Shown piece by piece: positions 1 through 64,000 of a stretch of DNA of 64,000 bases (its first letter is position 1; each line of letters begins with the position of its first letter). The DNA lies in NCBI GenBank assembly GCA_032622095.1, contig CP136066.1, positions 57,628,609-57,692,608 of the forward strand, written 5' to 3'. The notes under the pieces are model-generated. The model was not told the origin of the DNA. It worked only from the letters and a program-made list of their open reading frames with translations, and made no database searches. The translations under genes were made by a program, and so were the position numbers. The DNA is from Siphonodentalium dalli (Eukaryota > Mollusca > Scaphopoda > Gadilida > Siphonodentaliidae).

Positions 1-469
1 CCTCCATTCAGGGGGGGGGGTCGAAAAAAAATTCCAGACACGTATGCTACTTTTTTGCCAATGACCACTTTTTGGACCCACCCACCCCCGACCCCAATTT
101 TTGTTCCATTTCATAGAGTTTTTTCCAGCCATGTTTTGACACCCACCCCTTGTGGAACGCAAAATACAAACATACAGAGAATACCAGGACCAAATCTCCT
201 ACATTGAGATTCAGTGAATCTAGTAATAAACAGCAGGACTGGTCTCTAGCAGTTTATTCTTGACTGCAGTGGATTTTGTCCCTAGAAACATGAGTCAAAC
301 ACTTACAGATGTAAATGTTGCAGATAACATGGCAGTTCGGTCAGACATACTCTGACCCAGTAGACCACACTGCAGTTTTTGACGGCATCCCAAGATATGT
401 GATCATTAATCGTTTTTGTTAAATATCATATTTCCACAGCTCTGCAGGGTCATAACTATTCTAAGAATT
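1..469. other. Non-coding, no gene seen
   Basis: AT-rich sequence with a G run near the left edge. No open frame, RNA gene or splice-supported exon was recognised. Confidence 0.5.
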
Positions 470-1809
470 TGTTTAGTTGCTGATTACCACCACACCTATA
501 TATAATCATCCAGTATATCGTGCATCCATGAGTCTAATGGACGTTGTTTAAATATGTCAAAAGTGGCACCGCTAAAGTCATGCATGAGGATGGCAGTTGC
601 ACCAAAGCGGATACAAATATATTTAGCACTAATTTCCACCAAATTCACACACGTTCTTCTCTAATGATACGATGATTTAAATCACATTTGGTGTCGTTTG
701 GGTCACGGATGGCGAGAGGATATGCACTATCATTGATAAGATTGCTATTCTCCGATATCCACATATATAAGTTTATATATAGTCACACAGGCCATACCAT
801 ATCATTTTAAGGAGTTTTTGGGCGTTCACATTTCACAATCTCGACAAATGATGACCCAAGTAAGTCACTTGAACAATTTTATCTTCTCAACTGTCATATT
901 TAGATGGGGATGGCAATCAGGGCATTCACATAATGAAATAGCAAAAAGAGATACATAGAATAAGCATTAAACGTATATTTATCATTCTATTTAAGAGATA
1001 CATATATTCTTGCAAACTGAGAGACCTGGAACCGTCAGAGGGTTGCATATATATTATAACACAATTGAGTCTGTTCCATGCAATACAGTTTCCACAAAAA
1101 AGTTACAATTTGTCAAGAGATATGGAAATGTATCGAAGGCCTGTTCAAAAATAGTGGTATATATATTTTCTTCTGACATAAAAGAAAACGCAGTCAGTAG
1201 CACATGACTTTTCAGGATCCTCCAATACTGACATCTGACTCATCGACTGACATAAACAACTCAAAATCTCGCTCTGTGTCTGGCAACATGTAGCTGATAT
1301 ACCTGCGCAGCATCATTTCTTTTAAACTGAGAATATTTAGCCAATATATAGCACCATGAACAGAGGAGCACCTGTACATTTCTTTGAAACGTCTGCATCT
1401 TCATGGATATGTTAGCCAGGTGTCTTAGTCCAACCCACTAGATTGATTGATACATCTTTATATGTAAAACCCAATTGTCGTCTTTTATTTTTGCGAACTA
1501 ATGTGTTTATGATGTTCATGTATCATATTATAACGTCTGAAGTATACGCAGTTGTAATAAATAAAAACTTCATTATTGGTGAAACGGATTAATCGCGATA
1601 AACAAAATGACAATCGACAAGGTGATCCACTACTTATAGTCCATGACTGTGTAAGAATCGTGTTATGTGGTGCTATTTGAATAGAGAACATATGAGAATG
1701 CGCGTAACACTTTGAGCAAGAGTATTCTCTATTCCCAACAAATATCCACATCATGCAGATGGTTTCACATCACTGTAACCTGGGCAACGCCGGGTAACCC
1801 TGCTATTAG
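470..1809 (+). mobile_element. Non-autonomous Helitron-like element, copy 1 (3' part)
   Basis: The stretch is matched, in reverse complement, by 57783-59180 over about 1.35 kb. Its right end (about 1779-1809) has a GC-rich stem-loop around GGGCAACGCCGGGT, followed about 11 nt later by a CTRR-like end that is mutated here (CTATTAG) but intact as CTAG/T in the copy at 57783. A hairpin just upstream of a CTAG end inserted before T is the known signature of Helitron 3' termini. No Rep/helicase frame is present, so the element is non-autonomous. The 5' TC end was not located. Confidence 0.55.
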
Positions 1810-1856
1810 TTTATATATCTGCTCTGGGGGTTCGAAAATTAAGTGGGCATTTAATG
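1808..1856. mobile_element. Terminal fragment of the 480-bp MITE family
   Basis: CTGGGGGTTCGAAAATTAAG followed by a GTGGGC-type end matches the right terminus of the MITE at 17228-17711. Only about 50 bp is present, directly beside the Helitron-like 3' end. Confidence 0.5.
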
Positions 1857-2147
1857 TTGATGTTTCTTTCAAATACAGATTGCCAGTTCGGACAGACTGT
1901 ATCTCCGACGTGTAGTTTATTTCAGTCATGCATGCATTCATCGTTTTTCAACTTTCCACAATAAACGATAAACTGATACTGTCTTCTTGCTATTAATAAC
2001 CGACATCTGGGACAATTTGGGAATTAGCATGGGGTGTATAAATGTACTATATTTGAATACTAGCGTAACATTATTTTTCATTCCTCGTTTGGTTGTTGTG
2101 GGGGGTGCAAATTTTGATTCATTTCTGATTATATACACCCATAATAG

Positions 2148-2252
2148 AACACCTTCGGAATAGCGAACATTCGGAATAGCGAACATTCGGAATAATGAAT
2201 CTTCGGAATAGCGAACATTCGGAATAATGAACCTTCGGAATAGAGAACCCTA
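2148..2252. repeat. 16-bp tandem repeat, about six copies
   Basis: A 16-bp unit (AACATTCGGAATAGCG and close variants such as AATAATG endings) repeats about six times. It is a simple minisatellite with no coding signal. Confidence 0.8.
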
Positions 2253-2309
2253 CCCGTTCTAGTGACACATTTTCGATTTACAGAAGAGACAAAACATCCA
2301 AGTTCGAAG

Positions 2310-2705
2310 CTGTTTAATTGGAGTCTACTCTGATGACACTTCCGCTTAGTAGGGAATCGTGCTGAAGAATCGGTAGCCGTCCAGAACTTTCGTACTGAAC
2401 TGTTGGATAAAAATAAACTAAGTTATAACCAGTTGGGGGTCTACTCTTATGACGTTTGCGCTTAGTAGGGGTCGCGCTATTTAAAATATTATGTTTGTTT
2501 CTCGAACTAAAGAATCGGCAGGGTCCAGAACCTTTCGAACTGAATTAATGGATACAATATTATCCCAGTTCGATACAGTTGGAGCCTACTTTTATGACGC
2601 TTACACTTAGGGAATCCCGCTATTTTAAATATTTTGTTTGGTTCTCGAACTGAATAATCAGCAGGCGTCCAGAAACGTTCGTACCGAGCTAATGGCGCTA
2701 ATCTA
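2310..2705. repeat. Degenerate tandem repeat, three units
   Basis: Three diverged units of about 115-150 bp each hold a GGAGTCTACTCT(G/T)ATGAC-like block, then CGCTTAGTAGGG and a TCCAGAAC(T/C)TTCG block. The reading frames are broken, so this is a degraded satellite-like array. Confidence 0.6.
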
Positions 2706-3799
2706 CTTAGACAATACTTGCATTGTATATCCATAATTATGTCGTACACCAACCACCCGTGCAGTGGTTCGATTACAGCTTATATGCAAGAGAAATTAAA
2801 GTTAATGATTCATAACGTTCGCCACCAAGAAGGCTGAACGTTTTGTTGTGTGATATGAGTCCGTCAGCATGCAGGTCATGCGAGGTGTTGTGCTGTTATC
2901 GCCCCATCCAATGCTCTCCCCGCATCAATTATGGCGTTGCAGTCTGCTGACGAACCCGCCTTAGGAACAAACTGGCTACGCTCATGTCTGTGGGTTAATT
3001 AATGTCAACGTATACGGCAATCGTTTTGCGATATTCTTTTAGCGGTATTTTCTCTCTTGAAAAGTTCCCAAATAGAACCATTTTTATCTGAGTTATTAAT
3101 AGACCACCAACATCTTGGAATTTACGTAATTTTCTCCAATTTTCTCAAATAAATGTGGGGGAGGGATTTCAAAAAGTTTTGTGATAGTCTTGTAGAGGAT
3201 CTGTTCCGTTATATTGTCTAAACTATCGCTAGGAAATACGTATAAACAACAATGAATAAGTTTTATAGACCCACTCTATATCTCCCATAGTAAATTCATG
3301 CGTGCCTCCAGCCAATTATCGATCGTTGGTTGTGTATTTTTTCACCCACAATACAACACTCAAAATAGTATCCATATAATTATTGTCTACTCTCTGATCT
3401 GTCCATCTATTTATGACATTAGCGGGATTTTTGATTATATATTGTAAATATTTGACTAGGTATATGATCAGTATGTGTTTCATCCCGGTTGACAGCCCCG
3501 TGTTGTCAATATCCGATTATGTGTAAACATGCATGCATGTAGTGGTGTTTGAATACATGTTTATCGGAGTAATTCGTCTCGTAAAACGTCAATGAGGGGT
3601 GGCGACCTATAGCGGCCACATGGTGCGTGCTCATCGTCGTTCTAACAGTACTGCCTAGGATACAGTTTACATGAATGTTCGACAGTTCGAGAGTCGCGCA
3701 TACTATATAACTTCAGTTGCAATTTTATTTAGTTGGAATACAAATTTCGACCACTGTCTTCAGAGCGAAGAATGTACTGCTTTGGGTCGATATCAATGT
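2706..3799. other. Non-coding, no gene seen
   Basis: No feature was recognised apart from short AT-rich palindromes. Frames are short and have no domain or splice support. Confidence 0.5.
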
Positions 3800-4115
3800 A
3801 ATACGCCATGTCACTATAACTCCCGTCCATTTTCGTTGTTTTAGTGCTACATTTCAAAGTTCTGGAGTAGCATATCCATATATATGGAAGTCATGAATAT
3901 TCAAAAGCTCCGTATATGCATGAAATGGTACCCCAGAAGTTTCACCGATAGCTGTAGCACTACAACCACGGAACCGGGGCTGATTAATCTCGGAAACTGC
4001 GGAACCGGACCATGTGGATCCTGTCGCCATATGGCCGCTAGTTGGTGACTGGGCGTATTAAAGCCAGCCTCAGTTGTGAAGTGAAAAGAATCCAAGTGTT
4101 CCAAGTGAATACTGA
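3800..4115. repeat. Dispersed repeat related to 29715-30260
   Basis: The blocks TTTCAAAGTTCTGGA, CATATATGGAA, TGAATATTCA, GGAACCGG and GTTCCAAGTG occur in the same order as in 30080-30260, so this is a diverged copy of one dispersed element. It has no coding content. Confidence 0.5.
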
Positions 4116-4469
4116 TTGAAAACTATGTGTATCTTGGACAATATGACCATAATATATGTCTGAGTGTCATTTTATATTATCTCAATAATGTATATATATT
4201 CAGTTACAATATGTTATATGCGTCACTTATAACAGTTGAACCCTGACAAATACTTTAAAAGCGCAAATGTTTCAATATAACGTCATGTGTCAGTTTGGTT
4301 CCACATTGTTCCAAGTGCGAAAATTCCTACCCCACAGTCACAATCTTATAAATAGACGAAATACCGTCAACTCGGCAACAGTTGCAGTAACACTGCGCGA
4401 AAGAATATATATTTATCTACATGCAGGTATAAGCGTGACCTTTGAATTCATTCTGGTGTGGTAGCATTT

Positions 4470-4965
4470 GCTTTCCAAACTTTAAAAATCGATTATCTTG
4501 AAAACATAAAAAATGCACATCGGACAACTTGGAACTCAGGTCGCGATATGACAAGGTTGTGTTATTCTACGAGATATGATTCGGCAAATAACAATTCATT
4601 AGCGTTCCATCCATCGTTATTTTGGGTGGGGATATTTCGTTTTAAATGTAAATTGTTGCGTGTATCCACTTACAAACACATACTTTCATTAACGACCGGC
4701 TCATATACTCTGAAAAACACTTTACATGGTTACAGCCATTTTCCAACTATTTAAAAATATTCGCACAAAGGTGAATACCATATCAGGGGGTAGACTAACA
4801 CGGAACGCTTTTTGTCCATGCCATGTAAATGGCTCGTTTTGTTTGGGTCCCATATATATACTAACGAACCAAAGTCGGACACTTTAGTTATATATAGACT
4901 ATATCTTATTTTGTGACGTCACCAATTATTATCAAATACGACGCTTTTGAATTTGTGCGAGCACT
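4470..4965 (+). repeat. Dispersed repeat family (copies at 46060-46375 and 47290-47450)
   Basis: Shared blocks are ACATGGTTACAGCCATTTTC, ATATCAGGGG(T)AGACTAAC, CCCATATATATA(C/G)TAACGAACC and TAGACTAT(A/G)TCT. The three copies are in direct orientation and substantially diverged. The short open frames inside are not conserved between copies, so coding is unlikely. Confidence 0.6.
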
Positions 4966-5074
4966 TTTGTCGCAAACTAGATTGGTGGGCTTAAAGCATT
5001 AATGTCGTAACTTGACAATCTTGTTACTGTGTCTTTCGATTACTGGTATTGCAAATTGCACACACAGGCGACAT

Positions 5075-5102
5075 GTTTTATATATATATATATATATATA
5101 CA
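5075..5102. repeat. (TA)n microsatellite
   Basis: An uninterrupted run of TA dinucleotides of about 24 bp. Confidence 0.9.
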
Positions 5103-5229
5103 TGTTGGTTCTCAGTCAGGAATAAAGGCAGCACACCAGGGACGATCAGATAATATCCTACATCAAAGGAAGAACGTAATTATCGATGAGGATGAGTACA
5201 TGTATAACCCCATTTATTATACATAAAGC

Positions 5230-6479
5230 TATTTGAGCGTGCATAAAAAGTTAAACTGTACTTTTCTGGTCAAGGGGTGTGTAAACTTAGTGCAGATATA
5301 CATATTGCTTTGTGGGCAGTTGAGATTATCGGTTGAGATCATCAATCTATACTCATGAAGCATTTGGAACAATTGGAATTACGGGCAGTTTACGAACTGC
5401 CCATAAATCGATGAGCTAGCGAAACGTTGGTCTCAGCATGACAAAACTGCCCGTAAATGTGCACTCACATCTTCCAGTTCAGCGTGTGGTGTTTTGAAAT
5501 AGAGAAAAATTATGAACTGTAACTTTTACAATTCATGCAAACTCAATCCTATCGTGTCCTATCCTTTGTAACTCTGTCGGTGTTTAAAGGAAATAAAAGT
5601 AGAGTAAATGCTAAAAATTATTGCTCATAAAAATATCGTAGCAGTTGGACTAGACTATGGGATGGAATAGTCATATAAATCCGTTAGGTTTAGGTAAGGT
5701 AAAGAACTTTACACAAAGGATTTGTTACTAATTCTCGACAAAATTAGCGTTAAAAATTACTAATTGTTGGAAACATCCAATACAATAAATGTCCCAATCA
5801 GCTGACGATAGTTTATGAATTAATAATATCTTACTCTCCCGGTGGGGACTCTACGCAGAAGGCAGAACACATCGCATTGGTTTGATCACAAGATAAATGA
5901 AATATAATTGTATACAACATAATGACAGACAGACATATGACGCAAGCTAGAAGCTTTCCCTATCAAATACTTCAATCACATGTATATTATTCATTATTCC
6001 GAAAGTTACACATTGAGCTGATCGCAAGGACGATTTTTGTTATCATATTTCCAAAGTAACACATATCCCAGATAACAAGTTCATCAAATATAGAATGCCT
6101 GATTGTTGTGAGATAAGGGTGAAACGCTATGAAATCAATCGTCTGAAATTCATCATGAATAATCAACAATTCCTGGGGATGTCTAGACGTGTTCCAGATA
6201 TTGTATGATGCGGATACGCAAGAGATTATTATGCACAGTGTTGATGATCGATGGTAGAAATTGCTACAATAACTTGTGTTCAGGATTTTGTCGTTAGAAC
6301 TTTAAATATTGTGTTACAAATCTTTACACTGGGACAAAATGTGGTTTAGTAATTTTCAAGTTAAAATTTAAAGCGACACCAGCATGTTTAGGCCTAAACA
6401 TTGACATATACCGTAATTATTATTAGCTCCTATTTGGAGGTGATCCTAAACATGACTGTAAAATTCAAAACAATTCTCC
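5230..6479. other. Non-coding, no gene seen
   Basis: Contains a short hairpin at about 5384-5403 (GGGCAGTTTACGAACTGCCC) and otherwise unremarkable AT-rich sequence. Confidence 0.5.
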
Positions 6480-6830
6480 AATAATTGATGGCTCACATCC
6501 AGAGGTCACCCTGAAGTTCCCCGTGAGGGCCCGGGTAGAATAGAATAAGAATTCCCTAATGTGGCATCCTAAGGCGGCCGTATCACATGAGGTATCGACC
6601 TGCGGGTACGGCCTAGCTTATGATCCTCTTTGGTCCTACATCTCTTCAAGGCGGGTGGTTGAGTTGACCCAGCTCAATCAATTGGCTAGTCACTATATGT
6701 AGTGAATAACGGGTCACCGCTTCAGCTATGTACTAATCTTTGGCCCGACTATAATTCGAAGGGTAGTCCGAGGCGGATGCTGGGCTAGTTGTCGGTTATT
6801 TGCTTTTCATATAAAAAAAAACAACAACGT
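6480..6830 (+). mobile_element. LINE 5' untranslated region (inferred)
   Basis: A relatively GC-rich block (GAGGGCCCGGGTAGAATAG, GGTATCGACCTGCGGGTACG, AATTCGAAGGGTAGTCCGAGG) lies immediately upstream of, and co-linear with, the ORF1 remnant. Its position suggests the 5' UTR of the same non-LTR retrotransposon. The link is by adjacency, not by a second copy in this window. Confidence 0.45.
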
Positions 6831-7427
6831 GGGAATGACCACCCGCCAAGTTCCACTGATGCTGAGGTCTATCCTCAGTACTTGGTACTTTGTTTTGGTC
6901 CAAATGTCAAGAGACCTTATGTATTTGTGACTGGTAAAATGCTCCAAACCATAGCTGGAAAATTAAAATCTGTCAAACCGATCAGGACTGGGCCACTCAG
7001 TGTCTCTCTTCTGGTCGAATGTTCCAGAAAGATTCAAGATGACGCTCTTGTGCAATTAACATCTATTGCGCAAACACCAGTGTTGGTTACTCCTCACAAG
7101 ACATTGAACAGTTGCAGAGCTGTGTTGAGATCTCGCGATATAGCTGATTCTTCTGAGATATTGGCTGATCAGTTAGCACCACAGTGAGTTACAGAAGTCC
7201 GAAGATTTACGAAGACAGTTGATGGTCAAAACGTTCAGTTGAACATATATCTTCTTACCTTTAATCGGGGCGAACATCCACCGCCATTGAAAGTACATAT
7301 AAGAACATATGTTCCAAACCCATTCCGATGTTTTAAATGCCCTGGGTGTGGCCATGGCCAGTAACATTGTAAATGTAGAGAAACCATATGTGCACGATGT
7401 TCTATTTCTGGTCATGATATATTATAA
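6830..7427 (+). pseudogene. Broken LINE ORF1 (gag-like, CCHC zinc knuckles)
   Basis: Remnant of the nucleic-acid-binding ORF1 protein of a jockey-like non-LTR retrotransposon. The frame is open to 7187 and includes LNSCRAVLRSRDIADSSE, typical of such gag-like proteins. It stops at TGA 7185-7187, then continues in the same frame (VTEVRRFT, then VHIRTYVPNPFRCFKC) through TAA at 7362-7364 and 7425-7427. Two zinc-knuckle motifs are visible: C-x2-C-x4-H-x4-C with a stop inside, then C-x2-C-x4-H. No reverse transcriptase follows, so the copy is interrupted by the repeat array at about 7440. Three in-frame stops and no frameshift suggest a fairly young, dead insertion. Confidence 0.75.
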
Positions 7428-7439
7428 GGATTGTACGAC

Positions 7440-7965
7440 TCTTAGAAACTGTTCAAACCACTCCTGTATGTAGCCCGTGCTACTGGATTTAATTTTGAAA
7501 TCCAAGATGGCCGCTAGTGGCCATGTTTAATGCCAAATGACACCGAAATGACTCTTTTCCCATCTAAATGTCAATGTCAACATCCATGATAAATTGCATC
7601 TTGATCCAATAGTACTACATGCAGCCTGTTCCAAAGGATTTATTCATGCAAAGAGTAAAATCCAATTGGCTGCCGGCGGCCATATGTTATTGCCAAATGT
7701 CAATATTAATCCCCATGACAAATTTCATGATGATCAGACCAAATTTAGCAGGTCCTAATGAATTGCATTTTGAAATCCAATATGGCAGGCGACGGCTATG
7801 TTTTTTTACCGGTTGACCCCAAAATGACTCCCCTCTCATCTACATCTCAATGTAAACAGCCATGACAAATTTCATACTTATCTAACCAAATGTACGACCT
7901 GTATCCCGTGCTAATAGAAATTGTTGACAGACATATCCACGCATGTCGCACGACGCACACACGGA
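7440..7965 (-). repeat. Tandem array of 'ATGGCCGC' units, three copies
   Basis: Three units of about 120-160 bp each contain a (C)CAA(G/T)ATGGC(C/A)GC(T/C) block, AATGACTC, a TCTACATCTCAATGT-like block and CATGACAAATTTCAT. The array is the reverse complement of the longer one at 13262-14300. Confidence 0.7.
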
Positions 7966-8979
7966 CGACGGATACCAACCGTTGGCAATAGCTCATACTT
8001 TACAAAGTAAAGATGAGATTAAAACTTGTTATCGATATCGGATCGTACTCTCGGGATCCAGATAAACATAAACATACAGGTTTTAACTAATAAATAATAT
8101 ATCGATTTAATACTTGTGTTGTGAAACTGAAGAACAATTTATGTCTGTCATGCTACCGGATCATGTGATCCTGTGCCCCCCCCCCCCCCCTAGACTGATG
8201 GACATGAACGCATCCGAACTGATGGGGGAATTGTTAGCATACGTAGCATGGTTACTTCTGCGGACTCCAACAGGTATATTCTTATATTTGGGCTACATAT
8301 CTGGGTGTCAATAAATAGAAGACATATTTTCTTCTTCGTAAATAATTGAATAATGAACGTGTCAATGACACTGTAGTTCAATTTGGAGAGGGGATAATAT
8401 TTCATGCGTTACAGTCAATGTAGGTTATCCTGACGATCGATATGAAGTCTGTGACGATCGGATGAGAGGTGTGACTGTCACATATATGGTGTGCCGTATG
8501 ATTTAGTCATGCAAAGAAAATATAAGTTGGCCGCTGGTGGCCATGAGCTAACACAAGTGATGGACTATCTTCCTACGCATACCGTCATGCGGCATATCTC
8601 CTAGTGTGTGAATACCTATGACTGATATACTGAGACAGACGGACCCACACATTAGAATTTTCAAGATGAACCCAGATACGTCACATGGGTCGATAGCGAT
8701 GCATTTGCATGTCGATACTACCTATATGTATCGCTACTAATCAGTAACAACTTCCTAATTGGTCGATATTTACTGTACAGTTTGCAGTAGGTATCCTTTT
8801 GGGCATAGTTAAATTTGCGGCGGTACCAAATTAATAGCAGAAAATAGCGAATATCATTGACAGAACATGCCACGGTTATTGATTCTAGTGTCTGTATTAG
8901 TTAAATAAATGTGTCAATGACACTGCAGCTCAACTTGGATGGTGCATAATTTCATGTGTTACATTCAATGGAGTGATTA
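7966..8979. other. Non-coding, with a short direct duplication
   Basis: A C14 run lies near 8177-8190. The segments 8355-8430 and 8910-8975 are diverged direct repeats (GTGTCAATGACACTG, then ATTTCATG(C/T)GTTACA). The second ends next to the left terminus of the TIR transposon. A fragment of the 'GGCCGC' repeat lies at about 8490-8550. Confidence 0.5.
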
Positions 8980-9050
8980 CACGCCCGATAACCCTATAGG
9001 CTGGTGGCTGTGTGTAGACATATTGCTGTAGTGATATTGTGTGGCGGTTT
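8980..9050 (+). repeat. Left TIR of transposon copy 1
   Basis: Pairs with 13123-13192. Both arms share CACGCCCGATAACCCTATAG, then GGTGGCTGTG and ATATTGCTGTAGTGATATTG. Mismatches are scattered near the inner end. Confidence 0.85.
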
Positions 9051-10109
9051 TCACACGTGTGCTCAGAATTTGAGAAAAATCATAAATTCTGGAATCCACC
9101 CGGCGAGAACGCTTATGGCATTAAATAGGACCATGACTGGTGTATTCATACACCATTTGTGATAGCCGTGTGCCTTTAGATATTTTTTTTATTACTTAAT
9201 TTGTCGAATTTTACAACCGGTTTTTGTCGTTTATCAAAGAAACTACCTAATGTAATTGGTAGAAATCTCGATATGTAGGTTTCATGTACACATGTCACTA
9301 GATGCACATTCCATTGATACAATGAAACCAAAATCCACCATAAAAGACATATTTTTCGTGGAAAAATATTGATTTTCCTGAGTGTCATATCACAAATTTA
9401 TGACAGGCATATTGCCTCCGCAGATAGGCTCATGGCAAAGCACAAACTTGTTATGATAGGCAAGTGGCATTGTTGATAGGCACGTCGTAAATATTGACCA
9501 AGCTCCAATTTAGCACTTTAAAGCCAACAATATGCAACTTCTGGCATATATTATTTTATAAATACACTCTGGAATGATTATTCATTCATTCATATAAAAT
9601 AGACAGAACCACACATATGTGTGCATGATGTGAAAATTAACGCACGAGTTTGTTGCGCGGAATGTTACAACGTTACAACGATGGGGCGCGAGTTGTAACT
9701 TGCAGCATAATTTAATTTTCTCACCACGCACACATAATGTGTGGTTGTGTTTTATTACACACCCACTAGAACTATTCAACATCGAAATTTAGCGTTTATT
9801 GATTCGTTTCTGTCGTAATTTATAGCCATTTTTATCAAACTGATAGGCGACTTTATTAATAAAGTTTGTAGTTCTTGTTCAAAAGATAAAGTTGACGTAA
9901 TTTGTTACTCGTGACGTCGACGTTTTCCGTATTGTATACGTATTGAATACGCTGGTAAAGATATTGTATGGGCTACACTGCTCAATATAAGAAAATTAAC
10001 ACAATAGGTGTGTAATAAATATATAATTTGACTTGCGTGTTTGGCAACCGACAATAACACTATATTTATTGGAACTAATATATTTTTCGTTCTCGTTTCA
10101 GTTGCAAGC

Positions 10110-11787
10110 ATGGCACTCAAATATAAATGTTTTAACTGCGGGACAAAATTTGCTGACCTCGAGAATATCGTTGATCATATTGTTGATTTACACAAAGACG
10201 AAGAACTCCGGTATCTGGAAATTATTTTCGACACAAAAAGTGGGACAGAAAAGTATGCCAAAGAGGTTCATTCGGGAATAGTTCCGGCGGACTTAAAACG
10301 GGAGGGAAAACGTATTGTTGTGAATAATGAAAAAACATTTATTCTCAATATTCATTCGAAGGTGAAAAGGTTAAACACACCAGTTAAAAGGACGCTTGAC
10401 TTTGGTTCCGAGACCGTACAACATGATAGTTTCGATGATGACGATGATCTCGATGAACTTGACAGAGACACCATGAACTTTAATGATGATGCCCGTGATG
10501 GTCACTTCGAAGTAGAATTATCACAACTGTCCAGGATGCTACCCGATGTGTTACGAAATCTAGAACGCGAGGGCCAGGTCGACATGTTTATGAAGTTTAA
10601 TCGTTTGGTTGCACAGGACGAGTTACCTCTTGATAACATTTGCTATATCCTTTTCCTGGATGCGGTAAATTGGTTTTCCACATCGAATACATCGTTCATG
10701 AGATATCAGGAAGCAACCAGAGAATTTTGGAAGGCGGGATATCGACCTTTTCATGGAAAATTCATCAGATTCATGGGTGGTATCAGGAACTTGGGACAAG
10801 TTCTGGGGGGCGTAACCGAGAAAGGGTGGTTCAATCCACACGATTCCCGCATAAATTTTGCTGTACCCAGCATGTACCCAGCATGTACCCAGCATGTACC
10901 CAGCAAGAGTTGCTTGTTGTCCGCCAAACCTACAATGTCGTTTCTTCCTGGAATTTGTGACGAAGCAATTCAGAATATTGCAGAAAATGTGGATCGAAAA
11001 GTAATAAAAATTGCGGTTGTTGGGGAAAAAATATGCAGAGGTAAGGGGAAGATTATGGGAGACGTCGATTGCTGGGGCCACGAAACTGAACCGACGTTAA
11101 AGCAAAAGAAGACAGCACTGTTCGACGATAGAGCGATGGTGATCAAATGCATGAGCCGAACGAATGGAAGTGGACGATATTAAACTGTTGAATATGATAC
11201 CAAACTCATCGGCAGTTGAACTACTTAACCTCTTGCAAGCGTTGGTGACAAGAATGGCCGAGATCAACCATAATCTAAAGGACGGTGCTGAATCAGCTCG
11301 GCTGACAGAAGACAAGTTCAAGAAGCTGGCTGGCAGTAATTGGATCAAGTCCAGGTTTCATCCTGTAATATGTTTGATGCGGACGAAACGAAGCGAATTG
11401 ATCCAACATTTTGACGACAGTTTGGAAATCGTAACAGAACTGTCACATATTGGAAGTGTACTCAATGGGAAGCAGGAATATTGTTGTCCTTCCAATTATG
11501 TTGTGGTGTCTGAGCAACTGAACCTTCATGAACTCAATGAACATTATACAGGGTCGGAAAGTGAGCATATGGAACAACGAACTGACGAATGGTTTGCACT
11601 GAGGAAGACAGCAAAAGTTACGGGTAGTACCGCGTTCAATGCCGTTGGAGCCGGTTTGTTAAAATCCCAACATGAACATATCAGAATGCTGGAAGGGCAC
11701 GATAAACCAAGCCCAGACGAGGAAACAAAGAGGCGATTCGAATACGGGACAGAGCATGAAATTTCTGAGATATGCATTACAGTTTAA
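10110..11787 (+). pseudogene. Transposon-borne C2H2 zinc-finger / YqaJ-like nuclease gene, frameshifted and C-terminally short
   Basis: The first frame (10110-11183, 357 aa) starts at the first ATG, 9 nt after a good splice acceptor (TTCTCGTTTCAG, ending 10101), so an upstream non-coding exon is likely. Residues 5-30 hold a C-x2-C-x12-H-x4-H zinc finger, and an acidic stretch (DDDDDLDELD) follows near residue 110. One extra G near 11164 shifts the frame; the second frame (11164-11787, 207 aa) continues the protein. It carries QRTDEWFALR, KVTGS and YGTEHEISEI, the N-terminal motifs of YqaJ/lambda-exonuclease-type PD-(D/E)xK nucleases. The frame stops directly after them, before the catalytic D...ExK core. 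AATAAA (11831-11836) follows 44 nt after the stop. The family assignment is from motifs only. Confidence 0.7.
10864..10906 (+). repeat. 11-bp tandem repeat inside the ZnF-YqaJ frame
   Basis: GTACCCAGCAT is repeated about four times. Eleven is not a multiple of three, so each repeat changes reading frame locally (read here as PSMYPACTQHVPS). Confidence 0.85.
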
Positions 11788-13122
11788 ACGGAAGTTGCAA
11801 AACCCGCTCAAATTTGTGCTATTATTTCATAATAAACTGAATAATGTACCAAATTGTGTTTGTTCTCATAATATAAAATTTATATATGAATCTCCATATA
11901 TGGAGGATAATAAAGATATATATAAATGCACACGAAATATCACGGCGATTCCTCCTATATATAGCCCATGAGACAACAGCGCCCACTCAATTAAGTTAAC
12001 GCCCCACACACAGTTGTATTATTGCTCGGTGCTCCTGTTTATGTATATATGCGGCATAACTGGGTCATGGTTCAGGTCCACTATATGTATGCTCTAGCTA
12101 TACAGGTTCTAGCGTACCCTAATTTTCGCACCTGATATTTCTCTGAGCCCAATGTCTTTACCTATATTGATACCACATAAAATTATGTATAACTAATAGC
12201 TACATTTAACATTGGCGGGACATTGAATTATTGTTAATAGCATCGTATACTGTTATTTATTTGTGTGCGGTTTATATTCCATAAACCGGCGTAGACATGA
12301 ATCGTTCTGGTCGAAGAGAAAAAAAAAACAAATATATGAACGCCATTCTTTCGCAGAACGCCAAAAATAAAACCGGCTATAACTGGTAGCTATATTATCT
12401 ATATGTAGTGGACCATGACCATTCAGCCTGAAAACTGCACAAAGCTGGCATGGCTCATTTTTTTACATTAAAATATGCTGAATAGTTTGGGCTATACTTT
12501 CCCCATTTTCAATTAAAACCCCATTTTGCAAGTTTGTCACAGTTAAAACGTTTTACATTAAAACTGCCAGTATTTAGTTCTTGGAAATAAGTAGTGTATG
12601 TTTCCTGACTCATGGACGATGTGAATTTACAACACTGTGAATAATATAGCATCACAAAAGCGTTTTTCTCAGACTAAAACCATTATTGATCATTGTGCTG
12701 CATGCGTATATGTGTTTGCCATAATTTTATGTCTATCCTCTCGGTGTTTGGCTATTCAATATGCCTACCACAAAATATTGACGAGACAGTATGTCAAATA
12801 GCTTTTTTAAACTGAAAAATGCATTATTTGAGTTCGCAGTCATGTTTGTCTTGTCACTGAGATACTATAACACATGTGTCCACGAAAATAACTTACAAAT
12901 CGACATGCTGAGCAAATTTGGGTGTTTGTTTACTTTGACAGTTTGAAAAGGTCGACAAAATCCGAGATATTTTGTCTCCAAACAACGTATTCTACAATGC
13001 CAAATTGTTACCAAGAGGTTCAACTTATAAATCAGACATTACTGCATCTGACGTGATAAAAACATCTGACCTTTTACAGCGTATTTGATCAATTATAATC
13101 TAAAACATACCTTGGTTGAGAA

Positions 13123-13192
13123 ACCCGTCACGCAATATCACTACAGCAATATGCCTACCCACAGCCACCAGCCTATAGGGTTATCGGGCGTG
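13123..13192 (-). repeat. Right TIR of transposon copy 1
   Basis: Reverse complement of the left arm at 8980-9050. It ends in GGGTTATCGGGCGTG. Confidence 0.85.
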
Positions 13193-13261
13193 GTCCGGGC
13201 TGCAGGCCATTATATGTTAACACTGAGGCCTATGGGAAATAATTACTTCACTGTAACCTAT

Positions 13262-14300
13262 AGAGGGCATGTATATTTTCGGCCATAAAACATGGCCGCC
13301 GGCAGCCATCTTGGTATGACTAAATCCTTTGACACAGGCTACAGGTCGTATCTTTGGTCTGATCATCATGAAGTTTGTCATGGATGTTAATATTGAGATG
13401 TAGATGGGAACAAGTCATTTTGGGGTCATTCGGCAATAAAACATGGCCGCTGGCAGCCATCTTGGATTTAACTCTTTGCATGACTAAATCTTTTGGCATG
13501 GGCTACAGGTCGTAACTTTGGTAGGATCATCATGAAATTTGTCTTGGATGTTAATATTGACATGTAGATGGGAACGAGTCATTTTGGGGTCATTCTGCCG
13601 TAAAACATGGCCGCTGGCAGCCATCTTGGATTTAACTCTTTGCATGACTAAATCCTTTGGCACGGGCTACAGGTCTACCTTTGGTCGGATCATTATGAAA
13701 TTTGTCACGGCTCTTGACATTGACATGTAGATGGGAACGAGTCATTTTGCCATCATTCGGTAAAACAAAATGGCCGCCATCGGCCATCTTGGATTTCAAA
13801 ATTCAATCCATTAGCACGGGCTACATGCCGGAGTTTTCGTCTGATAATCATGAATTTTGACGTGGATGTTAATATTGACATACACATGGGAACGAGTCAT
13901 GTTAGGGTCATTCGGCCATAAAACATGGCCGCCAGCAGCCATCTTAGATTTTACTCTTTGCATGACTAAATCCTTTGCCACGGGCTACAGGTCGTACCTT
14001 TGGTCGAATCATTATGGAATTTGTCATGGCTGTTGACATTGACATGTGGATGGGAAACGAGTCATTTTGGGGTCATTCGGCGAAAAAACGAGGCCGCCAG
14101 TGGCCATCGTGAATTTCAAAATTCAATCCATTAGCACATTTCTAAGGATGTTAATATTGACATATAGATGGGAACGAGTCAATTTTGGGTCATACGACCA
14201 TAAAACGTGGCCGCTGGCAGCCATCTTGGATTTTACTCATTGCATGACTAAATCCTTTGGCACGGGCTACAATTCGTAGCTTTGGTCCGATCATTATGAA
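13262..14300 (+). repeat. Tandem array of 'ATGGCCGC' units, about seven copies
   Basis: Units of about 117-165 bp contain ACATGGCCGC(C/T)GGCAGCCA, TGACTAAATCCTTTG, GGGCTACAGGTCGTA and ATTGACATGTAGATGGGAAC. The array begins about 70 bp outside the right TIR of the transposon. The frames inside are shadows of the repeat. Confidence 0.8.
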
Positions 14301-15965
14301 TTGACACTTCACATTCAGAACATTCAAATATTAAAGTGACGTTCCATTTCCATCCATTGGAAATTCTAATTAAATTTCCGCCGATATGTATATACATGTA
14401 CATAATGTACCTACCACTTTATTCATGAAAAAAAATTCTGCATTCATGAAAAAATAATCCATTAAACATTTAAACCTGTACTGGTGGTAGCGTGATTGCA
14501 GACATCGAGGACCTGATGTCCTGGTTGAATTAACTGCGGTATGATGGATCACATCCATCCTCAAGCTACTTATGCCATTTAATGGCATTTTGTTCTGACG
14601 TGCAGGGGTAGATAGGCTTGAGACCCCACCACAGTTCAATTCACACCAGGTTCTCAGCTGTTATTTTCTGATGTTTGGACTGAGCATAACCGGGATAATG
14701 CTGTTACCGGTATATACATGTACACCAAAGCCCCATGCATATATCATTATATAGCAGACTACGCTAAGATCAACCAGTCCCTACCATAATTTTTGTCTGA
14801 AATTTATAAATAATTTGTAACTCAGGGTTGGTAGCTACATGTAGGTGGAGGACAGAAGCATTCAGCAATTTAATGCTGGGTTTGAATAGTTCACAAGATT
14901 GGCAACGTCGGTACTAGTAACGCGGCTATTGGTGACCATATATGATTATCTCAAATTCTCAACCCACGTTCTAACCTGGTATTTTAATGTGATGATACGG
15001 ACATCTCATCGAATGGTATAGCACAGGTACATGTACATGTAGTACGCAACATCCTATAATTATTTCAATATTGAACTTGGAAGATAACATGTGTGGTTGA
15101 TCCATTACGTGTCACGTACGATCATATTATATTAAAAAAACTTGCCAGCAGGGTCCCATCTGGGCTTCAGGGCAGTTAGCACTCGCAGCAGGGGCGGGGT
15201 AGCTTCTGAACTATTTAGCTAGGAGTTAAGTATAAGTCAGTTAATTATGAGCTTTTGGGGGAGAAACCATTATCTGCAAGACATGTTTATACATTTAAAG
15301 TTTTTTTTTCTCGGTTTCACTTCATAATCTTGGAAATGAATGTTTGGGGGAAACTTCCGAGAATTTAGTTCGTGATTTCATTTTCCTTATGTGTTCAAAT
15401 TGTCTGGTGTTTGAACTTATCTTATTGCCACATGATGCTAAAAATGATGGCGGTATGTTAAAAATGCATTATCCGAATTAACGCTCCCAAATTACTATTT
15501 AGTTGGCTTCGGGGGTAAAACATATTTGATTCGAGTCGATGAACCCACCCATGAAAGCTCAGAGTGATCAGATATCGATTTTTGAAGATTGTTATATCAA
15601 TTGTTAGTGGCCCAAAAACACGCCATCAAACGGATATCGATTTTTGAAGTTTGTTATTTCTCGAGATGTGCAATTATATGTAGCCCAGAAACAGATGGTC
15701 TCGGACAAAATTGCGGATAAAGATGGACAATTCTAAAATCAAGTGGTAATACGACCCAAATGGCGTGACACTAAAGGATAATACGGCCATATTTTGTTGA
15801 ACAAAATGTTGATAAATAACAAATATGATACCATAGTTGACAGTGGTTAGCATTATTGTGTTGCAATAAATCGATTATGATAACTAACGCGTATTTTGAA
15901 GAAATGTTGTTGTTGTTGTTGTTTTATCGCGATGATATGTGGACCGTCTGATCGGATTGAGTACC
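14301..15965. other. Non-coding, no gene seen
   Basis: Contains a TACATGTACATGTAGTAC motif near 15027 and a (TTG)n run near 15905. No exon or element boundary was recognised. Confidence 0.45.
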
Positions 15966-15975
15966 TTTAACTTAA

Positions 15976-16089
15976 GATGTGTCCAGTCATACATAAACAG
16001 GCTAAGATGACAGATATGCAGATCTCTGAATTTCAACATGTTTCTTTTTAATAGTATTAAATTAGCATGTTTATGTATGACTGGACACA
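15976..16089. repeat. Inverted repeat (hairpin)
   Basis: TGTGTCCAGTCATACATAAA at about 15976 pairs with its reverse complement ending at about 16089. The arms are about 24 bp with a loop of about 65 bp. Probably a degraded fold-back or MITE relic. Confidence 0.65.
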
Positions 16090-16106
16090 TATTAAAGGTC
16101 CCCATA

Positions 16107-17227
16107 TCATCTAGTACGGGTTCTGTTTGACTTATATTTGGTATAGCTTATTGTTCTGGAAGCTCTCTTTTGTAGAAGTAAAGCCTTGTTAGATGATACT
16201 GAGTGACACCAAATTCTACTTCCTTCCATAGACAAGACGTATACTGTAGGTGACACTCCACAGTTTCTGCAGGGATTGGTGCAGAAATAAGGGGGCATCA
16301 ATTCATTGAAAAATAACTGAAATGTGAACACACAACACATATACAGTGTATATATGTCTGGGTTGAGCACATACTAGGCTTTAAGATTTTGACACAGAAT
16401 TATCATTTTAATGAGGGTAGCAAGAGTTATGCCCCTTGATTGTGTGCCTAAAAAATTAAATTTTGATGCCAAAATAAGCGATTTTCAGGCCCTTGGGACA
16501 CAAAAACAAAACATTTCGGAGCATAGACGCCAATGTTGTCTGGAAGAACACTGTTTCCTCACAATAATATCAAAAAAGTTCAAACTTCTCTGTGATTTCC
16601 AAAAAAATATTGTTCATGCAGATGACAAATTTTAGGTGCTAAAAAGTCACGCTGGTGTCGATCTGGATCGATACTAATTGATACTGGTAGGGTCAAGGTC
16701 ATGTGAAACAATATTTTTCAAAACTCAAAGACATCCTCTAAAAATCCACAAATTCATAACTAACCTTCTTTCATGAAACATGCCACACCCATGGTGTCAG
16801 AAAACACTGGTACTCTATATTAAGAAATTTACCCCTACTGATCATTCGAAACTGTGGAGTGTCACCATAGCGTTCGAAGGACATCACCTATATATATTGG
16901 AAAACGTTTAACAACTTGATCAGACAATTATATAAGACTCTGGCTATGTATTTTGGATCATATCGCCAATGTATGATCTTTGAGGGTAGGTGTTAATCGA
17001 TTTTGAATACGAGAAATTTTAATGACGTTTAATTAGGAATTTTATTTTTATTACTTGGTTTACGGATTTCGTTGGCTCAAAGGTAGGGGAGGTGGGAGGG
17101 AAAAAATAAAAATAAAATCTGTATAATTAGTCAAAAATTAGGGTCGGGAAAAATAAAATATTTGCTGTATAATAATCTCCTCATCTAAAACAAGCACGAG
17201 CAAATATATTTTTGATTTGGATGTTTC
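16107..17227. other. Non-coding, no gene seen
   Basis: The block GT(G)ACACTCCACAGTTTC at about 16250 recurs as its reverse complement near 16850 (GAAACTGTGGAGTGTCAC), so an unclassified inverted-repeat element may span about 16200-16880. No coding support. Confidence 0.4.
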
Positions 17228-17711
17228 TTTAAAGGCCTGCTTAATTATCGAGTCACCGATTATTTTTTATAGTGCATTGATAAACGGTTTTAATAACAAT
17301 CTATGCCATAAAATATGATTAAAATACAATAATTCATCACCATATGAAACGTCTGTGTCTCATAAGATGCCCATAGAGAAATAGAAAACAGCTGAAATCA
17401 TAAAAAGATTTCCCCCGTTTTGACTCCCAGCATGCAACAGAATTCAAACTAAAAATGTATTTTCAATGGAAGGGGAATAACTCTATCTTTAAAATATAGA
17501 GTTATTCCCCTCCATTGGAAATAACAAAACCAGATGAAACTTAAGCACAAAAACACCTCGGTAACTCAACAAAAACAACATCTTCATAGTTTATTACACC
17601 GGATAAGTTGATAATACAATGTTCTGGAGCTTCCTCTTTCAAATGGTATATAATATGGCATATATTTTATATATGTGATCTGGGGGTTCGAAAATTAAGT
17701 GGGCCTTTAAA
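17228..17711. mobile_element. About 480-bp MITE, copy A
   Basis: Terminal inverted repeats: TTTAAAGGCC(C/T)(A/G)CTTAATT on the left and AATTAAGTGGGCCTTTAAA on the right. Homologous copies lie at 32218-32680 (inverted relative to this one) and 22373-22780. A hairpin at about 17463-17517 (GGAAGGGGAATAACTCTAT and its complement) lies in the interior. It has no coding capacity. Confidence 0.75.
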
Positions 17712-17912
17712 ACATGATACGGATAGATGAAAAATATCGCCGATATCAGTGTCCGCCATGCTGGCGTTCAATACCATAAACACCACCTGGAGGCTTCGCT
17801 GTTAATTGGATGTTGTTATATATTTTACGTAAACTTATACTTTTTTTCTATTTTGTTTATTATGTCTGGATTAATTTTCCCATTGGTGGAAATAAAACAA
17901 CCGAAAACTTAA

Positions 17913-18133
17913 ATTAAATTTTTATTGACAAACAGCTGTATACGATCACATCACATCACATGGCATACTGGTGCGAGATTTGAACATCGTACGATCCGAC
18001 AGCACGTCGTTAATCCAACAAGCCACTAGCTGTTGTGAGAACTCAATAATCCACCGGTGGGTTTCGAACTCATCTCGATTTGTTGACAACGAAGACAAGT
18101 CCGACACCATAACCCCTGGACCACGGAGCCCCA
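17913..18133 (-). mobile_element. SINE with two tRNA-like modules
   Basis: Read on the minus strand from 18132, it starts GGGGCTCCGTGGTCCAGGGG. TGGTCCAGGGG fits the pol III A box, and GAGTTCGAAACCC about 50 nt on fits the B box. A second tRNA-like stretch follows, with another B-box-like GTTCAAATC, and then an ATGTGATGTGATGTG run. The two promoter-type modules in tandem point to a tRNA-derived dimeric SINE. No second copy is visible in this window. Confidence 0.6.
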
Positions 18134-18139
18134 CATTAT

Positions 18140-19180
18140 AGTATATTATCATCGGCAAAGGGTAGCAATGTCAGAGAGGTTGCAGCTGACATATCGTTCA
18201 CGCGATAAATGAGAACAATTGTTGGAGCGACTATAGAGCCCTGGACACTCTGCTGAGTATACCTTTAAGATTAGAAATGCTACCATTTAAGTCAGTAAAG
18301 TGTCATGACATTCTATTAAGTACACTGGAAAATATGTAGACTATCTATCCGACAAGGGTAACTATCACACCAAAATATGGCAACAATGATCCCTTCATCT
18401 ACATTGTATGAAATTAAAATGCCTTATTATATGATAGGCCTTTATTATCAAAGGCCGATGCCCAAACCCATATATGACAAAACACGTGGCCATCGCCAAA
18501 GTGTTCGCGCGCAAATCATATCATTTGTGATCATTCGTTCGTCTTCTGATCGCCACTGACTGTCTTACATCCACCATTGTTCGTCATTATAAATAAATAT
18601 TAGCCCAAGAATAATTTCTAGAAGAAAAAGTTTGGAAGCAACATATTCGACTACCATCCCATTCTCCCTTTTTGCACTCGAAATTTCATCAAAACAGATC
18701 CAATTTGGACATAACACGTTTGTATACAAAGCTATCTAACTATAAAGATAAAAAACATACTTACCATACACCACTAAGTCTTGACAGGTTTTTCCCGAAT
18801 AACAACTTTAATCAGCTGAATATAATCAACAAACACGACCAAATTTGGACGACACAACGACATTAACACCCGCAGGTCAGAGATTATCGCAATACGATAG
18901 GGGAATACCGTGTGCGTAACTTAACTATCACGATATTATAACGTATTCAATGTGAACAACTCATCGTCAAATTAATGCATAAGAAATTTTAAACATATCA
19001 TATTCGACTTGTTTTATTTTATGTTCATGAAAAGGAATAAGAAATATGGTGATAAATATACATATAAAACGACACATAGATTCAAATTAGCCATTTTCCC
19101 GTGAAACTTAGGCAATGCGAGCGAGGTACGAAAATTCATGATATCTGAGTACGAACGTCGAAGTATAAATTTTATTGGGA
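18140..19180. other. Non-coding, no gene seen
   Basis: AT-rich sequence without recognised elements. GCGAGCGAGGTACGAAAATT at about 19117 is duplicated at about 19275 inside the LINE remnant. Confidence 0.45.
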
Positions 19181-20310
19181 AAGCTAGAACATTACGGAAT
19201 TCGAGGAGTTTCTAAAGACAAGTTTAGAAGTTATCTAACGGGTAGAAAAACAATATGTTGACTGTCAAGGGCGAGCGAGCGAGCGAGGTACGAAATTTTA
19301 TGATATCTGAGTACTGAGGACATACTTCCGCATTAAAAAGGATAACGTGTGGCGTGCCCCAGGGGTAAGTTCTCGGTCCAACAATTTTTCTCCTCTATGT
19401 AAAAGATATGCCCCAATGTACAAAAATGAATTTGCTTTCATTTGTTGATGATACCACCCTATATTCAACTGGCTACGATAAACAAAAATTTAAACGCAAC
19501 ACCGAATTAAAACACATATTTGAATGGTGTTGTTGTAACAAACTGTCAATCAATACAGATAAAAGTAAATTCATGTTAATCCGCCCTAAAGGCAATGAAG
19601 AACAGTGGAGAAACTTTACACTTAAAATGAATGGCATAGAATTAGTTAGGGTAGGGAATCAAATGCAAGTACATTCCATCAAATTCCTAGGTATTATCAT
19701 GGATGAAAACTTAACGTTTAAAACCCACATATTAATGATACAACGGAAGCTGAACCACACCCTATATATACTGCTTGAACAAAGTTAAAAACATTCTACC
19801 AAAAGAATCACGAAAAATTCTATGCCACTCCTTAGTCCATAGCCATCTTCTTTACTGTCTCCAAGTATGGGGGCATTCGTGTCATGCTAGTGTGCTGTCA
19901 ACCTTACAAAAAAGGGCAATTCGTATTCTATGCAAATCTAAATATAATAGCCACACAGAACCCCGTTTCAAACAAGAGAATATTCTAATGTTCAAAGATT
20001 TCTGCACCATGCACGCAGCGCTCTTTATGTAACTGGACTAAAAGAAATCTCCCAAAATCATTTGAATTTTTTTTCACTTACTCCTTCGGTGTAAATACAA
20101 GACAGGCGAATAAACTAAGAAGCGAAACACCGAGAACATGTTTCTCAGAAAATCTACCAACACATACTTTTCCCAATGTGTGGAATTCGATTAACTCCAA
20201 AATAAAAAATTGTAAGTTTAATTATGTATTCCAAAAATTAGTATCTACTGAACTAATAGGTAAATATTCGGCTACAAAAAAAATCAAATCATGCTATATT
20301 TGTGATAGAT
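19181..20310 (+). pseudogene. Broken LINE reverse transcriptase (jockey/CR1-like)
   Basis: C-terminal half of a non-LTR reverse transcriptase. KLEHYGIRGVSKDKFRSYL starts at 19181. A roughly 80-bp foreign insertion (19256-19335) partly duplicates upstream sequence. TCGVPQG-stop-VLGP follows, with the stop at 19366-19368, then the catalytic box FVDD at 19441-19452. The frame ends at 19788 after a shift near 19775 and resumes in another frame (KVKNILPKESRKIL, LLYCLQVWG, KRAIRILCKSKYNSHTEP) to 20032. Past that stop, LPKSFEFFFTYSF and FPNVWNSINSKIK are the usual LINE C-terminal motifs. Upstream endonuclease sequence is missing. Family placement below 'LINE' is uncertain. Confidence 0.8.
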
Positions 20311-20985
20311 AATCGTCATACCACTTTCCTCAAGCAACTTACAACTTAGCGTTATCACCTGAACATCCGCCCTTCCAGACAGCCCTGTCCCATACACGGC
20401 GGCGTCCGTGAATTTTCAAATCGAAATGTTATATATGGTAAGGCAAATTATGTACTGCATTATGTTGTCATAAAAATCTAACTGATTACCTGGTTTCCAC
20501 CGTCCACACTGTTTAATTCAAAAACTACATTATATAGGGCCGTCGCGACCTCACAATATTATTACGATTTAGTTTTTCTAACTTGTCCATCAAACGCAAA
20601 ATTATATAAGATATCTACTCGTAAGTTCACAATTTATACCATTTTCAATTAAAATATCAATATAGTATATTTAACATTAGCACCAACCAGCAAACCTGAA
20701 ACTACATACGCCATCATATTTTCTAATTGTATTATTAATTGAGGGGCTGCAGGAAGACGGCCAGTATAGGTCATGCTGCTCCTGTACAATACTATTAATT
20801 CATATATCAAAGCTTTGTTATTCATTCTTATTTATTGTTCAAGTAAACATCTACATCTACATCTACAAGTGTTCCATTAAAGTAATAATAATAATCGCCA
20901 ACCGAAAGAGTTATCGATCATCACGCCATCGTGCCAATGTCGTTGTGTCGTCCAAATTTTGGCGTGTTTTGTTGTATTATATTCA
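20311..20985. other. Non-coding, no gene seen
   Basis: AT-rich sequence following the LINE remnant, with an ACATCTACATCTACATCTAC run near 20850. Confidence 0.45.
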
Positions 20986-22340
20986 CAGGGGAGGGTGGTA
21001 ATAACAAATTTGCAGGAAGGTATGCCGTTTTTTTGCATCTGGCATTTTCGGGGACCCACCACCCCCAAACCTGCAAAGAAAATATTTTTTTATTCCTACT
21101 TTTCGACACCCCCAAATTTTACTAATTTTGGTCCAAAACTGCAAGAAATCCTGCAATATATAGTATCGCCTGTTTCAACAACTGACTTCGTATTCCATTT
21201 GAGATGGGTTGAAAGAATCGCTGAAGTATTATGTGGATATGTGTATAGGGACGTATATCTATAGAGGGTTTCCGTTGACGGATGATGTCCATGTGGGATT
21301 TACAACTGCACGCCCCCCCCCCCCCCCCACTTGAACAAACCAATATTTTGACCAAAAGTAGGAAGAAATGCAAATGTTGGTCTAAAACAACAAAATCCAC
21401 ATACATTACTGGTTGGAAATTCAGATTACCACCAGAACAATGTAAAAATGTCAACCCATTGTTGGTGTAATATTGACTTATATTGTGTCAGATATGAAAT
21501 TTCCAACTGGAACACTTTCTCATTATATAGAAGATCTTTATGAATGAGAGCAGCAATGTGGTTACATGTCGTTGGGTGCCTCATCCCACCAACTCTGCGG
21601 TGATACATGTCAACAGTCGGAAATGTCATAATGTTATGAATTGCCAATATGGACTATAGGTTGTTTACCGGACGCATTCCACTTGAACCAGCACGACTAA
21701 TACTGTTCTGATTGAGCTCAATCAACGCCATAAAAACCGCCGCGTTCCCACGGGCTTAATCTTTGCAGCAAGAAAATATCAGGGTACAATTGTACCTGAT
21801 ATTTTCTTGCAGGTATTTTCTTGCAGGTACATGTGGACGCGCCATATATGTGGTGAGAGTAACAGATCATCTGAGTTAATAGACACGCACATAATTATCT
21901 GATTAGCTTGATGCACTGATGACAGTTAGTTTCTAACTATTGATAGTCACATTAATGTTTGAGACAGTTGCTCGATCAGTTTCCACGCACACAATGATCT
22001 AGGCTTAAAGGTCTTCGTTTCATCAGGAGAAATTTATTTATTTCAGTTTTACATTTCTCGAAGCTTCCTTCTTAAGGGTGTCGGGAAGGAGGTTTGTCAC
22101 CACACTGTCCCATACGCAACATGCCGTAGCTTAATGTGTTCTCCACTAAGCCCATATGAGGTTCCGGTATAAAAAAAAATGGCAGTTATAATGTTTTAAA
22201 CTGTTACGAATGTCAAATATGTACACACAAGATCTTTACTAAAAAAAACTGCAAGAGGTTCTAAAAAATATTTTTTGCTTTTCGGGCCAGCCAGCCACCC
22301 CGGCATACCTTCCTGCAAATGTTGTATTCTCCTCCCCCTG
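20986..22340. mobile_element. Candidate 1.35-kb TIR element
   Basis: The ends are inverted: CAGGGGAGG...ATTTGCAGGAAGGTATGCCG at 20986-21027 and its reverse complement at 22301-22340. The interior holds a 46-bp palindrome (about 21768-21813, GCAAGAAAATATCAGGGTAC and its complement) and a C run at about 21312-21328. There is no coding frame of note. No target-site duplication was found, so the boundaries are tentative. Confidence 0.45.
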
Positions 22341-22372
22341 ATTTGGTCATACAGTTTATGAAATTAACCTGT

Positions 22373-22780
22373 GTAATCTCTATATATATACCATTTGAAA
22401 CAGGAAGCTCCAAAACATTGTATTATCAACTTATCCGGTGTAATAAACTGTGAATATGTTGTTTGTGTTGAGGTACTGACGTGTATTTGAGCTTAAGTTT
22501 CATCTGGTTTGTACTGCAAAGTCTATAGTTTTCAATCGAAGGGGAATAACTCTATATCTTAGTTTGAATTCTTTGCATTTAGGAGCGAGACGGGGGAAAT
22601 GTTTCTATGTTTTCAGCTGTTTGCTATTACTTTATGGGCACCTTCTGAGACACATACGCTCCAAATGGTGATAAATTATAGTATTTTAATAATAATTTAT
22701 GTCATAGATTATTATTATTAAAACCGTATATAAAGGCACTATAAAAAATTGGTGAATCGAAAATTAAATGGGCCTTTAAA
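22373..22780. mobile_element. About 480-bp MITE, copy C (left end decayed)
   Basis: Co-linear with 32218-32680: ATACCATTTGAAACAGGAAG, ATCAACTTATCCGGTGTAAT, GGGGAATAACTCTATA, then AATTAAATGGGCCTTTAAA at the right end. The left TIR is not recognisable. Confidence 0.65.
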
Positions 22781-23230
22781 TAAAAAACATTATTTAATAC
22801 ATTCTGTGCATATATGGCAGTGGTCGTCCAGCGTAGCGAGGGGACTGAACTATGTCAGACCAACATGACAGGGGACTAATCTATGTGGAATCACTTAACT
22901 AAATGGTTTCCCACAGACGACAGTGTTAACGTTTCAGCCAAATTGACAGACTTGAAACCTGCAAGCCACTCCAGTGATGTCTACCCAGCTAAATTGACAC
23001 CAGTTGAATAAGAAAATGCAAGAAAAATCATAGGTCATGCGTCTACTTTTAAAAATAAATACACAAGTGTGCGACAGGGCTATCCCACAGCCAAATTGCA
23101 TCTGGACAAACCCAGAAATATAGCAGCTAGTTAAATAATATTCCCACTCACAAAAATCCATTCCCCCCATTAATTCACCAGTTTAAATTATTTAAAGATG
23201 ATGAACAAATCAAATAAATAATATTTCACC
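22781..23230. other. Non-coding region 3' of the repeat-protein gene
   Basis: No coding frame with support. It lies beyond the presumed polyadenylation signal of the minus-strand gene. Confidence 0.4.
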
Positions 23231-23236
23231 TTTAAT
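23231..23236 (-). terminator. Candidate polyadenylation signal (ATTAAA)
   Basis: ATTAAA on the minus strand, about 105 nt after the stop codon of the repeat-protein gene. It is the commonest variant of AATAAA. The assignment is positional. Confidence 0.4.
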
Positions 23237-23339
23237 AACACATCATAACATAACATGACATAACACGTCCCGAATTTTAAACCGGGCGTTCAAACCGTGC
23301 TCTCATTTGTATTGCTATGCATATATACTTATACATGTA

Positions 23340-26300
23340 CTACATGCGTGAACGTTCCAAGTCGCTGTGTTTTCCGCTGTGGTCATCATGACCGGATCCC
23401 TTCTTGCTTCGGACCTCACGTTCCAAGTCGCTGTGTTTTCCGCTGTGGTCATCATGACCGGATCCCTTCTTGCTTCGGACCTCACGTTCCAAGTCGCTGT
23501 GTTTTCCGCTGTGGTCATCATGACCGGATCCCTTCTTGCTTCGGACCTCACGTTCCAAGTCGCTGTGTTTTCCGCTGTGGTCATCATGACCGGATCCCTT
23601 CTTGCTTCGGACCTCACGTTCCAAGTCGCTGTGTTTTCCGCTGTGGTCATCATGACCGGATCCCTTCTTGCTTCGAACCTCACGTTCCAAGTCGCTGTGT
23701 TTTCCGCTGTGGTCATCATGACCGGATCCCTTCTTGCTTCGGACCTCACGTTCCAAGTCGCTGTGTTTTCCGCTGTGGTCATCATGACCGGATCCCTTCT
23801 TGCTTCGGACCTCACGTTCCAAGTCGCTGTGTTTTCCGCTGTGGTCATCATGACCGGATCCCTTCTTGCTTCGGACCTCACGTTCCAAGTCGCTGTGTTT
23901 TCCGCTGTGGTCATCATGACCGGATCCCTTCTTGCTTCGGACCTCACGTTCCAAGTCGCTGTGTTTTCCGCTGTGGTCATCATGACCGGATCCCTTCTTG
24001 CTTCGAACCTCACGTTCCAAGTCGCTGTGTTTTCCGCTGTGGTCATCATGACCGGATCCCTTCTTGCTTCGGACCTCACGTTCCAAGTCGCTGTGTTTTC
24101 CGCTGTGGTCATCATGACCGGATCCCTTCTTGCTTCGGACCTCACGTTCCAAGTCGCTGTGTTTTCCGCTGTGGTCATCATGACCAGATCCCTTCTTGCT
24201 TCGGACCTCACGTTCCAAGTCGCTGTGTTTTCCGCTGTGGTCGTCATGACCGGACCCCTTCTTGCTTCGGACCGCACGTTCCAAGTCGCTGTGTTTTCCG
24301 CTGTGGTCATCATGACCGGATCCCTTCTTGCTTCGGACCTCACGTTCCAAGTCGCTGTGTTTTCCGCTGTGGTCATCATGACCGGATCCCTTCTTGCTTC
24401 GGACCTCACGTTCCAAGTCGCTGTGTTTTCCGCTGTGGTCATCATGACCGGATCCCTTCTTGCTTCGGACCTCACGTTCCAAGTCGCTGTGTTTTCCGCT
24501 GTGGTCATCATGACCGGATCCCTTCTTGCTTCGGACCTCACGTTCCAAGTCGCTGTGTTTTCCGCTGTGGTCATCATGACCGGATCCCTTCTTGCTTCGG
24601 ACCTCACGTTCCAAGTCGCTGTGTTTTCCGCTGTGGTCATCATGACCGGATCCCTTCTTGCTTCGGACCTCACGTTCCAAGTCGCTGTGTTTTCCGCTGT
24701 GGTCATCATGACCGGATCCCTTCTTGCTTCGGACCTCACGTTCCAAGTCGCTGTGTTTTCCGCTGTGGTCATCATGACCGGATCCCTTCTTGCTTCGGAC
24801 CTCACGTTCCAAGTCGCTGTGTTTTCCGCTGTGGTCATCATGACCGGATCCCTTCTTGCTTCGGACCTCACGTTCCAAGTCGCTGTGTTTTCCGCTGTGG
24901 TCATCATGACCGGATCCCTTCTTGCTTCGGACCTCACGTTCCAAGTAGCTGTGTTTTCCGCTGTGGTCATCATGACCGGATCCCTTCTTGCTTCGAACCT
25001 CACGTTCCAAGTTGCTGTGTTTTCCGCTGTGGTCATCATGACCGGATCCCTTCTTGCTTCGGACCTCACGTTCCAAGTCGCTGTGTTTTCCGCTGTGGTC
25101 ATCATGACCGGATCCCTTCTTGCTTCGGACCTCACGTTCCAAGTCGCTGTCTTTTCCGCTGTGGTCATCATGACCGGATCCCTTCTTGCTTCGGACCTCA
25201 CGTTCCAAGTCGCTGTGTTTTCCGCTGTGGTCATCATGACCGGATCCCTTCTTGCTTCGGACCTCACGTTCCAAGTCGCTGTGTTTTCCGCTGTGGTCAT
25301 CATGACCGGATCCCTTCTTGCTTCGGACCTCACGTTCCAAGTCGCTGTGTTTTCCGCTGTGGTCATCATGACCGGATCCCTTCTTGCTTCGGACCTCACG
25401 TTCCAAGTCGCTGTGTTTTCCGCTGTGGTCATCATGACCGGATCCCTTCTTGCTTCGGACCTCACGTTCCGAGTCGCTGTGTTTTCCGCTGTGGTCATCA
25501 TGACCAGATCCCTTCTTGCTTCGGACCTCACGTTCCAAGTCGCTGTGTTTTCCGCTGTGGTCATCATGACCGGACCCCTTCTTGCTTCGGACCGCACGTT
25601 CCAAGTCGCTGTGTTTTCCGCTGTGGTCATCATGACCGGATCCCTTCTTGCTTCGGACCTCACGTTCCAAGTCGCTGTGTTTTCCGCTGTGGTCATCATG
25701 ACCGGATCCCTTCTTGCTTCGGACCTCACGTTCCAAGTCGCTGTGTTTTCCGCTGTGGTCATCATGACCGGATCCCTTCTTGCTTCGGACCTCACGTTCC
25801 AAGTCGCTGTGTTTTCCGCTGTGGTCATCATGACCGGATCCCTTCTTGCTTCGGACCTCACGTTCCAAGTCGCTGTGTTTTCCGCTGTGGTCATCATGAC
25901 CGGATCCCTTCTTGCTTCGGACCTCACGTTCCAAGTCGCTGTGTTTTCCGCTGTGGTCATCATGACCGGATCCCTTCTTGCTTCGGACCTCACGTTCCAA
26001 GTCGCTGTGTTTTCCGCTGTGGTCATCATGACCGGATCCCTTCTTGCTTCGGACCTCACGTTCCAAGTCGCTGTGTTTTCCGCTGTGGTCATCATGACCG
26101 GATCCCTTCTTGCTTCGGACCTCACGTTCCAAGTCGCTGTGTTTTCCGCTGTGGTCATCATGACCGGATCCCTTCTTGCTTCGGACCTCACGTTCCAAGT
26201 CGCTGTGTTTTCCGCTGTGGTCATCATGACCGGATCCCTTCTTGCTTCGGACCTCACGTTCCAAGTCGCTGTGTTTTCCGCTGTGGTCATCATGACCGGA

Positions 26301-27448
26301 TCCCTTCTTGCTTCGGACCTCACGTTCCAAGTCGCTGTGTTTTCCGCTGTGGTCATCATGACCGGATCCCTTCTTGCTTCGGACCTCACGTTCCAAGTCG
26401 CTGTGTTTTCCGCTGTGGTCATCATGACCGGATCCCTTCTTGCTTCGGACCTCACGTTCCAAGTCGCTGTGTTTTCCGCTGTGGTCATCATGACCGGATC
26501 CCTTCTTGCTTCGGACCTCACGTTCCAAGTCGCTGTGTTTTCCGCTGTGGTCATCATGACCGGATCCCTTCTTGCTTCGGACCTCACGTTCCAAGTCGTT
26601 GTGTTTTCCGCTGTGGTCATCATGACCGGATCCCTTCTTGCTTCGGACCTCACGTTCCAAGTCGCTGTGTTTTCCGCTGTGGTCATCATGACCGGATCCC
26701 TTCTTGCTTCGGACCTCACGTTCCAAGTCGCTGTGTTTTCCGCTGTGGTCATCATGACCAGATCCCTTCTTGCTTCGGACCTCACGTTCCAAGTCGCTGT
26801 GTTTTCCGCTGTGGTCATCATGACCGGACCCCTTCTTGCTTCGGACCGCACGTTCCAAGTCGCTGTGTTTTCCGCTGTGGTCATCATGACCGGATCCCTT
26901 CTTGCTTCGGACCTCACGTTCCAAGTCGCTGTGTTTTCCGCTGTGGTCGTCATGACCGGATCCCTTCTTGCTTCGGACCTCACGTTCCAAGTCGCTGTGT
27001 TTTCCGCTGTGGTCATCATGACCGGACCCCTTCTTGCTTCGGACCTCACGTTCCAAGTCGCTGTGTTTTCCGCTGTGGTCATCATGACCGGATCCCTTCT
27101 TGCTTCGGACCTCACGTTCCAAGTCGCTGTGTTTTCCGCTGTGGTCATCATGACCGGATCCCTTCTTGCTTCGGACCTCACGTTCCAAGTCGCTGTGTTT
27201 TCCGCTGTGGTCATCATGACCGGATCCCTTCTTGCTTCGGACCTCACGTTCCAAGTCGCTGTGTTTCCCGCTGTGGTCATCATGACCGGATCCCTTCTTG
27301 CTTCGGACATCACGTTCCAAGTCGCTGTGTTTTCCGCTGTGGTCATCATGACCGGATCCCTTCTTGCTTCTTACGTCACGTTCCAAGTCACTGTGTCCCC
27401 CATTCTTCTTGCTCAGGTCTCCTCTTAGAGGGTTTCCCGAAGCGCAAA
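23340..27448 (-). CDS. Secreted 22-residue-repeat protein, exon 2 (about 61 repeats, ends at stop)
   Basis: Main exon of a minus-strand gene. It begins at 27448 just after TTTTCTTTGCAG and ends at TAG 23340-23342. Joined to exon 1 (31330-31369, phase 1) it makes exactly 1382 codons. After the signal peptide the chain reads NPLRGDLSKKNGG and then about 61 copies of a 22-residue unit: SKKGSGHDDHSGKHSDLE followed by REVR. Each unit has five basic residues, five acidic ones and three His, so the chain is a hydrophilic polyampholyte with no Cys in the repeats. The tail is HSDLERSRM. Plus-strand frames over the same array are also open, but they lack a signal exon and matching splice phases, and their recurrent variants change residues. 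The function is unknown. A matrix, mucus, adhesive or metal-binding protein would fit, and KK in every unit leaves a peptide precursor possible. Confidence 0.8.
23353..27400. repeat. 66-bp tandem array, about 61 copies, with higher-order structure
   Basis: The unit is 66 bp = 22 codons (plus strand begins CGTTCCAAGTCGCTGTG; each unit has CCGGATCC). Most copies are identical. Marker variants recur: an AGATCC unit followed by a GGACCC/GGACCGCACG unit occurs from 24181, 25501 and 26755, that is 20 and 19 units apart. A GAACCT variant occurs at 23671, 24001 and 24991. The array thus seems to have grown by duplication of blocks of about 1.3 kb. Confidence 0.95.
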
Positions 27449-28984
27449 CTGCAAAGAAAATTATCAGTGTAGTGTTTCTTGTTTTGCTTCTTAAAGCAAC
27501 ATAATTTGACTGTCGACCGCCGAATTAATTTTTTTAGTTCGTCGTCTGTTCGTTCATGTGTGTCTTTCTAAGATTGTCACTTGTTATTGTACCATATATA
27601 CTGTTTTCATATTTCCATCAACGCCGGGGTCAGTTACAAGTAAAAGGTAACGTGTACTAGCGCGGCACCAGAGCTATTGTTCTTCTATCGTTTCTATACG
27701 CAGTGTAGGGATTGTGCGTATTATGTGTCCTTGGTAACTGTGAAATACGTAGACACGTAGATGTGTGCACATATATTACAAGCTTCATCCACATGACGTG
27801 TCACGTGGATTAGGCTATACAGGTCCAAACAAATTTTGACGACGAAACATTTAAAGCGCTTTTGTCCGGGAGTTGATAGTGTTCCCCTGCAGGCCCTCGG
27901 GATTTAATTTCATCCCACTCATTTTGTTTCGTATTATGTCCTTCAATTTTTAAGCAATGTCAACTCAAAAAAAGTGGCAAAGAAAAAGATGGCGTCGACC
28001 ATGGCCGCCGTTTTCAGATAGGCACTCAGTCAGTTTGATGCAAATTGTTTAGCTAAGTCATAATGCCACCTTTATAGGGCGAAAGAGGAACTCCCCATCC
28101 AATATGGCCACCCGAAGTGGATAATAGGACGTTTTTTCACTAATATCTTCTAGAGCAGTTTCTGCAGTTTGGAAATGGTTGAGAATTATTGTAACTTTAT
28201 TTTGTATTTTTTATGTTGACTGATCATTGGAGCAAAGATGTATGCAATTATTTGGGTACTAGCCCTTCCGATCCCTCAAAAAATCGATTTTACAGAACGC
28301 GATAAAAAATTTCACCAAAAAATTGCAATTAGGATTCTATAGTCATATTTTACAAAGGAATGAGCAGAAATGTGTAATGTAAGTGAGGCAATCCATTACC
28401 CATGAATATATATTCCAACTCATTGGAACCAAAAGTGTTACTTTGGCTCAAAATGGCCGCCAAAATATGGAACATGGTAGACATTGCCCCAACGTGCCCT
28501 GCAATCGCTTACAAGTTGGGGTTGGTGTATAAAATTGACTATTCTGCCTTTCATACATTGAATACTAACATGTCTGATGCACCTTGGTTAATTGTCACAA
28601 ATGTCAGCAGAACGTTGGATTTTTCTCTCACAAACGTGACATAATTAACGGCAAAAATTCACTTTTCAAGTTTGGACCATTTGTTCAAGTAAAATGTAAC
28701 TATCGTTGGTATGAAAGGTGCTTATTGTTTTGATATATCTTAAATGTGTCATACTACGGTGTTTGTAGACCAAATTAGTCAAGATGACTTCCAAAATGTC
28801 AACCAAATTTGGTAGAAAGTTTATTTTTATTTTTACATATATCCCGAACTTTATTATCTGCTGTTCCTAAAAGGTGGCAATTTGTGAGTCACTTGGTTAT
28901 TAGATATGTTAGTTAATCAACTGACAACTAAATGTTCTATTCTGGTTGTCATTTAAAAGTTGCAGTATGGATATAACAGAGTAG

Positions 28985-29700
28985 CTACATAGTCATATAT
29001 ATGTTGTTCTTGTATATATGGAGTGACCGTGTGTTGATGGGTGAGATGAACAAGTGTACCTTGGTGGTTGTACTGGAACAGATGGGTGTATATGTATACA
29101 TGTGTTGTCCCTATGATCATGGGTGGGGTGTATGTATAAATATGGAGTTGTTGTATGGCTACATCATATGTAATGTGTATATGTGTACATGGAATGACTG
29201 TACGGCCAATATTGAAGTCTATATGTATACATGGAGTATAATGGATGGTCATTGGGATAGCGTGTGGCTATATAGGGAGTGCCCTTGCGGTAATGGGTGT
29301 GGTGTATATTTATATATGTCGTGGGTGTATTATCATTGGTGGGTGTATAGGTATACAGGGAGTAGCTATATGTTCATGGATGGCGTGTATGAGTATATAG
29401 CGAGTTGCTTAATTGTGAGGTGTATATGCACGTATGGAAGATATGAGTGCTCATGTATATCTGGAAGGACTGTATGGCCATTGGTGATGCGTATATGTAT
29501 ACATGGAGTGACTGTGGTCATGGGTGGGGTGCATATGTATATATCGAGTGGCCAAATGACCATGGGTGTGGCGAATAGGTATACAGGGAGTGACTGTATG
29601 GTTAATGGTGAGGTGAATGTGTGTACAAGGATTGACTGCATGATCATGCGAATGTGGTAAATAGGTAAACAGGGAGTGACTATATGGTCATGTGCCAGGT
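28985..29700. repeat. Degenerate minisatellite, about 42-bp unit
   Basis: Variants of TATACATGGAGTGACTGTATGG-type units recur roughly every 42 bp; the best-kept part has units at about 29498, 29540, 29580, 29622 and 29665. Frames stay open on both strands because the unit has few stops, so the 219-aa plus-strand frame is not taken as a gene. Confidence 0.7.
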
Positions 29701-29714
29701 GTATGAGTAGACCA

Positions 29715-29750
29715 TATATGGAATTCATGAATATTCATGAATTCCATATA
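29715..29750. repeat. 36-bp perfect palindrome
   Basis: TATATGGAATTCATGAAT followed directly by its exact reverse complement. It lies at the edge of a larger inverted repeat whose other arm is at about 30080-30150. Confidence 0.9.
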
Positions 29751-30260
29751 GGGAATGCACCTCCAGAACTTTGACCTGCGGCACTTAAAACGCGGAACGG
29801 TGTCTGCATGGATGCATCCACTATGGCCGCGACGTAGTAGACCATGCCTGCATGTGAGGATAATTTAGAGCTGGCAGCGATAATGAACTTGCTATGTGGT
29901 ATTACATATGTTTCATGTTTAATAATAATAAAAAAGAAACAAGAGAGCGAAGTTCCCATTTAAGACAACACAATATACGTTTTCCAAACAATCGCGCATT
30001 ATTCCGTTTCTGAATCGGGAAATTAAGAAATAAGCGAGATCACTTAGTCGCTACCAAATATGGTATCCATCCAACCCATTTCGCGGTTTAAGTGCTACAG
30101 GTCAAAGTTCTGGATTAGCATTCCATATATGGAGTTTCGAATATTCATGAATGTGCGGAACGGGCTGGATAGATCTAATATGGTAGCGACCCAGTTGTCT
30201 CGCTTATACATATAGCGTAATGGCTGCTCTCGTCCGAAGATTGTGTTCCAAGTGGGGATA
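29715..30260. mobile_element. Palindrome-containing dispersed element
   Basis: The left arm (about 29715-29800) and right arm (about 30080-30155) are inverted copies sharing AGGTCAAAGTTCTGGA and CATATATGGA...GAATATTCATGAA. A diverged relative lies at 3800-4115. Likely a non-autonomous fold-back or MITE-type element; exact termini are not clear. Confidence 0.5.
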
Positions 30261-30468
30261 TTTTATAACTAGAACAGACTTCAATGCATCTTTCTGGAAC
30301 ATATAATGTTTGTGGAAAGGTATTTCATGTATTTATCCACCTATTTCGATGCCGGGAAAAAACAAAAGACATGTGCCTCCAAGGGACGGTCACCAAATGT
30401 GTTTATCTGGCCAGGTTTGTCAGTAACTGTTGCTATCATGGACATCTTGTCCGTGTCGGTAGTTCCAC

Positions 30469-30546
30469 GGGTCCCTGGCACAATAGACCCCCACCTCCCA
30501 AAGACATATGTCTTTGGGTGGTGGGAGTCTATTGTGCCAGGGACCT
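30469..30546. repeat. Long hairpin, about 38-bp arms
   Basis: GGTCCCTGGCACAATAGAC pairs with GTCTATTGTGCCAGGGACC. The centre is AAAGACATATGTCTTT. The arms match except for a few bases in the CCACC/GGTGG part. Confidence 0.8.
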
Positions 30547-30879
30547 GTGGATGTGCGTGCCGATAATACATGCGTCTTACTAAAAGACATTAGGCCGGAT
30601 TTAGCGGCTAATTGTGTGATAAATGCATTTAGGTCACACTTGCCAGAATCAAGATTAGAATTAGTCGTGGATTGTACCCTTTGGAAAACTGCTGTGGTAT
30701 ATATGTCATTGGCCGAATATTCACGCTTGGAGTTTGTGCAGGAGTTTTACAGGGTTCTCGGCTTTGGAATGAAAGTTAATTCGCAGTATACCAATGATCA
30801 ACCGCATCGTTATAGGGTGTGGAAAATTACGCCCGTGGTAATTACAACAAATGCCATAACTATGTTGAACGTTGGCGGT

Positions 30880-31200
30880 CGGAATCCAAATTCGAACTTG
30901 ACCTGTATTTTGGGCTAATATACACACGTATACCAAATGTCATTCGATTCAGTTCAGAGTTAATAATGTTATCATCCGAAAACGAAAATTGAGGGCCACG
31001 AGTCTGGTTAAAATTGGCGGGCGAAACCCGAATTCGAAATTGACCTGTATTTTGTGCTAGTAAACTCACATACTAAATTTGATTCTATTCAGTTGCAGGA
31101 AACTATCTAAACTTATTATCCGGAAACAAATAGTGAACGGACGTACGAACAGACGTCTCGACGGACGGACCAATAACATAATACGTCCCGTTTAAAAAAA
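30880..31200. repeat. Two-unit direct repeat with a short terminal hairpin
   Basis: Two diverged units of about 120 bp share TTGGCGG(T/G)CG, AATTCGAA(C/A)TTGACC and TGTATTTTG(G/T)GCTA. They are followed by GACGGACGGACC and CCCGTTTAAAAAAAAACGGG (about 31187-31206). This looks like the 3' portion of a dispersed element. Confidence 0.45.
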
Positions 31201-31329
31201 AACGGGCATATATATAAAACTTCACTTAGTTTAAGCATTGCCCAGCAAATTATTTTCACGTTATTAAATTATTTTGTGTCCAAGCTGCTATAATGTATAT
31301 ATAATTATGATATTGCTAGTATAACTCAC

Positions 31330-31369
31330 CTGCTAAGGCTATGAGCACGGCAATCAAGTAGATCCTCAT
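31330..31369 (-). CDS. Secreted 22-residue-repeat protein, exon 1 (signal peptide)
   Basis: Forty nucleotides on the minus strand from ATG (31369-31367): MRIYLIAVLIALA plus one base, then the donor GTGAGT. Joined to exon 2 the protein starts MRIYLIAVLIALAVCASG, a compact signal peptide: one Arg, a hydrophobic core of about 12 residues, and small residues at a likely cleavage point after VCA or SG. The ATG has A at -3 (AAAGATG) and is the first ATG after the presumed start of transcription, about 20-25 nt from it. Phase 1 here matches exon 2 exactly. A short signal exon followed by one huge repeat exon is a common layout for secreted repetitive proteins. Confidence 0.8.
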
Positions 31370-31417
31370 CTTTCTTGGTGAACAGTGTTTGTTGTTTGCT
31401 CCCTCAGCGTGTAGTAA

Positions 31418-31425
31418 TATTTATA
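31418..31425 (-). promoter_or_regulatory. TATA box of the repeat-protein gene
   Basis: TATAAATA on the minus strand, 49 nt upstream of the ATG. Transcription would start about 25-30 nt downstream (about 31390-31395), giving a very short 5' leader. This is typical of highly expressed secreted-protein genes. Confidence 0.65.
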
Positions 31426-31429
31426 CAGG

Positions 31430-32217
31430 CAAATATACGGAAATAGCAAAGGGAATAACCACGGTTAATGCGCATCGCACCTGGCGGAAGGACGAACCCG
31501 ACTGACACAGGAAACGAACGTGTTGTAATTATGAAAATTAATAACCATCTGTAATTTGTGAAAGCATGCATGCAAATTAAGATTTCTGTGTTGTGTGAAA
31601 ATTCACTTCACGAGATTTCAAATTCGACGATGAACTGAATCGGTAAAGACCGTGGCCAGATAGACACATGTAATCTAATGTGGATCAACGGACCAAAACG
31701 AAAACAGGAAGTATTATGTCCGAGTCCGAGGCGAGGAATGCTTTTGTCAAAGTTTGCAGACACTTTCTTACACCGATTTTCTGCAAACAAACACATTTAG
31801 ACACCACTTCGAAACATGTTAAGGTAAGTGAATATTTCGTCACTAATATTATCAGTTATAGAAGCAGTTGGAATCACTCTATTACTCTATCGGCCGTTCC
31901 ACGCAATTTCAAATTCTGTTCCGCAGATTGTCATTCTATTCCACATTCAATCCCATCCCGCAGATTGCCATGTCCAAAAACATGCCTTTCAATCATCGCC
32001 GCGAGACGATTTCTTCCACAAAATAACCCAGAAAATGTAAGTTTTCACAACCATCATGATGTTATGTATACCGACAACGAATATGCTAACGGGATCAGAG
32101 CGTGGCCGTCGCATTACTTAAACTTTATCACTGATTTGAGCTTGTACATTTGGTGATCGACCACAAGTGTGTGATCCAATTGTTGCTGGCTGAAATGTGA
32201 GTTTACAAGTTGTATTG
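31430..32217. other. Upstream flank of the repeat-protein gene
   Basis: No second gene can be supported. A plus-strand frame at 31680-32156 contains a donor-like AAGGTAAGTG near 31820 but has no recognisable domain. Confidence 0.4.
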
Positions 32218-32680
32218 TTAAAGGCCCACTTAATTTTCGAACCCCCAGATTACATTATATAAATATATGCCATATTATATACCATTTGAAAGAGGAAGCT
32301 CCAAAACATAGTAGTATCAACTTATCTGGTGTAATAAACTGTGGACATATTGTTTTTGTTGAGTTGTCAATGCGTTTTTTCATCTAGATTGCAGTAAAAA
32401 GCAGTATTATTTTCAATACAGGAGGAATAACTCTATATATTAAAGAGAGTTCTTCCTCTTCCATTGAACAAGTTTGAATTTTGTTGCATTCTGGGATCCA
32501 AAGGGGGGAAGTCATTCTATGATTTCAGCAGTTTTCTATTTCTCTGTGGGCATCTTCATGATAGTGATGAATTATAGTATTTTAATCATATTTTATGGCA
32601 TTGATTGTTATTATAACCTTATATCAAGTCAATATAAACACAATAATCGGCGACTCGAAAATTAAGTGGGCCTTCAAATT
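32218..32680. mobile_element. About 480-bp MITE, copy B
   Basis: TTAAAGGCCCACTTAATTTT at the left and AAAATTAAGTGGGCCTTCAA at the right form the TIR. The interior is co-linear with 22373-22780 and inverted relative to 17228-17711. The central hairpin (GGAGGAATAACTCTATA...AGTTCTTCCTC) is more decayed than in copy A. Confidence 0.75.
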
Positions 32681-34680
32681 CTCACAAGCGAGAACCCCGA
32701 ATGAGATGCATGTGTGGAAAATAAATATTGCAAAGTCAATCAGAATAGAGTCCCGGATTCGCCGCTCCCTGCAGTAGGTTGAATTCCCAAAAAGGAACGA
32801 GAGACAGTCTTCATTGCCAGCATATCCAAGAAGTTATAAACGTGAATTCCGTTTTCGTCGATTGTTCTTTCACAGAAGACATTACGGAAAAGCACCAAAA
32901 TGTTCGTGTGTTAACCCATCACTGTAAACTAACCCACATATACAACAATAAAACCATATAGTCAGAAATGGTAACGCCCCCAAGATCATATTATTAGCCA
33001 TAATTATAAATTATAAGATAAAATATATTGGTTACATGAATGCATCGCCTCAGAATTCCGTTAAAACAACTAATCCTTCAAATTATTACAAAAAACTACG
33101 GCTTATTACTGCAGATTTTTCATTCAGCAAACCAGAAAGCTTCTAAATGCGGATAAAAATTGTGTTCCCGCCATAAAATCTTCAAGTGTGCATGGCACAG
33201 CCATTGTTAATACCTAAGCATCGAACGCAATTAACGCGGTCATAATAGTTACAAACTGCAACTATAAGAGATCCAGCAAATACACAACCCACGAAAACCC
33301 GAAATGTGTTGTCCTGCGAGATATCCCATCGCTATAGCTCAATTTGACACGGCCAGATTAGCCTTTCTACAATATCCTAAAACAATAAAGCGTCTCAAAT
33401 CATCGGCATAGTCAATAGAACTTTCACGAACTTGGTCATTCCAACTACAGCTTTTACCGGACTCGGGGTCGCAGTAAAACTTTAACGCGTCCCAAAATAA
33501 CTGGAAAAACCAATTATATATTTATAAAATGTCCATAGAACCACAGATTTATAAAATTTGTAGAACAGTATACACCGGTGGCGTTAACAACATAGTCTAT
33601 TGTCATTATACATGGATTTGTTAAGGATGAGTGCTAGGTCCGTGCCTATTTAGAGTCAGCACAGTGCAGTTGGAGTGATATATAGCATTCTGGATAACCC
33701 TTAAGTCTTATCCAACAATAAATCTACAGCCAACTTATTTTATGTGAATTGTGCCTTCTTATGCCATCAACAAGAAGTATAGTATTTGCGAGTCAGAGCA
33801 ACTCGGGCTAATGCCGTGCCATTTTATGTACCAAAACGTAAAATGTAATCGTACTCCTAAGTATATGTAGTCACTCGGAGGGTCCTCGACTATCACCGTT
33901 AAGCCCCGTTGGCACATCATGGCTACACCACCCTTCACGTTTATCTCCGTCGGATGCTTATTCTGAGGAATTTTGGGCTAAATTTTCTGGGGCGGCTTGG
34001 GATGATATTTAGCTTCAAGTACATTCAATCGTAAATAGCGAGTAGAGTATTTTCCGTGCAAAATACTGGATGTTTTGTCAACAGTGCCGGTATTTTCGTC
34101 ATGGGTGACCATTAGCTGACACACCTACAGCATTATATATCGTTTTCTCTGGCGTCACACCATTCACTGCGTGAAGGACAATACTCACATTACTGGGCAA
34201 ACATAAAACAGATAATACATACCTCTCCATTTGTCCGGAATAATTGGTTTAGTGCGGAGTTCTAAATTCATTGTCCCCAGAAATGACTCAAAAACTCGGA
34301 GTGCCTCGTTGCTTCGAAATTACTGTCCGCACACGGGGTATACGGATGACTCGTACATGTATGTCATTTTCACCCGCTATACGGTGACATCTGAGTTGGC
34401 TACCATGGCAACAGAGCGTTTAAGCGGCGATTCTTATGTAGCATAGCATATTTAGCAAGTTATTGCTGGTGCTACGTGCACTGGTCCTGTCCACAGTGCC
34501 GATTTTGCGACACGAAATGATTTTTGCCCCCCCCCCCCCCCCCCCGTGCACGACTTCATGCAGCATAATTTAACTTTTTTTAAATTGGAAGGAGCTTTAT
34601 GGCCGCATCCCTGCTTCATATGCGCACGTGGTGTATTTGGGGTCAGCCACACACACATGGGGTCAACTTGTACGAACATC
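32681..34680. other. Non-coding, no gene seen
   Basis: No exon or element was recognised. A C19 run lies at about 34528-34546. Confidence 0.4.
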
Positions 34681-35110
34681 TTAACCGTTCTCTAAATATT
34701 CCATAGGCCATGTTCACCCCTCCAGGAGGTTTTATATTCGAGCGGAGCACACACTCATGACTAGCTTCAAATTGGTCGAAATACGAACCGTTCTCGGGGT
34801 GGTGTTGCCGTTTATAGGATGAAATCTCAACCGTTCTCTAAAATAGTCCATATGAAGTGTTTACCCCCCTCCAGAGTCCAGATGGGGGTATGTCTAGGCG
34901 GTTTTCGGAGCGCACAGGCATATATTCAAACTGGTCGATATCGCAAACGTTATCTGAAATGCATGGTCCATCATTAAGCAATTTTGATATACCTCGGGAG
35001 TTGACACCCAGCTAGGATAGAGCTCAGATATGCAATGCTTCCATTTGGGTTATTTTGCACAGGGCCAAATTCAGTAAATCCGAACCGTTCTCGCAAATGG
35101 TCCATATGCC
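34681..35110. repeat. Degenerate tandem repeat with AACCGTTCTC
   Basis: (C/G)AACCGTTCTC(T/G) followed by a CCATA(G/T)G(C/A)C-like block occurs near 34682, 34787, 34828 and 35080, with A(A/T)ACTGGTCGA-like blocks between. The units are about 150 bp and strongly diverged. Confidence 0.5.
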
Positions 35111-36993
35111 ATTTACTTTCACCCCTTGCGATACCCACTCACAGGTTACACACTATGTAATCAAGTAACGTCGGGGAGGCAATTACGTCGCCGCGGATCG
35201 ATTGTCCAACGGCGGTGATCGAGTTACAACAACGTTTAACGGCAAACAACGGTGGCGATTGTTACTATTTTTAGAATAACCGAGGCGAGGAGTTTTGTGA
35301 CACGTTATTTTAAGGTGTGTGTTTATCTCTCGCTTTTGTTTATATACATTTATTAACGCCCCAATTTATACAGATTACATCCGTTATATATACTAGTACT
35401 CAGCTTTAGACCACGTACAAGTAGTCCAAATGTTTTGCGGAAAATACCTACTGCATGTAAATGTCAGTTTCTAGCTTGAATTTGTCAATGTTTCTACGAC
35501 TTTCGACAGTACAACAGCCACATTGTTTAATTTATTGTACGTGTCTTCATGCGTTACGCGAAGCACATATCACACATGTTCGTATCCAGTCCGTCTTGGA
35601 CATGCTTACCTCACGATAAAAACAAAGGTTTGAATCGTTCTTGGATTTTATTTTAGAACTGTCAATTATTTTGTTTAGTGCATAATTCCATTACTTACTA
35701 CACAATTCTTCCCACGGAGTTTAAGATCCCAAAACACATTCATAATGGGATGTACGTAGGTCTATACGCCAAATATATTATATGGTATTATTCAGTATGG
35801 AGTAAACTACATGTACCCACATATACTACAAAAAACAGTATCAGTATGCATCTGAGTGTATGTTTACACAGACTGGGTATTATTATGCACCCGTACGTAG
35901 TTCTGTAGGTATATATAGTCGCGATGTCTCCGACGTCCGTCCTTACAAACATTTTACATTATAACTCAAGCATCAGTTATCGGATATTGATGTCCTTTGG
36001 TATGGTGATATAGACCAACAGCATGGGAGAACAGACATCTGCATATTGTGGGTTTTGTCCACGCATACCTATCATAGTTATGGCCCTTATTGGACTTAGA
36101 AAACATCATACAATGAACGTTTTGCATTATAACTCATCAGTTTTCGGATGTAATTTTGATAAACCAGCATGGGGGATATCTACATATCTCTGGTTTTATC
36201 CACACTTATCTCTGGTTTTATCCACACTTTCATACTAGAGTTCTGGCCCTTGTATGACTTACACAAATAAAACGCCACTGTCTGGCACACAGTCTGGGGG
36301 CATATGTCTATATTTCCCCAGATGGAACAACTAATGCAATAATTTTAAATGGTAAACACACATAATGTGACATGGTCGTGTAATAGATTGGTACGCGAAA
36401 TAATGGGTTAACCCGAAATAATTTGAAGCGATGTTTGTGTCAAAAGACGCTGCAGAGTCCTCACTGTAACATATATAAATTCCGCTAAAATCCGCTTTGG
36501 GGAAACTTTGTTATTCAAGATGGCGGATCAGTTCTCGAAATAAGTCATTATACGATACGAAAAAAATGCTTCTTTACCAATTTATTCCGGGTCTAACGGC
36601 AATACTTTAGGTTACAGTGAAGTAATTCGATTGGTAGCGCCCTCCAACGGATTTTGGATACAGGAGAGAATTAAAAAGATTCTGGGCTCTGGTTGGTTAA
36701 TAGTAGTTTCGATATTTAAACATATAAAATACATGCCATCATTCCTCTTGTAATTTCAGACTCCAAACAAAACATTGGCACATTGCAAAGCACGTGGTTC
36801 CGAGATTGAATTTTTTTGGTGTGAGGTAAAAAATGTCAATATTTTGTTCATGCAATTCTGACTCTAGATTATAAATTCCAAATTTAAAGGTATATTCCAT
36901 GCTAGACTATATGATTTTTTTCATGCAGAAACTTTCCGCAGATGCCAATCCTGGTGATCATGTACTCATTTATCACAATTCGTGGATAGTCCG
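35111..36993. other. Non-coding; two-unit repeat at 35945-36270
   Basis: Two units share ACAAACATTTTACATTATAA / ACGTTTTGCATTATAACTCA, ATATTGATGTCCTTTGG / TGTAATTTTGATAAACC, CAGCATGGG and GGTTTTATCCAC. A 24-bp direct duplication (ATCTCTGGTTTTATCCACAC) lies at about 36188-36232. No gene was recognised. Confidence 0.45.
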
Positions 36994-39900
36994 CACGCCC
37001 GATAACCCTATAGGCTGGTGGCTGTGGGTAGACATATTGCTGTAGTGATATTGTGTGGCGGTTTTCACACGTGTGCTCAGAATTTGAGGAAAATCATAAA
37101 TTCTGGAATCCACCCGGCGAGAACGCTTATGGCATTAGATAGGACCATGACTGGTGTATTCATACACCATTTGTGATAGCCGTGTGCCTTTAGATATATT
37201 TTTTATTACTTAATTTGTCGAATTTTACAACCGGTTTTTGTCGTTTATCAAAGACACTACCTAATATAAATGGTAGAAATCTCGATATGTAGGCTTCATG
37301 TACACATGTCACTAGATGCACATTCCATTGATACAATGAAACCAAAATCCACAATAAAAGACATATTTTTCGTGGAAAAATATCGATTTTCCTGAGTGTC
37401 ATATCACAAATTTATGACAGGCATATTGCCTCCGCAGATAGGCTCATGGCAAAGCACAAACTTGTTATGATAGGCAAGTGGTAAATATTGACCAAGCTCC
37501 AATTTAGCACTTTAAAGCCAACAATATGCAACTTCTGGCATATATTATTTTATAAATACACTCTGGAATGATTATTCATTCATATAAAATAGACAGAACC
37601 ACACATATGTGTGCATGACGTGAAAATTAACGCACGAGTTTGTTACGCGGAATGTTACAACGTTACAACGATGGGGCGCGAGTTGTAACTTGCAGCATAA
37701 TTTAATTTTCTCACCACGCACACATAATGTGTGGTTGTGTTTTATTACACACCCACTAGAACTATTCAACATCGAGATTTAGCGTTTATTGATTCGTTTC
37801 TGTCGTAATTTATAGCCATTTTTATCAAACTGATAGGCGACTTTATTAATAAAGTTTGTAGTTCTTGTTCAAAAGATAAAGTTGACGTAATTTGTGACTC
37901 GTGACGTCGACGTTTTCCGTATTGTATACGTGTTGAATACGCTGGTAAAGATATTGTATGGGCTACACTGCTCAATATAAGAAAATTAACACAATAGGTG
38001 TGTAATAAATATATAATTTGACTTGCGTGTTTGGCAACCGACAATAACACTATATTTATTGGAACTAATATATTTTTCGTTCTCGTTTCAGTTGCAAGCA
38101 TGGCACTCAAATATAAATGTTTTAACTGCGGGACAAAATTTGCTGACGTCGAGAATATCGTTGATCATATTGTTGATTTACACAAAGACGAAGAACTCCG
38201 GTATCTGGAAAGTATTTTCGACACAAAAAGTGGGACAGAAAAATATGCCAAAAAGGTTCATTCGGGAATAGTTCCGGTGGACTTAGAACGGGAGGGAAAA
38301 CGTATTGTTGTGAATAATGAAAACACATTTATTCTCAATATTCATTCGAAGGTGAAAAGGTTAAACACACCAGTTAAAAGGACGCTCGACTTTGGTTCCG
38401 AGACCGTACAACATGATAGTTTCGATGATGACGATGATCTCGATGAACTTGACAGAGACACCATGAACTTTAATGATGATGCCCGTGATGGTCGCTTCGA
38501 AGTAGAATTATCCCAACTGTCCAGGATGCTACCCGATGTGTTACGAAATCTAGAACGCGAGGTCCAGGTCGACATGTTTATGAAGTTTAATCGTTTGGTT
38601 GCACAGGACGAGTTACCTCTTGATAACATTTGCTATCTCCTTTTCCTGGATGTGGTAAATTGGTTTTCCACATCGAATACATCGTTCATGAGATATCCGG
38701 AAGCAACCAGAGAATTTTGGAAGGCGGGATATCGACTTTTTCATGGAAAATTCATCAGATTCATGGGTGGTATCAGGAACTTGGGACAAGTTCTGGAGGG
38801 CGTAACCGAGAAAGGGTGGTTCAATCCACACGATTCCCGCATAAATTTTGCTGTACCCAGCATGTACCCAGCATGTACCCAGCATGTACCCAGCAAGAGT
38901 TGCTTGTTGTCCGCCATACCTACAATGTCGTTTCTTCCTGGAATTTGTGACGAAGCAATTCAGAATATTGCAGAAAATGTGGATCGAAAAGTAATAAAAA
39001 TAGCGGTTGATGGGAAATAAATATGCAGAGGTAAGGGGAAGATTATGGGAGACGTCGATTGCTGGGGCCACGAAACTGAACCGACGTTAAAGAAAAAGAA
39101 GACAGCACTGTTGGTCGATAGAGCGATGGTGATCAAATGCATGAGCCGAACGAATGGAAGTGGACGATATTAAACTGTTGAATATGATACCAAACTCATC
39201 GGCAGTTGAACTACTTAACCTCTTGCAAGCGTTGGTGACAAGAATGGCCGAGATCAACCATAATCTAAAGGACCGTTCTGAATCAGCTCGGCTGACAGAA
39301 GACAAGTTCAAGAAGCTGGCTGGCAGTAATTGGATCAAGTCCAGGTTTCATCCTGTAATATGTTTGATGCGGACGAAACGAAGCGAATTCATCCAACATT
39401 TTGACGACAGTTTGGAAATCGCAACAGAACTGTCACATATTGGAAGTGTACTCAATGGGAAGCAGGAATCTTGTTGTCCTTCCAATTATGTTGTGGTGTC
39501 TGAGCAACTGAACCTTCGTGAACTCAATTAACATTATACAGGGTCGGAAAGTGAGCATATGAAACAACGAACTGACGAATGGTTTGCACTGAGGAAGACA
39601 GCAAAAGTTACGGGTAGTACCGCGTTCAATGCCGTTGGAGCCGGTTTGTTAAAATCCCAACATGAACATATCAGAATGCTGGAAGGGCACGATAAACCAA
39701 GCCCAGATGAGGAAACAAAGAGGCGATTCGAATACGGGACAGAGCATGAAATTTCTGAGATATGCATTACAGTTTAAACGGAAGTTGCAAAACCCGCTCA
39801 AATTTGTGCTATTATTTCATAATAAACTGAATAAATACTAATTATTTCTAAGTTTTAATACATTTTATCAGATTTATTGACTAATTTCTGCATTTAGAAG

Positions 39901-41321
39901 CAGAATCTTAGATTTAGATGTCAGAAAATCTTAAATCATCCCGCGATGACAACTCGATGTTTTTTTTCTGAGGTGATCATTTCTCCGATATGATATCGTA
40001 CTCGGTGAATTTTAGACGCACCCAAAAACCTGCCCCACGGTCTTGACAAAAACAATTACCACTATAAATGCACACGAAGTATCACGGCGATTCCTCCTAT
40101 ATATAGCCCATGAGACAACAGCGCCAACTCAATTAAGTTAACGCCCCACACACAGTTGTGTTATTGCTCGGTGCTCCTGTTTATGTATTTATGCGGCATA
40201 ACTGGGTCATGGTTCAGGTCCACTATATGTATGCTCTAGCTATACAGGTTCTAGCGTACCCTAATTTTCGCACCTGATATTTCTCTGAGCCCAATGTCTT
40301 TACCTATATTGATACCACATAAAGTTATGTATAACTATTAGCTACATTTAACATTGGCGGGACATTGAATTATTGTTAATAGCATCGTATACTGTTATTT
40401 ATTTGTGTGCGGTTTATATTCCATAAACCGGCGTAGACATGAATCATTCTGGTCGAAGAGAAAAAAAGAAATATATGAACGCCATTCTTTCGCAGAACGC
40501 CAAAAATAAAACCGGCTATAAATGGTAGCTATATTATCTATATGTAGTGGACCATGACCATTCAGCCTGAAAACTGCACAAAGCTGGCATGGCTCATTTT
40601 TTTACATTAAAATATGCTGAATAGTTTGGGCTATACTTTCCCCATTTTCAATTAAAACCCCTTTTTGCAAGTTTGTCACAGTATTTAGTTCACAGTTAAA
40701 ACGTTTTACATTACAACTGCCAGTATTTAGTTCTTGGAAATAAGTAGTGTATGTTTCCTGACTGATGGACGATGTGAATTTACAACACTGTGAATAATAT
40801 AGCATCACAAAAGCGTTTTTCTCAGACTAAAACCACTATTGATCATTGTGATACATGCGTATATGTGTTTGCCATATGTCTATCCTCTCGGTGTTTGGCT
40901 ATTCAATATGCCTACCACAAAATATGGACGGGACAGTATGTCAAATAGCTTTTTTTAACTGAAAAATGCATTATTTGAGTTCGCAGTCATGTTTGTCTTG
41001 TCACTGAGATACTATATCACATGTATCCACGAAAATAACTTACAAATGCTGAGCAAATTTGGGAGTTTGTTTACTTTGAAAGTTTGAAAAAGTCGACAAA
41101 ATCCGAGATATTTTGTCTTCAAACAACGTATTCTGCAATGCCAAATTGTTACCAATAGGTTCAACTTATAAATCAGACATTACTGCATCTGACGTGATAA
41201 AAAAAATCTGACCTTTTACAGCGTATTTGATAAATTATAATCTAAAACATACCTTGGTTGAGAAACCCGCCACGCAATATCACTACAGCAATATGCCTAC
41301 CCACAGCCACCAGCCTATAGG
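36994..41321 (+). mobile_element. 4.2-kb TIR DNA transposon with ZnF-YqaJ gene, copy 2 (right end lost)
   Basis: Nearly identical to 8980-13192 from the CACGCCCGATAACCC terminus onward. The inner part of the right TIR is present (about 41263-41321), but its last 15 or so bases are replaced by an LTR-element fragment starting GGCGAGAGTCC. An interior block (39833-40065) differs from copy 1 (11843-11925). The different outer flanks argue for transposition rather than segmental duplication. Confidence 0.8.
38100..39777 (+). pseudogene. ZnF-YqaJ gene of transposon copy 2, more degraded
   Basis: Same gene as 10110-11787, with the same splice acceptor (ending 38091), zinc finger, acidic stretch and 11-bp repeat. 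The first frame stops earlier, at TAA 39018-39020, in IKIAVDGK-stop. The shared extra G near 39154 shifts into the second frame. That frame has its own stop at 39529-39531 (NLRELN-stop), beyond which the YqaJ-type motifs QRTDEWFALR, KVTGS and YGTEHEISEI continue to 39777. It therefore has two stops more than copy 1 and cannot give a single product. Confidence 0.75.
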
Positions 41322-42184
41322 GCGAGAGTCCAAGCATGCTCTGCTGGTCGAGATATATTACGACGAATGCTTCTTCTTAGTAGTTATGATTATATGTTAT
41401 TCTCCGTGGCTGCCTTGCTGTTAACTTGTAAATACTTGTATAAATAATGTTATAATGTCATGTCTGAGAGTTGCCGACTTAGTGTGGAAGAACCTGGGAG
41501 TATTAAATCCCCGACTTGGTGCCGTGAGCGAGACGCTTCTTGGAATTCTTGGAAATGGACGCGGGCAGTCACGGGGAAGGAAAGAGTTATGAGATAATTT
41601 GCATATTGGCTGGTTCACATCCCCTCATAGACATTAAGGTCGATTTATCTTTGGTTTACAATTGTTGTGTCAATTGTACATATAAGGTATGCTTTGAAAC
41701 TGTCGTTGCGCGGAAGTTGTCTAAGCTTCTCTTGTGTTGCGTCTATGTCAAGTTGTTGTTTTGAAATCGTTGCGTCGATTTAAAATAAATAATATCTGGT
41801 CTAAATTGTTGTGTAAATTGGCCATAGTTATCACATTTCACAAATGTTACCAGGTATAATAAATAATCACTGGAATAAAATTAGTGTCCATCGCTATATG
41901 GTATTCAATAAAATGGATAAGATTGATGTTACAATCTGCACGAAAATGAGTCCCAGTGAATTATGAAAGTATGCATTATTGTGTTCCGTCTAGATCGAGT
42001 TGTTGTTTTAAAATTGTTGCGTCGATTTAAAATAAATTATATCTGGTCGAAATTTTTGTGTAAATTGGCCGTAGTTATTAAATTTGACAAATGTTACCAT
42101 ACCTGATTAATAAATAATCACTGGGATAAAATTAGTGTCCATCGTTATGGCATCCAATAGTCCAGGAGATATTGGTCGACCTCT

Positions 42185-42600
42185 GCACCCCCCCCCCCCC
42201 CAGGACTCAACTTCACCCTGACCGCCAGTTTGGCCGCCATCTTGACTGTGAGTGTCAATTGCCAAACCCTAATGAAAACTTCATATCAATATTCCACATC
42301 AACATACAATGGTGGGTAGAAATCGCGAAACAATAATGCTCATCGTAAGAAAGTAAAGGAATGAGGCGTATTTTCAAATTTCGGTCGCCATTTTGGCCGC
42401 CATCTTCTTTTTGGATAACTATTTCTTGCATGAGATGTAAGGTAATTACTTCACCTCAGTATTTACAACTCAACTGTAAGCATGGGTGGAGTTGTCTCTA
42501 CAATAATGCCCAATGATGTGAATATGAGGGAATTTCGGTGATTTTTCAAAATCTGTCCGCCATTGTGGGCGCCATTTTGGTTGTGGGGGACACGCCCGGA
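42185..42600. repeat. Degenerate 'GGCCGCCAT' repeat in LTR element B
   Basis: TTTGGCCGCCATCTTG-like blocks near 42230, 42390 and 42560 resemble the arrays at 7440 and 13262. A C13 run lies at about 42189. Confidence 0.4.
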
Positions 42601-43957
42601 TTAGGTTAAAATGTTGATTTTTAAAAATATATAGATCGATGTATATGTAACCAGAAGAACAGAATGTATAGAAAATTGATGGTGCCATTATTAAATATGT
42701 TACGGGATTCTAGAGTGCCTGCGGGTAATATTGGACGTACTGACATGATTCCATATCATGTCTGAGAGTCTAGGGACGGCACCGGATATCTGGAATAGAA
42801 TATATCATGAACAAATAACTAAATACAAAAAAGTTAGTGAAACACTGCTATGCTTAAAAGTGGGTTCACGCAGATATTAGGGGTATCAAAAGACAACACT
42901 TACCCTTAAGAAAATATCACAGAAAAGAAAATGAATTTTATCCGAATAGTCCTGATAATTTCATTGAAGAATATACTGATTAAAGACAATTGGATAAATA
43001 GTAATTCACGACAATGTAATCTTCCAGAACATAAGAATGATAACAACCAGTGAGTCAAGTTGGATGGTAGCTATGTTGAAAACATTGTCTTTGAAAAATA
43101 AATACATCCTTCCCACAGGGAATTCGCATACAAGAAATCTTGAATTGAGATAGGAAAAACTCACAATTTACACCACAATGCACGCAAATTGATACCCCAT
43201 CTAAAATCAGGCAACAATGAAAAGCAATTAGACACCACTAGCCACAATGCCTTCTTAGCAAGAAACTCGGACAACCCTATTCATGGCCAAGTTTCCTTTC
43301 ACTCGGCAGATCTAATGAATTCAAAAGCAATACACCTCGAGTTACCGTTGTAATTATTCATGCGTGCTAAGTTAATTATGTCGCCTTCGAGAATATAGGC
43401 AACTTAACACTGAACGTATTCATGTATGTCAAAATTAGAGCAAACAAAACATTATCATTGCCACTAGTGATCGGTTCGAGAAATTGGGGTGTTTGTGGAG
43501 TCTGTCTCAATTGTGATATTAAAGTGGTATATATGTACATTCCATTTGGAAGTTAGCCATGGTCAGGAAAATAATGTTTGTATGGTGAACTGTTGATTAG
43601 GTTTAAAGGGACATATCAGGATTGGATTTTTTTTTTTATTACTGACCCATATTTAGTTACGTGAACAAAAAAACGAGTGTGTACATTTTATGTCCATTGT
43701 GAATGGCAGTCCGAGTTAGAATATGCGATATCACGCAAAGAATTCGTTGTATCGAATTCCTGCCAGGAAAAATTCACAAGGAATAGGTATATAAAATATA
43801 TGGCCTTTATATAAAATGTCTTTGATATATATGTTGTTATGTTACAGGATAGTTGCTAGAATTACTGGCTGACAAACTATAGGTAACTCGACGGGTATGC
43901 CCAATACACGGCCCGTGATTCGTGTAGTCAATGAAATGACTTGATACCCACATGTTA

Positions 43958-44370
43958 TGTTGAATTTGGCGTTCCAAGTCAATGGGGTAGTGATATGACA
44001 CGAACGGCGAAGTTTAACATGTTGATGCCAATGATTTTGAAAAATGTTATGCTATAGGGCATTTGTACATGCTGGTATATATAGGGATGTTTAATTTGGC
44101 GTTCCAGGACAATGGGATACTGATATGACACGAACGGCGAGGTTTAACACGTCGATGCCAATGATTTTGTAAAATTTTATGTTATAGAGCGTTTGTACAT
44201 GCTGGTATATATAGGGCCTTTAAGCCCAACCCACAGGTAATGTTGAAATTGGCGTTCCAGGACAATGGGATAATGATATGACACGAACGGCGAGGTTTAA
44301 CACGTCGATGCCAATGATTTTGTAAAAGTTTATGTTATAGAGCATTTGTACATGCTGGTATATAGGGTCT
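43958..44370 (+). repeat. Three-unit tandem repeat
   Basis: Units of about 120-150 bp each contain TTGGCGTTCCA(A/G)G(T/A)CAATGG, GATATGACACGAACGGCGA, GATGCCAATGATTTT and TTTGTACATGCTGGTATATA. The units start near 43967, 44094 and 44250 within LTR element B. Confidence 0.85.
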
Positions 44371-45450
44371 TTATCGGTTCTATGGGCATTTCTATGCAAT
44401 GAAATGTGTTTTACACGTATAGCGTGGTTTTACACGCTGATGCCAAGATCATTAACCAGACTTAATTGATTTTAGTTTCTTACACAACGGCCATATGAAG
44501 TCCTACACTAGACATCATTTTATTGACCCTTAACCAAAATTACGCCCGAATTCAAGGTCAAGTTGAAATTACATCTTTCATATTTAACTTTCGTACTGAA
44601 ACAAGGCGATTATTCAGAATATAGCCAGGACAAACGGAATAATAGGGAAAGGCACCATTATTTCCCAATACTGGATCTGGATCAACGAAAGCCAAAAGAA
44701 AACAGAACAAACACTTATTCACGGATTATGATATTCCTTTGTTTGGAACTTTATGGAACAATCCCCTGTTATCACCAGATTCGCCCAAGGAACTTCTCGG
44801 ATGATGACATTCCTATGTTTTGGAACTCTATAGAACAATACCCTGTTATCAACAGATTTCGCCCCAAGGAACTTTTTTCGGATTATGATATTCCTGTGTT
44901 AAGAACTTGTGTGTTATATTCAGAGCTACCCATATTCCAAATGGGATAGTTTGGATCTCTATCACGAAATCATCAAGTTTTTTGTCTTAGGACAAAAATC
45001 TTGAAAAAGGTGATAAGAGTTATCTAACACTTTCGACCGTAGATGACGTGAGTATGGTTAAAACTATATGATGGGGTCATTGCCCTGGCTTGATGTTGGG
45101 ACAACGAACCCAGGGTGAATGATCCAGGTCATTGACTCTCAGTTCGTTGGTCTACTAAACAATGTATTTTGTTCACCTGTTTTGATCGGAGCGGCACACA
45201 CGTGTTTCAATCAAAATGCGACATCTGGAAGCCATGGGCGTTGTCCCTAAGCATATATATACTTGGCGAGAGTCCAAGCATGCTCTGCTGGTCGAGATAT
45301 ATTACGACAAATGCTTCTTCTTAGTAGTTATGATTATATGTTATTCTCTATGGCTGCCTTGCTGTTAACTTGTAAATACTTGTATAAATAAATGTTATAA
45401 TGTCATGTCTGAGAGTTGCCGACTTAGTGTGAAAGAACCTGGAAGTGTTA

Positions 45451-48400
45451 GAATGATGGATGTGGCCTATATAGTGTGCCAAAATTTGTCGGTGGCCACG
45501 ATTTTAATGAAATTCGGAAAAATATGATGAATTTAGTGGTCGTTCCGAAGATACATATGAAGTTTTGCGACGATCGGACAAGTGATGTTATCTGTAGGGT
45601 GTGCCAAAGGATTTGGTCATGCAAACAGTAAAATCCAAGAAGACTGAAGCGGCCATGTTCTCAAATAAATGCGAGCTGCAGGGTGTGTTGATGGATTCAA
45701 ATTTGCCTGGTGTAAATGCATCCATTGATGTAGGAACCTATGTGCTGACTCTATCAATATGGTATATAGTAACACTGGGATTAGCCAATTATTCGATAAA
45801 AATGTAGGAAAAAGATAAATTAGCAGTGACCATAACGTAACATGGTGGCACATAGGCCTATATTCATAGCAATGGATCCACGTGTACCTCAGTTTGTACC
45901 AAATATAATCAGTTACTGAGTGCACCACATGTGATAAGTATATATGGACATGAATTAATCAGTTTATGGCTACACCTGTGGAAATCCCAGTGGATGCAAG
46001 CTCAACACAAAAACCGATGCCCTTCGCGATTGGCATCAAAGCTAATTGTTCTTGCACATGGAGTTAATTAAATACATCGGACATGACTCGCTGCAATGAA
46101 CATATCTAGCAAACTGATATACCGGCTCCATATACACTAAAACAATTCTTTACATGGTAACAGCCATTTTCCAACTATTTATTTTAAATTGTTCGCACAA
46201 AAGTGAAACAAACGCTCTTTATTTATATAATATCAGGGGTAGACTAACTCGGAACGATTTGTTTTTTGTTTGGATCCCATATATATAGTAACGAACCAAA
46301 GCCGGACGCTTTTTGGTCGTATGTAGACTATGTCTGATTTTGTGATGTTACAAATTATTACCGAGCCCGAATTTGCTACTTCACATCATCCGATATGTGA
46401 CAATGGACAACTGAAATATTTATTTATTTATAAACAGTAAGTTGTTATGAATAGGTCCTGCATAGGTTCATATCAGATCAATTTCATTTGTTAGCTATGA
46501 AAAAACGTCATTTGTCTCTGCGGGCCAGAATCCAGACATGACTGAACGTATCATGTCATCTTCGCGGACAACTTATTTCACCTCACTATAGACTAGACAT
46601 CTATGATTGATTTATTGATTGAGAGTTTTATCCACTAGGCCATATATCACGACCATACTGAACATATAAACGGACACGCACTTCAATTACTAGTTATATT
46701 ATACCATTTTGATTTAGTACTGTGTACTAAATTTTAGCTACCTTACTAGTATTTAAATTCGAGTGGTACCATTGGTGCGTGAATTTAAACCTGAACGAAA
46801 AATAATACGAAAGTTTACCGTATATCCACAGGGAAAATAATATATGGCAATTGCTTGTAAGAATCACACATATACCAGAATGAAAGCAGAAAAACAGGTC
46901 ATCAAATCAACAAACCACGAGTGAAGCCAAGCTCATACCATGGATGTAATCTGAGTTAATCATAATACCACATCAAGATTTAAATGTACAGACAGCGAAG
47001 TGTTTATTTTTTCTAAAGTCAGCAGCCAATACGATGTTTTTGTTTACTTCCAACTTCATATCAATGGTGTCTATATATAACGAGTTAACTATATCAACAT
47101 GATATAGTGACACAATTTTATATTCATACCCCTTATAAAGGTAAAGTTTGATATTATTTAGGTCATCTGAAACTAGTAACTCAATAAAACACAAATATGT
47201 GTCTAAACTGACATGGCTCATTCGAGCTTCCAAGTTCCGTCTACGTAACCTGGAAGGTGGTCTAAGATATACGTTGACACATACACGAACTATTGATATT
47301 CCGGCTGCATATGCTCTGAAAAATACCCTATGGTCATAGCCATGTTCCAGCTATTTTCATTTTGTTTTAACCAAACTGAAACAACTGCTTTTTATTTCTA
47401 CTATATCAGGAATTGACTAACACAACACGCTCTTTATTATTCCATGGCAAAATTTTCACCACGAGTGGAACTGTGGTTTTAACCACGAGCCTTTTGGCGA
47501 GTGGTTAATACCACAATACCATGATTGGTGAACATTTTGTACTCTCGGCTACTATGCGTGTATTTTATTTATGCCATAATTATTATTTTTGTCAATTTGT
47601 TCCGCGAATTCAACTACTGCGCTGTTTACTTTGAATGTGTATCCTCATCAGACAAAACACGACGCTATATGGAATGTGCGTCACGCATAGTGATTTACGT
47701 CATGACGTCAGCCTGTTTCTGACCGATCAGTCACTTGGAATTACCATTCATATGTTTCCTAGTTCATATAGCACCAGCAAGCTACATTTGATTGAAATGC
47801 AGGCAATTTTCCTCGTATCTAATTGATATCATGAAAACTTCCAATTTTAAATGAATGTGACATAGGAACTAGTTTGCTAACTACGACGTAGTTCTACTGT
47901 GGGTATACACGTTTAACACATGAAATTACGTTTGAACATTTACACCCACAGTAGAAATTTATACCCACAGTAGGAAGCTCAATACCTACAGTAGGGTGTA
48001 AATATAAAGTTTACAAAATAGGTGTTATACATACAATAGAACAGGCAATTATGGTATAAATATGTATACTTGTAGACACGGATATAAACAACATTAGTCG
48101 TTTTGTGATTGTGGGTGAATCGCATGTTTGCCAAAGCCTCTTTTAATAACAACTGAATGCTGTTTGGAGAATGGGCATTTATAAATGTAAAAAAATCGGG
48201 TGTCTTGTGCTAACTGACTAACTTCGTGATATAGTGGTATATAGAACACATTGATAACTGAAACCCTTCGCTGGATTAAAGCAATGTCACATATGCCTAT
48301 CACCAACAGTTCTGGTTATATGCAACACGGGTTTGTGTCAATAATTCAACACGTGTATATTGCTTTCACTCTGTTTTATTGAACCTTGTGTCTCGTCTGT

Positions 48401-48714
48401 CATGTGAATTTAAAGTAATATTCACGACGTCTAGCCTCGCTAGGCCATCCACATGATACACATGAATATCTACGTAGTACCTACGTAGGATACACACGTA
48501 GACACCCTACAATCCGTACACACGCTGGAAGCGGAAATTCTAATTCTAATTTTATGAAATGTTCGGCGGCCTCTTGTAGCTTCTAGCGGATTACACAATT
48601 TAACACAAATTTTCTACCGCCCCATTTACACCCCTTCTAATCAATATGTAGATCAGTAATGCATATATGCAGGGAGTGTGGACATCACGACGTACGTGTT
48701 ACAATAAAATATAT
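45451..48714. other. Non-coding, dispersed repeats only
   Basis: Holds two copies of the 4470-4965 repeat family (46060-46375 and 47290-47450), a fragment of the 'GGCCGC' repeat at about 45598-45660, and the motif cluster at 47894-47995. No gene was recognised. Confidence 0.5.
47894..47995. repeat. Cluster of TACCCACAGTAG motifs
   Basis: One inverted copy (CTACTGTGGGTAT) and three direct copies (ACACCCACAGTAG, ATACCCACAGTAG, ATACCTACAGTAG) occur within 100 bp. Confidence 0.7.
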
Positions 48715-51700
48715 TGAGAAGTCATTGGAGAAAGTGTAACACTATCTCATAACAGCTGGCCAGTCGTGAGGACGTTAAATATAATATAGGTTGTAATTCC
48801 GGAAACCATTATCTCTCCTCATTAAAGTGTCAAAACGAGATTGAATTTCAGTAGTAAATTGGTGGACCAGCTGTGACTCTTTGTCTATATTGCACATGTA
48901 TGACAAAATTATTCCTACCAGGGGAAATTGGAATCTTTTAAGTTTATTAGAAGACTGTTTCTCAACGTGAATCATAACATCTCTGGGCGGCAGTCCATTG
49001 TCTCATGGCTTGACCAATCGGTATGACTGAACGTTGAGACAAAGAGCTGCAACTCAGAGATTCCACATTCCCAACAGATATAAGATACTTTTAGCTCCGT
49101 GGCTGGTCGTGCACATGTTTTACTTGTATTGAATAAATTTCATCATGTCTAAGAGTTCTTATTTAGTGAAAAGGAAAACTGGTAGTGCTACATACATGAT
49201 TCGGTGGCATTAGCAAGACACTACGTGGGATTCTTAGACACGGACGCGGGCAGTCACGGAGAAAAAAGTAGGAATAAATTTGTTTATTGGCTGGTCCACA
49301 CCCCTTCATAGACATTATGCCGAATTTTTTGGTTTAAAATTGTTGCGTCGATTTGCCATAGTTTAGACATGTTTAGGGAGTAAAGTTTTAAAAACTAATG
49401 AAAATATCGTTGTGCCGATTTGTCTTAGTTTCTCTTGTCTGATGTCTATGTCGCATTTGTTGGTTTAATATCGCTGCATCGATTTGCCATAGTTAGACAT
49501 GTGTAGGGAGTCAAGTTTTGAAAACTAATGAAAATATCGTTGTGTCGATTTGTCTTAGTTGTTCTTGCTTGTGGAGTAATGTTGATAAATTATATCTGGT
49601 CAAAATGTTTGTGTAGATAATGTTTCCAGGAAACTGTCGTTTGTTCTGTGGTATTTGTTTAGCTTTGAAGTAATCTGTTTTGACATAAAGGAAGCGGTCC
49701 AATAGATAATGTTTAGTTGTTCCCGTTGAGAAGAAAGTTAACAGAACTTGTCAAAATATCAGTTTATCAATGCAAGTTTTTTTAAGGTCTTCATATTCCT
49801 TTGTAATAAGGTTATACAATGTTATGTTTGATATTTCGATCATGGGTGCATGTGGTATTTATTAGTTACATGTACGCTCAGTGTGAATAGTTTGAATTTA
49901 ACAAATATTACCAGGTGTAATTGGTTCATTGTGTAGATAATTACTGGCATACGATTAGTGGCCATTGCTATATTGTATCCAAGGAAATGGAAAAGATTTG
50001 ATGTTACCATCTTCACGAAAATAAGTCCCAGTGAATTACGAAAAATTATACATTATGCAGATGTGTTACTAATCTCGCAGCAAGTGCTATGGTTATAGTA
50101 GTTTTGATTTGAATAATATGTGGATTAATCAAAAGTTGCTCAATGAATACGCAGTTAGTTTGCCTGTCTGTCTCTCAGTCTGTCTACTTGTTTTCAAACA
50201 AGTTTGATTTAGTTAGAAATTTTCACAGTAAATATTTGTCACAAAGTTATGGTTATGTACATGTAATTTCGACAGTGTTTATGGGTTTGTCAAACAACAA
50301 ACGTAAGCTGGTTTATCGCACAGAAGTTTTGCTTTTAAAATAAATCTTTTGTGGTCCTAGTAGTTCATTCTGATCAAGTTGAATTCGTTTATAGATAGTA
50401 TTAACACACTTTTGGTGATCTAGGTTGAGGTTTAAACAATTTGGTTTGAATAATGTATAATACTGGAAAATTGTTTGTTGGTTATTCGGGTTAAACAGGT
50501 ATTAGATGGTCTCAACATTATGCCGGTTGCAGGTCTGTAAAATTTATGGTTGATGTTAGGATGTTGTCAAGTTAATCAGTATGATTTTAGTGTGTTCCAG
50601 TTTTGAACAATCATTTGTTTGGAAATTAGATAAAGTTGTTCTGTCAGTAAATTACATTTAGTGTTATTGTGCTCAGATAATCTATTAGAAAAACATAGTT
50701 ATTTCTGACAGCTTGGTAAGAGACTGGTTGCGCCAAGAGAATAGTATACATGTTTTATTAAATAAGTCAGTTCAAGTGACATAAGTGGTTCACGAAATCT
50801 AAAAATATATAATTTGTGGTCAAGATATAGACGTTTGAGGTTTGAAGTTTTGAAAACATTTGTGCTGGAATTTTCAGTTGTAGACAATAGTTCCAATATT
50901 TTGCAGGTATATCATATGGTTAGTTTATATTTTGTGTTACGAAATAGGTTTAGATTTTGATTTAAAATGATAGAGATCGCTCTTTTGTAGGTTTGTGTTA
51001 TACAAGTTAAAAAGGTCTCACATAAACACACGTGAACCATGTCAAAGTTATATGAGTTGAGAGGATGTTTACCAAATTATTAATGGTTTTAATGTGGTCA
51101 GGTTTCGAACAAGCCTAATGTTAATCAGGGTTGACAAGTTGGTTATTACTGATATTGTAATTATCAAGTTATGATGTCACAGTTCCCATTGACGAAAGAG
51201 ACTCAGCATTCCTACATGACATATGGTATGTGCATATACATATAGATGCATCTATTGTGAAATGAAATTGTCCATTGATTAATTTACAGCGCTATGATGT
51301 CAAAATTATTCATGTATGCTAATTAAGTTCATCTTGTCGCCCTATGTCACGCAAAACTTTAATGAATGTCTCAGTGGATGATGGTCAATGATAGACCGCA
51401 TGTCTTTGTTGAGCTCATTGAATCATACGTGTTTGGACCCTCCAGGATTTATGACATTCCTTTGTTTAGGAATTTGTGTATTCATGGCGATTCATGTTAT
51501 AAATGGAACAGTTTGTATCACTTCCACGAAATCATCAAGTTTTTTGTCTAAGGACAAAAATCTTGAAAATGTCATAAGAGTTATGAAACACTGTTACATA
51601 AAGATGGTCAGCCGTGAGTATGTTAAATATAATTTAGTTTGTAATTCCAAGAACCATTATCCCTCCTTACTAAAGTGTCCAAAAGAAGATAAAAAATTTC

Positions 51701-52054
51701 AGTATTAAATTGATAACCAGCTGCGACTATTTGCCTGTATTTCACGTGTAGGGTAAAATTATTCGTTCAAGGGGAAATTAGAATCATTAAGTTTATTAGA
51801 AGACTGTATCTCAACGTGAGTCATAACATCTCTGGGCGCCGGTCCATTGTCTCCAGGCTTGACCAATCGTTCAGACAAAGAAATTCAACTTATAGAGATT
51901 CCACCTTCTCAACAAATATAAGATTCTCTTCCACGAGAGAAGTTGTAATGTATTTAACTCCGTGACTGCTCGTGTGCATGTTTACTTGTATTGAATAAAT
52001 TTCATCATGTCTAAGAGTTCTCACTTAGAGAAAAGGAAACCTGTGAGTAATACA
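48715..52054 (+). mobile_element. Non-autonomous LTR element A
   Basis: Two diverged direct repeats, 48715-49192 and 51564-52054, bound the element. They begin TGA(G/A)AA and end TACA, and share AAGTTTATTAGAAGACTGT, TCATAACATCTCTGGGCG, TTGAATAAATTTCATCATGT and CTAAGAGTTCT. The 5' LTR is followed by TTCGGTGGCATTAGCAAGAC, matching the leader of element B. The 3' LTR is preceded by AAGGACAAAAATCT, as in B. The interior (2.4 kb) has no gag or pol frame. No target-site duplication was seen, and the LTRs are clearly diverged, so the insertion is old. Confidence 0.65.
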
Positions 52055-52361
52055 AAAGTGCCAATCACAAATAGTGGTACATTCAAAAGGACTCCATTTG
52101 AAGTGTCCAACGTTGAGTGTTGATGCCAAACCAAGTTACTACATTACCATACATATGATGTATGCCTATTTTGTAATGCTTTATATTGCTTTGTATGTCA
52201 AATTTGATAACTTGATTTGAGTAAAAATTGTTTTAGCTAAGTAAAAAAAAACTGATAGACCACTCACCACCACCGGCGTACATGTATGTAAACATGCTTT
52301 GACCGGATATATGAGAATAAAACAATTGAATTTAATTGGGAATAAAATACGATACACTCAC

Positions 52362-52386
52362 CCCTAGCGTTCTTTAGTGCTGGTGT
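52362..52386 (-). CDS. Candidate 25-nt exon of the PAN/apple-like gene
   Basis: On the minus strand GTTTTATTTTACAG precedes 25 nt reading TPALKNARG and the donor GTGAGTGTAT follows. Both splice sites are strong. It starts in phase 0, as required after 54828 or 52801, and ends in phase 1. No later exon was identified. Confidence 0.4.
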
Positions 52387-52800
52387 CTGTAAAATAAAAC
52401 ATATAACATATAAAATAATATGTAGCCAATTTTTTTGTTTGACGTTTTGCTTATTGTTACCTTATTTCCCACAATATTCCGAACAGGAATTTGGAAACAA
52501 TCAAGTTAAACAGTTGTACAAGCTCAAAATGCTCAAATGGATATGGATAAATTACCAAATTTCTAAGTAAACAACAAGGAAGATTTCCCCCAACAACCGC
52601 GGTTTGAATAACGAATATGTGATTTCACAGTGATAGATCAAATCAAGTATCGGTCTGTTAACAACAGCTGTCCACACACATGTCACATAGTTTTGATGAT
52701 TCAGAAGACTTCAATAGCAATAATTATGGCATTAATTTTTTCAATTGAAAACAAACTATCAATGTTCGGTATTTTAACCCTTTCTATAATAAATACTCAC

Positions 52801-52851
52801 TGACGAGTAGTTCCCTTTGGAAATGTTCCGATAATAAGTTGAAGTTATTAT
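52801..52851 (-). CDS. Candidate 51-nt exon of the PAN/apple-like gene
   Basis: Minus-strand segment between AAATGTTCAG and GTGAGTATTT, reading IITSTYYRNISKGNYSS in phase 0 at both ends. The donor is strong but the acceptor has a poor pyrimidine tract, so this exon is less certain than the one at 52362. Confidence 0.3.
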
Positions 52852-53032
52852 CTGAACATTTCCCACCAATAAATATGAATCATTCTCTTCTTGTATTATA
52901 TGTTTTATTCTGCATGTACATGTATGTCGTCTGTATATATTGCCTGATCGATCCATCCAAATGAAAAAATACCATTCCAATGTATACTAATATACCTGAA
53001 TGGTAGCATCCATTCAGTTTGGGAAGAGTTAA

Positions 53033-53424
53033 CCCTTTACCCAACAGAAGGGCCCTGTGCCAATGCATTCTCTTATATATGCGAGTCGACCATAGGTCGC
53101 CTCTCATATATAAGAGAATGCATTGGCTTAACACATTAAAAATTATAAAATTGTTAAAGAATGTAAGAAAAAATGGTAAAAAGTGTTAAAAAAAGATTTG
53201 TTTTAGGCCAATGCATTCTCTTATATATGCGAGGCGACCTATGGTCGACTCGCATATATAAGAGAATGCATTGGCACAGGGCATAACTGTAACTATCACA
53301 ATGTGGTCAAGGCGCCGGTTCCAATGATATCCATATTTGTATGGTTCTATTGAGACAGACCGAAGATATTTTAGGCTGTTGAAGCTTTATTTGGCCGGTT
53401 TTGGCCGTTTTGTTGGGTAAAGTG
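53033..53424 (+). mobile_element. 392-bp piggyBac-type MITE, copy 1
   Basis: Flanked by TTAA (53029-53032 and 53425-53428). The TIR is CCCTTTACCCAACA on the left and TGTTGGGTAAAGTG on the right. TTAA flanks and ends beginning CCC are the hallmarks of piggyBac-group elements. It contains two 69-bp hairpins (53059-53127 and 53207-53275) that are inverted copies of one another. There is no coding frame. Confidence 0.8.
53059..53275. repeat. Pair of 69-bp hairpins (module 1)
   Basis: Each hairpin starts GCCAATGCATTCTC and ends with the complement GAGAATGCATTGGC. The stem is 27 bp, with a TCGACC-ATA-GGTCGC core that can itself pair. The second is the reverse complement of the first. The same pair occurs at 56102-56458 and 63581-63797. 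Confidence 0.9.
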
Positions 53425-53428
53425 TTAA

Positions 53429-54827
53429 AGACTTGTTTGTGTCACAGTGGTATCTTATCAGCGGAACAAAGCGAAGAGTAATATCGAAATAGCATTTGAA
53501 TGTTGTTGTTGTGACCGGAGGTCTGGAATATTCAATACATCTTTGAAGTTTTACATTCTACACTATAGTTAACACAATAATATATGTCCAGATTACCACT
53601 ATATGATATCAGTGACACCACGTTATTCACGTATCCACGTGTAAGAAACCGTGGTATCAGAATATAGCGTTAATTTCTTAAAACCCCACATGCCCCATAA
53701 TTGAGGATCAATTATGTTATCGTACTTATACTCACGTTAAAAACTTTGAACTGGATACTTACTGGTGGGAAGCACTTGATGCTCATTAATTAATGTGTAT
53801 TAATGTTGACCCAATAAGTTAATGATTTACAGTACACGAAGTCCTTGTTTGAATAATTCACAAATTGGAGAAAATGGATATATTATAAAACTACTGTACT
53901 ACTTTGTTGTGACGCGATGGTACATCGAGAATCACAGGTTCAAGTTGCACCTGGCGGTATGATCAACAAGTACAACAATTTCAACCAGTTCACAACACAG
54001 GGGCGTGTCTTTAAAACTAGTACAAAATACATTTAAAATATATACGTTAAAACGAGCGCGCCACATTAAAATGTATCGATAAGCAATACATACTTAACAA
54101 GGGAGTTAAGTTTTCAGATACCTCCTCACTTCTAACGGCCATAATTCACAAACGCCTGAACTGACTCTCAAAATTCCAACGACCACAATCAAGTAAAAGC
54201 TATATTTTCTAGTCCCAGTACACTGGGATAAACTGTTCCAAGAATTTGAAAACAGACCCTAAACACAAAAATCAGAGAGAGCACCGGCTAATGGATCCCT
54301 TGATAGCATAGGAGAAAATATATCGTCCATTTCAAAGTCAATAATTATCGATAAAAAACCAACATTTTTAACAAAATAATCTACATGTATCGTCATATCT
54401 AATGTTAATCTCCCATAATCAATTGGATATTTGAATCTAAGTCGCCACTATGTTCCCATATCTCAGCAATAATTTCAAATTAGGTTTTTCATTTAAAATC
54501 AACTCAATGACCTATTGGCGAGCACGCACTTAATATACTGATCGTTGATTGGTTAAACCGGTATCACGCGTAATTTGTGTACTCCGCAATCGTTTCGTAA
54601 TGAGTGTTAAATATAGGAATATTGTGGCGACATGGATTCAAATATGCGATTGATTTGCAACCACTGTGGAATTTTCCAAGGAAAAGATAGACGTTTTTAA
54701 AGAACTATTTTGAAATCTGTGATTTGCTGTATTTCGCAAAAAGAAAACAATAAAGCATTGTTCATGCAAGAGTAGACCCCTTCCCTGTTGTGGCTCTATT
54801 CATTAGTAAATCGATAAAAGCACTCAC
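53429..54827 (-). other. Presumed intron of the PAN/apple-like gene
   Basis: Lies between the donor at 54827 and the candidate small exons downstream. A strong donor-like sequence (minus strand CACCAGTAAGTATCC, near 53765) suggests another small exon, but no good acceptor pairs with it. Confidence 0.35.
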
Positions 54828-55130
54828 CGGCTTTCTCATGAGAACGGCACTGGCATCCTCCTCGAGCTCACCCGCGGCCTCACATGAAAGAAAACAGTTT
54901 TGGTCAGTGTCAAGTCCCGCAAAGAATGTTACTGTCCTGCACCAGTTTTGTCGAATACATCTGGTCGCACACGATGTCTCGGAAACCGCGCCCGCCCCAA
55001 CGACCTGCGAGATGTTGAAGCCATTTTCTTTCCAACCAGGAATTATTTCAAATGTTGTCTGTTTAGTCTTCTTGGCAGTGGCTGACCCGACCAGAAGGCA
55101 ACAGATAACAAGAAGGCATAAACGGTTCAT
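54828..55130 (-). CDS. Secreted PAN/apple-like domain protein, first coding exon
   Basis: A 303-nt exon (101 codons, phase 0) from ATG 55130-55128 to the donor GTGAGTGC. The N-terminus MNRLCLLVICCLLVGSATA is a clear signal peptide, with likely cleavage after ATA. The rest holds SCATRCIRQNWC, then TVTFFAG and NCFLSC. This fits the C-x3-C-x5-C-x4-F...C-x-L spacing of PAN/apple modules, which bind proteins or sugars on extracellular proteins. Such domains are common in animal secreted lectin-like and adhesion proteins. The protein is incomplete here; two small candidate exons lie at 52801-52851 and 52362-52386. A CCAAT motif lies about 130 nt upstream, but no TATA box is evident. The domain call is from cysteine spacing. 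Confidence 0.7.
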
Positions 55131-56049
55131 CTTCGATTTTCTTGCTGCGCTGCACAGATCGAGTTGCAGCTGATTCCACAACGTAATGAAAGTGTGCGTT
55201 GTCTGTTGGCAATGTTAGATTATTGACCCACGACCCATTAGTGACAATCCGCGCTCTCATTGGACCGCCTTGCCCACGTATACTCTGATTCGTTAACAGT
55301 CTGTCACGACATTGAGATGAATACCAATATCGTTATGAAGATGAAATGTTAACACACAAACGCCAGCGAAATATCTTATTTGAATCACGATTGTACGATC
55401 TATATAGCGTATTTCACAATAATAAAATCACAAGCTGTCAATCCACAAAATACTATAAAACCATTGGTTGTCAAACATTTAGCCATTAAATTTCTTTCTC
55501 GATAACCTAAATTCCTTGATTGCATCTGCTGTATAAATGACAGCCATCGTGTCATATGACCATACATATACAGTGTGCCTAAATGTACATGAAAACTATT
55601 CGATATAAACGGTAAGTCCGGTGTTGCATCAACATTCATTCAGGTAGGACTGCCCTGCCATTAACTTTACTACTAACTAAACATCAGTAAGTCGGTGTAT
55701 TTATCGACCTATTTCGATACCGGAAAAAAATTCAAAAGCGAATATTATTAGGTGTATTTTGGAGCTCAAACCAATGTTAGTGCCCCTCTCGTCCAAACGA
55801 CACCAATGTATCCAACGTTTTATATGACGAGAATATTCCCACGAACCAGTTCAGTCACACGACTACTTATACAGCTGGATGTCTCATCGCTGCAACCGAG
55901 AAGGCGCATAAAAAGGATTCTAACATTCCACAAAGCCAAACATGGCAATGTGGCAATAAAACTTCCTTGGAAAAACAACAGCGACAGACGCGAGGATTTA
56001 ACACTGTCAAATTAACCCCACTACAACCTAACATCGACAGTTATACATA
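55131..56049. other. Upstream flank of the PAN/apple-like gene
   Basis: Holds the presumed promoter (CCAAT near 55256-55265, minus strand) and otherwise unrecognised sequence. Confidence 0.4.
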
Positions 56050-56509
56050 TGTGACCCGCAATATCAAATCCAGTCGTAAGTCGGGATTTTTTTTACCCTG
56101 TGCCAATGCATTCTCTTATATATGCGAGTCGACCATAGGTCGCCTCGCATATTTAAGAGAATGCATTGGCCTAACAATTTTTTGTCATTTTTTTTAAATA
56201 AATGTTTCTTACAATTTTTAGGACATAAAATAAAAAACATCCATTACCCTGCATGGAGCCCCACACATATATAGAAGCATATAGAAGAGTGTCGTCTGCT
56301 CATGTTTGTCTGGGGCTCTGTATGGGTGAAATTATAAAATTGTTAAAGAATACAAGAAAAAATTATTAAAATTGTAAAAAAATTGTTAGGCCAATGCATT
56401 CTCTTATATATGCGAGGCGACCTATGGTCGACTCGCATATATAAGAGAATGCATTGGCATAGGGTAAAAAAATCCCGACTTACGACTGGATTTGATATGG
56501 CGGGTCACA
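56050..56509. mobile_element. 460-bp Tc1/mariner-type MITE carrying the hairpin pair
   Basis: Flanked by TA (56048-56049 and 56510-56511). The TIR is about 45 bp: TGTGACCCGC, ATATCAAATCCAGTCGTAAG, TCGGGATTTTTTT and its complement. TA target duplication is typical of Tc1/mariner. Inside sit two 69-bp hairpins (56102-56170 and 56390-56458) of the same sequence as in the TTAA-flanked MITEs. Between them is a longer spacer with CATGGAGCCCCACA and TGTCTGGGGCTCTG, itself partly inverted. The outer TIRs are unrelated to those at 53033. Confidence 0.8.
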
Positions 56510-57290
56510 TATAATCGGTATCTATGGCTGACATTGATATAGCTTGAACAGCTATTTCATTAAATGTATGGCATTAAATACGCAAAAAGACCTTTATTTT
56601 AACTGGGACTATTTATGTGCGCTGGTAAACAACGCATTGTTACGTGAAACGTCATCGCAGGCCTTATAGTAGCTGCTGTTACTTTCACGTTTTATTTGTC
56701 ATGTTTTATGGAGTTTTTGGATCAACTTATAATATATCTACAACTCGGCCCCAGTTTATAGCGAAATTTACAAAACTTTTCCAGTCAATTAGGTCTGGAC
56801 GAGGTTTGTAAATTTCGCTATAAACTGGGGAAGATTTTTAGATCTTCTATGTATTTTAATGGAATATCAAACGCATGACCCAATTGTTAGTTGACCAATC
56901 ACCGGACATGATTTAGTGTAACACAGTGTTAAACACACAGTCTTATTATGTACATATATTTACATACTAAGTGTTGTCACTAAATCCAGCATTCTGATTG
57001 GTCGGCGCCCACGTGGCTAGTTGCAGTTATTTCTAGGTGAATGCGCACCAGCTAATAACTGCAAGCTCATAATAACATCGATACGTCATTTGGGTTTGGA
57101 AGACGAACGCGTAATGTTTTGGGCGCATTTGGATTCGCGCAGGATTGACTTAATAAATCATCGGGTTTCAATTGTTCCTGTTAACTTTTGCCAAGGGTGG
57201 TATGGGTTATTTTGGGCTGGTTTTGTCACGATACACTTTTCGATTTAAATACATTTACAAAAGTGGCTTTTTCGCCAAATGTATATAAAT
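56510..57290. other. Non-coding; one 26-bp inverted repeat
   Basis: 56749-56774 and 56805-56830 are perfect inverted repeats (CCCCAGTTTATAGCGAAATT...), with a 30-nt loop. No gene was recognised. Confidence 0.6.
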
Positions 57291-57425
57291 ATAAGGATTA
57301 ACTGTCATGTGGACTGTTTTTATGGAGATGTAACCGTGAGGTAAGTGGTCATACCTTGTATGTAAAACCACTTACCTCACGGTTACATCTCCATAAAAAC
57401 AGTCCACATTACAGTTAATCCTTAT
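57291..57425. repeat. Long hairpin, 59-bp arms
   Basis: 57291-57349 and 57367-57425 are inverted copies with one mismatch and a 17-nt loop. The arms include GGACTGTTTTTATGGAGATG and ACCGTGAGGTAAGTGGT. Likely a fold-back/MITE element. Confidence 0.9.
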
Positions 57426-57782
57426 ATAACTGCTGCGTTATCGCGAACGCGTTGGTGACAGAAACGTGAGAATACATCATAAGCTTATAAACAAGATCGG
57501 ATACTCACATTATTCATAACGACTGTCAAATACGTTTAAATGGTTTGCATTTCTGTAACACACCTTATATTGTACATCAAAATGACTCGAACTGCTTTTA
57601 AAATTGTTATCTGCATTTCTGCTAAAAGTGACTCGATTTAAGAGCGATAACTCTATTGTCCACGATAATATCGGTGCTGCACGTGGAGTTACCAGGCTTT
57701 ATTGTTTTGCGCTGCGTATTTTTACTGAAAATAACGTTTATGCTGTGTTCTTAAGGGTAGGTGGAGATCATTATATATAATA

Positions 57783-59180
57783 CTAGCAGGGTTACCCGGC
57801 GTTGCCCAGGTTAAAGTGATGTGTGAAACCCTCTGTGGATATTTGGTGGGAATAGAGAATACACTTGCTCTCAAAGTGTTACACGTATTCTCATAAATTG
57901 TATATCCAAATGGCATCACAAAACATGATTCCTACACATGGAATATATTATAAGTAGTGGCTCACCTGGTCAGGTCGGAGCGATTATCATTTTGTTTATC
58001 GCGTTTAATCCGTCCCACAAATAAAGAAGTATATATTTATTTACGACTGCGTAGACAGACGTTATAGCATAAAACATGAAAATCATAAACACATTAGTTC
58101 GAAAAAATAAAAGACGACAATTGTGTTTTACATAGAGATGTATCAATCAATCAATCAATCAATATTGTTTATCATATCTTCATAAAGATACAGATGTTTT
58201 AAAGATATGTCCAGGTGTTCCTCTGTTCTGGTGCTATATACTGGCTAATCATTTTCAGTTTAAAAGAAATGATGTTATGCCAGTATAGCAGCTACATGTG
58301 CCCGACACAGCGAGATTTTGAGTTGTTTATGTTAGGCGATGAGTCTGTTCTAAAAAATGAAAGAAATACTCTGTGTCGGCATATATACCCTTGTCATATG
58401 TCACTATTGGAGGATCCTGAAACTGCAAAGTCATGTGCTACGGACTGCGTTTTCCTTTATCTCAGACTGCACACTGTGACCACTATTTTTGAACAGGCCT
58501 GCTCTACATTTCCATATCTCTTGGCAATTGTAACTTTTTTGTGGAAACTATATTGAATGGGACAGACTCAATCGTGTTATAATATATACATGAGACATTC
58601 TAATATGCAATCCTCTGACGATTCAAGGTCCCTCAGTTTGAATGAATATATGTATCTCTTAAATATATTGATATAAATATACTTTTAATGCTTTCTTCTA
58701 TGTATCTGTGTTGCTAGATCATTATAGGAATGCCCTGATTTCCATCCCCATATAAATATGACAGTTGAGAAGATATAATTGTTCAAGTGACTTAATTCGG
58801 TCACCATTTATCGAGATTGTGAAATTGGAATGCCAAAAACTCCTTAAAACGACATGGAGATGGCCTGGGAGATGACTATATATAACTTTGTTGGATACTG
58901 GCGAATTGAACAATCTTAAAAATGCTAGTGAATCTCCTCTCGCCATCCATGATCCAAACGAACCCAAATGTGATTTAATTCATCATATCATTAGAGAAGA
59001 ATGTGCATGAATTTGGTGGAATCAGTGCTAAATATATTTGTATCAACTTTGGTTTAACTCCCCTCATGCATGACTTGAACCGTGCCACTTTTGTCATATT
59101 TAAACCACGTCTATTAGACTCGTGCATGCATTATATAATGGAGATGATTATATATAAATTTGGTGGTAATCGGCAACTAA
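57783..59180 (-). mobile_element. Non-autonomous Helitron-like element, copy 2
   Basis: Minus-strand 3' end: stem-loop (CCTGGGCAACGCCGGGT), 11 nt, then CTAG before T at 57782. Homologous to 470-1809 in reverse complement. A (TCAA)n run lies at 58142-58164. At its far end are diverged 130-bp units that continue in the region to about 61470. No replicase gene is present. Confidence 0.55.
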
Positions 59181-59400
59181 ACAAATTCCTATCATAGATC
59201 TAACACCCCCCCCCCCCCCCCATCTCTCACCCAAACGGCACAAATTTCGCGTCTTTAAGTCACACGGTTATATTCCTCGTATCACGGAGAAGAATAATAT
59301 ATCAATTTGGTCAAAATCTGCGCTACAACAGCCCCTCCCCTGACACCAACAACGTCACTTTAGAAAATTTTAACTTGCACCATTATCTTACTCGTAAAAA
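58985..59400. repeat. Degenerate ~130-bp units, first block
   Basis: Units share TTTGGTGG(T/C)AATCGGC(A/G)AC, CATATTTAAACCACA and TATAAT(G)GAGATGATTATATATAA-like blocks. A C16 run lies at about 59206-59221. Related units form the second block at 60530-61470. Confidence 0.6.
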
Positions 59401-60342
59401 GTTACCCCTGTTAGACCGCCTTGGTGCCATCTCGATTGTACCCTTAAAGTTATTTGTAATACGACCCTGCCTAACTATGCTTAAAAGCCATGTCCTGATT
59501 GGCCAGTGGCCCGAGTTACCATGGCTATCTCGTTCTAGTTTTGTGGTACAATTCTACTTTTTCCAATTGTACCACGAAAAAAATCGGTTTATTCAGATCG
59601 CCGCACGCGACTTTTCCCGTCTTTTCTAATTCCGCGCAAACGGGGCATCAACGGGGTACACCCGCACCCGTAACCCTTTGAATTTTGCTACACCTTAACA
59701 ATCTTGCGAATTTTCTAGCGATTTGTCGTTTGAAACCAGTTTGGTTGCCAATGAATATGGTCCAAATGATGTTATGGTATATTGATATATGTTACGACCA
59801 AAGAAAGTTACTTAATAAGTATATTAAATGACAAAATAAATCCATGGGGCCGGGCTGTGCATTCGTCGATTCGAATCTCGATCATATTCGATATTTCGGA
59901 ATCAAGTTGAAAATGAAAGCGTTTGTTCACCAGTACAGAAGGGGAATAAGATTAGTTTAGTAAACTAGATCATTTAGATCGCTTTGTGTAAGGAAATTGG
60001 TCCATAGTCGATGATCATATTCATGTTGTCCCAACAACGTTCAAAACAGAAATGACCGCAATCGTATTTCCTGTACAATTTAAATGAAACGCACGGGCGC
60101 CGCTGAAAACACATCGTTTTTTAGCCAATCACAACGATTATTTCTAGAAGAGGTGCCTCGAAAAGTCAACGGGGGAATTTCATAACAAGACAAGACATTA
60201 CCAGAGTACTCCATGCAAAGAAATCGAGTACGCCCAATACGAATTACACCACGAAATGTTTTCTCACCTGAGACCGAAAAAGCGCAGTATTTCGTTGACT
60301 ATTCAGTCGAATTGTGACCATAAACTTTCAGTCGTATTACAA
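59401..60342. other. Non-coding, no gene seen
   Basis: A small inverted repeat (TTTTGTGGTACAATT and its complement, about 59540-59582) resembles the inner part of the hairpin at 60343. No gene was recognised. Confidence 0.45.
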
Positions 60343-60489
60343 AAGAAATAAATACACGGTGTATCGGTGTGTATGGTAAAGTTGTACCACAAAAAACTGA
60401 TTGTAGGACTCCGCTACGCGTCGTCCTACAATCAGTTTTTTGTGGTACAACTTGACCATACACACCTCTACACCGTGTATTTATTTCTT
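60343..60489. repeat. Long hairpin, 67-bp arms
   Basis: 60343-60409 and 60423-60489 are inverted copies with very few mismatches and a 13-nt loop. The arms begin AAGAAATAAATACACGGTGT and contain GTTGTACCACAAAAAACTGA. Likely a MITE or fold-back element. Confidence 0.9.
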
Positions 60490-60529
60490 AAATATAGAAC
60501 ACAGACATATCTTCGCAAATATTTGATTC

Positions 60530-61470
60530 ATTGTATCATTTGAGAAGATCGTGTATGAGTTTGATGGTAATTGGCACTAAACATATTTTTGTAAGTTTTT
60601 GGTGACCCTCCCGTCCCTATTTCGGACTCAAGCGGCGCCACTTTTGACATCATTAAACCACACACTTAGACTCATTATAGTGATGAATATATATATAATT
60701 TATGAAAATTGACGAGTATACAAATTCGTATCAAATTTAGGGCCACCGTTGCATATCTCTCACCCAAAAGGCACAATTTGGCGCATTTTAACCACACGAT
60801 AAATTTATATCAAATTTAGTGTCCACCCCACCCACACCCATCTCTCACCAAAGCAAAACCAATGTGACGTCTTTAAAATCACACGATTAGATTCCTCATA
60901 TCATAAAAATATTGTGTATCAATTTTGGTGCCCCTCTCCCTTTCAGTGCACCCCTGAATCGAATGACGCCACTTTTGATAGCTTTAAGCCACACCATTAG
61001 AGACCTCATACCATGGGGATGAATTTGTATATGTTACGTGGCAATCGTCGACTAAACCAATTATTATCAAAATTAGTACCCACCCACCGCCCCCCAATCT
61101 CTAATCCCAACGACACCAATTTGGCGTCTTTAAATCACACAATAAGATTCCTTGTATCATGGAGAAGATCTCAGAAGAATGTGCATCAATTTGGTGGAAT
61201 TGGGCGCTAAAATTATTTTTGATCAATTTTGGTGCCCCTCTCCCCTTCCGGACATCCCTGACGCGAACGGCGCGACTTTTGACATATTTAAACCACACCA
61301 TTTGATTCCTCATATTATGGGGATGATTATATATAAGTTTGGTGGCAATCGGCGACAATTTTTTTTCTGACCCTCCCCCTTTTCAGCCCCTGACCCTAAC
61401 TCTCGCCATTATCTTTCTCGTAAAACTTTACCCCTATTAGACCCTTTTTGGGCCATCTAGGTGGTCCCCT
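60530..61470. repeat. Degenerate ~130-bp units, second block
   Basis: At least six diverged units with GACATCATTAAACCACA / GACATATTTAAACCACACCA, TTAGA(C/T)TC and GGGGATGA(A)TTATATATAA. The short frames are not conserved from unit to unit. Confidence 0.6.
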
Positions 61471-61492
61471 GTGAATTTCTATAGAACACAGA

Positions 61493-61532
61493 CACACAGA
61501 CAGATAGATAGACAGACAGACATACATTCGCA
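61493..61532. repeat. (GACA)n/(GATA)n microsatellite
   Basis: ACACAGACAGATAGATAGAC followed by further GACA units. Confidence 0.85.
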
Positions 61533-61651
61533 AATATAGATATAGATGACGGACACAATCATGCCGGACACTGATATCTGTTTTACCTGTCCCCCTCTCG
61601 AGGTTGTATCACTTAAAGTATGAATACAGCCTTTGATTACATTATATAACA

Positions 61652-62400
61652 CTAGCAGTTGACCCGAATTCGTCCGGGCTTTGACCTTGAATTGACCATT
61701 TTGAAGGTCAAGGTCAGGTCGGGGTCACGATTTGACCCGTCGAAAACACTCCCCCGACAAAAGTATCCCTAAGTATCAAATTTCGTCCGTTAATTTTTTT
61801 ATTTAATTTGAGTTAATTCTGTCTTTTTAATCAAGAGAAATGATGGTACCCGTCCCGTGATGGTACCCGTCCCTACCCTTCCTTAAAAGGGGTACGTTTG
61901 TGGGTACCCGTTTCAAGGTGAAGATCACCTCGGGCGGAAAAACTTACCCGATGAAAATCTCCCCCGTTCCTTGGAAGCCCTAAGTACGAAGACAGAAATA
62001 AGAAACACACAACACGCTCACGTCTGGATACAGACACACTCACGACTGGCCCCAGACATCATAATCACACCACACGCAAACGCTCTTTATCAACGACACT
62101 GCAGATACGAACGCTCTTTAACTATCAACGTGATTAACCCCACAGTGCCAAGGACGATCATTTTTGTGACTGGAAATGGAGAAGGAGTGCTCTGACGTTC
62201 TCAGAAGCGGTGCGATGACACTTCATGTGGGATTTTACCCTTAGATAGGAAGTTTGGGCTCTGAAATCCGTCCGGCAGTTTTCCCGACCATAGCTAACAA
62301 ACAGACAGACAGACAGAAGTCCCAAAATATATATCAGATTCACCTTTCGCGTTAAAACCTTTATTTCAAGAACGAATAACAATATCTTCGGTATCAGAGG
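61652..62400 (-). mobile_element. Helitron-like 3' end, second family
   Basis: The minus strand ends AGCCCGGACGAATTCGGGTC, then AACTGCTAG before T at 61651. The stem (CCCG/CGGG), an 8-10-nt gap and CTAG/T fit a Helitron 3' terminus. The body is different from the element at 57783. The other boundary is unknown and the right limit given is nominal. Confidence 0.4.
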
Positions 62401-63427
62401 AATTTTAAGTATTGAATCGCCTTAGATGTGTTACTGTCTGAATTTTTGGACCAAATAACCAGACATAGCTTTCAAAAAGGCAACCAGAATTGGAAGATAA
62501 ATGTCGATGTTTCACATATATACCTTGTATCTCAAACATTGTTCTCTGCTGTTTCGGGAATGTTACAAATTGTGAATCACATTGTTATTAATAGCATTGT
62601 AATCAAAAAACGACTTAATATTATATTCCCTAATCCTGTATAAATCTGATTCAGGTTATCTTAAATAATGCGGTATTGAATTTAGCCGATAATTGTTACT
62701 GGGATTCTGCCATGTTTTTAAGGGGCATGAACAGAAATCTCTGCATGGACATACAAAAGTTAGTGTGTCTTTGTGATCACATTTGGTTATATTATTATTC
62801 GATCTCGTCGTGAATTGAACAAAAGAAACGATAATAATCACCCCCGTGTACGTGGTATCGCCAAACCCGACTGATTGGGAAAGTAATTTTCAGTTTTTCG
62901 CGTATTATGATATGGGCATATGTTTGTTTCTTATCGCAAAACAGACAACGAACAACGTATTGTGTACGTCAATACGAAGCAGGAGTATTTACCCACCCGC
63001 TGTCAGTCAGTTCTCCAAGATCAAACAATTTAATAATTTTTTGGCGAATTTTTTTAACTAGTGTTTTTGCTTTTGCTCACGCAAATTTTCGAGAACATCC
63101 GTCCATTAGTATACTACCTGGCCTTCCATGCTGCCAAAACAAATGCCGGTATATAGCTGAATTTGTCATTGAAATATAGGATTGAACATATATTCTCAAT
63201 ATGCGCGCGATATGGAGGGACCAATGTCGGTCCAGATGTATGTCAAAGTCGCGGACCAAGATGTCACTAAATCGGATCTTCTGTGCAGTAAATATGCGTA
63301 TATTGCACTTAAGGAGTTCTGATGAGATTTCGCGTGTTTTATGTGTATTTGAGACTGATTAATTGGACTGCGAATGTCATCTGAAATATGAATCCATAAC
63401 ATGTTCGAAATATTGTGTACATATCTA
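62401..63427. other. Non-coding, no gene seen
   Basis: Several short frames, but none with a domain, signal peptide or splice support. Confidence 0.4.
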
Positions 63428-63431
63428 TTAA

Positions 63432-63823
63432 CCCTTTACCCAACAAACCGGCCAAAAACGGCCAAATAAAGCTGCAACAGCCTAAATTATCTTGGGTCTG
63501 TCTCAATAAAACCATACAAATATGGATATCATTGGAACCGGCTCATTGACCACATTGTGATGGTTACAGTTATGCCCTGTGCCAATGCATTCTCTTATAT
63601 ATGCGAGTCGACCATAGGTCGCCTCGCATATATAAGAGAATGCATTGGCCTAAACAAAATCTTTTTTTAACACTTTTAACCATTTTTTCTTACATTCTTT
63701 AACAATTTTATAATTTTTAATGTGTTAAGCCAATGCATTCTCTTATATATGCGAGGCGACCTATGGTCGACTCGCATATATAAGATAATGCATTGGCACA
63801 GGGCCCTTCTGTTGGGTAAAGGG
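63432..63823 (-). mobile_element. 392-bp piggyBac-type MITE, copy 2
   Basis: Same element as 53033-53424 in the opposite orientation and of exactly the same length. TTAA flanks lie at 63428-63431 and 63824-63827. The TIR is CCCTTTACCCAACA and TGTTGGGTAAAGGG, perfect here. The hairpins are at 63581-63649 and 63729-63797. Confidence 0.85.
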
Positions 63824-63827
63824 TTAA

Positions 63828-64000
63828 TTGAAATTAATTGAACAATCATCTCAGCATTCAAATTTGCGATTTCAAAAAGGTGAATTGATGATAACGCGAT
63901 GCCTTGATCAGACGCACGTGAATGCTGTCGTTTGTGCTAACCGGATATTCGTTTAGTATTAACATACTTGGGGTTTGTATATAGACCACACATGCAGGAG
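63828..64000. other. Non-coding window end
   Basis: No feature seen. Confidence 0.5.

Follow-up and report, generated by a model that had tools for sequence, protein, structure and literature searches.

A long 66-bp tandem array in the genome of the scaphopod Siphonodentalium dalli raises the question of whether it belongs to a gene and, if so, what kind of product it would encode. For the window analysed here, a stretch of 64,000 nucleotides of contig CP136066.1, an earlier note had proposed a two-exon minus-strand gene whose 1382-residue product is made of about 61 near-identical 22-residue repeats. Joining exon 1 (31369-31330, minus) to exon 2 (27448-23340, minus) gives 4149 nt, a frame of 1383 codons in which the only stop, a TAG, is the last codon, and hence the proposed length of 1382 residues. 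The claimed TATA box, TATAAATAT, is present at 31425-31417 (minus), with 47 nt separating it from the ATG. The 40 coding nucleotides of exon 1 (ATGAGG...TAGCAG) comprise 13 codons (MRIYLIAVLIALA) plus one nucleotide and meet the donor GTGAGT in phase 1, as the note had described. On the joined-frame reading the intron (27449..31329, minus) spans 3881 nt from GT to AG, with TTTTCTTTGCAG lying directly 5' of exon 2 on the acceptor side. Exon 2 encodes the end of the signal peptide, a leader unit, 61 repeats and the TAG. The predicted N-terminus is hydrophobic (mean Kyte-Doolittle 2.98 over residues 3-16), and a possible poly(A) signal, ATTAAA (23231..23236, minus), lies about 100 nt past the stop within a genome-wide repeat.

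Analysis of the window with TRF gave a period of 66 with 61.3 copies and 98% matches at 23352-27396, coding on the minus strand for SGHDDHSGKHSDLEREVRSKKG. In translation SGHDDHSG starts 61 units, every spacing (60/60) is 22 residues and the amino acids are identical in 51 of the 61. The acceptor had been placed exactly at the array edge; the acceptor itself holds, but the exact edge does not, as the regular array starts about 50 nt into exon 2 behind a degenerate leader unit (CASGNPLRGDLSKKNGGHSDLER; 27378..27448, minus). The unit carries a net charge of 0 (Lys+Arg minus Asp+Glu), which agrees with its description as a balanced polyampholyte. A higher-order repeat of 19-20 units is suggestive only, with a top shared-variant count of 4 against a shuffle maximum of 4. 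By itself the open frame is weak evidence for a gene, because four of the six frames run through the array without a stop, each for more than 1350 codons, and the weight of evidence for the predicted gene comes from its paralogues.

Searches for relatives outside this genome returned nothing above the Pfam cut-off for the repeat proteins, no PDB chain matching a three-unit query, only NCBIfam matches far below cut-off, and no relative by tblastn against bacterial and archaeal genome contigs and viral contigs. A match to a staphylococcal MSCRAMM (ClfA) model, at 23.5 bits against a curated cut-off of 1150, was taken as Ser/Asp composition. The unit sequence strings were not mentioned in the literature text searched, and no description of the gene family appeared in the partial texts returned by a literature search. 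The absence of relatives from Pfam, PDB, NCBIfam and these contigs is weak evidence, because no animal protein or transcript set was among the collections.

At least 28 related loci were found in the 2.2-Gb genome (2.2267 Gb, 9 contigs), on C2, C3, C4, C5, C6 and C8, and a 99% identical copy of the window gene lies 1.7 Mb away, outside the window. Of 22 guanidino-kinase matches in this genome six loci were extracted, and four of them read on the correct strand; these four arginine-kinase exon peptides look lophotrochozoan, and a query built from two of them gave a GGYKDWP-type peptide with its best score against the trematode two-domain taurocyamine kinase 4wo8, followed by a two-domain arginine kinase. 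This peptide type is molluscan, and arthropod enzymes differ from it. As for the repeat family, promoter and exon 1 are both found again at 25 loci. Either TATAAATAT or TATAAAAAT forms the TATA box in all seven paralogous promoters compared, and also at C5_152856; two broken copies have TATAAATGT (C2_119821) and TACAAATAT (C8_91372) at this position. The 13 residues of exon 1 are unchanged in the C6b, C4_220900 and C3_88727 copies and show one change in those of C2_139917 and C5_196593. Between subfamilies the promoter, exon 1 and acceptor align, with the intron aligning just in pieces; the leader is common to them and carries R-D/G/E-V-R, both Arg being invariant in 10 of 10 aligned rows. Among 18 exon-2 arrays analysed, 12 are open and six broken. 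The open arrays are built of four unit types (22, 25/22, 30 and 23 residues), and the exon-2 chains of the seven open type-A genes span 1128 to 2800 residues. The window locus has the appearance of a genuine animal gene with two exons, belonging to a family.

Selection on the reading frame was apparent at codon level. Across the 12 open arrays the predicted frame contains 140 synonymous variant types against 76.3 expected, the greatest excess of any frame, and 0 stops against 10.8 expected; tallied once per subfamily, the synonymous types still number 91 against 56.2. The excess is weak in the window array alone (6 against 3.4) and missing from the C3_88610 array (5 against 5.2). Between subfamilies dN/dS was 0.08-0.31 in 12 of 14 pairs, and most comparisons place the leader under purifying selection. 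From the sequences of the family we judge the window locus to be a gene under selection, because of the synonymous excess, the absent stops and the low cross-subfamily dN/dS.

Within the unit, constraint was seen at the two arginines of R-x-x-R-x-K-K, which show one change in 740 units of open arrays. Non-synonymous types at both Arg number 1 against 11.5 expected (Poisson P 1e-4) and synonymous types 7 against 6.9, as expected, whereas the two residues between them show 27 non-synonymous types against 13.7 (P 1e-3), Glu and Val being replaced by Lys, Val, Ala or Gly among others; these P values are post hoc, the pattern having been noticed first and then tested on the same data, and the units are not independent in such counts because arrays copy their own variants. 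In the first per-site tally the search pattern itself fixed the Arg after Val. The 740-unit table omits 12 leader and 5 terminal units, as well as 5 units of 26 residues (subfamily C) and 5 of 22 (subfamily D), and all ten of these C and D units keep both Arg, as does an 18-residue unit of C3_88562 that falls outside the scheme. Last partial units such as RSKKGSGHDDHSGKHSDLER also stand outside the table; in the 11 open genes with the end read, the chain finishes in DLER-SRM, DLER or HSD, and R-X-X-R is therefore absent from the last unit. The Lys-Lys columns show no clear depletion (9 against 15.1, P 0.065; K3 changed in 3 and K4 in 6 of the 740 units), and nor do the DLE and GSG columns.

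As a control, two frame-broken arrays gave 5 types against 6.1 expected in the same Arg columns, the residues between being over-variable there too (17 against 7.3). By pattern, Arg is changed in 21 of 107 units of five broken arrays as against 1 of 651 in the 12 open ones. Under a stricter pattern, three broken arrays out of six have lost Arg; a single event may account for all 14 Gln units of the broken array on C2, and in C3_88630 the loss is limited to one Lys in 34. No loss appeared by this pattern in C5_152856 (0/5), C5_152894 (0/10) or C8_91372 (0/4), the last having a stop at an Arg position in one of nine units by a looser pattern. Constrained Arg on either side of variable residues are what a furin-type R-X-X-R site would show, and the near-invariance of the Arg suggests that cleavage may turn the chain into numerous copies of a short His-rich peptide.

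The histidines are also well kept. Among 472 type-A units His-8, His-11 and His-15 are changed in 3, 4 and 1, as compared with 118 for D9 and 100 for D10, mostly to Gly; units of subfamily D have a single His. We set the family beside two main readings and favour, with roughly even credence, a secreted polyprotein that releases His-rich, probably metal-binding peptides over a structural polyampholyte that stays uncut. The signal peptide would come mostly from exon 1, with exon 2 adding the short leader and the 61 units, each of which ends in R-E-V-R, a minimal R-X-X-R site that would be cut after the second Arg and before Ser, with Lys-Lys following the site. A proprotein convertase of the secretory pathway would then yield about 60 copies of a hydrophilic peptide of roughly 22 residues, SKKGSGHDDHSGKHSDLEREVR or a trimmed version of it, with an H-x-x-H-x-x-x-H arrangement that is a probable binding site for Zn, Cu or Ni. 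The many repeats would supply much peptide per transcript, and unequal exchange would alter array length. Expression, secretion, cleavage and metal binding are predicted here from sequence. Against cleavage, the site is a weak one for furin, having Val at P2 and Glu at P3, and the Arg could instead serve salt bridges or sugar binding.

Basic salivary proline-rich proteins (PRPs) are disordered, the units of nematode polyprotein allergens exceed 100 residues and the profilaggrin repeat exceeds 300; profilaggrin is not known to have a signal exon of the window-gene kind. Basic salivary PRP precursors are cleaved at R-X-X-R (PMC3235478), and human PRB1-PRB4 resemble the window gene in being secreted, with 20-21-residue tandem repeats mostly in one exon and a repeat number that differs among alleles. 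Their repeats, up to 15, are of Pro/Gln/Gly, whereas the window unit is His/Asp/Lys-rich and lacks Pro (0.1% of the presumed mature chain), so that the proline-rich repeat of the basic salivary PRPs is not found in the window protein; the PRB site has Ser after the first Arg and does not occur in every unit, whereas the motif of the window family occurs in nearly every one. What the window protein does share with a PRB-like polyprotein is a hydrophobic signal start with tandem repeats (secretion predicted) and, recognized post hoc, R-X-X-R between units with Arg constrained and X free. Nematode polyprotein allergens of the ABA-1 type likewise have tandem repeats parted, and cut, at regularly spaced basic furin-like motifs (PMC3079579), but their units are folded and lipid-binding, whereas those of the window family are of 22-30 residues with no structure predicted, the 22-residue window units having no Pfam match over cut-off and an unstructured model. 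Profilaggrin is also a precursor of histidine-rich, near-identical repeats processed to monomers, but it is a keratohyalin granule protein with 10-12 repeats (PMC8835998).

The chief alternative to cleavage, which we rate somewhat below an even chance, is that the secreted chain stays whole as a structural protein, a disordered, charge-balanced polyampholyte in the matrix of a mucus, glue, tube, radula or shell. The genes are clustered and multicopy, as are those of many matrix protein families. In such a chain the His clusters would chelate metal ions, repeat number would set chain length, and the RxxRxKK basic patch would hold sulphated polysaccharide or the acidic patches of neighbouring chains. 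The retention of His where D-D is frequently G-G and the wide range of chain lengths suit such a polymer, as do the presumed mature chain, which lacks Cys, Gln, Ile, Phe, Thr and Trp (pI 8.5, GRAVY -2.0), and an AlphaFold model of a 110-residue piece, unstructured at low confidence (mean pLDDT 51). Taken alone it leaves the near-fixed Arg around changing Glu/Val unexplained, and residues for cross-linking are scarce (Tyr 0.1%, no Cys or Gln). Repeat matrix proteins, mussel foot protein 1 among them, are comparable as secreted repeats of metal-linked material, but mfp-1 contains much DOPA, derived from Tyr (PMC5343498), and Tyr/DOPA-rich repeats are not seen here. The protein of PMC6351634 is also secreted and repetitive with a His-rich part, but it has a Gly/Ser-rich repeat and a WF-rich chitin-binding-like part in 539 residues, whereas the presumed mature window chain contains neither Phe nor Trp. 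The earlier note had offered structural roles in mucus, shell or tube as possible, but a structural polymer accounts for the site-by-site pattern of the 740 units no better than an R-X-X-R cleavage site does.

It is improbable that the gene encodes the precursor of a neuropeptide or hormone, with cleavage at Lys-Lys releasing peptides such as GSGHDDHSGKHSDLEREVRS: Lys-Lys is present in nearly all units and the GKKK of subfamily D resembles an amidation site, but the type-A peptide has neither an aromatic residue nor an amidation signal, no dibasic site is used less than KK alone, and signalling peptides are not usually encoded in dozens of copies per gene at more than 20 loci. That the array is a non-coding satellite, open in several frames by chance, hardly merits belief despite those frames, the near-identical units and the repeat-filled surroundings, since promoter, signal exon, splice sites and leader are conserved at many loci, the predicted frame combines the strongest synonymous excess and zero stops with low cross-subfamily dN/dS, and some frame-broken copies lose Arg or gain stops.

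Extending the cleaved polyprotein to all subfamilies, we propose tentatively that they form a hitherto undescribed family of mega-polyproteins that are secreted and would each yield some 45 to 126 mostly His-rich metal-binding peptides at R-X-X-R, with promoter, signal exon and leader shared and the unit linker swapped (His/Asp, His/Gly or Lys/Gly). Annotation easily overlooks or collapses repeat genes of this sort; the window gene nonetheless has an intact frame, multiple copies and selection at codon level. If its units are cut out, a probable metal-binding peptide would be obtained in about 60 copies from each transcript; if they are not, the chain, with its simple repeat, would be a candidate for a new biopolymer that responds to metal.

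Joining the two exons of the window gene on the minus strand (exon 1, 31369-31330, 40 coding nt; intron, 3881 nt; exon 2, 27448-23340, 4109 nt) gave 1382 residues followed by TAG, confirming the exons, splice sites and frame proposed in the earlier note. A TATA box lies at 31425-31417 (minus strand), upstream of the ATG at 31369. The array contains 61 units, every spacing being 22 residues; 51 of the 61 are identical in amino acid sequence, and the unit occurs in 14 DNA forms. The open frame across the array proves little alone, because four of the six reading frames stay open there.

The intron carries an 88-bp, MITE-like inverted repeat (30464-30551), whose counterpart in the second C6 copy of the gene matches its own reverse complement at 94%, and a degenerate tandem-like stretch around TATACATATACACC (29013-29709), with shifted alignments to that copy of 66.8-73.1%. 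In the 3' flank, 23120-23247, with a possible poly(A) signal, is part of a genome-wide repeat (32 of 40 rows were confined to this part; best 40 of 1496 candidates scored). A direct duplication flanks the gene on both sides (8980-13180 and 36994-41322, 28 kb apart; 97.5% identity over 2865 bp and 95.4% over 1275 bp) and encodes open frames for a putative protein, of 383 codons (10032-11183) and 332 codons (38022-39020). The window also holds five 164-bp copies in a satellite-like array (13309-14137) and, on the minus strand, an open frame (54762-55214) whose start is signal-like and which contains a PAN_1 domain (23.8 bits; cut-off 21.4). Elsewhere in the genome, 22 exon matches to guanidino kinase fell at loci on contigs C1 (58.84-58.89, 59.52, 253.2 and 268.7 Mb) and C9 (185.4 Mb), some with exons resembling two consecutive domains. 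Peptides encoded by these kinase exons suggest a lophotrochozoan source, possibly a mollusc.

Genome searches with the promoter and exon 1 (243 bp) found 27 matching stretches, the acceptor region gave 25 matches, and a distant-member query gave 9 rows, adding two further places; a second exon-1 query (21 rows) added none. Protein searching of the genome gave at least 184 matches, the best 150 of 901 candidates being scored, and these counts are lower bounds. In all, 28 loci were counted (C6, 2; C3, 11; C4, 4; C5, 8; C2, 2; C8, 1), of which 25 match exon 1 and three match exon 2 alone. The window gene's partner on C6 lies 1.7 Mb from it in inverted orientation and is 99.2% identical to it over two overlapping pieces of 8408 and 5109 bp that include intron and flank, with 69 repeat anchors versus 61; this copy may be a recent duplication or an assembly duplicate.

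For 18 of the 28 loci, selected by us, all or part of exon 2 was examined. Twelve arrays were open (the window gene, its C6 partner, six on C3, one on C4, two on C5 and one on C2), including C3_88581, which reaches the edge of the extracted stretch without a stop. Six were broken: C3_88630 and C4_221007 have lost the frame; C5_152894 has lost both frame and ATG; C5_152856, with a frame of 316 codons, lacks an ATG at the expected place in our reading; the others are C2_119821 and C8_91372. One more copy of exon 1, C4_89481, is interrupted by an in-frame stop, and the 10 kb examined there showed no exon 2. Exon 1 was open in all four open genes examined of the 12 (window, C6 partner, C4_220900 and C2_139917), the AG acceptor was present in 16/16 exon-2 rows examined and the GT donor in 7/7 aligned copies.

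The units fall into several types. Type A, on C6 and C3, is SGHDDHSGKHSDLEREVRSKKG (22 residues), with seven arrays carrying 50 to 126 anchors each. Type B, on C4, has units of 25 and 22 residues that contain HDDHDDHHGKH. Type C, on C5 and C2, is 30 residues long and includes HDDHHGGHKGSGHGGH; type D, on C3, is 23 residues long and includes HDDLGKKKGG. Type E and related units, on C5, C2 and C8, measure 24 or 25 residues and are broken. Common to all, small changes aside, is LEREVR-x-KKGSGHDD.

Summed over the 12 open arrays, synonymous distinct variants in the predicted frame numbered 140 versus 76.3 expected, with no new stops versus 10.8 expected; the antisense frame sharing the third codon position gave 122 versus 85.7, and the other four frames 49-62 versus 74-89. 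Recent paralogues share variants, so each type was also counted once per subfamily, giving 91 synonymous types versus 56.2 expected, 135 non-synonymous versus 169.8 and no stop-bearing units in open arrays. Taken by itself, the window array gives a weak signal (6 versus 3.4; z 1.7), and C3_88610 showed no synonymous excess (5 versus 5.2). For the leader, the degenerate first unit, plus exon 1 where both sequences had it (15 pairs, 14 cross-subfamily; 37 to 50 codons each), dN/dS was 0.08-0.31 in 12 of the 14 cross-subfamily pairs (window versus B, 0.08; C, 0.25; E, 0.21); two A-D pairs gave 0.71 and 1.04, each resting on two synonymous changes.

Once the 12 leader and 5 terminal units were set aside, 740 units from open arrays remained. 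In these, the first Arg of R-x-x-R was changed once and the second never; the Lys-Lys residues were changed in 3 and 6 units and His-8 in 7. The two residues between the arginines varied in 58 and 50 units, D9 in 132 and D10 in 106. Non-synonymous types at Arg numbered 1 versus 11.5 expected. A mutational cold spot does not seem to be the cause, because synonymous changes at these positions match expectation (7 versus 6.9). Between the arginines, 27 types were found versus 13.7 expected (P 1e-3); the Arg test was devised after the pattern was noticed, and the units are not independent.

Broken arrays served as a control. Arg types in C4_221007 and C3_88630 numbered 5 versus 6.1 expected by our own sums, and Arg was missing by pattern in 21/107 units of five broken arrays versus 1/651 in open arrays, a count covering only part of the units since flanking codons are required. 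Losses were 14/33 in C2_119821 (all Gln), 6/25 in C4_221007, 1/34 in C3_88630 (Lys), and 0/5 and 0/10 in the C5 copies; C8_91372 gave 0/4, or 1/9 with a looser pattern. Residues between the arginines were over-variable here too (17 versus 7.3 expected), as expected if that variation predates the break. In C2_119821 (C2:119812500-119821480), 9 of 32 unit intervals carry an in-frame stop and stop-bearing units recur; this array seems to have kept growing after frame loss.

R-E-V-R ahead of S-K-K is a predicted minimal furin-type site, and the product would be a secreted polyprotein cut at R-E-V-R, just before S-K-K. Human basic salivary proline-rich protein precursors are cleaved at R-X-X-R, always behind the second Arg (PMC3235478), and the cleavage sites of nematode polyprotein allergens are spaced basic motifs (PMC3079579). 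Where the end of an open gene was examined (11 genes), the chain stops short of making another R-X-X-R. On the strength of the site, these precedents and the chain ends, we favour the polyprotein, giving it an even chance of being correct. Close behind, and a serious if somewhat lesser possibility, is an uncut structural polyampholyte, which accounts for the composition and predicted disorder and could hold sulphated sugars via Arg and Lys.

No relatives of the repeat protein were found in Pfam, PDB, NCBIfam or bacterial, archaeal and viral contigs, nor were the unit strings found in the literature searched. Secreted tandem-repeat precursors are a kind already known; the sequence, unit number and family layout seem new. 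Under both the polyprotein and the structural readings, the His-x-x-His pattern, with its in-between residues free, points to putative metal binding.
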